NCBI GenBank assembly: GCA_002692465.1 | Contig: NZKH01000017.1 | Location: forward strand, 19,298 to 67,270 | Length of the DNA: 47,973 bases | Source of the DNA: Methanobacteriota archaeon | Lineage (GTDB): Archaea; Thermoplasmatota; Poseidoniia; Poseidoniales; Poseidoniaceae | Direction of reading: 5' to 3' | Notes under the pieces: generated by a model | What the model was told of the DNA's origin: nothing | Database searches by the model: none | Seen by the model: the letters and a program-made list of their open reading frames with translations, nothing else | In this document: positions 1 through 47,973 of the stretch, one piece after another | Numbering within the stretch: position 1 is the stretch's first letter | Layout: every line of letters starts with the position of its first letter | Program-made: the position numbers and the translations under genes

Positions 1-398
1 AAAATTAATAATCTATCTTCAGGAATTGCTTGGTCGTATGCATTCAAAGTAGTTTCACAATGAGTACACCACGGAGTCGAAAAATATGCAACCCATACTT
101 CGTCTATTGAGGATTCACCGTGTTTTAGGCTACAAATTTCAGTTTTAGCCACGGTTTCATTCATAGTGCACAGGTATTTATTTTGAATTCCGGAATCATC
201 ATAATAGTCAAATAAAGGAATTATTTGACATTCGTATAAACTAATATTTGTGATGTTAACTTCTCCTCTAGAACCACAATTTTTTGTTTCAAGAAAATAA
301 TGTGTAATTTCTGAATTATTTTCAACAGGTTCTGTACAACCAGATAATGAAAATGCCATAAGAATTGAAATTAAAAGCGCCGCTTTAATTTTACACAT
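1..398 (-). CDS. Partial lipoprotein with thioredoxin-like CxxC domain (C-terminus off window)
   Basis: An open frame reads leftwards from an ATG at 398 to the window edge, giving 132 codons with no stop. The N-terminus is a lipoprotein signal: a short K-containing head, a hydrophobic core, and the lipobox L18-S-G-C21. Downstream are a Cys-rich linker (C41, C57, C77, C89) and then a strand and motif typical of thioredoxin folds, VAYFSTPWCTHCE, with the redox pair C111-x-x-C114. It is therefore probably a membrane-anchored extracytoplasmic thiol-disulfide oxidoreductase of the TlpA/DsbE-like type. The rest of the fold, including any cis-proline, lies outside the window. It is divergent from the S15-type hydrolase and shares a 73-nt regulatory gap with it. 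Confidence 0.75.
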   Translation of the reverse strand, partial: MCKIKAALLISILMAFSLSGCTEPVENNSEITHYFLETKNCGSRGEVNITNISLYECQIIPLFDYYDDSGIQNKYLCTMNETVAKTEICSLKHGESSIDEVWVAYFSTPWCTHCETTLNAYDQAIPEDRLLI

Positions 399-409
399 TA
401 TTACGTGTG

Positions 410-422
410 TTAAGGGCCTTAA
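410..422. promoter_or_regulatory. 13-bp palindrome TTAAGGnCCTTAA in a divergent promoter gap
   Basis: TTAAGG-G-CCTTAA is a perfect 6-bp inverted repeat around one central base, in the gap between the lipoprotein (start 398) and the hydrolase (start 472). An almost identical element, TTAAGG-T-CCTTAG, lies upstream of the MFS transporter at 25021. Size and placement fit a dimeric regulator site; the binding protein is unknown. Confidence 0.35.
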
Positions 423-471
423 TTGTAAACTTAGCCGTAAATGGGATGAAAGAAGTACTCATCCGGGGGGT

Positions 472-2316
472 ATGGGCACAAAGCCAGATTCCGTTATTAT
501 TGCAGAATCGGCTAATCAAAGAAGGGTGGATCAACAATTAAACTATACAATTTTTTTAACAACAATTGTAGTTGTAATTTTTATTATTTCGGCTTATATT
601 TTCAGTAATGAATTAATTATTGATGAATCTGAAGAAATTAATTTTTCAGAATGGAAACAAGTGCCTCTCAAAGAAAGATATAAAATGGACCTTAATTTGA
701 CTAGTTGGCGTTCCCAATTACCAGAATCAGGCCCTTATGAAATCCTTCCAATGACTGAACATTTTGTAGAAGTAGATTTACCTGCTAGTGAACAAGACGC
801 AGGTTATCCTGAAGACGCATTAATGCATGTTGCTTTATGGCTACCTGATGTACCTGAAGGAGAAAAAGTACCTGTAATTGCAACGATTCATCCTTACTAT
901 GATTTTGGAACTGAAGTAGATGATTCAAACCCAAACACGATCCCAGATCTTGGTGTAGGGCAGTGGATATTTGAAGAATTTATTTCTCATGGATATGCAT
1001 TAGCACAAGTTTCCACATTTGGTAGTGGCCAGTCCACTCATTGTCAAGATGTCAAAGGACTTGGAGAACAAATTGGCATTCAGGCTGCAGTTGAATGGTT
1101 AGGGACCCAAGAATGGAGCAATGGAAATGTTGGTTTAATGGGTAAATCATATGCCGGAACAACAAATTGGGAAGCGGCGCAAAACCCTTCTGAACATCTT
1201 AAGACAATAGTTCCAATTAGCGGCTCAATTGGTGTTCAGCAGATGTTTTATCGTAATGGTTCAGCAGAAGCTAGAGCGATGGGTTATGATTTAGCTTATG
1301 AGCTTGCAACAGCAGATCCAACTACTGACGACCTTAGAATTTGTAGTGATGATGTATTCGGCCCTGCAATGCCAGTAACAACTTCATTAGCTGCAGAATT
1401 TGGTGGAGCAGAATGGTCAGATTATTGGGAAGAAAGATATCATCTTGGAGATGTAATTGACAATTATGATGGAAGTGTCTATATTGTTTGGGGCATGCAA
1501 GATTGGAATGTAGATCCATATCATGCATTTCCAACGTATCAAATGTTGAGAGATAAAGGATTAACAGTTAGAGGCATTATGGGTCAATGGGGTCATAATT
1601 ATCCAGATCAAGGAGAGGTACATTCTGGATTAGGTAGTGGATATGGTGAAGAAGCTTATGAAAACATGAGCCGTATGGATTGGGCAATTGAATTATTTAA
1701 TTGGTTTGAATATTGGTTAAAAGGAATTGGTGATGAAACAGAGTCTTATGTCCAAATGCAAACTCATGATGGTCGCTGGCATTTAGAAGAAACCTGGCCA
1801 CCAGAAGATATGACTTGGGAACTTCATGATCTTAGTGACTGGTCAGATTCAACCGGAACTGTAAGTGCGAATAGTGCAATGTCAATTGTAAGTCCAGTAT
1901 TCGAAGAAGAGATACATCTTTCTGGATTACCTACTTTACATCTTGATGTACAAACCATTGGATGTAATGGAGGACAAATTTTTGCAACTTTATGGGATGA
2001 AACATTAGGTCTAAGACTTGGACATGCGGTTATGGATGTTAGATATCGAGATGGAGGTTATGATGCTAAACCAGTCTCTCCAATATTTGGTTCATATACG
2101 ATGTTAATGGAATTTAATCCTCTAGATGTAGTTCTTCCAGCAGGACATCATTTGTCAATAGAATTAACAGATACTGGAGAAGATTACCTCCCAAGCACTT
2201 GCGCAGTTACAGGACTTTCAGTTCAAGGGGGTACTTTTGGAATGCCTTTGATTGATAGGCCTGTGGAACATGAAAACTGGTTTGAAGTTGCACATTACAA
2301 TGCATCTGCGGTTTGA
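472..2316 (+). CDS. Membrane-anchored CocE/NonD-type hydrolase (Xaa-Pro dipeptidyl-peptidase S15 family)
   Basis: The 614-residue protein has one N-terminal membrane segment (about 25-46), so the catalytic part should sit outside the cell. The alpha/beta-hydrolase domain carries the nucleophile elbow G-K-S226-Y-A-G. The likely catalytic Asp is D344 (in WGMQDW) and the His is H375 (in GQWGHNYP), with the spacing of the CocE/X-Pro dipeptidyl-peptidase family. The last 170 or so residues match the PepX C-terminal jelly-roll domain. Family members cleave Xaa-Pro dipeptides or hydrolyse acyl esters and amides, and the substrate here cannot be read from sequence. The ATG at 472 directly follows a run of six G, not a classical Shine-Dalgarno. 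It is followed 5 nt later by a receiver-domain gene. Confidence 0.85.
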   Translation: MGTKPDSVIIAESANQRRVDQQLNYTIFLTTIVVVIFIISAYIFSNELIIDESEEINFSEWKQVPLKERYKMDLNLTSWRSQLPESGPYEILPMTEHFVEVDLPASEQDAGYPEDALMHVALWLPDVPEGEKVPVIATIHPYYDFGTEVDDSNPNTIPDLGVGQWIFEEFISHGYALAQVSTFGSGQSTHCQDVKGLGEQIGIQAAVEWLGTQEWSNGNVGLMGKSYAGTTNWEAAQNPSEHLKTIVPISGSIGVQQMFYRNGSAEARAMGYDLAYELATADPTTDDLRICSDDVFGPAMPVTTSLAAEFGGAEWSDYWEERYHLGDVIDNYDGSVYIVWGMQDWNVDPYHAFPTYQMLRDKGLTVRGIMGQWGHNYPDQGEVHSGLGSGYGEEAYENMSRMDWAIELFNWFEYWLKGIGDETESYVQMQTHDGRWHLEETWPPEDMTWELHDLSDWSDSTGTVSANSAMSIVSPVFEEEIHLSGLPTLHLDVQTIGCNGGQIFATLWDETLGLRLGHAVMDVRYRDGGYDAKPVSPIFGSYTMLMEFNPLDVVLPAGHHLSIELTDTGEDYLPSTCAVTGLSVQGGTFGMPLIDRPVEHENWFEVAHYNASAV

Positions 2317-2321
2317 TTAGT

Positions 2322-2687
2322 ATGCGAATACTTGTTTTCGAAGACACATATGATATTTTAGAAATGGTTACAAATTTTGATATTAATTTGGATAATTTCG
2401 AAATTAAACAATATTGGGATACGAATAATTCTACTACTAGAATTAAAGAATATAGCCCAGATGTACTTTTATTAGATTATTATATCAATCCTATTAATGG
2501 ATTACAAGTACTTCAAGAATTAAATTTGGCAGTAAGTAAAAATCAGATAGAACGCCCTTCAAAAGTAATTGGTATTAGTTCATCATCTACCGCAAATTCA
2601 AGATTTTTGCAATTTGGCGCAGATGATTCCATAATAAAATTTGAATTAAATAAATTAGATATATGGGATGCGAAGCAATCGCCTTAA
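2322..2687 (+). CDS. Stand-alone response-regulator receiver (REC) domain
   Basis: The 121-residue protein is a single CheY-like domain. The acidic pair is E7-D8 after the first strand (MRILVFED), the phospho-acceptor is D52 in LLLDYYI, the Ser/Thr switch is near S86, and the conserved Lys is K106 (followed by F instead of the usual P). No output domain follows, so it either works by protein contact or is a phosphate shuttle. I chose the ATG at 2322 rather than a TTG at 2313, because REC domains start directly with the first strand and the TTG would overlap the upstream stop. No histidine kinase is in the window. It is probably co-transcribed with the hydrolase 5 nt upstream. Confidence 0.8.
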   Translation: MRILVFEDTYDILEMVTNFDINLDNFEIKQYWDTNNSTTRIKEYSPDVLLLDYYINPINGLQVLQELNLAVSKNQIERPSKVIGISSSSTANSRFLQFGADDSIIKFELNKLDIWDAKQSP

Positions 2688-2714
2688 TTTTAATTAAACG
2701 ATTTTAACAAATAG

Positions 2715-2721
2715 TTATTTA
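2715..2721 (+). promoter_or_regulatory. Putative TATA box for the GST-like gene
   Basis: TTATTTA is centred 26 nt upstream of the ATG at 2744, the archaeal spacing for a leaderless or near-leaderless transcript. A purine-rich AGGAGAG at 2729-2735 could alternatively act as a ribosome binding site if transcription starts earlier. Confidence 0.35.
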
Positions 2722-2743
2722 CTAATTTAGGAGAGCCTAAAAC

Positions 2744-3433
2744 ATGGGAGAATACCCCAAGTTAATGATGCTTCAAACTTGCCCTTATTGTTGGAAAGTC
2801 AGAAGCCTATTGGAGCATTTAAAAATTGATTTTTCAGAGTCTCAATTAAATCCCCTCAGGAGGAAAAAATCATTAAAATTTGCAGGAGACTGGGGTAAAG
2901 TACCAATTTGGAGAGAATCAGAAGAAGATTTTGTAATTGATTCTACGCCAATCATGTTGTATCTTGATAAGAAATTTAATGATTCTAAATTATCAAATGA
3001 GAATTTGGCTAGGCAAGAAGAATGGTTAAGGTGGGTTGATGAAAAATTATCTAAGGCAACTATTCCAATCTTATATGGTTCAATAGGATCTGCATTGAGC
3101 AGTACTAGAACAGTTTCAAAATTAGAAAAATTTGGCTTTTTTTCTAGACATCTTTACGCATGGACAGGTTTCCCAATTATGTGGGGTATTATTGCTAAAA
3201 CTAGAGTAAAAAAGGATGGGCGTAAACCCAAACAGCTTTGGCATGATCTTCTTGATGATTTTATTTCTGAGTTTAATGGTAAGGAATTTTTTGGAGGAGA
3301 TAAACCTGATATTGTAGATCTTGCAGCATTTGGAATAGTACGTTCAATCAGCCCTTTCAAGCAATTTAAACAAATACAATCACATCAATTAGGAATGAAA
3401 TGGTACAATGCAATTAATTCTACTTTGAATTAA
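2744..3433 (+). CDS. Glutaredoxin/GST-fold protein resembling microsomal prostaglandin E synthase 2
   Basis: The 229-residue protein has an N-terminal glutaredoxin-like domain with C13-P-Y-C16. It then has the order K-V-R-S-L-L-E, N-P-L-R-R-K, K-V-P-I and D-S-T-P-I (the cis-Pro region and glutathione-site-like motif). The all-alpha C-terminal half has RWVDEKL, a TP-LYGS segment and, near the end, GGDKPDIVDLAAFGIVR. From memory this motif order matches the membrane-associated mPGES-2 group of GST-fold proteins better than classical GSTs. Archaea rarely make glutathione, so the real thiol partner is unclear. The stop codon directly abuts the stop of the convergent acidic gene. The role, a thiol-disulfide or isomerase activity, is inferred. 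Confidence 0.7.
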   Translation: MGEYPKLMMLQTCPYCWKVRSLLEHLKIDFSESQLNPLRRKKSLKFAGDWGKVPIWRESEEDFVIDSTPIMLYLDKKFNDSKLSNENLARQEEWLRWVDEKLSKATIPILYGSIGSALSSTRTVSKLEKFGFFSRHLYAWTGFPIMWGIIAKTRVKKDGRKPKQLWHDLLDDFISEFNGKEFFGGDKPDIVDLAAFGIVRSISPFKQFKQIQSHQLGMKWYNAINSTLN

Positions 3434-4135
3434 TTATTCTTCTGCTGCAACCCAATCATCTTCGTCAGGTTCACGATACCACCATTGTCCATCTTCGTCT
3501 TGATACCATTCAACGCCATCTTCATCAACAGAATAATTTTCATCATCTTCAAATTCTTCATTTTCATTAATTAAACCGGATTCGACTGCAATCCTTCTTT
3601 TTGTTTCCAAGGCTTCTTCTTCATCATCTCTGAACACTCTTCCTGTTGGATCAACATTAGAAGTACGCTCAACATAACCTTCTTCTACAGCACTTCGTGA
3701 TTCTTCAGCAAACTCTAATGCCATTTTTTCTCTATATTCATCAAATTCTTCTCTTCCGAATGAACCTGTGAATTGATTTGATTTCTTACGCATTAAAGAG
3801 TCTAAATCTACATTTTTACTAGCCTTTACAGTTGGGGCATCGGGGACACCCTCACCTGTATAATATTCTTCATCTTCGCTGATTTTATCAAATGTTCTTC
3901 CTTCAGGATCTATGTCTTCGAGTTCTTCAATTAGTAAATCATGTTCATCATCATCAATTTTTTCTTCTTTATGAGCCTTAACAATAATTTTTACAAAACG
4001 CCTAATTTCTTTTGATAGAGCTCTATCATCATCGAATTCATCTGGAATTTTTTCTATTTGTTTCAATAATTTATCGTAAGGTGTCCCTGTTAGTGCACCT
4101 AAAAATTTACTGAATCGACTTTTACGTTTCGCCAT
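3434..4135 (-). CDS. Acidic protein with a Trp-rich C-terminal tail, function unknown
   Basis: I do not recognise a named family. From the ATG at 4135 it has 233 residues. A short basic head (MAKRKSRFSKF) is followed by a predominantly helical, charged region rich in Asp and Glu. The tail has an aromatic-acidic motif, DGVEWYQDEDGQWWYREP, followed by DDW. The tail looks like a small WW-like or linear binding motif. An upstream in-frame start at 4171 would add 12 residues, MKQCCLLGGCIG, and run further into the divergent promoter gap, so I prefer 4135. There is no signal peptide or membrane segment, so it is probably cytosolic. It converges with the GST-like gene (stops touch) and is divergent from the JAMM gene. 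Confidence 0.7.
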   Translation of the reverse strand: MAKRKSRFSKFLGALTGTPYDKLLKQIEKIPDEFDDDRALSKEIRRFVKIIVKAHKEEKIDDDEHDLLIEELEDIDPEGRTFDKISEDEEYYTGEGVPDAPTVKASKNVDLDSLMRKKSNQFTGSFGREEFDEYREKMALEFAEESRSAVEEGYVERTSNVDPTGRVFRDDEEEALETKRRIAVESGLINENEEFEDDENYSVDEDGVEWYQDEDGQWWYREPDEDDWVAAEE

Positions 4136-4210
4136 GCCAATACAACCCCCCAGTAGACAACATTGCTTCAAACTTATGATAAAAAAACATTAGGGACATA
4201 CAGAGCGACG

Positions 4211-4909
4211 ATGGTATCAGAATGGCTTCAAAATTTGATGGTAGAGTATAATTCCATTTCATTAGAAAAAAAAGAGTCATATTCTTCATTAATTCAGATG
4301 CCTGGAATTATTTTTGAAAAATTAATTAAATGGGCATTAGAAAACCTTCCAGATGAAATTTTAGTTGGTTTTGATCCAAATTGGGATAGGCCACATTTAG
4401 GAGAGGTAGATGAATTATTTTTATCTCAAAAAAATAAAAAACAACTTTTTGCTGGTGAAGGATATATTTTGGGAGAACCGAATATCGTAAATAGAGGAGA
4501 TTCATTTTCTGTACACCATATTCCTGAAGAATGGACCGATGATTTTTTTGCTGTAGATAGAGGCCCAAGAGGTGGAAGATTCACTCACTGGTTACACACA
4601 CATCCTAATGCAGTAGCTATTCCAAGTGGTGCTGATGCTGATGCTGCTCAATATACTGAAGGTATAGACATGATATTGGGAATTCAATTTTCACCAGAAG
4701 GAATTTATCCGTGGTTTGATGATGTTGAAGGAGAAAGAAGACCATTGATAGATAGAAACAAAGGAGTTATTGGAATAGCTTCTACAGGACATTTAATTCA
4801 TGGGTTAGAAGTTATTGCTTATCACCGAAGTGGAGTAGGAATTAATGTTATCTTTGTAGATGAAAATAATTACCCATACGGATGGGATGATTTTATTCTT
4901 GAAGAATAA
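4211..4909 (+). CDS. JAMM/MPN+ metalloprotease-like protein
   Basis: The 232-residue protein has a central HTHP-x6-S-x2-D motif (H129, H131, S139, D142). This matches the zinc-binding JAMM signature HxHPx6SxxD of Rpn11/CSN5 and archaeal HvJAMM1-type isopeptidases. A G-E-G-Y-I-L-G-E stretch before it may carry the catalytic Glu, but the assignment is uncertain. About 80 residues before the JAMM core have no recognised domain. Archaeal JAMM proteins remove ubiquitin-like SAMP modifiers, and that role is possible but not shown. A TTG at 4163 would extend the frame upstream; the ATG at 4211 is preferred because it clears the divergent gene's leader. Its 3' end overlaps the convergent phosphoglycerate mutase gene by 17 nt. 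Confidence 0.75.
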   Translation: MVSEWLQNLMVEYNSISLEKKESYSSLIQMPGIIFEKLIKWALENLPDEILVGFDPNWDRPHLGEVDELFLSQKNKKQLFAGEGYILGEPNIVNRGDSFSVHHIPEEWTDDFFAVDRGPRGGRFTHWLHTHPNAVAIPSGADADAAQYTEGIDMILGIQFSPEGIYPWFDDVEGERRPLIDRNKGVIGIASTGHLIHGLEVIAYHRSGVGINVIFVDENNYPYGWDDFILEE

Positions 4910-5492
4910 ATCCCTCATTTTCAAAAGAATATATTCTTGGTACTCCTGTGGGAATTTCTAATTTAACTATAGAACTTTCATCTATTTGTTCTAGTTTCAT
5001 TACAATACTACGTAATGAATTTCCATGAGCTGAAACGAGCACGTTTTTGTTTAATTTTAATTCAGGCATAATTAATTCATCAAAGCAGGGAAGAGTTCTT
5101 TCAGCAGTCATTTTCAAACTCTCCCCATTTGGTGGAGGGATATCAAAAGATCTTCTCCAAATATGAACTTGCTCTTCACCAAATTCCTTTCTAGCATCGT
5201 CTTTATTCATTCCTTGTAAATCACCATAATGCCTTTCATTTAATCTCAAATCGCTAACAATTGATGTTGGTTTTGTTTGAGAATTTCCTTCAATTATTAT
5301 TTCAGCAGTCTTTTGTGCTCTAATTAATTCACTAGTAAATACAGAATCAAAATTAATGTTTGTCAATTCTTCTGCAGCATTTTTTGCTTCTAAAATACCT
5401 TTTTCAGACAATCCTACATTTTCCCATCCTGTAAATAAATTTGCAGCATTCCAAATTGATTGGCCATGTCTAATTAAGATGAGAAGTGGCAT
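4893..5492 (-). CDS. gpmA: 2,3-bisphosphoglycerate-dependent phosphoglycerate mutase
   Basis: The enzyme interconverts 3- and 2-phosphoglycerate in glycolysis and gluconeogenesis. The 199-residue protein shows the histidine-phosphatase signature L-I-R-H9-G-Q-S, the loop LFTGWENVGLSEKG typical of dPGM, RAQKTAEI, LNERHYGDLQG (E86), WRRSFDIPPPNGES, and the second catalytic His in SAHGNSLR (H156). It is shorter than bacterial GpmA (about 230-250 residues), mainly at the C-terminus. The ATG at 5492 is chosen over an in-frame TTG at 5501 because the first strand begins directly after it. The last 17 nt overlap the stop region of the convergent JAMM gene. Confidence 0.88.
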   Translation of the reverse strand: MPLLILIRHGQSIWNAANLFTGWENVGLSEKGILEAKNAAEELTNINFDSVFTSELIRAQKTAEIIIEGNSQTKPTSIVSDLRLNERHYGDLQGMNKDDARKEFGEEQVHIWRRSFDIPPPNGESLKMTAERTLPCFDELIMPELKLNKNVLVSAHGNSLRSIVMKLEQIDESSIVKLEIPTGVPRIYSFENEGFILQE

Positions 5493-5533
5493 TGCTTTCA
5501 AATGATGCTAATGTATTCAATCTTTCAATATTT

Positions 5534-6331
5534 TCAAGGAAAAGATAATTCTACAATCCACAAAATGACTAGTGGTGCAATTCCCATTGCTAAATCTCTA
5601 AGAAATAGAATCAATAGTGTACTTGATTGAGCCGCTGAGATTTTTTCAAATTCTTTTTGCATTTTTTCATCAATAATATCTGAGACTTTCCCGGCTCCTT
5701 TTCTAGCAACTTCAATAGCAGCACCAGTCGCAACAGATGTTAGCAATCCGGCGGGAGTGAATTTTCTGGCCTTAAATGCTAAAAGACCCCATGTTTTCAA
5801 AGAATTTTTTGCTATTGAAGTACCTATTTCTTCCTCTCCTCCTTCTTCTTTTTTTGAAAATTTTCTTAATAGATTTCTAATACCAAATCCAGTATCAGCA
5901 ATTTTTCTTAATCTTTCAATGTTCCGTTTTTCAATTGCACTAAGCATACTTTTTACTCGAATAATTCTTAATATGTCTAAAAATATCCAAATTGATGTAA
6001 ATAAGAGTATAATTACCAATCCAAAATAATTGGTGTTATTCCAATCAGACCAGCCTAATGGATCGCTACTAATTCGAAAAACAAATACAATTAGCATTGG
6101 TATAAAAAATGCTAAAATCTCATTAAAAATTAACAAACTATATCCTTTAATGGGTAAATCTTTCAAACGTTTGATTGCCCAACCGCCATGAGGAACTAAT
6201 TGCTTTGTAACTCTAATAAATGGATTTGTTAGAAAAATTATCCTCATCAACATCGGAATGAAAAGAAATAAAATATATGCTTCCCAAATGTTTTGGGGCG
6301 GAATTGAAATCAATGAAAGCGGTTCGACCAC
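5534..6331 (-). CDS. Multi-pass membrane protein, function unknown
   Basis: The 265-residue protein starts at GTG 6331; no earlier ATG fits, and the next Met is inside the first helix. Membrane segments are visible at about 18-36, 64-86, 103-123 and 238-261. Between the third and fourth lies a cytoplasmic-looking, charged stretch (about 124-235) with a Lys/Glu-rich patch (158-168) and a Gly/Ala-rich segment reading TPAGLLTSVATGAAIEVARK. I recognise no catalytic motif and no transporter family. It is divergent from the cupin gene; the true cupin start lies 74 nt away, so the two genes share a promoter gap. Confidence 0.65.
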   Translation of the reverse strand: MVEPLSLISIPPQNIWEAYILFLFIPMLMRIIFLTNPFIRVTKQLVPHGGWAIKRLKDLPIKGYSLLIFNEILAFFIPMLIVFVFRISSDPLGWSDWNNTNYFGLVIILLFTSIWIFLDILRIIRVKSMLSAIEKRNIERLRKIADTGFGIRNLLRKFSKKEEGGEEEIGTSIAKNSLKTWGLLAFKARKFTPAGLLTSVATGAAIEVARKGAGKVSDIIDEKMQKEFEKISAAQSSTLLILFLRDLAMGIAPLVILWIVELSFP

Positions 6332-6405
6332 AATACCTCTTAGAACTCATTACTTTTGAATTAATTTACGTAGGTTTCATGTTTGAGGGCCTCTTCGGAC
6401 TAAAC

Positions 6406-6768
6406 ATGTCATTTTCACATGATATGTCAGATTGGCTTGGTATGAATGTAAATCGTGAATGGATTGATGCTAATGTTAAGTGGAAAGATTTCGGAACTGG
6501 AGTCAGATTAGGGAAGCTAGCAAGACAAGATAAAATTAGTTTAGTTTTGTATGATTGTGAATGTGAAGTTGAGGTAGATGCATTTGTTCCTCATATGCAT
6601 CCAGGAGGAGAAGCATATCTTGTTCTCGAAGGAGAGGTATATGATGATCAAGGAACATATCCCAAAGGTTCAATTGTTTGGATGAACCCTGGTTCACAGC
6701 ATAATCCTAAAACAAGGGAAAAAACATTGATACTTGTTTTATGGCCTAACGGAGTAAAAGTAATCTAA
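6406..6768 (+). CDS. Small cupin-domain protein (ChrR-cupin-like)
   Basis: The 120-residue protein consists of one cupin barrel. The first cupin motif is PHMHPGGEAYLVLEGEV with H63, H65 and E69, followed by D-D-Q-G-T-Y-P-K-G-S, and the second motif supplies H99 in PGSQHNP. All four usual metal ligands are present, so it should bind a divalent metal. The pattern is closest to the ChrR anti-sigma cupin and acetylacetone-dioxygenase type. The substrate or sensed signal is unknown. The ATG at 6406 is preferred; longer in-frame starts (6379 or 6277) would run towards or into the divergent membrane-protein gene. The gene ends 20 nt before the stop of the convergent HAD gene. Confidence 0.75.
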   Translation: MSFSHDMSDWLGMNVNREWIDANVKWKDFGTGVRLGKLARQDKISLVLYDCECEVEVDAFVPHMHPGGEAYLVLEGEVYDDQGTYPKGSIVWMNPGSQHNPKTREKTLILVLWPNGVKVI

Positions 6769-6788
6769 TTTTCAGGAATGATTCCTGT

Positions 6789-7208
6789 TCAATCGTCAAA
6801 CACTTGTACATCTCTTGTTTTAATGATTAAATCTGTAAATTTGCTATTAAATCTTGTAGCTCTTACTACATGATTATCTATCCAATGGTAATTTCCTCCC
6901 CTTGGTTTTCCAAAAATAATACCGTGATATTTGAAACCATTTTTCTTTAACCATTCTTCTGTAACTTCACGATGCTCTTCAGTTCTAGATGTGAAGAAAT
7001 AAATCACATGTCCTTCTTCATACCATTTATTTATCATTTCCAAGGCATCTGGATATATTTTAGCATCTTTCATACGCCAAGGTTCTTCATTTGGAATATC
7101 ATCACCAATAGTTCCATCAATATCGATAAGGTAATTTTTAATCTCAGGTGGCAACACAGGACTTTTCAAAAAACCCTTAGAATCTACGACTTCATTTAGT
7201 TCATTCAC
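6789..7208 (-). CDS. HAD-superfamily hydrolase
   Basis: The 139-residue protein carries the HAD motifs in order. Motif I is LID29-I-D31-G-T, with nucleophile D29 and acid/base D31. Motif II is the Thr/Ser of FFTSR (about 73-74), motif III is K101 and motif IV includes D111 in IDNHVV. There is almost no cap insertion, so it is a minimal C0-type phosphatase that could take a large or macromolecular substrate, perhaps a polynucleotide or a protein; the substrate cannot be read. The start is GTG at 7208; no ATG is in frame upstream of motif I. It converges with the cupin gene and is divergent from Taw1. Confidence 0.78.
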   Translation of the reverse strand: MNELNEVVDSKGFLKSPVLPPEIKNYLIDIDGTIGDDIPNEEPWRMKDAKIYPDALEMINKWYEEGHVIYFFTSRTEEHREVTEEWLKKNGFKYHGIIFGKPRGGNYHWIDNHVVRATRFNSKFTDLIIKTRDVQVFDD

Positions 7209-7254
7209 ATATATCCGTTTTCAACACAGTCCTTGAATACTAGCATTGTTAACG

Positions 7255-7260
7255 ATATAA
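7255..7260 (+). promoter_or_regulatory. Putative TATA box for taw1
   Basis: ATATAA lies within CGATATAAC in the divergent gap before Taw1. Initiation 25 or so nt downstream would leave a leader of about 20 nt before the ATG at 7303. Nested short inverted repeats (AGTC/GACT and CGAT/ATCG) follow it, too short to call an operator. Confidence 0.4.
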
Positions 7261-7302
7261 CATCCGAGTCAACCTCGACTATCGAAAGATGACAGTAGGC
7301 AA

Positions 7303-8325
7303 ATGACTCAAGGATGTGTAGAAATGGGTATGGATGAAAGGCTAAAAGCCAGATTACAAAATCAAAGATACCATTTAGTTGGTGAACACGGTGGTGTTAA
7401 AGTATGTCATTGGACTAAAGAGTCTTTATTGAGAGATAGAATGTGTTACAAAGGCAAATTCTACGGTGTTGAAAGTCATAATTGTTTACAAATGTCTCCA
7501 GTAGTAGATCAATGTAATTTGGCATGTTCTTATTGTTGGCGAGAACCTCATATGGATACTTTAGAATTAACAGATCAAGACCCTTTAGAATTACTTCATG
7601 AAAGTGTTAGGGCTCAAAGGAGATTATTATCTGGGTTTGGTGGTAATGATAAAGTCAACAAAGAGAAATTAGCAGATGCTCAAAACCCTAAGCATGTAGC
7701 AATTTCACTTAATGGTGAGCCTACATTATATCGAAGGTTAGGAGAATATATTGATGAATGTCACAAACATGGTATGACAACCATGTTAGTTACAAATGGA
7801 ACATTACCAAAAGTTCTCGAAAAACTAGATCCACTTCCAACTCAACTTTATGTAAGTGCAGATGCTCCAAACAAAGAAGTTTTTGATAGAATTTGTAAAC
7901 CTAAATGGAATAATGGTGCTTGGCATAAATTTGAAGAAACTATTGATTTATTGCCTAGTTTAGACACGAGAATAGTCGTTAGGCATACACTAATTAAAGG
8001 CGAAAATATGTTTGGATATGAAGAAGAATATGCAAAAATAGACGAAAGAGCTCAACCAAATTGGATTGAGGCAAAAGGGTACGTTCATGTTGGCCATTCA
8101 CAAAATAATTTAGACATTACAAATATGCCTTATCATGATGAAATTTTAGAATTTTCAAATACATTAGCTAATTTGACAGGCCTTGAAGTTTTAGATGATT
8201 CTAAACCAAGTAGAGTTGCTTTAATTGGCAAGGAAAAAATACCATTGCCTATTCCAGAAATTGTGAAAGAATTTCCTAAAGATTTAGGAATTGCACCTCC
8301 AATTAAGCATTTACCTCTTGTGTAA
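7303..8325 (+). CDS. taw1: tRNA 4-demethylwyosine synthase Taw1 (radical SAM)
   Basis: The enzyme builds the tricyclic imG-14 base from m1G37 of tRNA-Phe and pyruvate, the second step of wyosine synthesis. The 340-residue protein has the radical-SAM cluster motif C71-x3-C75-x2-C78. Three further cysteines, C35, C48 and C61, match the second cluster of archaeal Taw1 and have the same 13/13/10 spacing to the SAM motif as I recall for the Methanocaldococcus jannaschii enzyme. Other family blocks are ISLNGEPTLY, VTNGT, YVSADAPN and VRHTLIKG. Like other archaeal forms it lacks the flavodoxin domain of eukaryotic TYW1. M10 at 7330 is an alternative start. The stop is 1 nt from the convergent glycosyltransferase gene. 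No other wyosine gene is in the window. Confidence 0.92.
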   Translation: MTQGCVEMGMDERLKARLQNQRYHLVGEHGGVKVCHWTKESLLRDRMCYKGKFYGVESHNCLQMSPVVDQCNLACSYCWREPHMDTLELTDQDPLELLHESVRAQRRLLSGFGGNDKVNKEKLADAQNPKHVAISLNGEPTLYRRLGEYIDECHKHGMTTMLVTNGTLPKVLEKLDPLPTQLYVSADAPNKEVFDRICKPKWNNGAWHKFEETIDLLPSLDTRIVVRHTLIKGENMFGYEEEYAKIDERAQPNWIEAKGYVHVGHSQNNLDITNMPYHDEILEFSNTLANLTGLEVLDDSKPSRVALIGKEKIPLPIPEIVKEFPKDLGIAPPIKHLPLV

Positions 8326-8326
8326 T

Positions 8327-9685
8327 TTAGGCAGGATCTAAACCAGGTAATATTTTGACGTCAGGATTTGTTTTTACATTTACACCTAAATCATTCATAG
8401 TTCTTGCAATAGCTTCAGATTGAAATTTTGGAGTCCATCTTTCTTCAATTCTTCTTCTTCCATTTTCAGACCATTTTATTCGATTTTCATCTTTTTTGGC
8501 TTGAATTATTGCCTCTTGCCATTTTTCTAAATTTTCATTTGAATTTGGCCATGGTAATCTTTTACCATTTTGATTATCTGTAATTGTATGGGTAAATCCT
8601 GCTTCATTTACTACTAATGCAGGAGTTCCAACTAGAATTGCTTCCATTGGTGTAAGTCCAAAACCTTCCCCATGAGCAATTCCAATTAATGCTGTAGCAT
8701 TACGAATTAGTGCTGTAATTTCTTCATTTGAAATTCTTGGCATTACAATTAATTCAGCAGATAATTTCTGAGCTTCTTTTTCTAATTCTGCAGTATTCCC
8801 TCCACCTATGTGAACTAAAGGTAATTTTGAATGATTTGCAATCTTTAAAGCATCTAAACTAGCTTTCATATAACTAGCTCTACCAACGGTGATAAGGTAT
8901 TCACCTGTTGGTTTATGTTCAAACTGTTCCCATACATTTAATTCATGTGAAGAAGGTGTTTCTGTCCATAAATTTGTATTTACAGCGGGCCATAAAACAC
9001 CAACACCACCTGATCTATTTTCTTTATCTCTTGAAGGATAATTTCCTGCCAATGAATCGTTTTCGATTACATTCCAACCATGTGCTTTTGCCAAACGTCT
9101 AGCACTTGTAGGTGTGTTTGAAGAGATAGAAGTATTGGGACGATTCCACAATACTCTATGCCACTTTTTATCCCATTTTTTATGATAATTAAGCATAATT
9201 TTTGTTAGCCACAAGGGTCTAATTGGTTTGCCATTTAATTTCCTGTGTAAAACATCATCATGTAATCCTCTATGCATTTCAATAAGATAAGCATGTAGTG
9301 GAATGTGATCTGGAATAATTGATAACATTTCTAATGAACCAGATGCAGAAATAAGAATTGCATCAGCATTATCAATTGTATTTTTTAAATTATTATTTTC
9401 TATATCTTCAATCAGTTTTTTCCATTCTTTTAATTGAGATTTACCGGTTTTTGCAGTAACCTCATTAAATCCTCCAGTTGGATTGATCCATGGTTTTTTA
9501 GGAGTAATTAATGGAATGTTATTTTCATTCAAGAAATCACAAACTTCTTTTGGCGCATTAAGAGTTACAAATGTGATATTCCATTTTTCTTTATGTGTTG
9601 GAATTGCTGTAAGAATCTCTCTTTGCGCACCTCCTAGTGGAGACATATCATTGTGAAACCAAATTAAAGACGGTAATTCTTCCAT
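8327..9685 (-). CDS. GT4-like glycosyltransferase
   Basis: The 452-residue protein is probably a GT-B fold glycosyltransferase. The N-terminal half starts with a strand and the glycine motif SPLGGAQREIL. The C-terminal nucleotide-sugar half has ITVGRASYMKASL, an acceptor-side loop, and the donor motif GEGFGLTPMEAILVGTPALV with the E-x7-E-like pair. It then ends with the family's usual closing helix, RRRIEERWTPKFQSE. The donor and acceptor sugars are unknown. It lies 10 nt downstream of a second GT4 gene on the same strand, so the two are probably co-transcribed and could act on the same glycan, for example S-layer or surface protein glycans. Confidence 0.8.
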   Translation of the reverse strand: MEELPSLIWFHNDMSPLGGAQREILTAIPTHKEKWNITFVTLNAPKEVCDFLNENNIPLITPKKPWINPTGGFNEVTAKTGKSQLKEWKKLIEDIENNNLKNTIDNADAILISASGSLEMLSIIPDHIPLHAYLIEMHRGLHDDVLHRKLNGKPIRPLWLTKIMLNYHKKWDKKWHRVLWNRPNTSISSNTPTSARRLAKAHGWNVIENDSLAGNYPSRDKENRSGGVGVLWPAVNTNLWTETPSSHELNVWEQFEHKPTGEYLITVGRASYMKASLDALKIANHSKLPLVHIGGGNTAELEKEAQKLSAELIVMPRISNEEITALIRNATALIGIAHGEGFGLTPMEAILVGTPALVVNEAGFTHTITDNQNGKRLPWPNSNENLEKWQEAIIQAKKDENRIKWSENGRRRIEERWTPKFQSEAIARTMNDLGVNVKTNPDVKILPGLDPA

Positions 9686-9695
9686 GATATTCCCT

Positions 9696-10859
9696 CTAAT
9701 TTTTTAATATTCGATTATATAATTCTAGAATTTCTTTGGTGACATTTTCCCAAAGATATTTTTCCGCTGCAATATTTCCTGCTTCTCCCCATTCTTTTAG
9801 TTGTTTTTTTGATGTTAAAACTAATTCATTCATTATTTTTGATAGCTCAATTTCAGATTCAGAATTAAATGACAATCCACATTTTGCATTATCCACTAAT
9901 TCGCCCAGTCCATTAACATCAGACATGATTACAGGCAATTTGTTATGCATTGCTTCTAGCAGAACAGTTGGCAAACCTTCAAATCTAGATGGGATTACAA
10001 TACCCGTAGAATTTTCAAATAACCATTGTTTTTCTTGTTCAGAAACAACACCAAGAACATGAATTTGATTTGAAAATTTGATTTCATTTACTCTATTATC
10101 TAACCATTCCTTTAATTCACCTTTCCCAGCGATTATTAAGTCAAAATCAGGCTTTGAATTTAGACTTGAAATTTCCCAAGCCTTCAAAAGAACATCCAAT
10201 CCTTTTTGTTCTGATAATCGTCCAATAAAAGTTAATGTTGGGCGCTCCTCCTCAACATTATTTGATAAATTCGAAGGCCTAATTGCAGAATCTGTTATTG
10301 GTACAAATCCATTTGGAATAATATCAATATCTCCCTTTACACCTTTTTTCCTCAATAGATTTTCAAAAAATGGTGTTAGAACAATTTTTCCATTTGAAGA
10401 ATGCAAAGTTTTTCTTCCTTGCATAGCCCATCTTATTTTTTTAATTAGATTTGCAATAAATCCATGTTTAATATAATCATTATGATATGTAGTAACAATT
10501 GGTTTGTTTTGTTTTTTTGCTCTTTTCAAAACTTGACGAATTAATGTAGGTAATGTATCGTGTAAATGAATTAAATCAAATTCATCAATACTTAGATGAT
10601 TTGTTGATACAACAGGATCTACTCCCCCAAGGATTCTTTTTGGAATTAATCTAACAACATTAATTCCTCCTCTTTGGAATTCCTTTTCATCATGTTCAGG
10701 CACATCAGCACACCATACAGTGACTTCATGTCCCATTTTTACCAATTCTCTACCTATGTGTTCTACATGTTGATTTCCACCACCAATATGTGGCCAAAAC
10801 CATACGTGAACAAGCAAGATATTTAATTTGGAATCGGCATTATGAGGGGTCTTGCTCAT
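9696..10859 (-). CDS. GT4 family glycosyltransferase
   Basis: The 387-residue GT-B protein shows the standard GT4 features. These are ILLVHVWFWPHIGGGNQHV at the start, DLIHLHDTLP, TTYHNDYIKHG (acceptor domain), TFIGRLSEQKGLDVLLKAW, and the donor motif PSRFEGLPTVLLEAM with an E-x7-E pair. There is no membrane segment, so it should act at the cytoplasmic face on a lipid- or protein-linked glycan. It is the first gene of a two-gene unit with the glycosyltransferase downstream. The start is unusual: the ATG at 10859 lies in a perfect hairpin and overlaps the stop of a 4-codon frame (see 10855-10873). A small basic protein gene ends 45 nt upstream on the same strand. Confidence 0.85.
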   Translation of the reverse strand: MSKTPHNADSKLNILLVHVWFWPHIGGGNQHVEHIGRELVKMGHEVTVWCADVPEHDEKEFQRGGINVVRLIPKRILGGVDPVVSTNHLSIDEFDLIHLHDTLPTLIRQVLKRAKKQNKPIVTTYHNDYIKHGFIANLIKKIRWAMQGRKTLHSSNGKIVLTPFFENLLRKKGVKGDIDIIPNGFVPITDSAIRPSNLSNNVEEERPTLTFIGRLSEQKGLDVLLKAWEISSLNSKPDFDLIIAGKGELKEWLDNRVNEIKFSNQIHVLGVVSEQEKQWLFENSTGIVIPSRFEGLPTVLLEAMHNKLPVIMSDVNGLGELVDNAKCGLSFNSESEIELSKIMNELVLTSKKQLKEWGEAGNIAAEKYLWENVTKEILELYNRILKN

Positions 10860-10873
10860 GCCTCCGGCATGAG
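10855..10873 (-). promoter_or_regulatory. Hairpin burying the start codon of the GT4 gene, with a 4-codon minigene
   Basis: The mRNA-sense sequence CTCATGCCGGAGGCATGAG forms a perfect 8-bp stem with a 3-nt GGA loop. It contains the GGAGG ribosome binding site and the ATG of the glycosyltransferase. An ATG in the 5' arm opens the frame ATG-CCG-GAG-GCA-TGA, and its TGA overlaps the glycosyltransferase ATG as ATGA. Translation of the minigene or melting of the stem would expose the start. It could instead be a DNA operator. Confidence 0.5.
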
Positions 10874-10904
10874 AATACGTTACTAATCTATTGTTCGATT
10901 ATTT

Positions 10905-11096
10905 TTATTTTTTACCTAATAATTTATTTTTCATATTGTCCATCTTTTTTTCTGCATTTTTCTTCGCTTGATTTACAACATATTCAGTAGCTTTTGCTTT
11001 AGCTTGATTTTTTGCATTATTTATTGCACCTCCGGCCGCTTTAGATGCACTGCTCGCAGCCTTTTTCAAAAAACCCTTCTTTTTTTCCTCGGTCAT
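10905..11096 (-). CDS. Small Lys/Ala-rich helical protein
   Basis: The 63-residue protein starts at the ATG at 11096 (MTEEKKKGFLKK); a longer frame from 11120 would add MYVFIQRC and is less likely. It is rich in Ala, Lys and Asn, and almost wholly predicted helical, with repeated K-A-A/N-A-K patterns such as NNAKNQAKAKATEYV, ending in KNKLLGKK. It lacks a signal peptide and cysteine. The composition resembles LEA-like or histone-tail-like proteins, but these low-complexity resemblances are not a family assignment. It precedes the two glycosyltransferase genes on the same strand and is divergent from the beta-oxidation gene. Confidence 0.55.
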   Translation of the reverse strand: MTEEKKKGFLKKAASSASKAAGGAINNAKNQAKAKATEYVVNQAKKNAEKKMDNMKNKLLGKK

Positions 11097-11188
11097 ACAT
11101 CTTTGAATAAATACATACACATTATCCTATTGATTATTTGGACATTACAAGCGAGTAGTTCATCTAACACCAATTTCTCGGCTTGCAT

Positions 11189-13249
11189 ATGGAGCCAATT
11201 GAAACGGTTGCTTTGGTAGGGGCTGGAACAATGGGAAGTGGGGTCGCACAAAAGGCGGCTCAAGAAGGATTCAAAGTACAATTAATTGATAGAGATCAAG
11301 AATCTATCGATCGTGGAATTGGATTAATTAGCTCTACTCTTGATGAAGCAGTTAATCGTAGAATCATGACACCCGAAAAAGTTCAAGAAGTAATGAATAA
11401 TATTATTCCGATAGTTGAAACAAATAATGTTGATATTGCTACCGATATTGTAATTGAAGCAGTATTCGAAGATTTTGATGTTAAATCTGGAGTTTTTGAT
11501 ATAATCGATAAAAGCTGTGCAGAACATACAGTAATTGCTACAAACACTTCTTCACTTTCAGTGAATGAACTTTCAAAATCCACTAACAGACCTGAAAAAT
11601 TTATTGGCTTACACTTTTTTTATCATCCTGCAAAAAATAGGTTAGTTGAAATAATTCCTGGTAATGAAACAAGTATTGAAACTCTGGAACGGGTTGAACA
11701 ATTTTGTAAAAGAATTGGAAAAGTTCCAATTACTTGTAAAGATAGACCAGGATTTGTTGTAAATCGATTTTTTGTTCCTTGGTTAAATGAAGCTGTATTA
11801 ATTTTAGAAGACGGCCTTGGAACCCCAGATCAAATAGATTCTATTGCTAGAGAGGTATTTGAAATTGGAATGGGCCCTTTTGCACTAATGAATGCAACGG
11901 GTTTACCAATAGCATTACATTCTTCAGATTATTTGTCCGAACAATTAGAAACTCCAAGATTTAGAGGTGCATCATTATTAAGAAAAACAGTTAATTCTAG
12001 AAATAGTTGGGTTTTAGAAGAAACAAATGAAGAATCAGAACATAAAGAAGCAATAAAAAATAGATTATTAGGTGTTACATTTTTAGTTGCTGCTCAAATT
12101 GTTCAGGAGAATATTTGTAGACTTGAAGATGTAGATTGTGGTGCAAAAGTTGGACTTAGATGGCAAAAAGGTCCTTTTGAATTAATGAATGAAATTGGGA
12201 TTAAAGAAAGCTGTCAAATTGTAAGAGAATATTCAATACTCGCAGGTAAAGGATTAGAAATTCCTCACCTCTTAGAAGATAGAGTGGAAAATTTTGAATT
12301 TAAATTAGTTGAAGTAAAAATGCAAGGAAGTATTGCCACAGTTCAAATAAATAGACCAGAAGTGATGAATGCACTTAATGAGGAAGTGGTAAGACAATTA
12401 AAGGAAGTTATCGAAGACTTAAATGAGAATAATGATGTTACTACTATAGTTTTTGAAGGAGCAGGTAAAGCATTTATTGCAGGAGCAGATGTGAAATTTT
12501 TCGTTGAAAAATTGAAACAAAATAGATTTGAAGATATTTTGACATTCACTCAAGCGGGTCATGATTTATTGAATAGTATTGAAAAATCAAATAAAACCAC
12601 AATTGCATTAACTACTGGCATTACATATGGTGGTGGGTTAGAATTTGCCCTATCGTGTGATTATAGAATTGGCTCAAAGAAAACTGAATTTAGATTCCCC
12701 GAAACAGGAATTGGAATTTATCCAGGCCTTGGAGGAACTCAAAGAATGTCAAGAATGGTAGGAGTAGAACTTGCAAGATGGGCAATTTTAGCAGGCAATA
12801 AAATAGATGGAGCATTATCTCATCAATTAGGAATTATTGATGAGTTTACTTCTGAAACAGATCTTGAAAATACCATTTTAAAATTAGCAGGTTTAGAAAA
12901 ATCAGGGACTAAGTTTAGAGGACAGCCGTCTGAAATTACGGGACAAATAGACACCATTATGCGATTTTATGGAGATAATGCATTGCCAGAAATACTTTCA
13001 GGTAGAACACCAGTAGGTTTTGATGCTGAAGATCCATTTGTAATTCGTCAATTTAAAAGTCTTAATCGAGCAGCACCAATAGCAATTCAAATGGCTAGTC
13101 AATTAATTAATGAAAGTGTAAAAACAAATTTAGATGCGGGTTTACAATTAGAATTAGACAGATTAGAAAAAATATTTTCAACAAATGATGCCTTAGAAGG
13201 TTTGAGTGCTTTAATAGAATCTAGAAGACCTACTTATCAGAATAGTTAG
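11189..13249 (+). CDS. Fused 3-hydroxyacyl-CoA dehydrogenase / enoyl-CoA hydratase
   Basis: The 686-residue bifunctional enzyme has the archaeal order: dehydrogenase first, hydratase last. Residues 1-180 are the NAD-binding domain with GAGTMG at 11-16 and the catalytic His in GLHFFYHP (H142). Residues of about 185-365 are the two C-terminal dehydrogenase repeats (KDRPGFVVNRFF, and GLRWQKGPFELMNEIG). From about 375 it is a crotonase fold with the oxyanion-hole segment FIAGAD and both catalytic glutamates, E485 (GGGLEFALSCD) and E505 (PETGIGIYPGLGGTQ). It hydrates enoyl-CoA and oxidises the 3-hydroxyacyl-CoA in fatty-acid beta-oxidation, though crotonyl-CoA-type metabolism is equally possible. 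The ATG at 11189 is preferred to a TTG at 11183. An HxlR-type regulator follows it. Confidence 0.92.
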   Translation: MEPIETVALVGAGTMGSGVAQKAAQEGFKVQLIDRDQESIDRGIGLISSTLDEAVNRRIMTPEKVQEVMNNIIPIVETNNVDIATDIVIEAVFEDFDVKSGVFDIIDKSCAEHTVIATNTSSLSVNELSKSTNRPEKFIGLHFFYHPAKNRLVEIIPGNETSIETLERVEQFCKRIGKVPITCKDRPGFVVNRFFVPWLNEAVLILEDGLGTPDQIDSIAREVFEIGMGPFALMNATGLPIALHSSDYLSEQLETPRFRGASLLRKTVNSRNSWVLEETNEESEHKEAIKNRLLGVTFLVAAQIVQENICRLEDVDCGAKVGLRWQKGPFELMNEIGIKESCQIVREYSILAGKGLEIPHLLEDRVENFEFKLVEVKMQGSIATVQINRPEVMNALNEEVVRQLKEVIEDLNENNDVTTIVFEGAGKAFIAGADVKFFVEKLKQNRFEDILTFTQAGHDLLNSIEKSNKTTIALTTGITYGGGLEFALSCDYRIGSKKTEFRFPETGIGIYPGLGGTQRMSRMVGVELARWAILAGNKIDGALSHQLGIIDEFTSETDLENTILKLAGLEKSGTKFRGQPSEITGQIDTIMRFYGDNALPEILSGRTPVGFDAEDPFVIRQFKSLNRAAPIAIQMASQLINESVKTNLDAGLQLELDRLEKIFSTNDALEGLSALIESRRPTYQNS

Positions 13250-13265
13250 TAATTTTGAAACTAAG

Positions 13266-13304
13266 TTTTATATTTCACACCAAATCTTGATGGTTTATTG
13301 GTGT
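13266..13304 (+). promoter_or_regulatory. TATA box plus inverted repeat ACACCAA-n14-TTGGTGT before the HxlR gene
   Basis: TTTTATATTT (13266-13275) is a good TATA box. Immediately downstream, ACACCAA (13277-13283) and TTGGTGT (13298-13304) form a perfect 7-bp inverted repeat with a 14-bp spacer that covers the expected start of transcription, and the ATG follows at 13309. The placement fits a repressor operator, most simply autoregulation by the HxlR protein. Confidence 0.55.
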
Positions 13305-13308
13305 AAAA

Positions 13309-13764
13309 ATGTCGCAACCTCCGTTACCTTTACCAAGAAAAATAGTTGATGACGTTGAGAAAAAAATAGATGAAGTAATCGACATAGGAACGGAAATCCG
13401 TTCAATTTTAGGAAGTAGAAATGATGAAGAAGAATGGGGTGAAAAATGGGAAGTAAACGCTGCAGTAGAATCATTAAATATTCTTTCAGGAAAATGGACA
13501 GTAGAGATTATGTCTGCATTGTATATTACTGGGGAAAAAAGGTTTAATGATTTGAAGCATTTACTTGAAGGCATCTCAAGTAGAACCCTCTCAGATAAAC
13601 TAAAATTATTAATCTCAAATAATTATGTAGAAAGGAGAGTTTCACCGGGACCTCCAGTAAAAGTCAGATATTTGCTTACAGATTTTGGTATGAATATTGG
13701 TAAATTATTTAGTCCAATTGTTGGTTATATTAAAATTAAAAATAAAATGATTAAGAAAATTTAA
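13309..13764 (+). CDS. HxlR-family winged-helix transcriptional regulator
   Basis: The 151-residue protein has a family-typical core from about residue 55: LSGKWTVEIMSALYITGEKRF, then F-N-D-L-K-H, GISSRTLSDKLKLL (recognition helix), and a wing with YVERRVSPGPPVKVRYLLTDFG. The 50-residue N-terminal extension is acidic and helical. It lacks the N-terminal Cys found in redox-sensing HxlR/HypR members, so its signal is unknown. It lies 59 nt after the beta-oxidation gene and has its own TATA box and a perfect inverted repeat, which suggests autoregulation. It may control the neighbouring acyl-CoA gene, where only one ACACCAA half-site (11167-11173) is visible. Confidence 0.85.
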   Translation: MSQPPLPLPRKIVDDVEKKIDEVIDIGTEIRSILGSRNDEEEWGEKWEVNAAVESLNILSGKWTVEIMSALYITGEKRFNDLKHLLEGISSRTLSDKLKLLISNNYVERRVSPGPPVKVRYLLTDFGMNIGKLFSPIVGYIKIKNKMIKKI

Positions 13765-13819
13765 ATTTTCTAAACATTAAGCCAACAGATTAAAGTCCTA
13801 AGTGCGTAAAAAAGGGTCT

Positions 13820-14521
13820 ATGGCATTAATTGAGCAGGCTGTCAGAAATCGTCCATTTTTCGTTGGTGCATTCGCTTCATTTTGCACTTTTATGTCTGGT
13901 TTTGGAAATATTATTATCTCAATTGTACCATTTTTTGGCACTAAAGGGGTTTTATTCACAGGTATCGTTTCTGATCGCAAACATAAGCCATTTGAACATC
14001 CATTAAGAGTTAAAATTTTAGAAAAGTTAACTCAAAAGCCTGGTTTATGTTATAGGGAATTGCAAAAAGAATTGGATGCAGCAAATGGAACTTTAAGACA
14101 TCATTTAGATGTGTTGAAAAATCAAAGAAGTCTAACAATTGTAAGGGTAAATGGTCGCGTTTGTCATTATGCAGGAGCACCTAGTCAAATGAAAGTTCTG
14201 AGATCAATGGGAATAGAAGACGATGCCCGTGCAGCATCTCTAATGCCAGTAGGGCTTTCAGAAGCACAAAAATTAGTGTTAAATGAGTTGAGAAAAAAGA
14301 ACCCACCTCATTCACAAGCGGAACTTGGACGAAGAATTGGTAGAACTCGAGCTACAGTTCATTCTGCCGTTAAAGTTTTGAAAGATAGGGGTTTAATTTT
14401 ACGAGAAAAGCTTGTTTTAGCTCCACATTTAGAAGAAATTTTTGAATTAGATGATTGTAAGAAAACAAGAAGTATAGATTATGAATGGAATGATGAGCGT
14501 TCAAGAACTTTGGTTGCTTGA
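13820..14521 (+). CDS. Membrane-anchored regulator with two winged-helix domains
   Basis: From ATG 13820 it has 233 residues; a GTG at 13802 would add six. A hydrophobic segment near the N-terminus (about 13-40, FFVGAFASFCTFMSGFGNII) looks like a membrane anchor. A first winged helix follows at about 55-120 (HPLRVKILEKL, CYRELQKELDAANGTLRHHL, wing VNGRVCHYAG). A second is at about 145-195 (SEAQKLVLNEL, SQAELGRRIGRTRATVHSAV). Membrane-tethered tandem wHTH regulators of this kind are known in Thermoplasmatota and Halobacteria, but I cannot name a subfamily or signal. It stands in a run with two other regulators. Confidence 0.7.
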   Translation: MALIEQAVRNRPFFVGAFASFCTFMSGFGNIIISIVPFFGTKGVLFTGIVSDRKHKPFEHPLRVKILEKLTQKPGLCYRELQKELDAANGTLRHHLDVLKNQRSLTIVRVNGRVCHYAGAPSQMKVLRSMGIEDDARAASLMPVGLSEAQKLVLNELRKKNPPHSQAELGRRIGRTRATVHSAVKVLKDRGLILREKLVLAPHLEEIFELDDCKKTRSIDYEWNDERSRTLVA

Positions 14522-14553
14522 AAATCTATTGAAAGTCGAATAATTCAACATAA

Positions 14554-14559
14554 TTTATA
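14554..14559 (+). promoter_or_regulatory. Putative TATA box before the 367-residue regulator
   Basis: TTTATA within TAATTTATAG lies about 40 nt upstream of the ATG at 14597, which predicts a leader of about 14 nt. This is a weak single-motif call. Confidence 0.3.
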
Positions 14560-14596
14560 GACAATTTCTAAATGCTGTTTACTCAACCGTTATTTT

Positions 14597-15700
14597 ATGT
14601 TCAGTCTCCGAATCGAAGAAGTCGCTTTACCAGGTGCTGAAAGAGATAAAGAACAATTACTAGAATGGTTGGCAACTAGTTTGAATTTAATTCGTAGAAG
14701 AAATGATGAATCAGAAGGTAATCTTACAGGCCCACCAATCTTTAGAATGTTGCAAGAACATTTTTTAGCAAACCCCAAGGATGGTCATGAATCTATATTT
14801 TTAGCAGAGTCATTAGCAGTTTCACCAGCAACACTTCATCATCATTTGGGACGTTTATTGGATTCTAGAATAGTTGCTGGTCATACACATAAAGGAGCAG
14901 GCTCAAGAATTTATTTTCTTAGAACAGGCAGTTTAATTGGTGCTATTGATTTAATGATTGAAGAAGCAAGACAAATACTAAACTTACGCTTAAACCAAGC
15001 ACAAAAATGGATGTCGAAAATTAATGCGACAAATAGAATTGATGAGAGGGATGAAGTGTTAAACAGAATTTGGATTCAGGAACAAGTTCCTCCATCAAAG
15101 AATCATAATTGTGGTGAACAGACATTGTGGATGGCAGATTTAGGATTACTTGGAGATCGTCCTGGAAAATCAATGGATGACCAAAGTTTGCAAATTAAAT
15201 TGTGGAATCATATGATTAATCAATCAGGACCACAATCTTTAGATGAATTAGAAGAGGCATTTAAAGAACATAAAAAGGCCAAAATTCAAAGAATAATGGA
15301 AAATTTTAGAATTGCAGGATTTATTGAAAAGGTTCCAAGGTATGATAGATTACCTTATTTGATTTGGAATATGTTGCAAACTCAACATTTACGTCGAGGT
15401 AATGAATGGTTATTACATAAAGGAGGGTTAATACGTCAATTAGGTGAAAATGAAGCAAATTCATTAATTAGTAAAGTTGGAACTAAATCATTTAAAATTA
15501 TAGATGTAGAAAATTCATTGAAGAATATTTCCAATGAAAAATCGATGTTATTGTTGAATCTTTTAGGTGGAAGATTATCTTTTGGATATCAATGGAGTGG
15601 CTTAGATTATTCTGAAATCATGATTAATGTCAAAGATAGGGCTGATAGGACTTTGCGTAGAATTAGAAGAGTTGCAGAATTATTACAAAAAGAGTTGTAA
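14597..15700 (+). CDS. Winged-helix protein with large C-terminal region, probable regulator
   Basis: The 367-residue protein has an N-terminal wHTH at about 50-110. The helix-turn-helix is SIFLAESLAVSPATLHHHLG and the wing is HTHKGAGSRIYFL, resembling ArsR-type domains. A long helical region follows (about 115-160), then a second wHTH-like part (LWNHMINQSGPQSLDELEEAF with KIQRIMENFRIAGFIEKV). The last 100 residues have no motif that I recognise. It has no membrane segment or Cys cluster. It is downstream of the membrane-anchored regulator on the same strand and 28 nt upstream of the dihydrouridine synthase. Targets and signal are unknown. Confidence 0.65.
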   Translation: MFSLRIEEVALPGAERDKEQLLEWLATSLNLIRRRNDESEGNLTGPPIFRMLQEHFLANPKDGHESIFLAESLAVSPATLHHHLGRLLDSRIVAGHTHKGAGSRIYFLRTGSLIGAIDLMIEEARQILNLRLNQAQKWMSKINATNRIDERDEVLNRIWIQEQVPPSKNHNCGEQTLWMADLGLLGDRPGKSMDDQSLQIKLWNHMINQSGPQSLDELEEAFKEHKKAKIQRIMENFRIAGFIEKVPRYDRLPYLIWNMLQTQHLRRGNEWLLHKGGLIRQLGENEANSLISKVGTKSFKIIDVENSLKNISNEKSMLLLNLLGGRLSFGYQWSGLDYSEIMINVKDRADRTLRRIRRVAELLQKEL

Positions 15701-15719
15701 AATTTTTATTTATTATTCG

Positions 15720-15725
15720 GGTGAT
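15720..15725 (+). promoter_or_regulatory. Ribosome binding site GGTGAT fixing the dus start
   Basis: GGTGAT lies 3 nt before the ATG at 15729 and is complementary to the archaeal 16S 3' end (ATCACC). It shows that the dihydrouridine synthase starts here and not at the in-frame ATG at 15627 inside the upstream gene. Confidence 0.6.
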
Positions 15726-15728
15726 ATT

Positions 15729-16730
15729 ATGAACAACTCAAATCCACCATTTTTTTTAGCACCCATGGAAGGAGTAAGTGATTTACCTTTTAGAATACTT
15801 GCAAGAGAATGTGGTGCAGATTTTACGATTAGTGAATTTACATCATCCACAGCATTAACAAGAGGTTCTGTAAAATCCTGGACAAAAGTATCTACACATC
15901 CATTAGAAGATCCATTTATTCCCCAAATTTTTGGAGGTGATATTAATGAAATGGTCAAGGCTACAGAATTGCTATGTGATAATCGTTCAGTGGAGATTAT
16001 TGATATTAATTTTGGATGTCCAGCGCCAAAGGTTTGTAGAAATGATGCAGGAGCAGCATTATTGGGGAAACCAGATAAATTAGTAAAAATGGTTGAAGCT
16101 TGTATTGATGTTAGTGATGTCCCAATTTCTGCAAAATTAAGGTTGGGAACAGGGATTGGAGATGATACTGCAATAGAAATTTCAGAAAGGTTAGAAGAGA
16201 TTGGGGTATTTCGTTTGTGTGTTCACGGCAGGACATTAAAACAAGGTTATAGAGGAGAAGCAGATTGGTCAAAAATTTCAAAAATAGTAGATGCAGTATC
16301 AATTCCAGTTATTGCAAATGGCGATGTTGTCGATGCAAAAAGTGCTTCAGCATGTTTGAGCCAAACTGGAGCAGCAGGGGTTATGATTGGTAGGGGTGCT
16401 ATAGGAAATCCTCAGGTATTTTATCAAATTAAACAAGAAATGGGTTTAATTAATGGCAAGGCTCCTTGGATAAAAGATAATGATGAATGGGTTGATTCAG
16501 ATGAAATTAAACGTGATTTTATGGCTAGGAGTTGGTGCTGGAATCGATATGTTGAATTAACTAAATTAACAGAAACAGAAAATAAAAACGCTCTCAAAAG
16601 ACATGCGATTTCGTTTACTAAACATTTGCCAGGAGGTTCAAAATTTAGAGGTTCTTTACAAGAAGTTAAAGAAATCAATCAACTATCTAAAAATGTTTCA
16701 GATTGGCTTAAAAATGGTGCAAATAAATGA
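15729..16730 (+). CDS. dus: tRNA-dihydrouridine synthase
   Basis: This FMN-dependent enzyme reduces uridine to dihydrouridine in the tRNA D-loop. The 333-residue protein shows the TIM-barrel start FFLAPMEGVSDLPFR, the catalytic-Cys motif INFGC97PAPKV, the FMN/tRNA-site stretches RNDAGAALL and SAKLRLGTG, then CVHGRTLKQGYRGEADW, IPVIANGDV and the phosphate-binding GVMIGRGAIGNP. All core Dus motifs are intact. The C-terminal helical domain is present. The start is set by a GGTGAT site. The stop (TGA) is directly followed by the stop of the convergent ribosomal protein gene. Confidence 0.9.
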   Translation: MNNSNPPFFLAPMEGVSDLPFRILARECGADFTISEFTSSTALTRGSVKSWTKVSTHPLEDPFIPQIFGGDINEMVKATELLCDNRSVEIIDINFGCPAPKVCRNDAGAALLGKPDKLVKMVEACIDVSDVPISAKLRLGTGIGDDTAIEISERLEEIGVFRLCVHGRTLKQGYRGEADWSKISKIVDAVSIPVIANGDVVDAKSASACLSQTGAAGVMIGRGAIGNPQVFYQIKQEMGLINGKAPWIKDNDEWVDSDEIKRDFMARSWCWNRYVELTKLTETENKNALKRHAISFTKHLPGGSKFRGSLQEVKEINQLSKNVSDWLKNGANK

Positions 16731-17339
16731 TTAGAACGTAGATTCCCAATCATCAATATTGTTTTCCTCAGCCCATTTTTCATCTGTAGTTTGTTTACGT
16801 TGCTTTAGCACTTCACGGCTTAATAACCAATATAGTAATGCTAAACTACGCCTACCTTTATTATTTGCAGGTAAAGCAAGATCTACATTTCTCAGATTAT
16901 TATTTGCATCACAAATTGCAACTATTGGAACTCCTGAGCCAACAGCTTCTCTAACAGCTTGTTGGTCTGCAGCAGGATCTGTTACAATTAAAACTCTAGG
17001 TTCGTAGAAAGAAGGTAATCTTGGATTTGTGAATGTTCCTGGAATGAATCTGCCCACTGATGATTTTGCACCAATCGCTTCAGCAAACATTCTTGCAGGT
17101 CTTTGACCATATTGTCTAGCACTTGTAACTACAATTTGTTCAGGTTCATACTGATTAAGAAATTTGGTAATAACACGAATTCTTTCATCTGTTTTCGTTA
17201 AATCAATTAAATATAAACCATCATCTCGAACTTCTTGAATAAACTTCATCATATCGGCACTTCTTTGCTGTGTTCCAATATTTACAGCGTTCGCTTCATA
17301 CGTTTCAAAATCAACTAATGGCGCCATACTCTCATCCAT
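16731..17339 (-). CDS. rps2: Small ribosomal subunit protein uS2 (archaeal S2)
   Basis: The 202-residue protein matches archaeal/eukaryal S2/SA: NAVNIGTQQRSADMMKFI, DGLYLIDLTKTDERI, VVTSARQYGQRPARMFAEA, GRFIPGTFTNPRLPSFYEPR, VLIVTDPAADQQAVREA, and the C-terminal R-R-S-L-A-L-L-Y-W-L-L-SREVLKQR. It assembles at the 30S back near the anti-Shine-Dalgarno region. In many archaea rps2 sits in an operon with rpoN, rpoK and enolase genes, but here it stands alone, convergent with dus and divergent from a membrane nuclease. The leader has TGAGG 8-12 nt before the ATG and a small G4/C4 hairpin. M5 at 17327 is an alternative start. Confidence 0.95.
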   Translation of the reverse strand: MDESMAPLVDFETYEANAVNIGTQQRSADMMKFIQEVRDDGLYLIDLTKTDERIRVITKFLNQYEPEQIVVTSARQYGQRPARMFAEAIGAKSSVGRFIPGTFTNPRLPSFYEPRVLIVTDPAADQQAVREAVGSGVPIVAICDANNNLRNVDLALPANNKGRRSLALLYWLLSREVLKQRKQTTDEKWAEENNIDDWESTF

Positions 17340-17463
17340 TATAGTTCCTCAGCGGCGGGGCTACTAACCACCCCTTCATAATGCCATCGCTACAAATTAA
17401 TTCTATCTGATTCTCATATCATCAATACGTTAGGTTGATGTCTAATGAGTTTAGTAGCATATA

Positions 17464-18921
17464 ATGGGCGTTTCCATGAACGAAGCAAAGCAAGATGAAA
17501 ATGGTTTTTGGAAAGATGCCGAAGGTATGGCAATATCTGTATCTGCAAGTGATTTAGAGCGACATGCATATTGTCCTTTATCTTGGAAATTAGCGAAAGA
17601 AGGGCATGATGGTAAGGGAGATGCAATTAGTGCTGGAATTGATAAACACCAAAAAATACATGATAAAATTGAATCATTTCATAATCGAAGTATTGATTCT
17701 CGTAGAGAAATTGCTGTGTGGACATGGACGCTTTCAATTGTAATTATTTTTCTAATAGATTCATTTGCTTTTGTTTACTTGGAAGATGATTATTTAGGAA
17801 TTTCAGGAGATGGTTTTGGTGCAGAAAAAGTAGGGGATTTAGACTCTGGATGGTATTATTTGACTATGTATGACACTCAAGCAGATGGATGGAATGGAAC
17901 AGATTTAATCATACTTGATGAAAACAACAATTTAATGGCTGGCCCATTTGAATTAAAAAATGGTTCAGAAGAAAAAACAACATTCAGATTAAGTTCAGAC
18001 TGTAATGGATGCATAATTATCATTAGGGGAGTTAGTTCAGATTCAATAGAAATATCTTGGTCATTATCTACTACAGATTTTGTGCCACCTCAGGAACTTG
18101 GTAAATTTCTTGTAATGTTATCAGCTAGTGTGTTATTTGTATCAATTTTAATGATTGCATTGCCTTGGAGAGAAAGATTCGGATGGAATGAACCAGAAAT
18201 AGAACATAATAAGGTTGTACAGACCTTTGATCAAAAAATTTTCAAACCAGTTTGGCAGACTGTTGATTATGTAGGCGGTTGGATTAGTGGAGGGAGAATA
18301 GAGGGCTTTGCTTTACTTTCTTCAATAGTAATTATGATTCACGGAGTTTCATTATACGCAGCAGATAATAGGCAGCAAGCAGCTTTAATTTTGGCTTTGG
18401 TTGCACTATTTTGGTTAATTATTTCGTCATCACAATTATTTAAGGTTCTTAGATCAATTGCAGCTAGAGAGAAATTAAGTGTTGAACTTGGAATAGATTA
18501 TTCAACCAAATTTAACTATAGTGATGATAGTAAAGAATCATCAATTTTATCTGATAAGGAAATTGGTCTAAGAGGGCGACCAGATCAAATTGTTGTTATT
18601 GATGGTAATTTTATTCCCGTGGAACAAAAAACTGGTAAAATTCCCAATGAACCACATTTAAGTCACAAAATACAACTTTTAGCTTACATTCATCTTATTG
18701 AATCATCTACTGGTACTTCTCCACCTTATGGGGCTTTGAGATACGGCGCTGATGTTGCTTTTCCAATAGAATGGAATGATGAACATAAGAATCTACTAAT
18801 GGATAATATTCGTGAAGTACAAAGGTTAACTGTTGAAGGTGGTGCAAAAAGAAATCATCAACAAATTGGAAAATGCAGAAATTGTTCACGTAAACATGTT
18901 TGCGAAGATTCTTTATCTTGA
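17464..18921 (+). CDS. Membrane-embedded Cas4/RecB-like PD-(D/E)XK nuclease
   Basis: The 485-residue protein carries a Cas4-like iron-sulfur nuclease signature split across the chain. C37 is in SASDLERHAYCPLSW, and the C-terminal set C471-x2-C474-x5-C480 completes the four Cys ligands typical of Cas4/AddB. The nuclease core has a possible motif-I His (H62/H66), D374 (LRGRPDQIVV), E387-x-K389 (VEQKTGK) and Q404-x3-Y408 (motif QxxxY). Between the first Cys and the core are four membrane segments (about 85-106, 214-234, 281-299, 305-325). An extracytoplasmic domain at about 107-210 includes a DTQADGWNG motif like that in pre-peptidase-type beta-domains. There is no CRISPR array or other cas gene in the window. 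The function, perhaps handling of DNA at the membrane, is inferred. Confidence 0.75.
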   Translation: MGVSMNEAKQDENGFWKDAEGMAISVSASDLERHAYCPLSWKLAKEGHDGKGDAISAGIDKHQKIHDKIESFHNRSIDSRREIAVWTWTLSIVIIFLIDSFAFVYLEDDYLGISGDGFGAEKVGDLDSGWYYLTMYDTQADGWNGTDLIILDENNNLMAGPFELKNGSEEKTTFRLSSDCNGCIIIIRGVSSDSIEISWSLSTTDFVPPQELGKFLVMLSASVLFVSILMIALPWRERFGWNEPEIEHNKVVQTFDQKIFKPVWQTVDYVGGWISGGRIEGFALLSSIVIMIHGVSLYAADNRQQAALILALVALFWLIISSSQLFKVLRSIAAREKLSVELGIDYSTKFNYSDDSKESSILSDKEIGLRGRPDQIVVIDGNFIPVEQKTGKIPNEPHLSHKIQLLAYIHLIESSTGTSPPYGALRYGADVAFPIEWNDEHKNLLMDNIREVQRLTVEGGAKRNHQQIGKCRNCSRKHVCEDSLS

Positions 18922-18930
18922 AATCCAATC

Positions 18931-19527
18931 TTATGTTTTACAATCTTCTTCTGTAAATTTTACACATTCAGAAGTGACTGTAATAATTGCAGCAAAATTG
19001 TCCTCAGCTTCTACAACTTCAAAGATATTGAATCCATAACCTCTTGCTTCAACTTCTAAGGTCCAAGTACCAGGAGTTAGTGGTGGTCTATGTACTTCAA
19101 CTACAGGCTCAATTGATTCACTTGCCAATTTTTCATAAAAAATTTCTCCATTTGGATTTTTTATCTTTACGTGTACATATCTTGCTTCTTGGCTAAGTGT
19201 TGAAACATTTATTCCAGTAGTATCATAAATCAATTCACGAACTTGTTGTGATAAATCAAGAGGATCTGGCATCGAAACTCGAACATAGATAATTAATTCA
19301 GATACGCTTTCTGTTACTTCAAATGTAGATGAGTTTTCATAAACTTCTGATTGGGCTGTTTGAAATGTATAACTAATATTTGTTTTTTCTTCAATATTTT
19401 CTACCGCCGGCGCCCCTCGCATTAATTCAAGAGATTCTCTTATGGGTACTAATCCAAAACAACCCATTGATGAAGTTACAATTAGCGAAGCAAAAATTAG
19501 TGTGAATATACTATTTGTACCCTTCAT
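18931..19527 (-). CDS. Secreted lipoprotein with Ig-like domain, function unknown
   Basis: The 198-residue protein starts at the ATG at 19527 (MKGTNSIF...). Its signal peptide ends in a lipobox, S20-M-G-C23, so it is probably lipid-anchored on the outer face. An in-frame ATG at 19545 would add MIWLCS and is less likely for a lipoprotein. The rest is a beta-rich domain ending with a predicted Ig-like strand pattern: PPLTPGTWTLEVEARGYGF and then DNFAAIITV. Two Cys, near the end (ECVKFTEEDC), could form a disulfide. I recognise no catalytic motif. Its stop is 9 nt from that of the convergent nuclease, and a candidate sRNA lies upstream in the same gap. Confidence 0.65.
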   Translation of the reverse strand: MKGTNSIFTLIFASLIVTSSMGCFGLVPIRESLELMRGAPAVENIEEKTNISYTFQTAQSEVYENSSTFEVTESVSELIIYVRVSMPDPLDLSQQVRELIYDTTGINVSTLSQEARYVHVKIKNPNGEIFYEKLASESIEPVVEVHRPPLTPGTWTLEVEARGYGFNIFEVVEAEDNFAAIITVTSECVKFTEEDCKT

Positions 19528-19580
19528 CGAACAAAGCCAAATCATTCATACGCTTGAAACCAACGCATAAAATTCAAGAT

Positions 19581-19594
19581 TTAATACTATAATT
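19581..19594 (+). promoter_or_regulatory. Putative AT-rich promoter element for the sRNA
   Basis: TTAATACTATAATT is an AT-rich TATA-like stretch whose centre is about 36 nt upstream of the sRNA 5' stem at 19623. An AT-rich inverted repeat, AATTCAT-n5-ATGAATT (19591-19609), lies between them. Low certainty. Confidence 0.3.
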
Positions 19595-19622
19595 CATCAA
19601 TAATGAATTTTTGGAATATTTT

Positions 19623-19690
19623 GCTCGAATGAAGCGAAGAGGGTCAGCCGAGCCTTTTGGTGATGACGAACCCTATGAGTGCTGACGAGC
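19623..19690 (+). ncRNA. Candidate C/D box sRNA (2'-O-methylation guide)
   Basis: The 68-nt stretch is GC-richer than its surroundings and has the full C/D layout. The terminal stem GCTCG (19623-19627) pairs with CGAGC (19686-19690). The C box is ATGAAGC (19629-19635), D' is CCGA (19648-19651), C' is a perfect GTGATGA (19660-19666) and D is CTGA (19682-19685). The stem, a 3-nt bulge AAT (19628-19630), then GA, against CTGA followed directly by the stem, make a canonical K-turn: G31-A85 and A32-G84 sheared pairs, then A33-U83 and G34-C82 (last two digits). Guides are 12 nt (19636-19647) and 15 nt (19667-19681). It lies in a gap between two minus-strand genes. Confidence 0.6.
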
Positions 19691-19691
19691 A

Positions 19692-22535
19692 CTATTCAAA
19701 TTTAGCACCACAAATTTGGCATTCTTTGGCATCAACTGGTATATCTGCACCACAACCACCACACTCTGCAGTTTCAGATTTTTCTTCTTCAACTTCTTCT
19801 TTGATGACTTCTTTATTGATTACATCTTCAGAATCATCGAATGTAAAGTCAGTATCCACTTTTGGTAATTGATTACCTACGAAATCAGCAGCCCCTTCTA
19901 GATGTTCTTTATTAGATCCTAGACCTATTTTTACTTCTTCACCTGGCATAACTCCTTCTTCACCTGTTAACGCATAAAGTTCTGCTCTCATATTTGCATC
20001 ACTAGCAGTAAGTTCAACATCCTCATCTTTGAGTGCTTTTAATTCTCCTTTTTCGGCTAAAATTTCATCCATGTTTTGGTTGTATTTTCCTCTTTGAGAA
20101 ATTAATTCGGAGTCTTCATCATCAATTTTCATTTTTACATCAGTATCTTCAACCTCTAGATTTATTTCTTCTTCTTCAATTTCTTCTGATTCTTGTTTCG
20201 AGCGGACCTGTTCTACTTCTGCTTCAGCTTCAGTGATGCGTTCATCCCAATCAGATTCTAATTCATCTTCATTAAAGCCCATTTCAGCAATGTCTGAGGC
20301 AAATTGGGTTGAACCTTTGATAATTTCATCAGTATCTTCATCTTCTAAACCAAACACATTTACAACGCCATAAAATTTTGAATTATATTTACATCCATAT
20401 TCAAATGAACCTATTTTGTCAAATTCATGTAGGAATTCATCATGATCATCTAAATCACCTGAATGGAATAATAATTGCCCTTCTTCATTTAGTGATTTTG
20501 CAGACACAGTATGTTTGTCATCTTCATCATAATTTGTCCACATAACTTTGTCTCCAATGGAAATGTTCAATTCTTCAGGGTCGTATCCATCATTTTCTAT
20601 ATCAACATAAATTACATTTGATAAATCAATTCTTTGTCTTGTTAGAACTATTCCAGCAATTAATGCAACTATGAGTAATATAGTGAATGGAATAAGTAAT
20701 TTCAAGAAATTTGTAGAGTCTTCACTATCAATATTTAGTAAAGAGTCTGGAGGATCAATTTCTAAGGTCATAGTATAATCTTGTCCATCTTCTTCTACAA
20801 AAATAAGTTTTAATTGGTATAATCCCGTATTATTTGGTGTAAAAGCACATTCAAACAAGTCCTGTTTATTTTGTTCTGAAAATGTTAAAACTTTACTATT
20901 AATTAATTCATCATCTTTATCTCTACATTCTAATGTTTGACTACCAGAATCAGTTGAGTTTACATTAATCATAAGATTATGCTCGACACCCATAATATAT
21001 GGTTGATTAGGAGTAATATTTACGCTATATAAATCAAAATTCAATAAAAATGGAATTTCAATTTCTACTGTAACTTGATCCGTATTATCTAAATTATCAG
21101 AGTCCATCCAATTAGTATCTGGTTGCCACATTACACTGAAATCTTGATTGCCCTTAGTAGAGCCAGTTTCTACTTCAATTTCTATTGTTTCAACGCTATT
21201 AGGGTTAATAATTAGTTCATAAGGCCCATAGGATGCACCTCTCCAATTTGCAGATAATGTTCCCGAGGAACTGACGTCACCAGTATTTTGTATATTTACA
21301 TAAAATGAAATATTAGTTTCTATGTTAACAACGTTGTTTGATGAATCTGAAATTATATTCACATTTACATTAGGAGAATTTGCTAATTGAAATGAAGAAC
21401 TTACAATATCATTAGAATTATCTCCATTATGTTGAGAGTTTGAATCAATAATGACTGAAACATCATGAGTTCCAGCCGAAAATCCACCAATATCATTTTT
21501 ATTAAATTCTAGCGTGAATATTTGTTGGTTTGAATCTGTATTCCATTCGATATTTTTGTTTAATGTGATTTCAGCATCATTGATTGAATCCAAAAGTCTA
21601 ATTTGAACATCAATGTTTGTACCTTGAATAATATTCTCGAACTCAGTAGCAAAAATTGAACCAGACAGAGTCCAAGGGCCATTCACAGAAGCTATGCCTC
21701 CATCAGATGTTGTTACTACAAGGTCTCCGACAAAATACATATCAGGAACATCTGTAACAATTAGATTCCCATTCCAATCATTATTTTGGTCATCTAATTC
21801 ATTAATTTCATAATTCGAATCAACAGAAATTTGTATTGCCCAATTCCCAGTTTGTGGTGCCGTCGATTCAAAAGAAATAGTTGTTGATACGCCAGCATCT
21901 AGGGATTGTATTACAGTAGTTTCACTAATTCCACTTCCTTCAATATTTAGACTAACTGAATTAGCTTCAGATGTTTCAGTTCCTTGATTTAAAATTGTTA
22001 CATTTGTGTAAAACAAGTCATTTTCATGAATGTCTGAATTTGGTGATATCTCTACATTTTCGATAACTAAATCTGGTAAACCTTGAACTGAAAATGATTT
22101 GAATACAGATGCCGAAAAAGAGTCAGAATCTGCATCATATACCCTTACAAATATTCCGCTGTCATCGATATTTACATTTTGCCAAATTACTGTAACATTT
22201 GTTTGAGAATCTGTAATTCCATCACTTGCTTCAAGTATCACATGTTCAATTTTCCATTCATTTCCAGCTTCATATGAATTTTTGTAATAATATACATCGA
22301 CTTCAGAAACTTCAGTATTACTATTGTTTAAAGTTAATTTAATAGAAATTGGAGATCCTGACACTGGATCTTCTGGAGATATTATTATTGATTCGTTTGA
22401 AAAACTAACTCCTCCAATGGTAGCAGCGTGGCTTGTTGAGATTACCGTTAAAAATAATGGGAAAATCATCAAAATTGTAATGATTGAACTAAACTTCTTT
22501 CGTCCCATAATACCCTTAGATGAAATGTTGCCCAT
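19692..22535 (-). CDS. Large membrane protein: CARDB-like repeats, degenerate cupredoxin, zinc ribbon
   Basis: The 947-residue protein starts with a signal peptide (cleavage after about A37, SHA). Residues of about 40-600 are beta-rich repeats of the CARDB/NEW3 type, with the typical N-x-G and LDDQNNDWNGN ends. One membrane segment follows at about 611-632. A cupredoxin-like domain at about 640-728 has one ligand pair, H675 (KHTV) and C715, but the usual second His (C-x2-H) is N718 and the Met position is F721, so a type 1 copper site looks lost. A long acidic helical linker follows, then a C-terminal zinc ribbon with C925-x2-C928 and C939-x2-C942. By simple topology the cupredoxin and ribbon would be cytoplasmic. 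An alternative start is M10. Confidence 0.7.
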   Translation of the reverse strand: MGNISSKGIMGRKKFSSIITILMIFPLFLTVISTSHAATIGGVSFSNESIIISPEDPVSGSPISIKLTLNNSNTEVSEVDVYYYKNSYEAGNEWKIEHVILEASDGITDSQTNVTVIWQNVNIDDSGIFVRVYDADSDSFSASVFKSFSVQGLPDLVIENVEISPNSDIHENDLFYTNVTILNQGTETSEANSVSLNIEGSGISETTVIQSLDAGVSTTISFESTAPQTGNWAIQISVDSNYEINELDDQNNDWNGNLIVTDVPDMYFVGDLVVTTSDGGIASVNGPWTLSGSIFATEFENIIQGTNIDVQIRLLDSINDAEITLNKNIEWNTDSNQQIFTLEFNKNDIGGFSAGTHDVSVIIDSNSQHNGDNSNDIVSSSFQLANSPNVNVNIISDSSNNVVNIETNISFYVNIQNTGDVSSSGTLSANWRGASYGPYELIINPNSVETIEIEVETGSTKGNQDFSVMWQPDTNWMDSDNLDNTDQVTVEIEIPFLLNFDLYSVNITPNQPYIMGVEHNLMINVNSTDSGSQTLECRDKDDELINSKVLTFSEQNKQDLFECAFTPNNTGLYQLKLIFVEEDGQDYTMTLEIDPPDSLLNIDSEDSTNFLKLLIPFTILLIVALIAGIVLTRQRIDLSNVIYVDIENDGYDPEELNISIGDKVMWTNYDEDDKHTVSAKSLNEEGQLLFHSGDLDDHDEFLHEFDKIGSFEYGCKYNSKFYGVVNVFGLEDEDTDEIIKGSTQFASDIAEMGFNEDELESDWDERITEAEAEVEQVRSKQESEEIEEEEINLEVEDTDVKMKIDDEDSELISQRGKYNQNMDEILAEKGELKALKDEDVELTASDANMRAELYALTGEEGVMPGEEVKIGLGSNKEHLEGAADFVGNQLPKVDTDFTFDDSEDVINKEVIKEEVEEEKSETAECGGCGADIPVDAKECQICGAKFE

Positions 22536-22654
22536 TAACCTTGGTAAAAGATATGACTTATTTGGGTTTAATCAATAGTTGTATTTTTTGACCAATAAAG
22601 CATTAATTGAACGCAAGTATTGAAGCGGTTGTCTGTTCTGGTGTATTTGTTCCG

Positions 22655-24229
22655 ATGTCAAAATGTGCACGTACGGCAGTCCTTTTTTTAGGGCTTTTTT
22701 TGATACTTAATTCACAAATGAATTTAATAAGTTCTCAAGAACAGTTATCTTTAGATGAGAATACAGAAGAGAAAATGAGTACTTCAGGCCGTTCTACACC
22801 AGTAATAACAGATTTCTCAATTCGTAGTCCACAATTAGGTGATGGTACATCACCATCTTCAAGGGCTTGGTTTTCTGTTGATGATACAGATACACTTTCT
22901 TTTCAATGGTCAGCAACGGATGATAATATCGATTTTGCATCATTATCAAATACTCCTGGGGATAGCCCCTCTCCAGATGTTTCTCCTTTCAATTATGAAT
23001 GGGAAATTACAGGAGAATTAGATGAAGGAATTTACAACCCTGTATTGACGGTTCAGGATTTAGATTCAAATGTAGCAACTTCAACCTTGTATATTGGTAT
23101 TGATCGTACAGGACCTACAGTTGGAACACCTAGCTTAAGTTATGATGTCAATGGGCTTGCTACAATAATTTCTGAGGGTGATTGGATTTCAACAAATGAA
23201 ATCAATGTTTCCAATTTAAATGTAGGAGTTACAGATAATGGAGGTGTTGGAGCAGATTCTTATGAATACCAGATTTTACCAAATGGTGATGGTTGGCAAT
23301 CTATTTCATCATCAGGAAGCTCAGCAATTCCTGTTAGTTCAGGTCAATTGACTTTACAATTTAGAGCGGTTGATTTACTTGGGAACAAAGGTGATTTCGT
23401 AAATTTTTCATTTAATGTTGATAATCTAAATCCAAACTTTCACGGATGGGAAATCCCAGAAATTACAACTAGTACAGTTCAAAACGTGGAGATTTCATTT
23501 ATGACTTCGGATGTTGATTCTGGCATAGATTCTTCTAATACCTTTGTTGAATATGGTTTTGATCTTGATGGTTCAGGAACTTCTCCAGATGACGGTAACG
23601 GTTGGACATCATTGGTAACTACAAAGGAATCTGAAGATACATTTTCAGCAATACTTTCAGGAGTAATTTGGGATTTAAAAGAAAATCAATATTTGATGCT
23701 TAGAGCAACAATTTCTGATAATGCTGGAAATCAAAAGGTGACAGATCCAATGTTTGTTACAATTTTACCAGGAGTAGATATTTCTTGGGATTTAACACAA
23801 TTAGACAGATTAATCATTAGAACAGGTAGTGGTCAAGTTTTTACTTTAACATCAACAATAATTTCAAATGAACCTTTTGTAGAATCTTTTGAAGCGCAAT
23901 TACAAATCGCTCCAGCAGATAGAGACTCTACTGTTGAATGGACTACAATTAGTACTGAAACAATACCAATTGGAAGCATGACCGATCTTGTTCACGGAAT
24001 TGAGTGGACCTTTTCATTGACGGGAGGAGGACAATGGGATGTTAGGGTTTTAGTCGATTCAGGAGATGATATTGATGAAAGAGATGAAGGAAATAATGAT
24101 CGATATTTAATAGTCTCTGGGGCAGATGGAGATCAAGTTGTAGGGATAGTTTCTGGTTTTACACCTTCATTATTTTCTTTGTTAATTGTAGGCTTTTTAA
24201 TTTCTGGAATTATTAACCGTAGAAATTAA
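22655..24229 (+). CDS. Secreted Ig/CARDB-like surface protein with C-terminal anchor signal
   Basis: From the ATG at 22655 (MSKCARTAVLFLGLF) it has 524 residues with a Sec signal peptide. The rest is made of beta-sandwich repeats; 'NTPGD', DRTGPTV and DNLNPNF end-motifs suggest Ig-like folds, and a final CARDB-type domain ends with DIDERDEGNNDRYL. The C-terminus is GFTPS, a hydrophobic segment and RR-N, a tripartite signal of the kind recognised by archaeosortase-like enzymes or simply a membrane anchor. A TTG at 22607 would add 16 residues before the signal peptide and is unlikely. The stop touches the stop of the convergent KH gene. Confidence 0.7.
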   Translation: MSKCARTAVLFLGLFLILNSQMNLISSQEQLSLDENTEEKMSTSGRSTPVITDFSIRSPQLGDGTSPSSRAWFSVDDTDTLSFQWSATDDNIDFASLSNTPGDSPSPDVSPFNYEWEITGELDEGIYNPVLTVQDLDSNVATSTLYIGIDRTGPTVGTPSLSYDVNGLATIISEGDWISTNEINVSNLNVGVTDNGGVGADSYEYQILPNGDGWQSISSSGSSAIPVSSGQLTLQFRAVDLLGNKGDFVNFSFNVDNLNPNFHGWEIPEITTSTVQNVEISFMTSDVDSGIDSSNTFVEYGFDLDGSGTSPDDGNGWTSLVTTKESEDTFSAILSGVIWDLKENQYLMLRATISDNAGNQKVTDPMFVTILPGVDISWDLTQLDRLIIRTGSGQVFTLTSTIISNEPFVESFEAQLQIAPADRDSTVEWTTISTETIPIGSMTDLVHGIEWTFSLTGGGQWDVRVLVDSGDDIDERDEGNNDRYLIVSGADGDQVVGIVSGFTPSLFSLLIVGFLISGIINRRN

Positions 24230-24976
24230 TTATTCTTCAGCCCAATCAATAGTTTCATCATCACTTAATTCCATTAATTCAGAAAGGTCCTCTTCATTAT
24301 TAATATCGGGTTGCGAATTTTTGTACCTTCTATTTCGTCTCTCAGCAACATCACTTAATCCTGGTACTAAGTGTTCAAAACCAGAAGAAGGCTCTTTTGT
24401 ATGAATGCTATCAAGATATTTGGATGTAATTCGTTGTTTTTTACGAATTAATTCTAGTCTTTTTAGCACGGGACCATGTTCGGCCCCATTCAGTAATTTT
24501 TTGATAGCATCACTAGCCATAGGAAGCCCAAGGTCATCACCAATAATTACAACAGTACCACCATAAACGGTAATTTCACAATTTGTTAATGCTTCTAATC
24601 TCTTTCTTATTTTTCCTTCAGAACCAATAATTCTTGATCTAATTCTTCTTTGTTGATTTGCTTTTTTACCTACAAACGATTTCAATTCAATGAGTTCAAA
24701 TAACATTTCATCATCTAATAAGGACATTGCTTTTTTTGGGTTCATCCCCCTTCCAATGGCTTTAATCATATCTGGAACTTTCATCATCATTAATGGATCA
24801 AAAGTTCCAGGTTCTCCCCAAGTAATAGTAACATCTCCTGTATTTGAATCTACAAAAATTGATTTGCAACCACTTTTTTCAATTAGCATACGTTTCGTAT
24901 CTCCACCTTTGCCAATTATCATTGCGATTCTCTTTTTTGGAATCTTGAGGCTACTCTGCATATCCCCTGCTGACAT
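24230..24976 (-). CDS. KH-domain RNA-binding protein (archaeal Pno1/Dim2-like)
   Basis: The 248-residue protein has two KH domains. The first has the GxxG loop at 22-25 (IIGKGGDTKRMLIEKSG); the second is at about 110-165 with GSEG at 118-121 (RRIRSRIIGSEGKIRKRLE). The linker between contains VPDMIKAIGRGMNPKKAMSLL, characteristic of the Pno1/Dim2/Krr1-like archaeal family. It is expected to act in 16S rRNA 3'-end maturation with the RIO1 kinase. A C-terminal acidic tail follows the second domain. M6 at 24961, preceded by GGGGAT, may be the true start. In many archaea it is near RIO1 and aIF1A; here an MFS gene separates them. Confidence 0.85.
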   Translation of the reverse strand: MSAGDMQSSLKIPKKRIAMIIGKGGDTKRMLIEKSGCKSIFVDSNTGDVTITWGEPGTFDPLMMMKVPDMIKAIGRGMNPKKAMSLLDDEMLFELIELKSFVGKKANQQRRIRSRIIGSEGKIRKRLEALTNCEITVYGGTVVIIGDDLGLPMASDAIKKLLNGAEHGPVLKRLELIRKKQRITSKYLDSIHTKEPSSGFEHLVPGLSDVAERRNRRYKNSQPDINNEEDLSELMELSDDETIDWAEE

Positions 24977-25020
24977 ATGCTTTAGTTTTGAACATCGCGA
25001 TAAATTTTGATAGTAACTTG

Positions 25021-25033
25021 TTAAGGTCCTTAG
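25021..25033. promoter_or_regulatory. Near-palindrome TTAAGGTCCTTAG upstream of the MFS gene
   Basis: The arms TAAGG/CCTTA are perfect around a central T, and the outermost base pair mismatches. The element is 16 nt before the MFS ATG and shares 11 of 13 positions with the perfect palindrome at 410-422. It may be a shared regulator site. Confidence 0.35.
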
Positions 25034-25049
25034 AGTACAGGATTGTATA

Positions 25050-26351
25050 ATGGCAAGAGAAAATGCTCAAGTTTCTACAAATTCCTATACTTTGGATGAA
25101 TTAGAAGTTGGCTTTTTTGAATTATTTAGGACTAACCCTACTTACTTACGTTTTTGGTTATCTTTTTTAATTTCTAATGGTGGAACTTGGTTTAATACTA
25201 TAGCAATATTTGTTTTGGTAATTGAGATTACAGGTTCTGAATTGGCATTAGGAGCAATTTTGGCATTGAGAATGTTATCTTTTGCAATACCACAACCATT
25301 TACTGGAATGTTGGCAGATATGTATAATCGTAAAAAAATAATGATTATTGCTAATATTTTAAGCTCAATAGTAGCGTTATGCTTAATTTTCGTAGATAAT
25401 TCAGACGATTTATTATTGCTTTATTTTTTAGTATTTTTATTAATGGCTTTACACGCACTTGAAGTACCTGCTTCAAGAGCAGCACTTCCAAACATAGTCA
25501 AAGAAAATGAATTGTTAACTGCGAATGCAATAGATACTGCAACTTGGTCAGCAATGCTAGGATTTGGTTGTGCAATTGGTGGTTTTGTCACAGCAAAATA
25601 TGGTGTTGATGTTGCATTTATTGTAGATTCAATAACATTTTTATTTGCAGCCTTTATAATTTCAACAATTGATATCCCACAAAAATATAATGAAGAAAGA
25701 CAAGGCTCAATAATTAAAAAAGGGATTTCAGATATTATCTCAGGATGGAAATATATAGTTAAAAAGAAGGACGTTTTTAAATTAGTTTTTGCAAAATCTG
25801 TTTGGACAATTGGAGGTGGAGGATTAATCTTTTTGATTGTTTTAGTGGGCGATGAAATTGGTGTTGAAGATTTTGCTGTAGGGATTGGTGTGATGTTTTT
25901 AGCAAGAGCAATAGGTGTTGGAATAGGTCCGTTAATTTCAAGATCTTTGTTCAAGGATAGAAGCAAATGGAAATATCTTATTGGTCTTTTAATTAGTGTT
26001 AGCGGATTATTTTACTTGATTTTTGGTTTAGTGCAATGGACATTTCTATCAATTTCATTGATTATATTTTCTCATGCAGCAAGTGGTTCTAATTGGGTTT
26101 TATCAAATGTAATGTTACAAGAAAGAGTGCCAGATGAATGGAGGGGGCGTGTATTTGCATCTGACTTATTGCTGATGGCAATGTTTAATGCAATATCTGC
26201 ATTTTTGGCAAGTCTTGCAGTAGATCAAAATTTCTTAAGCCTAAGAGATGCAATATTAGTATTTGCAACATCTCAAATATTAATTGGATTATTATTTACC
26301 TTATGGATGAGGAATGGTTTTGATGAAACATTCCTTTCAAATTCTAATTAA
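25050..26351 (+). CDS. Major facilitator superfamily transporter (MFS_3-like exporter)
   Basis: The 433-residue protein has about 12 membrane helices and resembles the MFS_3/enterobactin-exporter-like group. An N-terminal TFRFWLSFLISNGGTWF-like start, L-ALRMLSFAIPQPFTGMLAD, and the motif-A-like GMLADMYNRKKIMI are visible, as is ERVPDEWRGRVFA near helix 10. The substrate is unknown; members export small molecules or act as multidrug efflux. It is divergent from the KH gene and its last 8 nt overlap the convergent RIO1 gene, so it sits inside a translation-gene cluster. An upstream near-palindrome is shared with the hydrolase at 472. Confidence 0.8.
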   Translation: MARENAQVSTNSYTLDELEVGFFELFRTNPTYLRFWLSFLISNGGTWFNTIAIFVLVIEITGSELALGAILALRMLSFAIPQPFTGMLADMYNRKKIMIIANILSSIVALCLIFVDNSDDLLLLYFLVFLLMALHALEVPASRAALPNIVKENELLTANAIDTATWSAMLGFGCAIGGFVTAKYGVDVAFIVDSITFLFAAFIISTIDIPQKYNEERQGSIIKKGISDIISGWKYIVKKKDVFKLVFAKSVWTIGGGGLIFLIVLVGDEIGVEDFAVGIGVMFLARAIGVGIGPLISRSLFKDRSKWKYLIGLLISVSGLFYLIFGLVQWTFLSISLIIFSHAASGSNWVLSNVMLQERVPDEWRGRVFASDLLLMAMFNAISAFLASLAVDQNFLSLRDAILVFATSQILIGLLFTLWMRNGFDETFLSNSN

Positions 26352-27279
26352 GAATATCATATAATGTTTCAGCTAAATCATTTTCCAAATTATATTTTTT
26401 ACCCCAATCAATTAATCTTTGAACATCTCTAACTAGGAATTCTTTAGCATGAGGGTGTTTATCAGAAACTGCTTGACCTACATCAATTACTATTGGTTCA
26501 TTTTCATGCCATAATATATTGTAATCAGAAAAATCTGCATGGACTAATTTTGCTTCATGCCAACAAATCCGAATAAATTCTTTTAATTTAGAAAATACTT
26601 CTTTTGGATTTTCGATTTCAGCATCTCTTAATCTAGGAGCGGGTTTTTCATCGTCACCAATATATGACATGATTAGAATATTTTTGTGAATTCCTAAGGG
26701 TTCAGGAACATTAAGTCCGCATTTCTTCATTCTCAATAGGTTTCTATGTTCTTTTCGTACCCACACCGTAACTAAATCTCGATGTTTTCGTTTTAATCCA
26801 CCAAACCTTGGATCGCCCTCGATATATTTCATTAAATTTTTAAAAACTGCATTTGAAGTATGGAAAATTTTTACAGCAATAGTCCCGTTTACGCTAAACC
26901 CCTGAAATACATGTGCTTCTTTTCCTCTTGCGATAGGCCAATTAATTTGCCCAATTTCTCCCGCTTGCATTAATTTGTATATTCCAAGTAAGGTTATTCT
27001 ATCAAAAACTTGATCAAAAACTCTACGATCGACCCATTCAAATTTACCTACGCCGATTGCACCTTGGATTTTTTGCTCAATTTCATTGAACATTTGTTTG
27101 TATTTTGGTTCGTCCATCCAATTCCATTTTTGGTTCTCCTCTTTTAATGAATTAGAATGACCATCTTTAATTTTATATTTTTTCTTTTTTTTAAAATTAG
27201 TTTTAGTTTCACCAAATTCATCTATTAGGTCATCCCATGACTGAGGTAGTGATTCATCAAATTTTTCTGAATCTTTCAT
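26344..27279 (-). CDS. rio1: RIO1-type serine/threonine kinase
   Basis: The 311-residue protein has the RIO kinase fold with the STGKEA-type ATP motif (ARGKEAHVFQG at 117-127), the ATP Lys K137 (AVKIF), and the flexible-loop insertion. The catalytic loop is LVHADFSDYNILW (H247, D249, N254) and the metal loop is IDVGQAV (D266). The TSNAVFKNLMKYIEGDPRFG block is typical of type 1. It phosphorylates itself and acts in late small-subunit maturation with the KH protein and other factors. The N-terminal 50 residues are charged and Lys-rich (KKKKYK). It is 9 nt downstream of aIF1A, so probably co-transcribed, and its 3' end overlaps the MFS gene by 8 nt. Confidence 0.92.
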   Translation of the reverse strand: MKDSEKFDESLPQSWDDLIDEFGETKTNFKKKKKYKIKDGHSNSLKEENQKWNWMDEPKYKQMFNEIEQKIQGAIGVGKFEWVDRRVFDQVFDRITLLGIYKLMQAGEIGQINWPIARGKEAHVFQGFSVNGTIAVKIFHTSNAVFKNLMKYIEGDPRFGGLKRKHRDLVTVWVRKEHRNLLRMKKCGLNVPEPLGIHKNILIMSYIGDDEKPAPRLRDAEIENPKEVFSKLKEFIRICWHEAKLVHADFSDYNILWHENEPIVIDVGQAVSDKHPHAKEFLVRDVQRLIDWGKKYNLENDLAETLYDILN

Positions 27280-27288
27280 AAATTACCA

Positions 27289-27795
27289 TCATCCAAATAA
27301 ATCATCAATGTCATCAGAATTAATATCCTCATCATCATTAGATTCTGTGTCATCTATATTTTCATCGGAATCAGTACTTTTAGGCGCCTCATTCCAGATT
27401 CCACTTTCATCAGTTTCATCTTGCAATTCTTCACCAGAACCAAATAAATCTACTATTTCAGGTAAAACCCCTTTTCTTGACAAATAAATAGCTTGTGTCT
27501 TTGAATATCTATGTTTAACGTCGGCTTTACTATCTTGAAAATCCCATGGCCAAATTATGATTAAATCCCCTTCACGAACCCATTGTCTTCTACGCATTTT
27601 TCCAGGTATTCTAGCCATTCTAGTTTTTCCATCAGCACAAATCACACTGACTCTTCTTCCACCAAGGATATTGTCTGCAATTGCAAACATTTCGTTAATT
27701 TTTACATTGGGCATTAAAACTCTAATTGGCCCTACATCAGATTCTAAACGAGCCAATTCTTCGTTATCGACCTTCTCTTGGAAACGTCTGCCCAT
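27289..27795 (-). CDS. eif1A: Translation initiation factor aIF1A with eukaryote-like acidic tail
   Basis: The 168-residue protein has the S1/OB-fold core (about 25-105): RVLMPNVKINEMFAI, CADGKTRMARIPGKMRRRQWVREGDLIII and WDFQDSKADVKHRYS. It binds the 30S A site and assists initiator tRNA placement. An acidic tail of about 60 residues, ending DDIDDLFG, extends past the fold; from memory eukaryotic eIF1A ends DIDDI and uses it to bind eIF5B. The ATG at 27795 is preferred to a GTG at 27813 because a TTTAAA element is 26 nt upstream of it, the spacing for a leaderless transcript. It heads an aIF1A-RIO1 unit directly downstream of nuoN. Confidence 0.93.
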   Translation of the reverse strand: MGRRFQEKVDNEELARLESDVGPIRVLMPNVKINEMFAIADNILGGRRVSVICADGKTRMARIPGKMRRRQWVREGDLIIIWPWDFQDSKADVKHRYSKTQAIYLSRKGVLPEIVDLFGSGEELQDETDESGIWNEAPKSTDSDENIDDTESNDDEDINSDDIDDLFG

Positions 27796-27818
27796 AGTTC
27801 TCCGTCTCAACACCTTGA

Positions 27819-27824
27819 TTTAAA
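27819..27824 (-). promoter_or_regulatory. Putative TATA element for aIF1A
   Basis: TTTAAA in the 37-nt gap between the nuoN stop and the aIF1A start, centred 26 nt from the ATG, as expected for a leaderless archaeal transcript. It supports the ATG at 27795 over the GTG at 27813. It may supplement read-through from the nuo operon. Confidence 0.4.
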
Positions 27825-27832
27825 CAAGATGC

Positions 27833-29581
27833 TTATGAGTTAGTAAATAACGTGGAAGCGGCCTCAATTGCAGATTCTACTAACCAATCAGAATTTATTC
27901 CTAGGAAGATAGTGGCTAAAGCACATAGTAATATTACAAACCTTAAAATAGAAACTTTAGGTAAAGGAAGCCTTGTTGTTGATTCTTCAAAGAACATTAA
28001 TACTCCAATTCTAAGATAATAATACAGACTTATTGCACTATTGATAAAGATTGAAATCGCTAAGAAAAATGTCCAATGCATCCCTAAAAATGTTGGAATT
28101 AGATCTATTTCTGTGTTTGTTAATACATCAGCAGATGCAACTTGGACGATTCCAGTTACCATTAGGAATTTTGACATAAATCCTGCAAGAGGAGGAACTC
28201 CCGCTAATGCTAGCATGAACACAAACATGGAAGTTGCAATGATTGGTTCTCTCTTTGCTAATCCATGTAAACTAGACATGTCAGTAACTTCATCTTCAGT
28301 TTCCAAATGTGAAATTACCATGAATGCTCCTATTTTGAAACTTATCAATACAAATAAATGGAAAATTATGGCGCCAATTATTAATTCTACAGCCATTACT
28401 CCCCCACTATTATTTTCAACGAAACTACCATTTTTCCAAGCAGCAACTGCAACTAATGCAGCCATCATATATCCCGCGTGAGCTACAGATGAATATGCAA
28501 GCATACGTTTTGGATTTTCACTTCCCAAAGCAGCTAAATTACCCCAAGTCATTGTAACTACAGATAAAATTCCAAATGCCAACATCCAAACTGCTGCATC
28601 TCCTGTTTCTGGTAAAGTAATAATCATTAAAATACGCATTAAACCAATAAATCCTAACGTTTTTGATGCAGTAGCTAAAAGGGCAGCAACTGGACTAGAT
28701 GCTCCTGAATATGCATCTGGAGCAACAAAATGGAATGGAACTGCACTTATCTTAAATCCAAATCCAACTAGAAGTAAACTGATTCCAAACAATGGTAATG
28801 TTTCTGGTGTAGCCATTGCAGCCCAAGTCGCTTCAAGAACTGACAATTGTAAACTTCCAGACCAAAGATATAGCAGTGACATTCCATAAAGTCCTATTGC
28901 AGAAGAAATAGCTCCAGTGATGAAATATTTTACACCCGCTTCAGTACCTGCTTTAGATTCTTTATGGAATGCAACCATAACATATATTGGAAGACTTGCT
29001 AATTCTAAACCTACAAATAATACAAATAAATTCATTGACATTGCAACTATTGTCATACCAAGTCCTGAAATTAGTAATAAAAGGTGGAAATCAACTTGTC
29101 TTCGATTATCTAATAATTGATCCAAATCATCATTACTTGGGTTTGAATCTGCTTGTAATCTATTAATGCTAGCAGCACTTACTAGGAGTAATGCTAGGAA
29201 AAACATTAATTCAAATAATCTACTGAATGAATCTAATTTAAGTAAATCAACAGGATTATTCCCCGTTGTAGTAAGTATTGTTGTTTCAGCACAGAATTTT
29301 TCAACAAGGTCATTACAAGTATCTCCTCCCAATGTTTGAATTAACATTGCAATTGCTAGAATAAATGTGAATACAGAAATTACACCAGGTAATCTTGGAT
29401 CAGAATTCCATTTGAATCTATTTCCACCAAGAAGAGCAGGGATTCGTAAACGTGTTAATGGTAAACGTATTTTTGCATCTCCTAAATTTGTAATTATAAA
29501 TAAAGTAAGAATACCACTAACCAATACTAATTCAGGTAAAAGGTATTTAATGCCCTCTACACTTACTGCATCATATGCCAT
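27833..29581 (-). CDS. nuoN: Complex I subunit NuoN (antiporter-like)
   Basis: The 582-residue membrane protein is the last gene of the complex I operon. It is one of three antiporter-like subunits that carry proton channels. Family blocks visible are LFVGLELASLPIYVMVAF (conserved Glu), GVKYFITGAISSAIGLYG, FKISAVPFHFVAPDAYSGA and PKRMLAYSSVAHAGYMM. It is longer than bacterial NuoN (about 480), mainly by an N-terminal extension and by an internal hydrophilic segment (around residues 130-150). The ATG directly follows the nuoM stop (1 nt), with a GGAGGTGGGG ribosome binding site. Confidence 0.93.
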   Translation of the reverse strand: MAYDAVSVEGIKYLLPELVLVSGILTLFIITNLGDAKIRLPLTRLRIPALLGGNRFKWNSDPRLPGVISVFTFILAIAMLIQTLGGDTCNDLVEKFCAETTILTTTGNNPVDLLKLDSFSRLFELMFFLALLLVSAASINRLQADSNPSNDDLDQLLDNRRQVDFHLLLLISGLGMTIVAMSMNLFVLFVGLELASLPIYVMVAFHKESKAGTEAGVKYFITGAISSAIGLYGMSLLYLWSGSLQLSVLEATWAAMATPETLPLFGISLLLVGFGFKISAVPFHFVAPDAYSGASSPVAALLATASKTLGFIGLMRILMIITLPETGDAAVWMLAFGILSVVTMTWGNLAALGSENPKRMLAYSSVAHAGYMMAALVAVAAWKNGSFVENNSGGVMAVELIIGAIIFHLFVLISFKIGAFMVISHLETEDEVTDMSSLHGLAKREPIIATSMFVFMLALAGVPPLAGFMSKFLMVTGIVQVASADVLTNTEIDLIPTFLGMHWTFFLAISIFINSAISLYYYLRIGVLMFFEESTTRLPLPKVSILRFVILLCALATIFLGINSDWLVESAIEAASTLFTNS

Positions 29582-31288
29582 TTAACCCCACCTCCCTGAG
29601 ATTTCATCTAACAAAACACTCTCGATAAGCTCGCTACTATATCCAGACATCATTTCAAAGAAGATGAATGGGAAAATACCAAAAATTACGATTAAAATAG
29701 CTAATGCCATAAGTCCGACCTTTTCAGTAAGATAGATGTCTTTAGGTTTTTCATCTCCTAAAGATTCAGGTGGTTGTGTGTTCTCTCCACCTTCAAAAAT
29801 AGTTCTTTGCATACTCCATAAGTAATATGCTGCAGTGATTGCTAAAGTGATTCCAGGAATTATTACCCACCATCCGAATTCAAACCACAATGCAACTAAT
29901 ACCGCTACTTCGGCTACAAATCCTGCTAATAGAGGTAAACCAAGACTTGCCATCCATGAAAACATCATATTTCCTCCTAACCAAGGACTATGTTTAGCCA
30001 TACCACGCATAGAACCGATTTCCAATGTGTGGTAGTGATGTTTGAAAGCTCCAGCAACACCAAACAGCATTGGTGAAATTAAACCATGTGCGAACATCAT
30101 GAAAATAGCCCCAGCAAAACCTAATGGTTGTAAACTAGCAATACCTAAAAGAATTATACCCATATGCGAAACTGAAGAATAAGCGACCATTCGTTTTAGA
30201 TTTGTTTGACCTAGGCATACCCATGCCCCGTAAAATAAACTAATCATACCAATAATCATCAACAACATCTGAAATTCAACTACTGCATGGGGGAACATGG
30301 AAATTGGTATTCTAAACATACCATAACCGCCCATTTTCAACATAACACCAGCTAATAGCATTGAACCTCCAGTTGGTGCTTGAACGTGAGCATCTGGCAA
30401 CCAAGTATGGAATGGAACGACAGGAAGTTTTACTAGGAATCCCACCATAAATAATACAAATAATAGTTTTTGAGTTCCTGCACCAAGCCAAATATTTCCA
30501 AGGATTACTTCTTGTTGAGCATTTTTAATCATTTCATGCATATCGAAACTTCTTCCCGTTATGCTAGAATTTGCTGTTGAAGGATCTTGTAATAAATAGA
30601 GTATGATGATTCCTAAAAGCATTAAAATTGAAGCACTAAATGTATAGATAAAGAATTTTTGAGCAGCATACTTTCTTTCTTTTCCGCCCCAATTTAAAAT
30701 TAAAAAGAACATTGGAACAAGAGTTAATTCCCAGAATACATAGAACATAAAGAAATCTAGTGCCACAAATACTCCGATTAAACAACCACCCATTAGAACT
30801 AGTAATGGATGGTAATACCACGGTTTCTTTTCATTCCAGGTAGTAATAATTGTAACAGGGACTAAAAGTGCAGTTAACCATACCATTGGCATTGAAAGAC
30901 CATCAATTCCAACATGCCATTCTGCACCAATAGATTCAATCCAATTATATTCGACTTCATACATATATTGATTGAAAGTAATGTTTGCCCAATGCACATT
31001 CATCAAAATATCAGTCATCATTAAACTTGTTATTGTTAAAACTATAAGCGAAATTCCAAGAGATGCATATTTTATTGTTTCAGAAATACTTTCCTTTCTC
31101 CAAGCAGGAACTGCGGATGAAAATCCCATTAGCAATAAAGAACCTAAAATTGGAAGGCCGATGAGTGGAAGAGTAACCCAATCATCTTCCATTAAAGAAA
31201 TAGGAGATAAGAACATCATTGCGGCGATTGCGATAAATAAACCACCAATTACATACATACCATCATTTAGTTTATTTTCAGCCATCAT
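29582..31288 (-). CDS. nuoM: Complex I subunit NuoM (antiporter-like)
   Basis: The 568-residue proton-channel subunit has the conserved FYVFWELTLVPMFFLI (key Glu), KLPVVPFHTWLPDAHVQAPTGGSMLLAGVMLKMGGYG and KRMVAYSSVSHMG. It follows nuoL by an ATGA overlap: the nuoL TGA and this ATG (31288) share two bases, so a coupled translation is likely. An upstream TTG would extend the frame (start 31300) but the ATGA junction is the better start. A C-terminal cytoplasmic part before the last helix carries TQPPESLGDEKPKDIYLTE. It precedes nuoN with no gap. Confidence 0.94.
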   Translation of the reverse strand: MMAENKLNDGMYVIGGLFIAIAAMMFLSPISLMEDDWVTLPLIGLPILGSLLLMGFSSAVPAWRKESISETIKYASLGISLIVLTITSLMMTDILMNVHWANITFNQYMYEVEYNWIESIGAEWHVGIDGLSMPMVWLTALLVPVTIITTWNEKKPWYYHPLLVLMGGCLIGVFVALDFFMFYVFWELTLVPMFFLILNWGGKERKYAAQKFFIYTFSASILMLLGIIILYLLQDPSTANSSITGRSFDMHEMIKNAQQEVILGNIWLGAGTQKLLFVLFMVGFLVKLPVVPFHTWLPDAHVQAPTGGSMLLAGVMLKMGGYGMFRIPISMFPHAVVEFQMLLMIIGMISLFYGAWVCLGQTNLKRMVAYSSVSHMGIILLGIASLQPLGFAGAIFMMFAHGLISPMLFGVAGAFKHHYHTLEIGSMRGMAKHSPWLGGNMMFSWMASLGLPLLAGFVAEVAVLVALWFEFGWWVIIPGITLAITAAYYLWSMQRTIFEGGENTQPPESLGDEKPKDIYLTEKVGLMALAILIVIFGIFPFIFFEMMSGYSSELIESVLLDEISGRWG

Positions 31289-33483
31289 ACCATCCCCCAA
31301 ATTAATCCTACCAATAGTAGTGAACCAAGCGCTACCATCATGATATAATCACGAGCAGATCCTGTTGTTAACTTTCTAATCCAAGTACTAGTTGATTGAC
31401 TTCCAGATTCTATTCCTTTTATTACTCCGTCAATACCCTTTTTGTCAAATAATGCTGCACCTAAACCAATTGGTACAATTATTTTCAAACAGAACCAATC
31501 ATAAAGGTCATCAAAATACAATCTTCTTCTTAATGCTTCAGCTAATCCAGATTCTGCTAGAGATTTATTGTTGAATTGCCATCTATTTCTAACCATCCCT
31601 GATATTTTAACTAACCAAGAAACTGTCGGTATTGCTTTTTCTCCATCCTTTAGGTTTCCACCATATAGAGACATTGCTATGATTGGACCAATTAATGAAG
31701 ATAAGCCAATAGTAGCCCATGTTAATATTAAGAACGTTGAATCGATAACACCTTCTTTATCCATTGCTAAAAATGCATGTTTCATTTCATAGACTAAATC
31801 ATAATGAAGTGCATGACCCGTAGAGACCCAATTAACAAAGTGTAAAGAAGCAAATACGATACCACCTAGAGTCATGAATGTTAGAATTACTAGAGGGAAT
31901 TTAATCCAAGGAGTTTCCTCATGTACATGTTCTGCAACTTTGGTCTTAGGTTTTCCAGCGAAAGTCATAAACCACATTCTACTCATGTAAAAACCAGTCA
32001 TACCTGCAGAAATTAATAATAAAATTGCAGGAATAAATAGTAAATAACCACCATCATAAATTGCTGCTTTCCAAACTTTAGCAATAATTCCTTCTTTTGA
32101 CCAGAAACCACCAATTAGTGGAATACCTATGATACTCATGGATCCTGCGGCCATTGCTGTTGAAGTGATTGGAAGTTTAGATGCTAATCCACCCATATTT
32201 GTCATATCTTGGGCATCGAACCCTTCATGCTCACCATGCGAAATGTGGTGATGTGCATGATGCATTTCATGAATTACTGAACCAGAAGCCATGAATAACA
32301 TTCCTTTAGCCATTGCATGATTGAAAAGGTGGAACAATGATGCACCTAATGCGAACAATGCTAATTCTGATTTCCCTTTACTAGCGAACCATAATGCCGC
32401 ACCAAGTCCTGTGAAAATATACGCTAGTTGACTCATAGTCGAATAGGCAAGGACTTTCTTAATATCATTTTGAACAAATGCAATTCCCGCAGCCATGAAT
32501 GCAGTAATACCTCCAATCATTGCAATAATTATTCCAACATCAGCAAGATCTCCAATTAAATTACTATCTGCGGTTCCAGTAAAGATTGGAAACATTCTTG
32601 CGACTAAGTAAAGACCCGCATTAACCATTGTAGCTGCATGAATTAAAGCAGAAACTGGAGTTGGGCCTTCCATTGCATCAGGCAACCATACATGAAGTGG
32701 GAATTGTGCGGATTTTCCTACAGCACCAATAAACATCAAAATTAACGCGGTCTTAAGTAAAGTCATATCAACTGGATTTGTGAAATAATTCCAGCCAAAG
32801 ATAACATCAAATTCTAAAGAGCCGTATATATTCCACATTATTATTAATCCAATCATTAGGAAAACATCTCCAACACGTGTTGTTAAAAATGCTTTTTTTG
32901 CAGCAGAAGCAGCAGAAGGCTTTTCATAATAAAATCCAATTAAAAGATAAGAACAAAGACCCATTATCTCCCAGAAAATAAACAACCAAAGGAAGTTATC
33001 CGCTAATACCATACCTAGCATTCCAGAACAAAAGATTAGGAATTCAGCATAGAATCTATGATTTCGATTATCATTTATTTTATCAGTATTCATGTATCCA
33101 ATTGAAAACCAATTAATTAAGAAACATAGGAAGGACGCTACGAATAATAGCATTAATGAAACATGATCAATATAAATTCCAAATCCTAAATTAACTCCAT
33201 TTGTCATTCCATCCGAACGTAAAACATCAAATGTAATCCAATCCAAGATATCTTTTCCTTGTCCATGATGCATTTCACCTATGAATTGTGCGACAACCAT
33301 CGAAGTTAGAATTAATACAACTCCCATAGACATTAATGAAATTGCACCACCCTCTTTCAAAATATTTTTCCACCAATCTTTACCATTGAAATACTGTCCA
33401 AGGAATAGAATTATTGGAAAAGTTAGTAGGGGAACAAATGGAATTGTAGCAACCCAAAACTCTACAGAAACATCACCAGCCAT
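31285..33483 (-). CDS. nuoL: Complex I subunit NuoL with a His-rich loop
   Basis: The 732-residue subunit is the largest antiporter-like part, with the long C-terminal amphipathic helix typical of NuoL. Visible blocks are IFWEIMGLCSYLLIGFYYEKPSA (E172), KSAQFPLHVWLPDAMEGPTPVSAL (K257), and FNHAMAKGMLFMASGSVIHEMHH. After GSVIH it carries a 14-residue insertion with seven His (residues 405-419), absent from common bacterial NuoL as I recall. It follows nuoK in the operon and overlaps nuoM by an ATGA-type junction. The ribosome binding site is GAGGGAG before the ATG. Confidence 0.94.
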   Translation of the reverse strand: MAGDVSVEFWVATIPFVPLLTFPIILFLGQYFNGKDWWKNILKEGGAISLMSMGVVLILTSMVVAQFIGEMHHGQGKDILDWITFDVLRSDGMTNGVNLGFGIYIDHVSLMLLFVASFLCFLINWFSIGYMNTDKINDNRNHRFYAEFLIFCSGMLGMVLADNFLWLFIFWEIMGLCSYLLIGFYYEKPSAASAAKKAFLTTRVGDVFLMIGLIIMWNIYGSLEFDVIFGWNYFTNPVDMTLLKTALILMFIGAVGKSAQFPLHVWLPDAMEGPTPVSALIHAATMVNAGLYLVARMFPIFTGTADSNLIGDLADVGIIIAMIGGITAFMAAGIAFVQNDIKKVLAYSTMSQLAYIFTGLGAALWFASKGKSELALFALGASLFHLFNHAMAKGMLFMASGSVIHEMHHAHHHISHGEHEGFDAQDMTNMGGLASKLPITSTAMAAGSMSIIGIPLIGGFWSKEGIIAKVWKAAIYDGGYLLFIPAILLLISAGMTGFYMSRMWFMTFAGKPKTKVAEHVHEETPWIKFPLVILTFMTLGGIVFASLHFVNWVSTGHALHYDLVYEMKHAFLAMDKEGVIDSTFLILTWATIGLSSLIGPIIAMSLYGGNLKDGEKAIPTVSWLVKISGMVRNRWQFNNKSLAESGLAEALRRRLYFDDLYDWFCLKIIVPIGLGAALFDKKGIDGVIKGIESGSQSTSTWIRKLTTGSARDYIMMVALGSLLLVGLIWGMV

Positions 33484-33492
33484 TTTTCTCCC

Positions 33493-33795
33493 TCAATTTT
33501 TTAATAATTCAACTTCATCTAAAGATATTGTTTTGTGTTTTGAATAAAGTGATAAGAAAATCGCCAAACCTATGGCAACTTCTGCAGCAGCAATAGCTAT
33601 TGCAAATGCAGCATACATCCATCCTGACTCATCCCCATAATGAGCAGCTCCAGCTACAAAATTGAGATTTACAGCATTAAGAATTAATTCTATGCACATT
33701 AATACGATAATTGCATTCTTTCTAGTAAAAGCGCCCCATAGTCCGATGGAGAATATGATTACTCCAAGACCAGCAACCCATGAAGGATCAATCAC
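33493..33795 (-). CDS. nuoK: Complex I subunit NuoK
   Basis: The 100-residue protein has three membrane helices and the family motif RKNAIIVLMCIELILNAVNLNFV with the conserved Glu in helix 2. The length equals the usual NuoK length when started at GTG 33795. That start sits 5 nt after a strong GGAGGTGA site, whereas an ATG at 33810 lies within that site and would add five residues. It overlaps nuoJ2 by 8 nt. It conducts protons together with NuoJ and NuoA in the membrane arm. Confidence 0.9.
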   Translation of the reverse strand: MIDPSWVAGLGVIIFSIGLWGAFTRKNAIIVLMCIELILNAVNLNFVAGAAHYGDESGWMYAAFAIAIAAAEVAIGLAIFLSLYSKHKTISLDEVELLKN

Positions 33796-34057
33796 TTGAC
33801 TCACCTCCATTCCAAACCAAATTTTCTTTTCTCTCGTCTCTTACTAAATATGCAGCACCAACCATTGCCATTGAAAGTAAAACACCAATCAATATTACAA
33901 CAAATCCCCAATCAACTAGCATGTTTGTAGCAAAACTAATGTTGTCAAGAGAACCACTTGATGAATCCCCCCAATTTGATGAATCAGCAACATTAGAAAA
34001 AATAAGGATGCCAACAAGAAGAATTCCAATTCTTACCAATGTGGAAACCATCTTCAT
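33788..34057 (-). CDS. nuoJ: Complex I subunit NuoJ, C-terminal half (separate gene)
   Basis: The 89-residue protein has two membrane helices (LVRIGILLVGILIFSNV and DWGFVVILIGVLLSMAMVGAAYLV), corresponding to the second part of bacterial NuoJ. The first part is a separate gene immediately upstream, joined by an ATGA overlap (its TGA, this ATG at 34057). Split nuoJ is known in methanogen fpo and haloarchaeal nuo operons, so this is likely genuine, not a frameshift. GGSSD-rich linker residues come between the helices. It overlaps nuoK at its 3' end. Confidence 0.85.
   Translation of the reverse strand: MKMVSTLVRIGILLVGILIFSNVADSSNWGDSSSGSLDNISFATNMLVDWGFVVILIGVLLSMAMVGAAYLVRDERKENLVWNGGESSD
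33801..33808 (-). promoter_or_regulatory. Strong ribosome binding site for nuoK
   Basis: GGAGGTGA on the minus strand is an 8-base match to the archaeal anti-Shine-Dalgarno region and is followed after 5 nt by GTG at 33795. It decides the nuoK start and lies inside the end of nuoJ2, so translation is coupled. Confidence 0.6.
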
Positions 34058-34317
34058 TCAAAATCCTCCATAATTTGAGTTCTAGTTAACATTACACCAA
34101 ATAAAACAACTAGCATTACACTTGCTAAATATACAAGAATTTGAATTGCAGCTAAAAACTCAGCTTCCTGTAAAATAAATACACCCGCAACGGCTAGGAA
34201 AGCGAAAATAAGTGACATCATAGAATGGGCAACCTTTTTTGCATATACAGTACCTAGTGAACCACCAATTGCAATTATTGCAAATAGGAAAAAGATTGAA
34301 TTTTCTACAACACCCAT
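34054..34317 (-). CDS. nuoJ: Complex I subunit NuoJ, N-terminal half (separate gene)
   Basis: The 87-residue protein has three membrane helices. The start NSIFFLFAIIAIGGSLGTVYAKKVAHSMM and the block AEFLAAIQILVYLASVMLVVLFGVMLT match the N-terminal half of NuoJ/ND6, including the conserved pi-bulge-type Tyr region in YLASVMVLVL-like sequence. It is followed by the C-terminal half with a 4-nt ATGA overlap. It begins 2 nt after the nuoI stop. Both halves together reach about 175 residues, the normal length of NuoJ. Confidence 0.87.
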   Translation of the reverse strand: MGVVENSIFFLFAIIAIGGSLGTVYAKKVAHSMMSLIFAFLAVAGVFILQEAEFLAAIQILVYLASVMLVVLFGVMLTRTQIMEDFE

Positions 34318-34319
34318 GT

Positions 34320-35267
34320 TTACGCCTCTGCTTTTGCTTTCCTCTTCTCTCTTCTCGCTCGTTCTTTTGCTGCACGCTTTGCTAATTCAGCATCTACCGC
34401 TTCTTGATGTTGTGAAGGTAATACTCTGGTTCTTTCAGCGTCAAACCACAAGTCTTGACGAGTAAATCCTGACATGCCATCATATTCATTTGTCATAAAG
34501 AAACTACTAAAATCGCATGCTTCCATACACAATCCACAAAACATACATCTTCCGATGTCTATTCTTCCACTTACTATTTGATCATCAGCAGGGAATAATG
34601 AAGTTGTAGCGATTTCTGTTTCAGTCCCTGAATCATTCCATCGAATTTTAGCATTTTCTCCACTTAAATCAATAATTTCTCCAAACCTATAGTCTGCACT
34701 AGGACCTTTGTGTGCAGTAAAAATATCGTAATCTTGATTTTCTTTTTTACCGGATTTAATCGGAATTGCTGCCCAACCTCCTACTTCTAAATCCTTTCCT
34801 AAGCCTGCATTTTCTCCATCTTTTGTTTCCATCACATCTACACGTAATTCAGTTGTCATGTGTAAACAATCATTCGGACAAATACTAACACATAGTTTAC
34901 AAGCAGTACAAGTTTCCCAAATTACTCCAATTCTTCCATTATATTCGCCTGGAACAAATAACCATGGTTCCATATCTTCTAATCGTTCATATGGATACAT
35001 TATCGTTACAGGACGATAAATTGATGGGAAAAGATCACTAGATTCTCTGTCAGCAGTATATTCATGCTCTGAAGGGGAATTGTATTTGTTGTCTTTTGTT
35101 CTTAATTTTGAATTGTCATCTAATAATGTAGCTGGTTTGTTATGATATTCATTCAGGAAGAATCTTCCAATAATTGGGAATGTTCTCAAAGCAGTTTTCA
35201 AAGTCATCCATAATGGACGAATAATTAAATTTCTGAAATTTGGTTGTGCTCTTGGGTGCATTGGCAT
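34320..35267 (-). CDS. nuoI: Complex I 8Fe-8S subunit NuoI with a large insertion
   Basis: The 315-residue subunit has two [4Fe-4S] motifs: C120-x2-C123-x2-C126-x3-C130 (CTACKLCVSICP) and C241-x2-C244-x2-C247-x3-C251 (CMFCGLCMEAC). It passes electrons to NuoB. The distance between the clusters is about 110 residues instead of the usual 35 or so. The extra 70 or so include a stretch like a small beta-barrel (FGEIIDLSGENAKIRWNDSG). An N-terminal extension of about 90 residues and a Lys/Arg/Ala-rich C-terminal helix are also present. It lies between nuoH and nuoJ1 in the operon. Confidence 0.9.
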   Translation of the reverse strand: MPMHPRAQPNFRNLIIRPLWMTLKTALRTFPIIGRFFLNEYHNKPATLLDDNSKLRTKDNKYNSPSEHEYTADRESSDLFPSIYRPVTIMYPYERLEDMEPWLFVPGEYNGRIGVIWETCTACKLCVSICPNDCLHMTTELRVDVMETKDGENAGLGKDLEVGGWAAIPIKSGKKENQDYDIFTAHKGPSADYRFGEIIDLSGENAKIRWNDSGTETEIATTSLFPADDQIVSGRIDIGRCMFCGLCMEACDFSSFFMTNEYDGMSGFTRQDLWFDAERTRVLPSQHQEAVDAELAKRAAKERARREKRKAKAEA

Positions 35268-35281
35268 TTTTTTTCAACTCC

Positions 35282-36847
35282 TTAATCTTCTCCTACTGTG
35301 TGCGTTCCTGCTGGTGTCATTGTTTTTGTATGTGACATTCTTGATCCATCCCAATCAGGGTCTTCATCTACTGAAAGTATAACGAATAAAATTAGTGAAA
35401 CAATTGTGATTGCAGCTGGAATAATTAATCCAGAACCAGGGCCCCATGTAGTCCCATCGTATACGTAAAGACGTAGAATAAAAGCAAAAGCCAAGTTAAT
35501 CAACGATAATGGTAGTAAATATTTCCAGCCTAATTCTAATATTTGATCAGTTCGAATACGTGGGAAAGCGGCTCTAACCCAAACAAATATTGCAAAGAAA
35601 AACCATGCTTTTAACAGAACCCAAACAATTCCTGGGATAGCCAAATAAGCATTACCCACTACTCCTAAATCACCAATTAAATTTGCAAATGGTGCATGAT
35701 AACCCCCAAAGAAGAAATGTGCCATTAAGATACAAGCAGCATAGCAACGTAAATATTCAGATGCAAACAAAAGACCCCATCTCATACCTCCATATTCTGT
35801 CCACCAGCCTTCTACTAATTCAGCCTCAGCTTCTGGCATATCGAATGGAATTCTTTCAACTTCAGCAATCATTGTAATTAGGAATAATAATGCTCCAAGC
35901 GGAATTAAGAAGAAATTCCATACGCCTGAACCATATTGGAAATCAATAATCTCAATTATATTCAAACTTCCAGATAATACACAAACTGCAAGAATTGTAA
36001 TTAGAAGTGGTATTTCATAAGCAGTTAATTGAGCAGCACTTCTAATGCCACCTAAAAGTGAGTATTTGTTATTTGAAGACCAACCTGCGAAAAACACACC
36101 TAGTGGAGCAATACCAAAAATTGCAAATGCAAACAATACCGACATTTCAGGATCTGCAGCATAAATCCCAGAACCGAATGGTAAGAAACCTAGAATTAAA
36201 ACTGTAGATGAAATTATTAAGAATGGTGCTAATTCATAAATTAATTTATCAGCTTTATTTGGAACCATGTGTTCCTTTGTTAAGAACTTCATTCCGTCAC
36301 CTAAACCTTGGAAAAAACCAGGGAACAGATACCAAACGCCATGCCAACTACGATTATTTACGCGGTTAACTGTTGCTTGAGAACTTTTATTTCCAGCAAC
36401 ACTATTCAAAGAATTAACTACCCAACCAACAGGTGCTCCTAATCCAAATGGTAGTAGAGTCCACCATTTGCCTGCAGTCACTCCATTTTCACCAACCCAT
36501 AAACTTCTAAATGTTGTTGTAGCGCCTCTTCTATCCATTAATCTGGCAATCAATTTTCTTTCAGTCCAAATGACTGTAATAAATTGAGAAAGCATAATGA
36601 TTGTAAATATAATTACACACATTGTAAAGGTTTGAACACCGGTGTTAAAAATATTGAAAATTTCTCCAGTACATCTTGGTATAGTATCGAATAAAAAGGT
36701 ATTTGCTGCTGTAGTTCCTTGAGCATCACACAATGAGGTTCCCGCATTAATATCAATTGAATTAAATGCAACGGAGTGAATATCTGTAGCAGAACTTTCA
36801 ATGGCTTTGTTGACATTCAACCAATCGTATTTTGCATCTTTTGACAT
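35282..36847 (-). CDS. nuoH: Complex I subunit NuoH with N- and C-terminal extensions and an insertion
   Basis: The 521-residue subunit forms the quinone-entry region with NuoB and NuoD. Blocks seen are TERKLIARLMDRRGA, GFFQGLGDGMKFLTKEHMVPNKADK, ERIPFDMPEAEAELVEGWWTEYGG (the conserved acidic quinone-channel segment) and RAAFPRIRTDQILELGWKYLLPL. NuoH is usually about 330 residues. Here the extra length is an N-terminal extension of about 60 residues, a 65-residue insertion after helix 1 (residues 109-176) and a C-terminal tail. The ATG at 36847 is preferred over 36883 because GGTGA precedes it by 6 nt and it avoids overlapping nuoD. Confidence 0.9.
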   Translation of the reverse strand: MSKDAKYDWLNVNKAIESSATDIHSVAFNSIDINAGTSLCDAQGTTAANTFLFDTIPRCTGEIFNIFNTGVQTFTMCVIIFTIIMLSQFITVIWTERKLIARLMDRRGATTTFRSLWVGENGVTAGKWWTLLPFGLGAPVGWVVNSLNSVAGNKSSQATVNRVNNRSWHGVWYLFPGFFQGLGDGMKFLTKEHMVPNKADKLIYELAPFLIISSTVLILGFLPFGSGIYAADPEMSVLFAFAIFGIAPLGVFFAGWSSNNKYSLLGGIRSAAQLTAYEIPLLITILAVCVLSGSLNIIEIIDFQYGSGVWNFFLIPLGALLFLITMIAEVERIPFDMPEAEAELVEGWWTEYGGMRWGLLFASEYLRCYAACILMAHFFFGGYHAPFANLIGDLGVVGNAYLAIPGIVWVLLKAWFFFAIFVWVRAAFPRIRTDQILELGWKYLLPLSLINLAFAFILRLYVYDGTTWGPGSGLIIPAAITIVSLILFVILSVDEDPDWDGSRMSHTKTMTPAGTHTVGED

Positions 36848-36851
36848 TTTT

Positions 36852-37997
36852 TCACCTATCCGTTTCTCCAATACATGGATCAAATGAACCCATTATAGCA
36901 GGAATATCTGCAACTTTGTAACCAATCATGGTTTTAGCAACAAATGGAATTGTAATAAACATTGGAGATCTAATACTCATTCTGTAAGGGAATTCACCTC
37001 TTCCTTTTTTACCTCCCCCACCTACGAGGTAAAATGTTGATTCTCCTCTTGAATCTTCAAAATTATGGAATCCTGTTTGTCCAGCAGGAGCTCTTAGTGG
37101 AGGTTTAAGATATATCATTTCATCCTTCTTGTTGTAATGCGTTTCAGCACCACCTGGAATTTTATCAAGTGCTGATAGAATCATATTACAAGACTCAATC
37201 ATTTCAGTCATCCTTACACGATACCGATCATAACAATCAGATCCTTCATTAGATGATGCTTTTTCAATTGCAGCCACTCCATCTATTTGGTCATAAACAC
37301 TGTATGGATGTGCCCATCTTACATCATAATTTACTCCCGCAGCTCTGACATTTGGCCCGGTTACTCCCGCATTAATCATATCTTCAGCTTTACAAGCCCC
37401 AACTCCTTGAGTCCTTACAAGGAAAATTGTGGATTCATCTAATAGCATTTCATATTCTTTTAGTCTCTCTAGGAACATTTCAATTTTTGCTCTTGCTCTC
37501 ATTGCAAAACCAATTGGCAGATCACGCTTTACTCCACCTACTCTTGGGAAATTATAATGCATTCTACTTCCACCTAATTCTTGTAATAAATCAAGAAATA
37601 GTTCCCGATCACGAAGACACCAAACAAATACAGTAAGATTTCCTACATCAGGACAATAAGCACCTAGCCACATAAGATGGCTTGCGATTCTTTGCATTTC
37701 CACAGCGATTAGACGAATATATTCAGCCCTTTCAGGAACTTCAGCACCTAATAGATTCTCAGCGGCATAAATATAGGATTGTGCCCAAGTCATAGCAGAA
37801 GCATAACATAATCTGTCACAATAGGGAGTGATTTGAGTATAATCTCTTGCCTCGCAGATTTTTTCAACACCCCTGTGGATATATCCTAATTCCGGAATTG
37901 TATCTACAACTGTTTCCCCATCAACTTTAACTCTTAGAGTCCATAAACCATGAGTCATTGGATGTTGAGGTCCCATTGTAATCCACATTTCTGCCAT
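36852..37997 (-). CDS. nuoD: Complex I 49-kDa-like subunit NuoD
   Basis: The 381-residue peripheral subunit forms the quinone pocket. It has the N-terminal GPQHPMTHG block, GYIHRGVEK, RIASHLMWLGAYCPDVG, GGSRMHYNFPRVGGVK and the C-terminal AIMGSFDPCIGETDR, where common NuoD ends DPVxGExDR. Residues that would be hydrogenase nickel ligands are absent, as in respiratory forms. It is a single gene, not fused to NuoC. It follows nuoC by 9 nt, with GAGGAG upstream, and nuoH starts 4 nt after it. Confidence 0.94.
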   Translation of the reverse strand: MAEMWITMGPQHPMTHGLWTLRVKVDGETVVDTIPELGYIHRGVEKICEARDYTQITPYCDRLCYASAMTWAQSYIYAAENLLGAEVPERAEYIRLIAVEMQRIASHLMWLGAYCPDVGNLTVFVWCLRDRELFLDLLQELGGSRMHYNFPRVGGVKRDLPIGFAMRARAKIEMFLERLKEYEMLLDESTIFLVRTQGVGACKAEDMINAGVTGPNVRAAGVNYDVRWAHPYSVYDQIDGVAAIEKASSNEGSDCYDRYRVRMTEMIESCNMILSALDKIPGGAETHYNKKDEMIYLKPPLRAPAGQTGFHNFEDSRGESTFYLVGGGGKKGRGEFPYRMSIRSPMFITIPFVAKTMIGYKVADIPAIMGSFDPCIGETDR

Positions 37998-38006
37998 AAT
38001 AACTCC

Positions 38007-38696
38007 TCATTTCTTTTTGTCTGAATCTAATGGTTTTCTCATAAAACCTTGAGCATCATCATACATTTCGTTATGATCATGATAACGTATCTTGTGTTGT
38101 TTTTGTAATGGATGAAATCCAGGAGGAGAGTCGTGAGGGTTTAGAACCCGCATCATATTTTCATGACCTTCAAATTCGATTCCTACTAAATCCCAAGTTT
38201 CTTTTTCATTCCAGTCAGCACCCTCCCAAATAGATTGAACACTTGGTACTTTAGGCTCATCTGTTTGAGGAAGGACTATTGATACTTGATATTCTAGAGG
38301 TATGTCCATTCCTGAAAGTTTAGATGCATTAATTACAGTCTGTTCTCCTACGTTTGGATTTTTAATTCCTTTACGTGTCAAATGAACTACAACCTCCCAA
38401 CCTTTTTCGGGAGTTCCCGGATTATATCCCGGTTTACCTGAAAAAAATTCAAATTCTAAAGGATAATGAATTCCTGTAATCATACTCAAATAATCAACAC
38501 CTTGTTCAAATCTTAACCATTTTGCTAAACTTGGCCAATGAGCCGGAGGACAATCTATATGCACAAATGAGTATTTTTTACCACTCCTATGTTCACATGC
38601 TTCCGCTTTTATTCCAGCAATCTCAAATCTTTTATTAGTTTCCAAAACAGCATTTTCAACCGCTGTATTATTTTGTTCTAGAGATATACTTTGCAT
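38007..38696 (-). CDS. nuoC: Complex I 30-kDa-like subunit NuoC
   Basis: The 229-residue peripheral subunit carries the 30-kDa signature near the C-terminus: WNEKETWDLVGIEFEGHENMMRVL. The N-terminal 40 residues are helical and less conserved. It binds next to NuoD in the connecting arm. The ATG at 38696 is preceded by GAGGTGG, a good ribosome binding site. A C-terminal extension after the signature has KQHKIRYHDHNEMYDD, about 35 residues beyond the core. It lies between nuoB and nuoD. Confidence 0.92.
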   Translation of the reverse strand: MQSISLEQNNTAVENAVLETNKRFEIAGIKAEACEHRSGKKYSFVHIDCPPAHWPSLAKWLRFEQGVDYLSMITGIHYPLEFEFFSGKPGYNPGTPEKGWEVVVHLTRKGIKNPNVGEQTVINASKLSGMDIPLEYQVSIVLPQTDEPKVPSVQSIWEGADWNEKETWDLVGIEFEGHENMMRVLNPHDSPPGFHPLQKQHKIRYHDHNEMYDDAQGFMRKPLDSDKKK

Positions 38697-38710
38697 GACA
38701 GTTCCACCTC

Positions 38711-39304
38711 TTAATCTTCCCCAATAATAATTGGAGCATCTGTTTCACTTTCTTTTACAGGCGGGGCACCAATTCTGATAATTTTCTCTCTTAATTTTCC
38801 AAATCCATCAATTAATGCTTCAGGACGAGGAGGGCAACCAGGAATATATACATCTACAGGAATGATTGTATCTACTCCTTCAAGAATATTGTATGATTGG
38901 AAATATGGTCCGCCTGAAATAGCACATTCTCCCATTGCAATACACCATTTCGGTTCTGGCATTTGTTCCCATAGTCTTACAATTGGATCTGCAAATTTTT
39001 TACTTATTGGGCCATTTACTAACAACACATCACATTGACGAGGAGATGAACGGAAGAAAACTCCGAATCTTTCAGCATCAAATCTAGGTGCTCCTGCAGC
39101 AGCCATTTCAAGTGCACAGCATTTTATTCCAAGGTGAAGCGGGAACAAACTTTTCCTTTGAGCCCAATTGAAAAACCTTCCACCTAGTACGCCAATCAAT
39201 TGTTTAATTTTAGTTGCTTTAAGAGCTTCATCAGTTACATTACCTACAACATCAATCAATGCCCTACTATTGAATATAGTGAAATTTTCAGAGTCGTCAG
39301 TCAT
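38711..39304 (-). CDS. nuoB: Complex I subunit NuoB (N2 cluster)
   Basis: The 197-residue subunit holds the terminal N2 [4Fe-4S] cluster with ligands in [17 protein letters not shown] and [10 protein letters not shown]. The Arg/Tyr-type region [21 protein letters not shown] is also typical. From here electrons pass to quinone. The ATG at 39304 is chosen because GAGGG precedes it; a longer TTG at 39316 would create an ATGA-like overlap with nuoA but is less likely. A 40-residue N-terminal extension precedes the core. Confidence 0.94.
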
Positions 39305-39312
39305 TTTATCCC

Positions 39313-39765
39313 TCAAATATAGATTCTTCCCCTTTTACGGAAAACATGCCAAACTCCTAAACTCATTAGAAGCAAAAATATTCCTGCATTCATCATTGCA
39401 ATTGCAGCATCTTGATGACTTCTAGAACTTACATCAGCATTCATTGTAAGAGTTCCTGCTAATGCAAGAAACATGAATGCAATATCAAAAACTAGGAAAA
39501 TAATGGCATACCAATAATATTGGAAATGAAACTGAATCATTGCCCCTCCGACAGGTTCTGAACCACATTCATATGTTGTCAATCTTCTAGGATACATACT
39601 ATGGTCTCTCTCATATCCAGGCAAGAAATAGGATCTAGTTATGTTTGGATTTGCAGAGTCAGTAACAGGCCTTACAAATCTAGTAACAATGAATTGACTT
39701 AATGGAAAAAGTATTCCTAGAATAGCCATTAATCCTACGGCTACGTAACTCTCGGTCACGGTCAT
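39313..39765 (-). CDS. nuoA: Complex I subunit NuoA
   Basis: The 150-residue subunit has three membrane helices. It has the loop motif [35 protein letters not shown], the NuoA/ND3 quinone-loop signature with its conserved Cys. The first gene of the operon, it is preceded by a leader of about 55 nt with a G6 run, a TATA element at 39841-39850 and a 12-bp palindrome. The order A-B-C-D-H-I-J-J-K-L-M-N is the standard archaeal arrangement without E, F and G. Confidence 0.93.
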
Positions 39766-39827
39766 TTTTTCGACATCCTAGAGAGTCCCAAGGCCCCCCT
39801 AATTAGTTCGACTTAAACTCCGGAAAT

Positions 39828-39850
39828 AAGCATATGCTTTCCTTAAAAAG
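39828..39850 (-). promoter_or_regulatory. Promoter and palindromic operator candidate of the nuo operon
   Basis: On the minus strand a TATA-like CTTTTTAAGG (39841-39850), with preceding AAA, is followed directly by the perfect 12-bp palindrome AAGCATATGCTT (39828-39839). Transcription is expected to start around 39820, so the palindrome lies between TATA and start, a classical place for a repressor. Confidence 0.45.
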
Positions 39851-39870
39851 TTTAGCCACGCCTAATCTTT

Positions 39871-42705
39871 TTAATTTTGGTCTATTCTTCTTCTTTGAAA
39901 GTATAAATTACTCAATGCTGCTATTGTAATACAAGATAGTGCAGAAATATGACTAAATGATGGTAAGAAACCTCCATCTTCTTCCCCAATGACCTTTAAT
40001 TCAATATTTTTTCTACCTATCATTCCACTTGTATCTTCTGGTTGAACACTAACTGTAAATTCAAATTCATCACTTAATGTTGATTCAGGGGGTTCAACTT
40101 TAACAACGATCACTCTAAATTCTCCAGGTGCCAATGTAAATTCAAGATCATCGCTGTCAGGAATTAGTGGAATCCACCCTCTGAGTCCTTCAGATAAAAT
40201 TACAACTACTCTTTCATTAGTGTTGCCATCATTATAAATCCTTAATTCAAAATTTGCATTATCTGGATATTCAATATTTTGAGTTGTACTTCCAACGGCT
40301 TCAATTTTCAAATCGTGTATTGTTTCAATATTTACGAGAACTTCTAATGTTTTTACATATTCTGCATTATGTTCTGATTTAACGTCTATGTATACTGTCC
40401 CTCCAGATCCATCTTCAGCATCTTCATCAATGTTTAGAGTTATTTTAACTTCAAGTGCATATAACATGATTTCATGGGTATCCACTAATCCAGCAGCTAA
40501 CCATGTATTATTTGCTTCATCCATATCTGAAAATTCAAGGATTTCACCATCTGGGTTGGTAGCAAATTCTCCCGTAGAGGTTTCCCTTAGTACATATTTC
40601 ATTGGAACAGGAATAGATTCGGAACCATCATACATCACTCCATTTTTATTTATGCTCAATTCATATTCAATTCCACTAAGGGTCCTAATTGTAACTAATG
40701 CATTATCTTCTTGTGGGTTTCCATAAAATACACCATCATTTTGAATCCAAAAAATGAATTCAGTACTACCGCCTGGAGCTTGTGTAACTTCTACTTGGTT
40801 TGGATTATCCCCTGGAGCATCAAAAAATGCATTCATTCTAAAAATTAAATTTGAACTAGTAGTTGTTATATTGAATGTCTTTTGTAAATTTACTTGATCT
40901 GCGGTATTAAGAACTTGAATTGTAGAACGGCATTGGCTTTTTTCTCCTCCATCAATTGTTACTTTGGCTAAGAAATTTTTTGTTGTTTGCGCGGGAATAT
41001 TTACCATTGTAATTTCTACAGTATCTCCATTATCCTCAAAGAAACGGACATCCCAATCTGAATTTCCACCGTCACTGCTTGTGCAAGAATTTTTTGAAAC
41101 AACCAAATTATAATTGTCTGCTATATTTCCCGTATTTGTTACAGTAAATGGATATGAAACAGTTGCACCATCTTTACCAGATTGGGATGTAATAGAAACT
41201 CCGATATCTATGTCATGTCTTTCATCAGCATAAACTGCAATTGAATCAGAATCTAGAATTTCTCCATTACGAATTAATTCTAGATCATAAACAACAGCCT
41301 CATCTGCTAATGCATTAAGTGGTACTGAAACATTTATATTTACATTTACAGTTTGTCCTTGTTCAACTGAAATTGAATTTAAACTTCCACCCGTATCTCC
41401 TGGATCAAAACTATAACTCCATCCTGCTGGCTCATTTGCTGAAATAGAAACAGAAAATGAATCAGGTCCATTACCTGTATTTTTAATGGTAATTGGAAAA
41501 GAATCAGAGTTTCCAGGTTCAATTTTAAAATCACCTATTCCTGTGGATGTTATTTCTCCATCATGGAATTGCCCTACAGTTACTTCTAGAGTACTTGAAC
41601 AAATAATGCTGCCAGAACTTCCTTGTTCGTTAACTCTAATAGTAATTGAATGAACTGTGCCTGCACTTGCAGAATTATCTGGACTGACTAACACATCGAA
41701 TACGTGATTTTCACCTAGAATTAATTCTCCATTGGGAGGTTCTATGTCTTGAATCCAAGAGTTCTTACTGCCAGCTGTACTAATCGAAATCCAGAAATCC
41801 GTATTTCCTTCATTTTTTACTGTGAATCTGGCTGTGGTTTGTCCGAAAGGTTCAGCATTTACACTAACAGAAGAACTTGTAAACGAACAATCTTTAATTT
41901 CGGGAATTTCTAATTCTAATTCTAGTTCATCCGTCGTATTTTCTTCATCAGCCCCAGGTCCAGCATTTGTAACAGATGCCTCAATTAAAAAACAAGCAGT
42001 TAGGGCTTGATCTTGATTCTCGAATCCAGTAACTGTAAATGTGACAATTTCTTCATCACCGCTATCAAGTTGAACTTGACTTGGCTCTATGTCTACTTGG
42101 AATCCAGATACTTGATCACATCCAAAATCATCATCTCTGTCTCTTGCCTCAAGATTAATTGTTTCATTAAATTGGCCTGTGTTTTTTACAACAACTGGCC
42201 AAGTCATTTCTTCGTCATTCCCATTCCATGTTTTTTCTTCAGGATGCTGAGTACTTAATTCAACGCCCCACGTACTTCCTCCACTTCCTTCACCTGCTGT
42301 TGTTGTTACGGTAACTTCAGCATTCCCAGGGGTTGGATCTGTGACTGCACCTACTTCATTCGCTACAGCATTGACTGTAGTATCGCAAGATTCTGCGGGT
42401 TGTGCTGTAAGATTTACGAATAACATGACATCCACAGAATCACCTGGTGATATGGCGCCTTGTGGTTGTTCAACAGTTGAAGAATAACCCGTACATTCAG
42501 GTCCATTTGAAGCAGAAAGTGAAACAGTGATATCATTTTCACCATCGTTATTTACTACGATTGTATATTCTGCAGTAGTTCCTGGATCTGCTTCTTGAGT
42601 CATTGGCATTGCATTAAGTGAAACAGTTGCAGCAGCAAAAACTGTTGGAATTGTGGATAGAAAAATAAGTGCTGTTAAAATAAATGCACAACTTCTAGGT
42701 GGCAT
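39871..42705 (-). CDS. Large secreted Ig-repeat surface protein with C-terminal sorting-type signal
   Basis: The 944-residue protein, from ATG 42705, has a Sec signal peptide (cleavage after A24, TVFA). It is built from repeated beta-sandwich domains of the NEW3/APHP type, marked by repeats of 'V-K/N-N-x-G-N/Q' such as FTVKNEGNTDFW, ITIKNTGNGPDSF, FTVTNTGNIADNY and LRIYNDGNTNERV. The C-terminus is GGFLPSFS, a hydrophobic segment and QRRR, like the GFTPS tail at 24229. An ATG at 42741 would add 12 residues; 42705 is better because AAGGGAT precedes it. It is expected to form part of the cell surface or a filament, and no enzyme domain was found. Confidence 0.75.
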   Translation of the reverse strand: MPPRSCAFILTALIFLSTIPTVFAAATVSLNAMPMTQEADPGTTAEYTIVVNNDGENDITVSLSASNGPECTGYSSTVEQPQGAISPGDSVDVMLFVNLTAQPAESCDTTVNAVANEVGAVTDPTPGNAEVTVTTTAGEGSGGSTWGVELSTQHPEEKTWNGNDEEMTWPVVVKNTGQFNETINLEARDRDDDFGCDQVSGFQVDIEPSQVQLDSGDEEIVTFTVTGFENQDQALTACFLIEASVTNAGPGADEENTTDELELELEIPEIKDCSFTSSSVSVNAEPFGQTTARFTVKNEGNTDFWISISTAGSKNSWIQDIEPPNGELILGENHVFDVLVSPDNSASAGTVHSITIRVNEQGSSGSIICSSTLEVTVGQFHDGEITSTGIGDFKIEPGNSDSFPITIKNTGNGPDSFSVSISANEPAGWSYSFDPGDTGGSLNSISVEQGQTVNVNINVSVPLNALADEAVVYDLELIRNGEILDSDSIAVYADERHDIDIGVSITSQSGKDGATVSYPFTVTNTGNIADNYNLVVSKNSCTSSDGGNSDWDVRFFEDNGDTVEITMVNIPAQTTKNFLAKVTIDGGEKSQCRSTIQVLNTADQVNLQKTFNITTTSSNLIFRMNAFFDAPGDNPNQVEVTQAPGGSTEFIFWIQNDGVFYGNPQEDNALVTIRTLSGIEYELSINKNGVMYDGSESIPVPMKYVLRETSTGEFATNPDGEILEFSDMDEANNTWLAAGLVDTHEIMLYALEVKITLNIDEDAEDGSGGTVYIDVKSEHNAEYVKTLEVLVNIETIHDLKIEAVGSTTQNIEYPDNANFELRIYNDGNTNERVVVILSEGLRGWIPLIPDSDDLEFTLAPGEFRVIVVKVEPPESTLSDEFEFTVSVQPEDTSGMIGRKNIELKVIGEEDGGFLPSFSHISALSCITIAALSNLYFQRRRIDQN

Positions 42706-42809
42706 TTTATCCCTTCTCATATATTCTACGAGCCCACACATATATCAAAAACCCATTCTATGATTGTATTAGTATCCGTTAAAATTTAGCATTTTTAAAA
42801 AATTCAATC

Positions 42810-45800
42810 CTATTTCAATTTTAGGAACTTATCTTTATGCTTCATTGCATGTTCTCTTGCTTTATCTTCAGGATATCCTGTTGAAATTAATTGTTTGACA
42901 TATTGTTCTATTTTTTGTTTAGCTTGAGGTGTTAAATCTGTGTCTTCAGGTTTTGTTTGAAATGCCGGGGCAATTTTTGGCATATTTGTTATTGGTGGAA
43001 TATTTAGTTGATTCGGTAGTGGAGGTAAGGGTGGTAAATTAATAGAATTAGATTTTTTATTGAAAAGACTTTCTTTAGGAATAAAAATTACTGCGCCACC
43101 AATTAATGCAATAATTAATATTAACAATCCAAAAATCATAAAACCATTATTTCCTGAATTTAAACTGGCATTATATTCTTCATTGCCTTCAGATATTACA
43201 TTGAAAATATAGATACCCCCCACTATATTTTCGTTATTTTGTAATTTTAGTTGGATTTCATATGTTCCTACATCCATAGGCATTAATTCAATAGTAACTC
43301 TTTTACTTTCTCCGGCATCTAATACAATCCAATTTGTATCTTTAAATTCTGAATCCCATTCTTCGGGTGAAATGATATCTAATTTATCACTAATTTTTTC
43401 GTTTCCAAGATTTGTAACTTCGAATTCTATTGTTGTCATTTTATTATATTCTGTTAGTGGTACTGAAACATCAACCCATTCTAATTTAAATTCTTGAGGA
43501 ACTGTCAAATTAAATGTACTATTAACGACATAATTATCTTCAAATTCCAAAATAAACTCAATTACTTCAATATTTCCTGCTTGCATTGTTAACGGAATTT
43601 TTAACAAACAAGTCGCTATTTTTATTTCAGAAGCCTCAAAAGTTTCAAGAGGATCACAGGTGGCATCCCAATTATTATTACTTTGAATCATCACATTATT
43701 TGGAGTAAAACTTCTACTTCCATCATTAGAAATTGCCCATCTAATTTTAAAATCTACTCCAATTGGTGGCTTCTCTCCATTTTCTAGATCTATTTCTTGC
43801 CCATCATTTAATTGTAAATCTAAAAATTCAATAGATGGCTTTGGAAGATATATTACCTCCAACTCATCAAATAATTCAAATATAGAACCTTCCAATGTTG
43901 TCATAATAAGTTTGAATGTTCCGCTTTCTGCTTGACCATTTCCTTGAACAGGAATTATTACATCTACATATGAATTAGGCTCAATTTCATAAAATTTAGT
44001 ATAAGTTAGCACAATCCAACCAGATGGCATGATTGCATCAACAGTAACAGAAGACAATGAGTTTCCACTATTAATTAATTTAAATGACAAGTCTAACCTT
44101 TCATTAGGCATTACTTTCTCAAGAGTCATATTGGTTATCGGATTTATCATTTCATAAGTTCCTACGATTAATTCAACTGATTTATTCCACATTTGTTCAG
44201 GGTTATTTTGGGAAATAGCCTTAATATTCAATTCAATTTTTGTCCCGGCAGATATCAATGCTACAGGAGGATAAATGACGATACTCAAATCTTTTTCATC
44301 GGATTCAGCCATTAATCCACTCTCGATTGTGCTTAAGTCTGTATTTTCGAATTTAGCATCCCAATATTGAGGCGGTTCTAAGATAATATCATAACTTTGA
44401 ACAGAATTACCACCATTGATAAATTTCAAATCAAATGTAGTGAGGCTAATTGGTGAGACTAAAATTTGTGAATTTGTAGACATAATTGCCAATGGTAAAT
44501 TTTGTACATAAAGGCTTATTGTTAGACTCTCTTCAATATTATTATCTGTGTCTGTTCCAATTAATTCTATGTCATAATATCCTGGTTCAGGCGGGAATTC
44601 TATTTCAGGAATACTCAATGAAATAAGAATTTCTTTAGTTTCTTGACCTTCTAAATTATGATTTGTTTTTGAAAAACTTACAGTCCATTGTTTAGAAAGT
44701 AAAGTAGAGCGCTGAATGGGGTTATTCGCCCTTATTGTTGTATTTGTTTCAATAAATGCAGTATTTGTAATATTTACAGACCATCTTGCTGAATCACTAT
44801 TTGAATTTGTCCATTCTATTACTGACATCCCAGAATTCAAATTAATTCCGGGTGTTGTAACTTGAATATTATCATAATAGACATTATTAATTTCATCCAT
44901 TTCATCTAACACATCATTAGAATCAGCATGAATTGAAATCTCTTTCACACCGGATGAATCGGGAGTCCAATCCCATGTCAATACAGTTTTAGCTCCAGTT
45001 CCTAATGTTAATTCGTAAGAACCAATTGCTTGCCCATCAATTTTTAATTCTACATCAAAATCATCTGCACCAGTATTTCCAATGTTTTGAATTTCATAAC
45101 TAATTTGAATTTCTTCACCTACACTTGGAATTACTTTACTAGTAATTAATGAGCCAGGAACTGGAATAACATCAGGACGTAAATCATTAATTCCAACTCC
45201 ACTTGCAGCTATTGCAAACATTTGAGCTCTTGGTCCACCATGTTGAACATCAGATACAGTAATTTTCCAAAGACCTGTTTGAGCATTATCGACTAGAATA
45301 ACTTCAACATTATTTGTATCATCAGCCGAACCTCCAACTACAGACCTTCCGTTTTGAAACACGTTACCCAAGTAAATTGTGCCATCGGGTGCTTCAACTT
45401 CTAAATTCAAATCATTAACTAATTGTTTTGTAGAAAATCTAGATCCCATATGATCAGACCACGCTAAAACAACTTTGAATGGAGAACCAGGTGATGTTAC
45501 ATTTATGTTGTATTCCAAACTAGTACCACTATTGGAAAGTGAGGATCTGTCATCTACCCAAATTCCTCTTCCTCCAGTTGGTGCAATTGAATTTTGAAGA
45601 TTAATACGCCCCCAACCCTCATTATTATTTGGAATATCTCTCGTACCCACATCTTGAGCCCCCAAGATAAGCATCGCTTTCATTAGTGCTCCCTGTGGAG
45701 ATGCTCTTTCAGCAACCTCAGTCAAATATTCTCTTACTAAGGCTGCAGCTCCTGCAGCATTAGGAGTGGCCATTGAAGTACCGGTATATTCCATATAATA

Positions 45801-47345
45801 CTGATTCTCCCAAGTAGAACCATCATCGTCTGTAGCTTCTTGTGATTTACAAGAACGGACATATCCTCCTGGTGCTAAAATATCTGGTTTAATCCTATCA
45901 TCATCTGTGGGGCCCCGAGAAGAACCACTCATGATTGTGTTTGGAGCCGCTCCATATCGACTTTGATGCATTCCAACAGTTAGGCTATTTTTTGCGGTTC
46001 CAGGTGAATTTACAGTTCCTGAATTCGGTCCATCATTACCTGCAGCAAAAACAATTGAAAATCCTTGATAGCCATTATAATAACGATCATAGGTATTTGC
46101 TTTGTCATCAACATCTTCACTTTCGCTAGTATATGCACCTTGTGAGGAAGTTCCAAATGAACCCCACGAATTTGAGTGTATTCTAGCACCAGCTGTATAC
46201 GCATTTCCTAATAATGAGGTTAAGGATGGAGAATAAAAACTTCCATCATCATCATCTTCCATTGCTTGAAAATATAACTCTGCTTGAGGGGCAACACCTG
46301 CATATCCCCCGCGGGTCCCATCACCAAGAACAGTACATGCAACATGGGTCCCATGTCCACTCCACTTATCTCCAGTTTTACCTCCATCGTTAATTACATC
46401 AATTTTAGCATCAATGCGATTTCCAAAATCACCATGATCATGATCAATACCAGTATCTGCTACAGCAATTAATTGTCCACTTCCATTCAATCCATTTGTT
46501 GGGAAATGTGTAGTAACACTAGACCATTTCATATGAGTCCTTGAATTATCATTATAAATTGAAAATTCTGGAGAAATTCTAATCCAGGCGACACCAGGAT
46601 CTGATAATAAATTAATTAGATTTGAATTAGATGTTTTTGCATCATAGCGCCCATTATCCCATTTAATTATTTCATTCATATTTATGTCTAACAATTTAGG
46701 TAAATTAGAAAATAATAAATCTCCTTTTATTCCGATTGTTTCAATATTTTCATGAAAACCATTACTGTCCGCTCTTCTCCAACCATCAATACGAAGTAAA
46801 ATATCATCAATATCCTGTTCTTGATTTAGTAATTCAGTGATAACATCACCTAAAATTAGGGCAATTGGTATTGAATGTATTGCTTTAACTTGTTCAATTT
46901 TATCAATTTCTTCCAGACTTGAAATAGGCCCTTGAACAATAAATCCACTTGGCCAAATATATTCTCTTATTACTAACCCTTCAATTTCATTCAGATTGTT
47001 TCGAGCATTTGTGAGAGGCTCTTCACCATCAATTATTATTAATTTCAAATCAGTTCTATACTCTTTCAAATTTTCAGGAATTTCAATTGTTTGAATGAAT
47101 TCTTCAGAATTAAATAGGCCAATTCTAGTCCATGCTTCAGAAGGCCTTTTTTTAATATTAATATCGTGATATTCAACAACATCTAAATTATGTAATTTAT
47201 TTGGATCAATATTAATTATTTCAAACCTTTTTTCCAAAGATTCATCAGAGAAAAGCTCATTTTCAGTTGGTTTTGCTAATGGAGACCAACTTGTTAAAAT
47301 TAATAGTAATAATGCAATTACTACATGACGAACTTCTCTGTTCAC
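42810..47345 (-). CDS. Very large subtilisin-like serine protease (S8) with Ig repeats and membrane anchor
   Basis: The 1511-residue protein has a signal/anchor segment at about 7-24, then a long pro-region (about 25-275). The S8 domain has VADTGIDHDHGDF (D297), SGHGTHVACTVL (H331), the oxyanion Asn (AAGND, N437) and the nucleophile TGTSMATPNAAG (S524). A P-domain-like region follows (about 590-720), then CARDB-type domain(s) (LDEMDEINNVYYDN) and several NEW3-like repeats up to about 1390. It ends in a membrane helix (about 1400-1421), a Pro-rich stretch and a cytoplasmic helix. The start is GTG 47345 with GGAG 4 nt upstream. It should act outside the cell on proteins or peptides. Confidence 0.9.
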   Translation of the reverse strand: MNREVRHVVIALLLLILTSWSPLAKPTENELFSDESLEKRFEIINIDPNKLHNLDVVEYHDINIKKRPSEAWTRIGLFNSEEFIQTIEIPENLKEYRTDLKLIIIDGEEPLTNARNNLNEIEGLVIREYIWPSGFIVQGPISSLEEIDKIEQVKAIHSIPIALILGDVITELLNQEQDIDDILLRIDGWRRADSNGFHENIETIGIKGDLLFSNLPKLLDINMNEIIKWDNGRYDAKTSNSNLINLLSDPGVAWIRISPEFSIYNDNSRTHMKWSSVTTHFPTNGLNGSGQLIAVADTGIDHDHGDFGNRIDAKIDVINDGGKTGDKWSGHGTHVACTVLGDGTRGGYAGVAPQAELYFQAMEDDDDGSFYSPSLTSLLGNAYTAGARIHSNSWGSFGTSSQGAYTSESEDVDDKANTYDRYYNGYQGFSIVFAAGNDGPNSGTVNSPGTAKNSLTVGMHQSRYGAAPNTIMSGSSRGPTDDDRIKPDILAPGGYVRSCKSQEATDDDGSTWENQYYMEYTGTSMATPNAAGAAALVREYLTEVAERASPQGALMKAMLILGAQDVGTRDIPNNNEGWGRINLQNSIAPTGGRGIWVDDRSSLSNSGTSLEYNINVTSPGSPFKVVLAWSDHMGSRFSTKQLVNDLNLEVEAPDGTIYLGNVFQNGRSVVGGSADDTNNVEVILVDNAQTGLWKITVSDVQHGGPRAQMFAIAASGVGINDLRPDVIPVPGSLITSKVIPSVGEEIQISYEIQNIGNTGADDFDVELKIDGQAIGSYELTLGTGAKTVLTWDWTPDSSGVKEISIHADSNDVLDEMDEINNVYYDNIQVTTPGINLNSGMSVIEWTNSNSDSARWSVNITNTAFIETNTTIRANNPIQRSTLLSKQWTVSFSKTNHNLEGQETKEILISLSIPEIEFPPEPGYYDIELIGTDTDNNIEESLTISLYVQNLPLAIMSTNSQILVSPISLTTFDLKFINGGNSVQSYDIILEPPQYWDAKFENTDLSTIESGLMAESDEKDLSIVIYPPVALISAGTKIELNIKAISQNNPEQMWNKSVELIVGTYEMINPITNMTLEKVMPNERLDLSFKLINSGNSLSSVTVDAIMPSGWIVLTYTKFYEIEPNSYVDVIIPVQGNGQAESGTFKLIMTTLEGSIFELFDELEVIYLPKPSIEFLDLQLNDGQEIDLENGEKPPIGVDFKIRWAISNDGSRSFTPNNVMIQSNNNWDATCDPLETFEASEIKIATCLLKIPLTMQAGNIEVIEFILEFEDNYVVNSTFNLTVPQEFKLEWVDVSVPLTEYNKMTTIEFEVTNLGNEKISDKLDIISPEEWDSEFKDTNWIVLDAGESKRVTIELMPMDVGTYEIQLKLQNNENIVGGIYIFNVISEGNEEYNASLNSGNNGFMIFGLLILIIALIGGAVIFIPKESLFNKKSNSINLPPLPPLPNQLNIPPITNMPKIAPAFQTKPEDTDLTPQAKQKIEQYVKQLISTGYPEDKAREHAMKHKDKFLKLK

Positions 47346-47398
47346 ATTACTCCGTCTTCACTTGCCCTATTCAATGGTTTAGTATAGATGTGGCAGAA

Positions 47399-47973
47399 TT
47401 AAATGATTAACCAATGCCTCGTTGCTTTATTTGTAAACCATTCATAAACCCAATCACCAACTGAGTGAGTCCAAGTTGTGGATCTTTGATTATTTTTACC
47501 ATCCTTGTAATTAATTGAAATTTTAATTACATAATTATCCCAAACTGTTGCACCAGGTATTGTTAATTCTAAATCATCACTTGCAACGCTAATGTGGGCT
47601 CCAATAGATTCTCGATAAAAAATTGTGTTGTTCAATTCATTTCCATCTAAATCTTCAAATGAAATTTCTACACTTACCTCGCTAATTTCTCGGCTTCCTA
47701 CGTTGTGTATTTGTGCTAAAACCACGTGTCCCCCTCCAGATTGCATGTATATTACTTCAACATTAACAGCATCTCTAGGTATTACCCAATAATATGTTGC
47801 AAAAATACTTGATAAGAATAAAAGTACTGTTAATGAAGCTGCTAATAATCTAACAGGGGAAAGAGACTCTTGAATGGATTGAAATAATTCAGCAGCCTGT
47901 TCACTTTTATCCAATTCTTCTTGAGTAGCATATACTGTATCAGAAATTTGAATTAATTTTATTTCTTCTTCAT
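47399..47973 (-). CDS. Partial membrane protein with one TM helix and Ig-like domain (N-terminus off window)
   Basis: The frame is open to the right edge and contains about 190 codons in the window; no in-frame ATG lies within it, so the true start lies beyond. A TTG at 47914 inside the frame is unlikely as start because the open frame continues upstream with E/K-rich residues. The part seen has a cytoplasmic helix, one membrane segment (LLAASLTVLLFLSSIFATYYWV) and an extracytoplasmic beta-domain with HVVLAQIHNVGSREISEVSVEI, which resembles a CARDB/Ig-like fold. The C-terminus is short and hydrophobic. I recognise no function. It lies 53 nt upstream of the S8 protease on the same strand. Confidence 0.65.
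   Translation of the reverse strand, partial: EEEIKLIQISDTVYATQEELDKSEQAAELFQSIQESLSPVRLLAASLTVLLFLSSIFATYYWVIPRDAVNVEVIYMQSGGGHVVLAQIHNVGSREISEVSVEISFEDLDGNELNNTIFYRESIGAHISVASDDLELTIPGATVWDNYVIKISINYKDGKNNQRSTTWTHSVGDWVYEWFTNKATRHWLII

Follow-up and report, generated by a model that had tools for sequence, protein, structure and literature searches.

The closest described relatives of the protein analyzed here are the solo-Cas4 nucleases, exemplified by SSO0001 and Pcal_0546 (Hudaiberdiev et al. 2017, PMC5704561). The window, a 47,973-nucleotide stretch of DNA from a Poseidoniaceae archaeon (phylum Thermoplasmatota, order Poseidoniales), encodes a protein that shares with them the PD-(D/E)XK motifs, the His ligand, the four Cys, and the C-terminal Cys spacing, and its gene likewise lies outside CRISPR loci and is vertically inherited (PMC5704561). 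Membrane helices are not described there, whereas in the window protein a membrane block separates the His motif from the Asp motif. In Cas4-Cas1 and UvrD-Cas4 fusions the Cas4 domain is likewise joined to another module, but the junction is at the domain end rather than within the domain, and these fusions have no membrane part. RmuC is a membrane-linked PD-(D/E)XK-type nuclease whose membrane helix lies outside the nuclease fold; a Pfam scan gave no RmuC match in the window protein. Shield is described as an RmuC-domain defence protein (PMC10270631).

The likeness to SNIPE is one of working principle. SNIPE is a constitutive membrane nuclease with a cytoplasmic catalytic domain, and its membrane tethering was shown experimentally to protect the chromosome, yet to let injected phage DNA be cleaved (PMC13190303). 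It differs in combining a GIY-YIG nuclease with DUF4041, in having a single N-terminal helix, and in being a bacterial, patchily distributed defence gene. Neither GIY-YIG nor DUF4041 was detected in the window protein by the Pfam scan, and a sequence relation to SNIPE was not found.

The gene occupies positions 17464 to 18921 on the plus strand, as do all features of the protein given below, and is an ORF of 485 aa with an ATG start; the opposite strand of this interval is stop-rich and holds no competing ORF. Residues 349 to 481 match PDDEXK_1 (3.6e-9) and Cas_Cas4 (6.7e-8), both over the Pfam cut-offs. PADLOC gave a Cas4 match of 2e-15, and TIGR00372 cas4 (1.6e-13) scored 50.9 bits, short of its curated equivalog cut-off of 65. 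The sequence-only reading had named four Cys (C37, C471, C474, and C480), D374, E387/K389, and Q404/Y408 as the defining residues, and all were confirmed at these positions; the search with Cas4 and PDDEXK_1 profiles that it proposed likewise gave matches. The N-terminal nuclease part (residues 22 to 84; 17527 to 17715), predicted to be cytoplasmic, carries Cys37 (17572 to 17574) and His62 (17647 to 17649) and, once the insert is deleted, aligns to the N-terminus of solved Cas4. The nuclease core (residues 345 to 485; 18496 to 18918), supported by profile matches and motif counts, contains D374 (18583 to 18585), the ExK motif at residues 387 to 389 (18622 to 18630), QxxxY at 404 to 408 (18673 to 18687), and C471/C474/C480 (18874 to 18903).

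Alignment of the family (A1) revealed that C37, H62, D374, E387, K389, Q404, Y408, C471, C474, and C480 are invariant in 26/26 aligned Poseidoniales proteins. Phylum-wide, C37 is present in 60/60 and H62 in 56/60 homologues, and the RecB-type motifs are kept in proportions from 56/60 up to 69/69. The catalytic and Cys residues never vary among the 26 Poseidoniales proteins and hardly do so in up to 69 homologues across the phylum, which rules out chance occurrence. As expected of a Cas4 family member (PF01930/COG1468 type), the protein has the H, D, ExK, and QxxxY motifs, one N-terminal and three C-terminal Cys spaced as in solved Cas4 proteins and predicted to hold an Fe-S cluster, and similarity across the whole fold, seen in both halves with an insert-deleted profile and over the gathering score with Pfam. 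Cas4 proteins are usually compact, at about 160 to 220 aa without membrane helices, although this size is not strictly defining; at 485 aa and with four membrane helices, the window protein is therefore called a membrane variant of Cas4. These data support its assignment as a Cas4-type PD-(D/E)XK nuclease built into a membrane protein, and nuclease activity is predicted from the intact motifs.

The insert, of about 260 to 280 residues, holds four transmembrane helices together with a beta-domain on the outside and lies between the His62 and Asp374 motifs. That a block parts the first Cys from the core had been noted previously; the block is present, but the division needs correcting, as the metal ligand His62 also falls on the C37 side, away from Asp374. 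SSO0001 coordinates its metal through His62, Asp99, and Glu113, and its Fe-S cysteines are residues 32, 188, 191, and 197; in Pcal_0546 the Fe-S cysteines are residues 64, 200, 203, and 209 (PMC4176176). The counterparts in the window protein are His62, Asp374, and Glu387 and Cys37, 471, 474, and 480. The C-terminal C-x2-C-x5-C spacing is the same in the window protein, SSO0001 (188/191/197), and Pcal_0546 (200/203/209), while the His-to-Asp distance is 37 residues in SSO0001 (62 to 99) versus 312 in the window protein. Given the identical Cys spacing and the expanded His-to-Asp distance, the fold is therefore interrupted by the membrane block between these two motifs. In line with this, a phylum profile with the insert deleted (A3) matched the solved Cas4 structure 4r5q at 7.4e-12 over profile positions 3 to 184, covering both halves, with further matches to Cas4 8d3l (5.2e-10), Cas4/Cas1 7mi4 (7.4e-9), and SSO0001 4ic1 (1.3e-7). 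The full-length profile matched 4r5q at only 0.034, although the two profiles were drawn from different sequence sets, such that deletion alone is not the whole cause of the gain. With the membrane block deleted, the Pfam PDDEXK_1 alignment spans positions 2 to 247. An AlphaFold model of the whole protein (pLDDT 35, pTM 0.19; alignment of the window protein and one partial homologue) was discarded as unusable, and the fold assignment therefore rests on profiles.

Hydropathy analysis placed four helices at residues 88 to 106, 215 to 233, 282 to 300, and 308 to 326, the first being followed by a loop of 108 residues, in agreement with the four helices and extracytoplasmic domain noted from the sequence. 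TM1 (17725 to 17781) is kept in the family; TM2 covers 18106 to 18162; TM3 (18307 to 18363) forms part of a hairpin repeat match at residues 286 to 331, and TM4 (18385 to 18441) is also matched by the hairpin repeat. Between TM2 and TM3 lies a conserved cytoplasmic loop (residues 234 to 281; 18163 to 18306) with a PWR ... GGWxxGG motif, of which P234, W235, R236, G271, G272, W273, G277, and E280 are invariant in 26 proteins. At the chosen threshold, 26/29 Poseidoniales proteins show four helices and the remainder three or five. Every segment of the gene, membrane hairpins included, is under purifying selection in the window's genus, with dN well under dS.

The sequence-only reading would have been undermined by Cys37 and the C-terminal Cys lying on opposite faces of the membrane. 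The data point against such an arrangement: nearly all members have an even number of helices, and homologues encoded as two ORFs are cut in the outside loop. Because of these even helix counts and split genes, together with a surface-type beta-domain in the TM1-TM2 loop, we strongly infer that both nuclease halves are on the cytoplasmic side, where they would fold together. Taken together, the anatomy of a membrane-embedded Cas4-type nuclease appears highly probable.

The TM1-TM2 loop of the window protein contains an extracytoplasmic "DGWNG" beta-domain (residues 108 to 210; 17785 to 18093) with homology to surface-protein domains. This domain of about 95 residues is confined to the window's genus, and the corresponding loop in other Poseidoniales has 7 to 17 residues. 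The four complete beta-domain copies form one clade with support of 100/100, and the domain entered once, in the window's genus; three rows of the family tree (L071, L077, and L069) were badly trimmed, and only the beta-domain clade was used. A one-protein search showed the domain to be homologous to the repeated DGWNG domains of a 2518-aa protein of the same genome (best domain i-E 1.8e-18), lending independent support to the outside location of the TM1-TM2 loop, since the 2518-aa protein is a predicted surface protein. The latter (L083, on G000:C15) has a signal-like N-terminus and at least five DGWNG beta-domains, and its family is the apparent source of the inserted domain. Within the genus the beta-domain is the fastest-evolving segment, at 72 to 80% identity and with dN of 0.11 to 0.19, still well below dS. 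Modelled alone, it gave an all-beta, rough beta-sandwich of six strands (pLDDT 64). A structural assignment was dropped, as the best Foldseek match had an E of 0.058 and VIA Z scores reached 8.0 to unrelated beta-sandwiches.

Families f16, f27, and f6 divide the membrane Cas4 protein between two neighbouring ORFs, which often overlap; the break falls in the outside loop. The first ORF, of about 90 to 100 aa, carries the Cys/His motifs followed by a C-terminal helix; the second, of about 170 to 240 aa, has one helix at or near its start and then the nuclease core. Both parts were located for about 14/19 loci, and for the remaining loci the second part only was identified. Split loci reside on chromosome-sized contigs in G228 and G239, which argues against sequencing error as the cause of the split, and the parts of one pair (L101) overlap by ATGA. 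With the cut in the outside loop, one active site is possible only with both parts at the inner face. An Fe-S nuclease split in this manner over two membrane polypeptides would be an unusual fold assembly at a membrane. Upstream of the helix in the second ORF of another pair (L086) there is no ATG, GTG, or TTG, and a ribosome-binding-like motif, GAGGTGAT, lies just upstream, hinting at use of an unusual start codon or a frameshift.

A profile search found matches in 121/194 sampled Thermoplasmatota genomes. Among fetched Thermoplasmatota homologues, the number of helices between the N-terminal motif and the core is two (6 proteins), four (10), or eight (4), with one additional homologue of the four-helix class showing three helices over threshold. 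A hairpin profile trained on two- and four-helix proteins found four copies in each of two eight-helix proteins and two in a third, and no matches among 26 unrelated multi-helix ORFs; four other ORFs that did match were members of the membrane-Cas4 family itself. The membrane part thus grows by hairpin duplication. The build is real and conserved and constitutes a variant of the solo-Cas4 nucleases. In a limited search of open-licence literature we found no membrane Cas4 with such a build, and to this extent the earlier suggestion of an undescribed build holds; the family itself is Thermoplasmatota-wide, and only the beta-domain is genus-specific. Some genomes differ in copy number or form. 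A second, broken copy with several frames and one internal TGA is located at G077:C6:85777-86948 in a Poseidoniales genome, the intact copy being on another contig; G018 and G024, of one genus, each have two gene copies, versus a single copy in nearly all others; and G242 holds a four-helix fused form (L065) plus a second, separate one-helix nuclease part (L095).

Across Poseidoniales the gene sits in a conserved order of three HTH genes, dihydrouridine synthase, uS2 on the opposite strand, the nuclease gene, a convergent predicted lipoprotein, and a large CARDB surface protein. In the window, the divergent uS2 gene is at 16731 to 17339 on the minus strand (PF00318, 2.2e-19), and the convergent gene, for a predicted lipoprotein of about 200 aa that is present in the compared Poseidoniales loci, is at 18931 to 19545 on the minus strand. 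Neighbours in other orders differ and are mostly housekeeping genes. The survey of relatives proposed from the sequence thus revealed stable core synteny within Poseidoniales, but no functional partner conserved beyond this order-level synteny and none phylum-wide. There is no defence island at the locus. The earlier remark that no CRISPR lies nearby was upheld, as no CRISPR-like direct repeat was found in the window and Cas1 had 0 matches in the 58 Poseidoniales genomes; cas1 is thus neither near the gene nor in its genome, unlike for a CRISPR-associated Cas4. No other Cas4-family match was found in the window's genome, and phylum-wide there is no positive association with Cas1 (23/121 positive versus 24/73 negative genomes). 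A location outside cas loci and vertical inheritance, with synteny conserved across Poseidoniales, are as in solo-Cas4. No relatives were confirmed in viral contigs or found in phage records, and the only plasmid matches, over the core, were to CRISPR Cas4/Cas1 or other Cas4-like proteins. The gene is present in 40/58 Poseidoniales genomes; the 18 genomes without it belong to streamlined genera, in which it is dispensable.

The function of solo-Cas4 proteins is unsettled, and a phylum-wide, membrane-fixed version restricts the possible location of the DNA substrate and opens the question to testing. The reading we favour is an integral-membrane solo-Cas4 with a fixed place in the chromosome: a PD-(D/E)XK nuclease of the Fe-S kind, interrupted by one or more membrane hairpins, whose halves would join on the cytoplasmic side. 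The membrane anchor would keep the nuclease away from the chromosome, at the sites where foreign or linear DNA reaches the membrane or rests there. Such DNA would be degraded or trimmed, a gatekeeper role like that of SNIPE with no shared ancestry of the nuclease fold, and in the window's genus the outside domain might bind either a partner on the cell surface or an arriving particle. This role is favoured by analogy with SNIPE, with repair at the membrane as its main rival, and the statement as a whole, from membrane solo-Cas4 to action on incoming DNA, is tentative and falls somewhat short of probable. The gatekeeper role itself and a ligand of the outside domain we infer weakly. Stable core synteny and broad vertical inheritance, unlike typical defence genes, count against it, as do the lack of a conserved functional partner phylum-wide and the 18 Poseidoniales genomes without the gene. 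If incoming DNA is cut, the protein would represent an archaeal equivalent of the newly reported SNIPE strategy, based on another type of nuclease, in the planktonic archaea that are most abundant in the surface ocean. The broader proposition, of a distinct Thermoplasmatota class of membrane-Cas4, hairpin-interrupted or in two polypeptides, that would act as a constitutive, CRISPR-independent gatekeeper and gained an outside recognition domain in one marine genus, is doubtful.

A membrane-attached repair or replication nuclease, trimming chromosome ends, flaps, or decatenated DNA at points of contact between chromosome and membrane, would be a housekeeping enzyme in keeping with the vertical inheritance and core-gene neighbourhood (uS2, Dus, and a KH protein). 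We consider this possible but rather unlikely, as it leaves the phylum-wide membrane hairpins and the outside domain unexplained. NurA, a known archaeal resection nuclease, is common in archaea, and its absence from Poseidoniales (0 matches in 58 genomes) is in favour of repair; Poseidoniales may use another end-resection nuclease. The 18 gene-negative genomes, however, also lack NurA, which shows that the gene is not an obligatory NurA substitute, and substitution for NurA was dropped as unsupported. Solo-Cas4 proteins are themselves thought to serve repair or defence and to evolve vertically (PMC5704561).

DNA uptake had also been suggested from the sequence, and the nuclease could reduce DNA that comes in by type IV filament-linked machinery to single strands or nucleotides. 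T2SSF has at least two matches in all 40 positive Poseidoniales genomes and none or one weak match in the 18 negatives, and phylum-wide type IV filament platform proteins are found in 118/121 positive versus 33/73 negative genomes (Fisher's p 7e-18, ancestry ignored). This agrees with the published distribution of flagella genes, which are reported throughout Poseidoniaceae but in half of the Thalassarchaeaceae genera (Rinke et al., PMC6461757). These observations lack phylogenetic independence: one event of joint loss in streamlined Thalassarchaeaceae would fit the RpoB tree, and genome reduction explains joint loss equally well. Uptake of the canonical ComEC type is unsupported, the ComEC channel (PF03772) being found in 0/58 genomes. 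We therefore regard a role in import as improbable and the type IV filament association as a lead only. One genome, G226 (97% complete), may represent a positive lineage without type IV filaments.

The outside domain in the window's genus and the variable hairpin number, suggesting that the membrane part does more than anchor the protein, would also suit a sensor that perceives a ligand or envelope damage and switches on the cytoplasmic nuclease, possibly killing an infected cell. Since the outside loops of most Poseidoniales members have just 1 to 17 residues, without a ligand domain, and no gene for a sensor, a kinase, or an antitoxin-like protein was seen in linkage, we hold this to be quite improbable. 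That the membrane region is a passive by-product in an ordinary solo-Cas4 with no membrane-specific role has in its favour that the nuclease core is recognised most readily, but it is very improbable indeed, given that the hydrophobic hairpins are kept phylum-wide, persist even in the two-ORF forms, and evolve under purifying selection in the window's genus.

Elsewhere in the window, ORF translations revealed a Complex I-like gene cluster on the minus strand (27833 to 39765), beside RIO-type kinase and aIF1A-like genes, and a predicted 1511-aa subtilisin-like surface protease with a C-terminal membrane helix (42810 to 47345).

Follow-up and report, generated by a model that had tools for sequence, protein, structure and literature searches.

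In Haloferax and Pyrococcus, the guide for Cm34 of pre-tRNA-Met is a free-standing C/D RNA, which forms part of its base pairs with the intron (PMC2584109). The haloarchaeal version of this guide was named sR-tMet (PMC4033218), and sR49 is the predicted tRNA-Met Cm34 guide of Pyrococcus (PMC2584109). Unspliced pre-tRNA-Trp is also methylated at its wobble base C34 by a C/D RNP, the guide of which (sR50 type) is carried by the intron of the very pre-tRNA that it targets. According to a recent review, archaeal guides evolve fast, and in Pyrobaculum, the second guide of tRNA-directed sRNAs usually lacks a target (PMC7994747). Among the rRNA sites, helix 69/71 of the 23S rRNA is an archaeal methylation hotspot (PMC4644070). 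In Bacteria, TlyA places a 2'-O-methyl group at C1920 of the 23S rRNA (PMC5778110, PMC12805891), and equivalents of this methylation exist in plastids and mitochondria (PMC8053127).

Here, we describe an element at positions 19623-19690 (plus strand) of the window, i.e. of the whole stretch of 47,973 nucleotides that was analysed. Its sequence marks it as the gene of a box C/D guide sRNA homologous to sR-tMet. We are highly confident that it encodes a double-guide sRNA from a member of the marine group II archaea (Ca. Poseidoniales), with C34 of tRNA-Met and C1920 of the 23S rRNA as predicted targets; transcription, assembly of the RNP and both methylations are what we infer from the conserved sequence. 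The predicted sRNA would assemble with L7Ae, Nop5 and fibrillarin. The same genome contains a fibrillarin gene (PF01269, at a contig edge) beside a gene for a Nop-domain protein (PF01798).

Architecture of the element and relation to known sRNAs

In plus-strand order, the element reads GCTCG AATGAAGC GAAGAGGGTCAG CCGA GCC TTTT GGT GATGACGA ACCCTATGAGTG CTGA CGAGC. The original prediction of a box C/D sRNA with a complete K-turn is borne out by the sequence: the arms GCTCG (19623-19627) and CGAGC (19686-19690) form a terminal stem of 5 bp, which is followed by the 3-nt NRU bulge AAU (19628-19630) and tandem GA, and box D (CUGA, 19682-19685) lies directly against the stem. Box C, AUGAAGC (19629-19635), has two departures from RUGAUGA; relatives from other genera contain AUGAUGA. 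The D' guide GAAGAGGGTCAG (19636-19647) precedes box D', which is CCGA (19648-19651), as had been read before, and CTGA in many relatives. The C'/D' kink-turn contains a capped internal stem GCC-UUUU-GGU (19652-19661), as indicated by the family alignment and pairing statistics. Box C', AUGACGA (19663-19669), and the D guide ACCCTATGAGTG (19670-19681) complete the RNA. With a GC content of 0.56, the element stands out from its upstream (0.21) and downstream (0.37) flanks, and the description as a GC-rich region in AT-rich surroundings is accurate. Both flanking ORFs (18931-19545 and 19692-22535) lie on the minus strand; the RNA itself is encoded on the plus strand, and the original reading is corrected in this respect.

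The register of box C' had to be corrected. It was initially assigned to GTGATGA, which is 3 nt too far upstream. The AUGACGA register is preferred because it leaves the capped stem, a GAU bulge and a GA against D', and because it makes both guides 12 nt long. Moreover, the second family of the order has UUGACGA or GUGACGA at this place and no GUGAUGA at all. The D' guide length of 12 nt is therefore retained, and the D guide is shortened from 15 to 12 nt.

Folding of the naked RNA yielded a z-score of -2.9. The terminal stem forms in this fold, and the two guides pair in part with each other (AGGGU with ACCCU), which the assembled RNP would need to open. This mutual complementarity of positions 19636-19647 and 19670-19681 recurs in the targets, which contain ACCCU (23S rRNA) and AGGGU (pre-tRNA-Met).

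An Rfam scan at gathering thresholds gave no match. A scan of the stretch by E-value yielded two archaeal C/D models, both with scores below gathering. sR-tMet (RF02163) matches over its full length (1-72) with 31.9 bits and an E-value of 1.2e-4, the gathering threshold being 50. sR41 (RF01126) matches the D-guide half with 30.1 bits and an E-value of 8.7e-6. The haloarchaeal sR-tMet is likewise a free-standing C/D sRNA with the D guide core CCCUAUGAGUG, the box C' GAUGACGA and an internal stem, and it targets C34 of elongator pre-tRNA-Met by pairing into the intron. In contrast, its D' guide in the Rfam alignment is a different one and lacks AAGAGGGUCA. The second half of the Thermococcales sR41, UGAUGA-GA-CCCUAUGAG-CUGA, is nearly identical to that of the element, whereas the first half with the D' guide is unmatched; only model positions 27-53 align. 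The Pyrococcus sR49, compared by its description, shares the predicted target and the free-standing gene. Taken by sequence, the element is a well-supported new member of the known sR-tMet family.

The D guide and elongator pre-tRNA-Met

The assembly that contains the element is 80% complete and lacks both a tRNA-Met gene and the part of the 23S gene with H69. Target sequences were therefore taken from relatives, which were two genomes of the same genus (G001, G004) for the tRNA and other genera for the 23S rRNA. In siblings and relatives, the elongator tRNA-Met gene has an intron after A37 that begins with GGG. The anticodon loop and the first intron bases of elongator pre-tRNA-Met(CAU) can form 10-11 bp with the D guide: guide positions 2-11 (CCCUAUGAGU) are complementary to A31-A37 plus three intron G (ACUCAUA followed by GGG), and complementarity may extend to the next base, GGG(U). 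According to the N+5 rule, C34 lies opposite the fifth base upstream of box D. In the proposed mechanism, the D guide would bind the unspliced pre-tRNA across the exon-intron junction and direct a 2'-O-methyl group to the wobble base C34. Because the pairing includes intron bases, this methylation would have to precede splicing.

Among the 47 genomes in which both guide and tRNA could be read, guide positions 4-11 pair in all 47 and positions 2-11 in 40. Variants with G instead of A at guide position 7 lie opposite U36 and retain a G-U pair. The 15-nt target string that had been derived for the longer guide was found only in the sRNA itself (13 genomes, one mismatch allowed), although both guides do match a tRNA or rRNA. 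This is due to the fact that only the first 10-11 nt pair and that the target crosses the exon-intron junction. A pattern search for CTCATA near a T-loop in intronless tRNAs found none, because the tRNA-Met gene has an intron. The sRNA gene itself is located outside this intron; it adjoins a protein gene, and tRNA-Met lies elsewhere in the siblings.

Two other candidate targets of the D guide were rejected. Both the 23S sequence CATAGGG (1781-1787, 7 bp) and TACTCGUAGG, which requires two G-U pairs, leave the invariant A4 and the CCC at guide positions 9-11 unexplained. The published modification table of the Thermoplasma acidophilum elongator tRNA-Met lists Cm32 and Cm56 and no Cm34 (PMC4307237). 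Methylation of C34 need therefore not hold throughout the phylum.

Introns were also seen in other tRNA genes. Two relatives have tRNA-Tyr(GUA) genes with introns of about 30 nt (L083, L087). Furthermore, the covariance model of the sRNA (see below) also matches a C/D RNA in the approximately 110-nt intron of pre-tRNA-Trp(CCA) at seven loci of Poseidoniaceae (L339-L345, in G007, G134, G012, G236, G228, G153 and G268). The D guide of this RNA complements the tRNA-Trp anticodon loop and covaries with it (CTCCAATTG/CAATTGGAG versus CTCCAGTTG/CAACTGGAG). We take this RNA to be the known intronic tRNA-Trp guide.

The D' guide and 23S rRNA

Positions 2-11 of the D' guide (AAGAGGGUCA) are the exact complement (10 bp) of the 23S sequence UGACCCUCUU in four genomes (G012, G014, G007, G030). 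By E. coli rrlB numbering, this sequence corresponds to U1917-U1926 in helix 69/71. The base five upstream of box D' faces C1920 (E. coli number). By pairing at the base of helix 69/71, the D' guide would direct a 2'-O-methyl group to this residue. Both of the "fifth C" targets named in the original prediction thus land on real bases, namely C34 of elongator tRNA-Met and C1920 of the 23S rRNA. In the literature searched, we found no archaeal guide that is tied to C1920. The predicted site is the same 23S base as that of bacterial TlyA, which is a protein-only enzyme in contrast to the RNA guide predicted here. As regards the genes of the target, a distance of about 0.5 Mb separates those for 16S and 23S rRNA in G014, which consists of a single contig, and they lie on opposite strands (L027/L031); the rRNA genes are hence unlinked in this genome.

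A match of the D' guide to H69 at a minimum of nine of the ten positions was seen in 25 of 59 guides. Several genera of Poseidoniaceae have lost it, which fits a guide of the sR-tMet type that serves C34 of tRNA-Met only, the 23S match being incidental or that of an rRNA folding chaperone that does not promote methylation. Second guides without a target are, after all, the usual case among the tRNA sRNAs of Pyrobaculum (PMC7994747). However, distant orders of the phylum share the D' guide AAGAGGGTCA together with the D guide beside it, and its fifth base always faces C1920. In addition, perfect 10-bp targets in rRNA or tRNA were rare for shuffled guides, at 0.6% of the trials for D and 0.4% for D'. 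A joint match of both guides is therefore unlikely to be due to chance, even before conservation is counted. We consider a guide for the tRNA alone improbable, and it is the alternative that fares best against a double guide for C34 and C1920.

Conservation of the sRNA and its gene neighbourhood

A DNA search detected the element in four of four genomes of the same genus and also in other genera of the family. Over the stretch, the same-genus copies are 85-97% identical, and the RNA core is nearly unchanged. Twenty copies were aligned to build a covariance model, and of the 293 genomes of the phylum that were sampled, 159 gave a match. By family, the matches amount to 41 of 43 (f1), 32 of 39 (f2) and 4 of 6 (f3), and within the order Poseidoniales to 73 of 82. 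No sRNA match was obtained in the sampled members of the genera g3 (G006, G016) and g15 (G025, G029, G195, G286). Possibly, these have lost the sRNA, and the tRNA-Met intron may or may not have gone with it.

The expectation that stem and boxes are conserved in relatives was confirmed by this distribution and by the covariation of the stem. In the 20 sequences of the family, the terminal stem is paired in 100% of the cases, with compensatory changes at three of the five pairs. Across the phylum (98 sequences), pairing was seen in 97.7% of the cells, compared to 70.4% after shuffling and 26-48% in slid controls, and double changes occur in nine of the ten pairs. The test with 20 sequences is the cleaner one, because the alignment of the 98 sequences was fitted to the structure.

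These data also bear on whether the gene is a degenerate C/D copy that is non-functional in its own genome. Such a state is suggested by box C (AUGAAGC) and box D' (CCGA), which are off consensus. Yet the same departures are common to many genera whose guides are otherwise conserved, and the core is preserved among the same-genus copies as stated above. We therefore regard degeneration as very improbable and retain a functional double guide as the preferred reading.

The convergent neighbour of the sRNA gene (19692-22535, minus strand) codes for a CARDB/cupredoxin-like protein of 947 residues, with matches to CARDB and weak matches to cupredoxin. At its C-terminus, it has a zinc-ribbon tail with two CxxC motifs (...CGxCGA...CxxCGAKFE) that is conserved in the family. 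A scan of viral contigs for this protein found none. The sRNA lies beside this gene in most of the family; it also occurs without it. Since the element begins 1-2 nt past the stop codon of this gene in a conserved neighbourhood, it might be taken for a hairpin 3' end or terminator that resembles a C/D RNA by chance, but this is hardly conceivable, given that the element also turns up in genomes in which this gene was not detected beside it (G005, G008, G017, and G030 and G037 of f2) and in other orders, that boxes and guides are conserved and not merely a plain hairpin, and that two guides reach C34 and C1920 with exact geometry.

Distribution of the double guide in Thermoplasmatota

The D' and D guides occur together in records of Poseidoniales, Methanomassiliicoccales, Aciduliprofundum/DHVE2, Proteinoplasmatales and Thermoplasmatales; several other families of this phylum have the pair as well. 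A scan of 84,980 species with the exact pattern yielded 94 stretches, 80 of which were retrieved. The sampled stretches that passed the covariance model carry labels of Thermoplasmatota or Euryarchaeota, with the exception of L308, which is labelled "archaeon" only, and L316. The latter contig bears a full double-guide sRNA and is labelled as a bacterium of the Terrabacteria group; it is probably a mislabelled, misplaced or misbinned archaeal contig. Two further pattern matches (L279, L287) with the labels Chloroflexi and Dehalococcoidia have no boxes and fail the covariance model; they were discarded as chance hits.

The simplest history that accounts for this distribution would be an ancestral double guide for tRNA and 23S rRNA, followed by later loss of the rRNA guide. 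We consider it rather probable, judging from the guides compared here, that the sRNA is ancestral to Thermoplasmatota and that a single RNP would tie the methylation of C34 in tRNA-Met prior to splicing to that of C1920 in the subunit-bridge helix 69 of the 23S rRNA, the base modified by TlyA in Bacteria, at the depth of the phylum. Specialists would hardly expect a conserved combination of a tRNA guide and a 23S guide in one RNA.

The element extends sR-tMet to Thermoplasmatota, with guides that match the tRNA intron in 47 genomes. For the uncultured marine group II archaea, it provides a concrete and checkable guide for RNA modification, with both predicted targets named. A double guide for tRNA and rRNA that is kept phylum-deep differs from the picture given in a recent review, according to which the partner of a tRNA guide is usually an orphan and guides evolve fast. 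If the prediction for C1920 is true, RNA-guided methylation in these Archaea would have converged on the site of bacterial TlyA.
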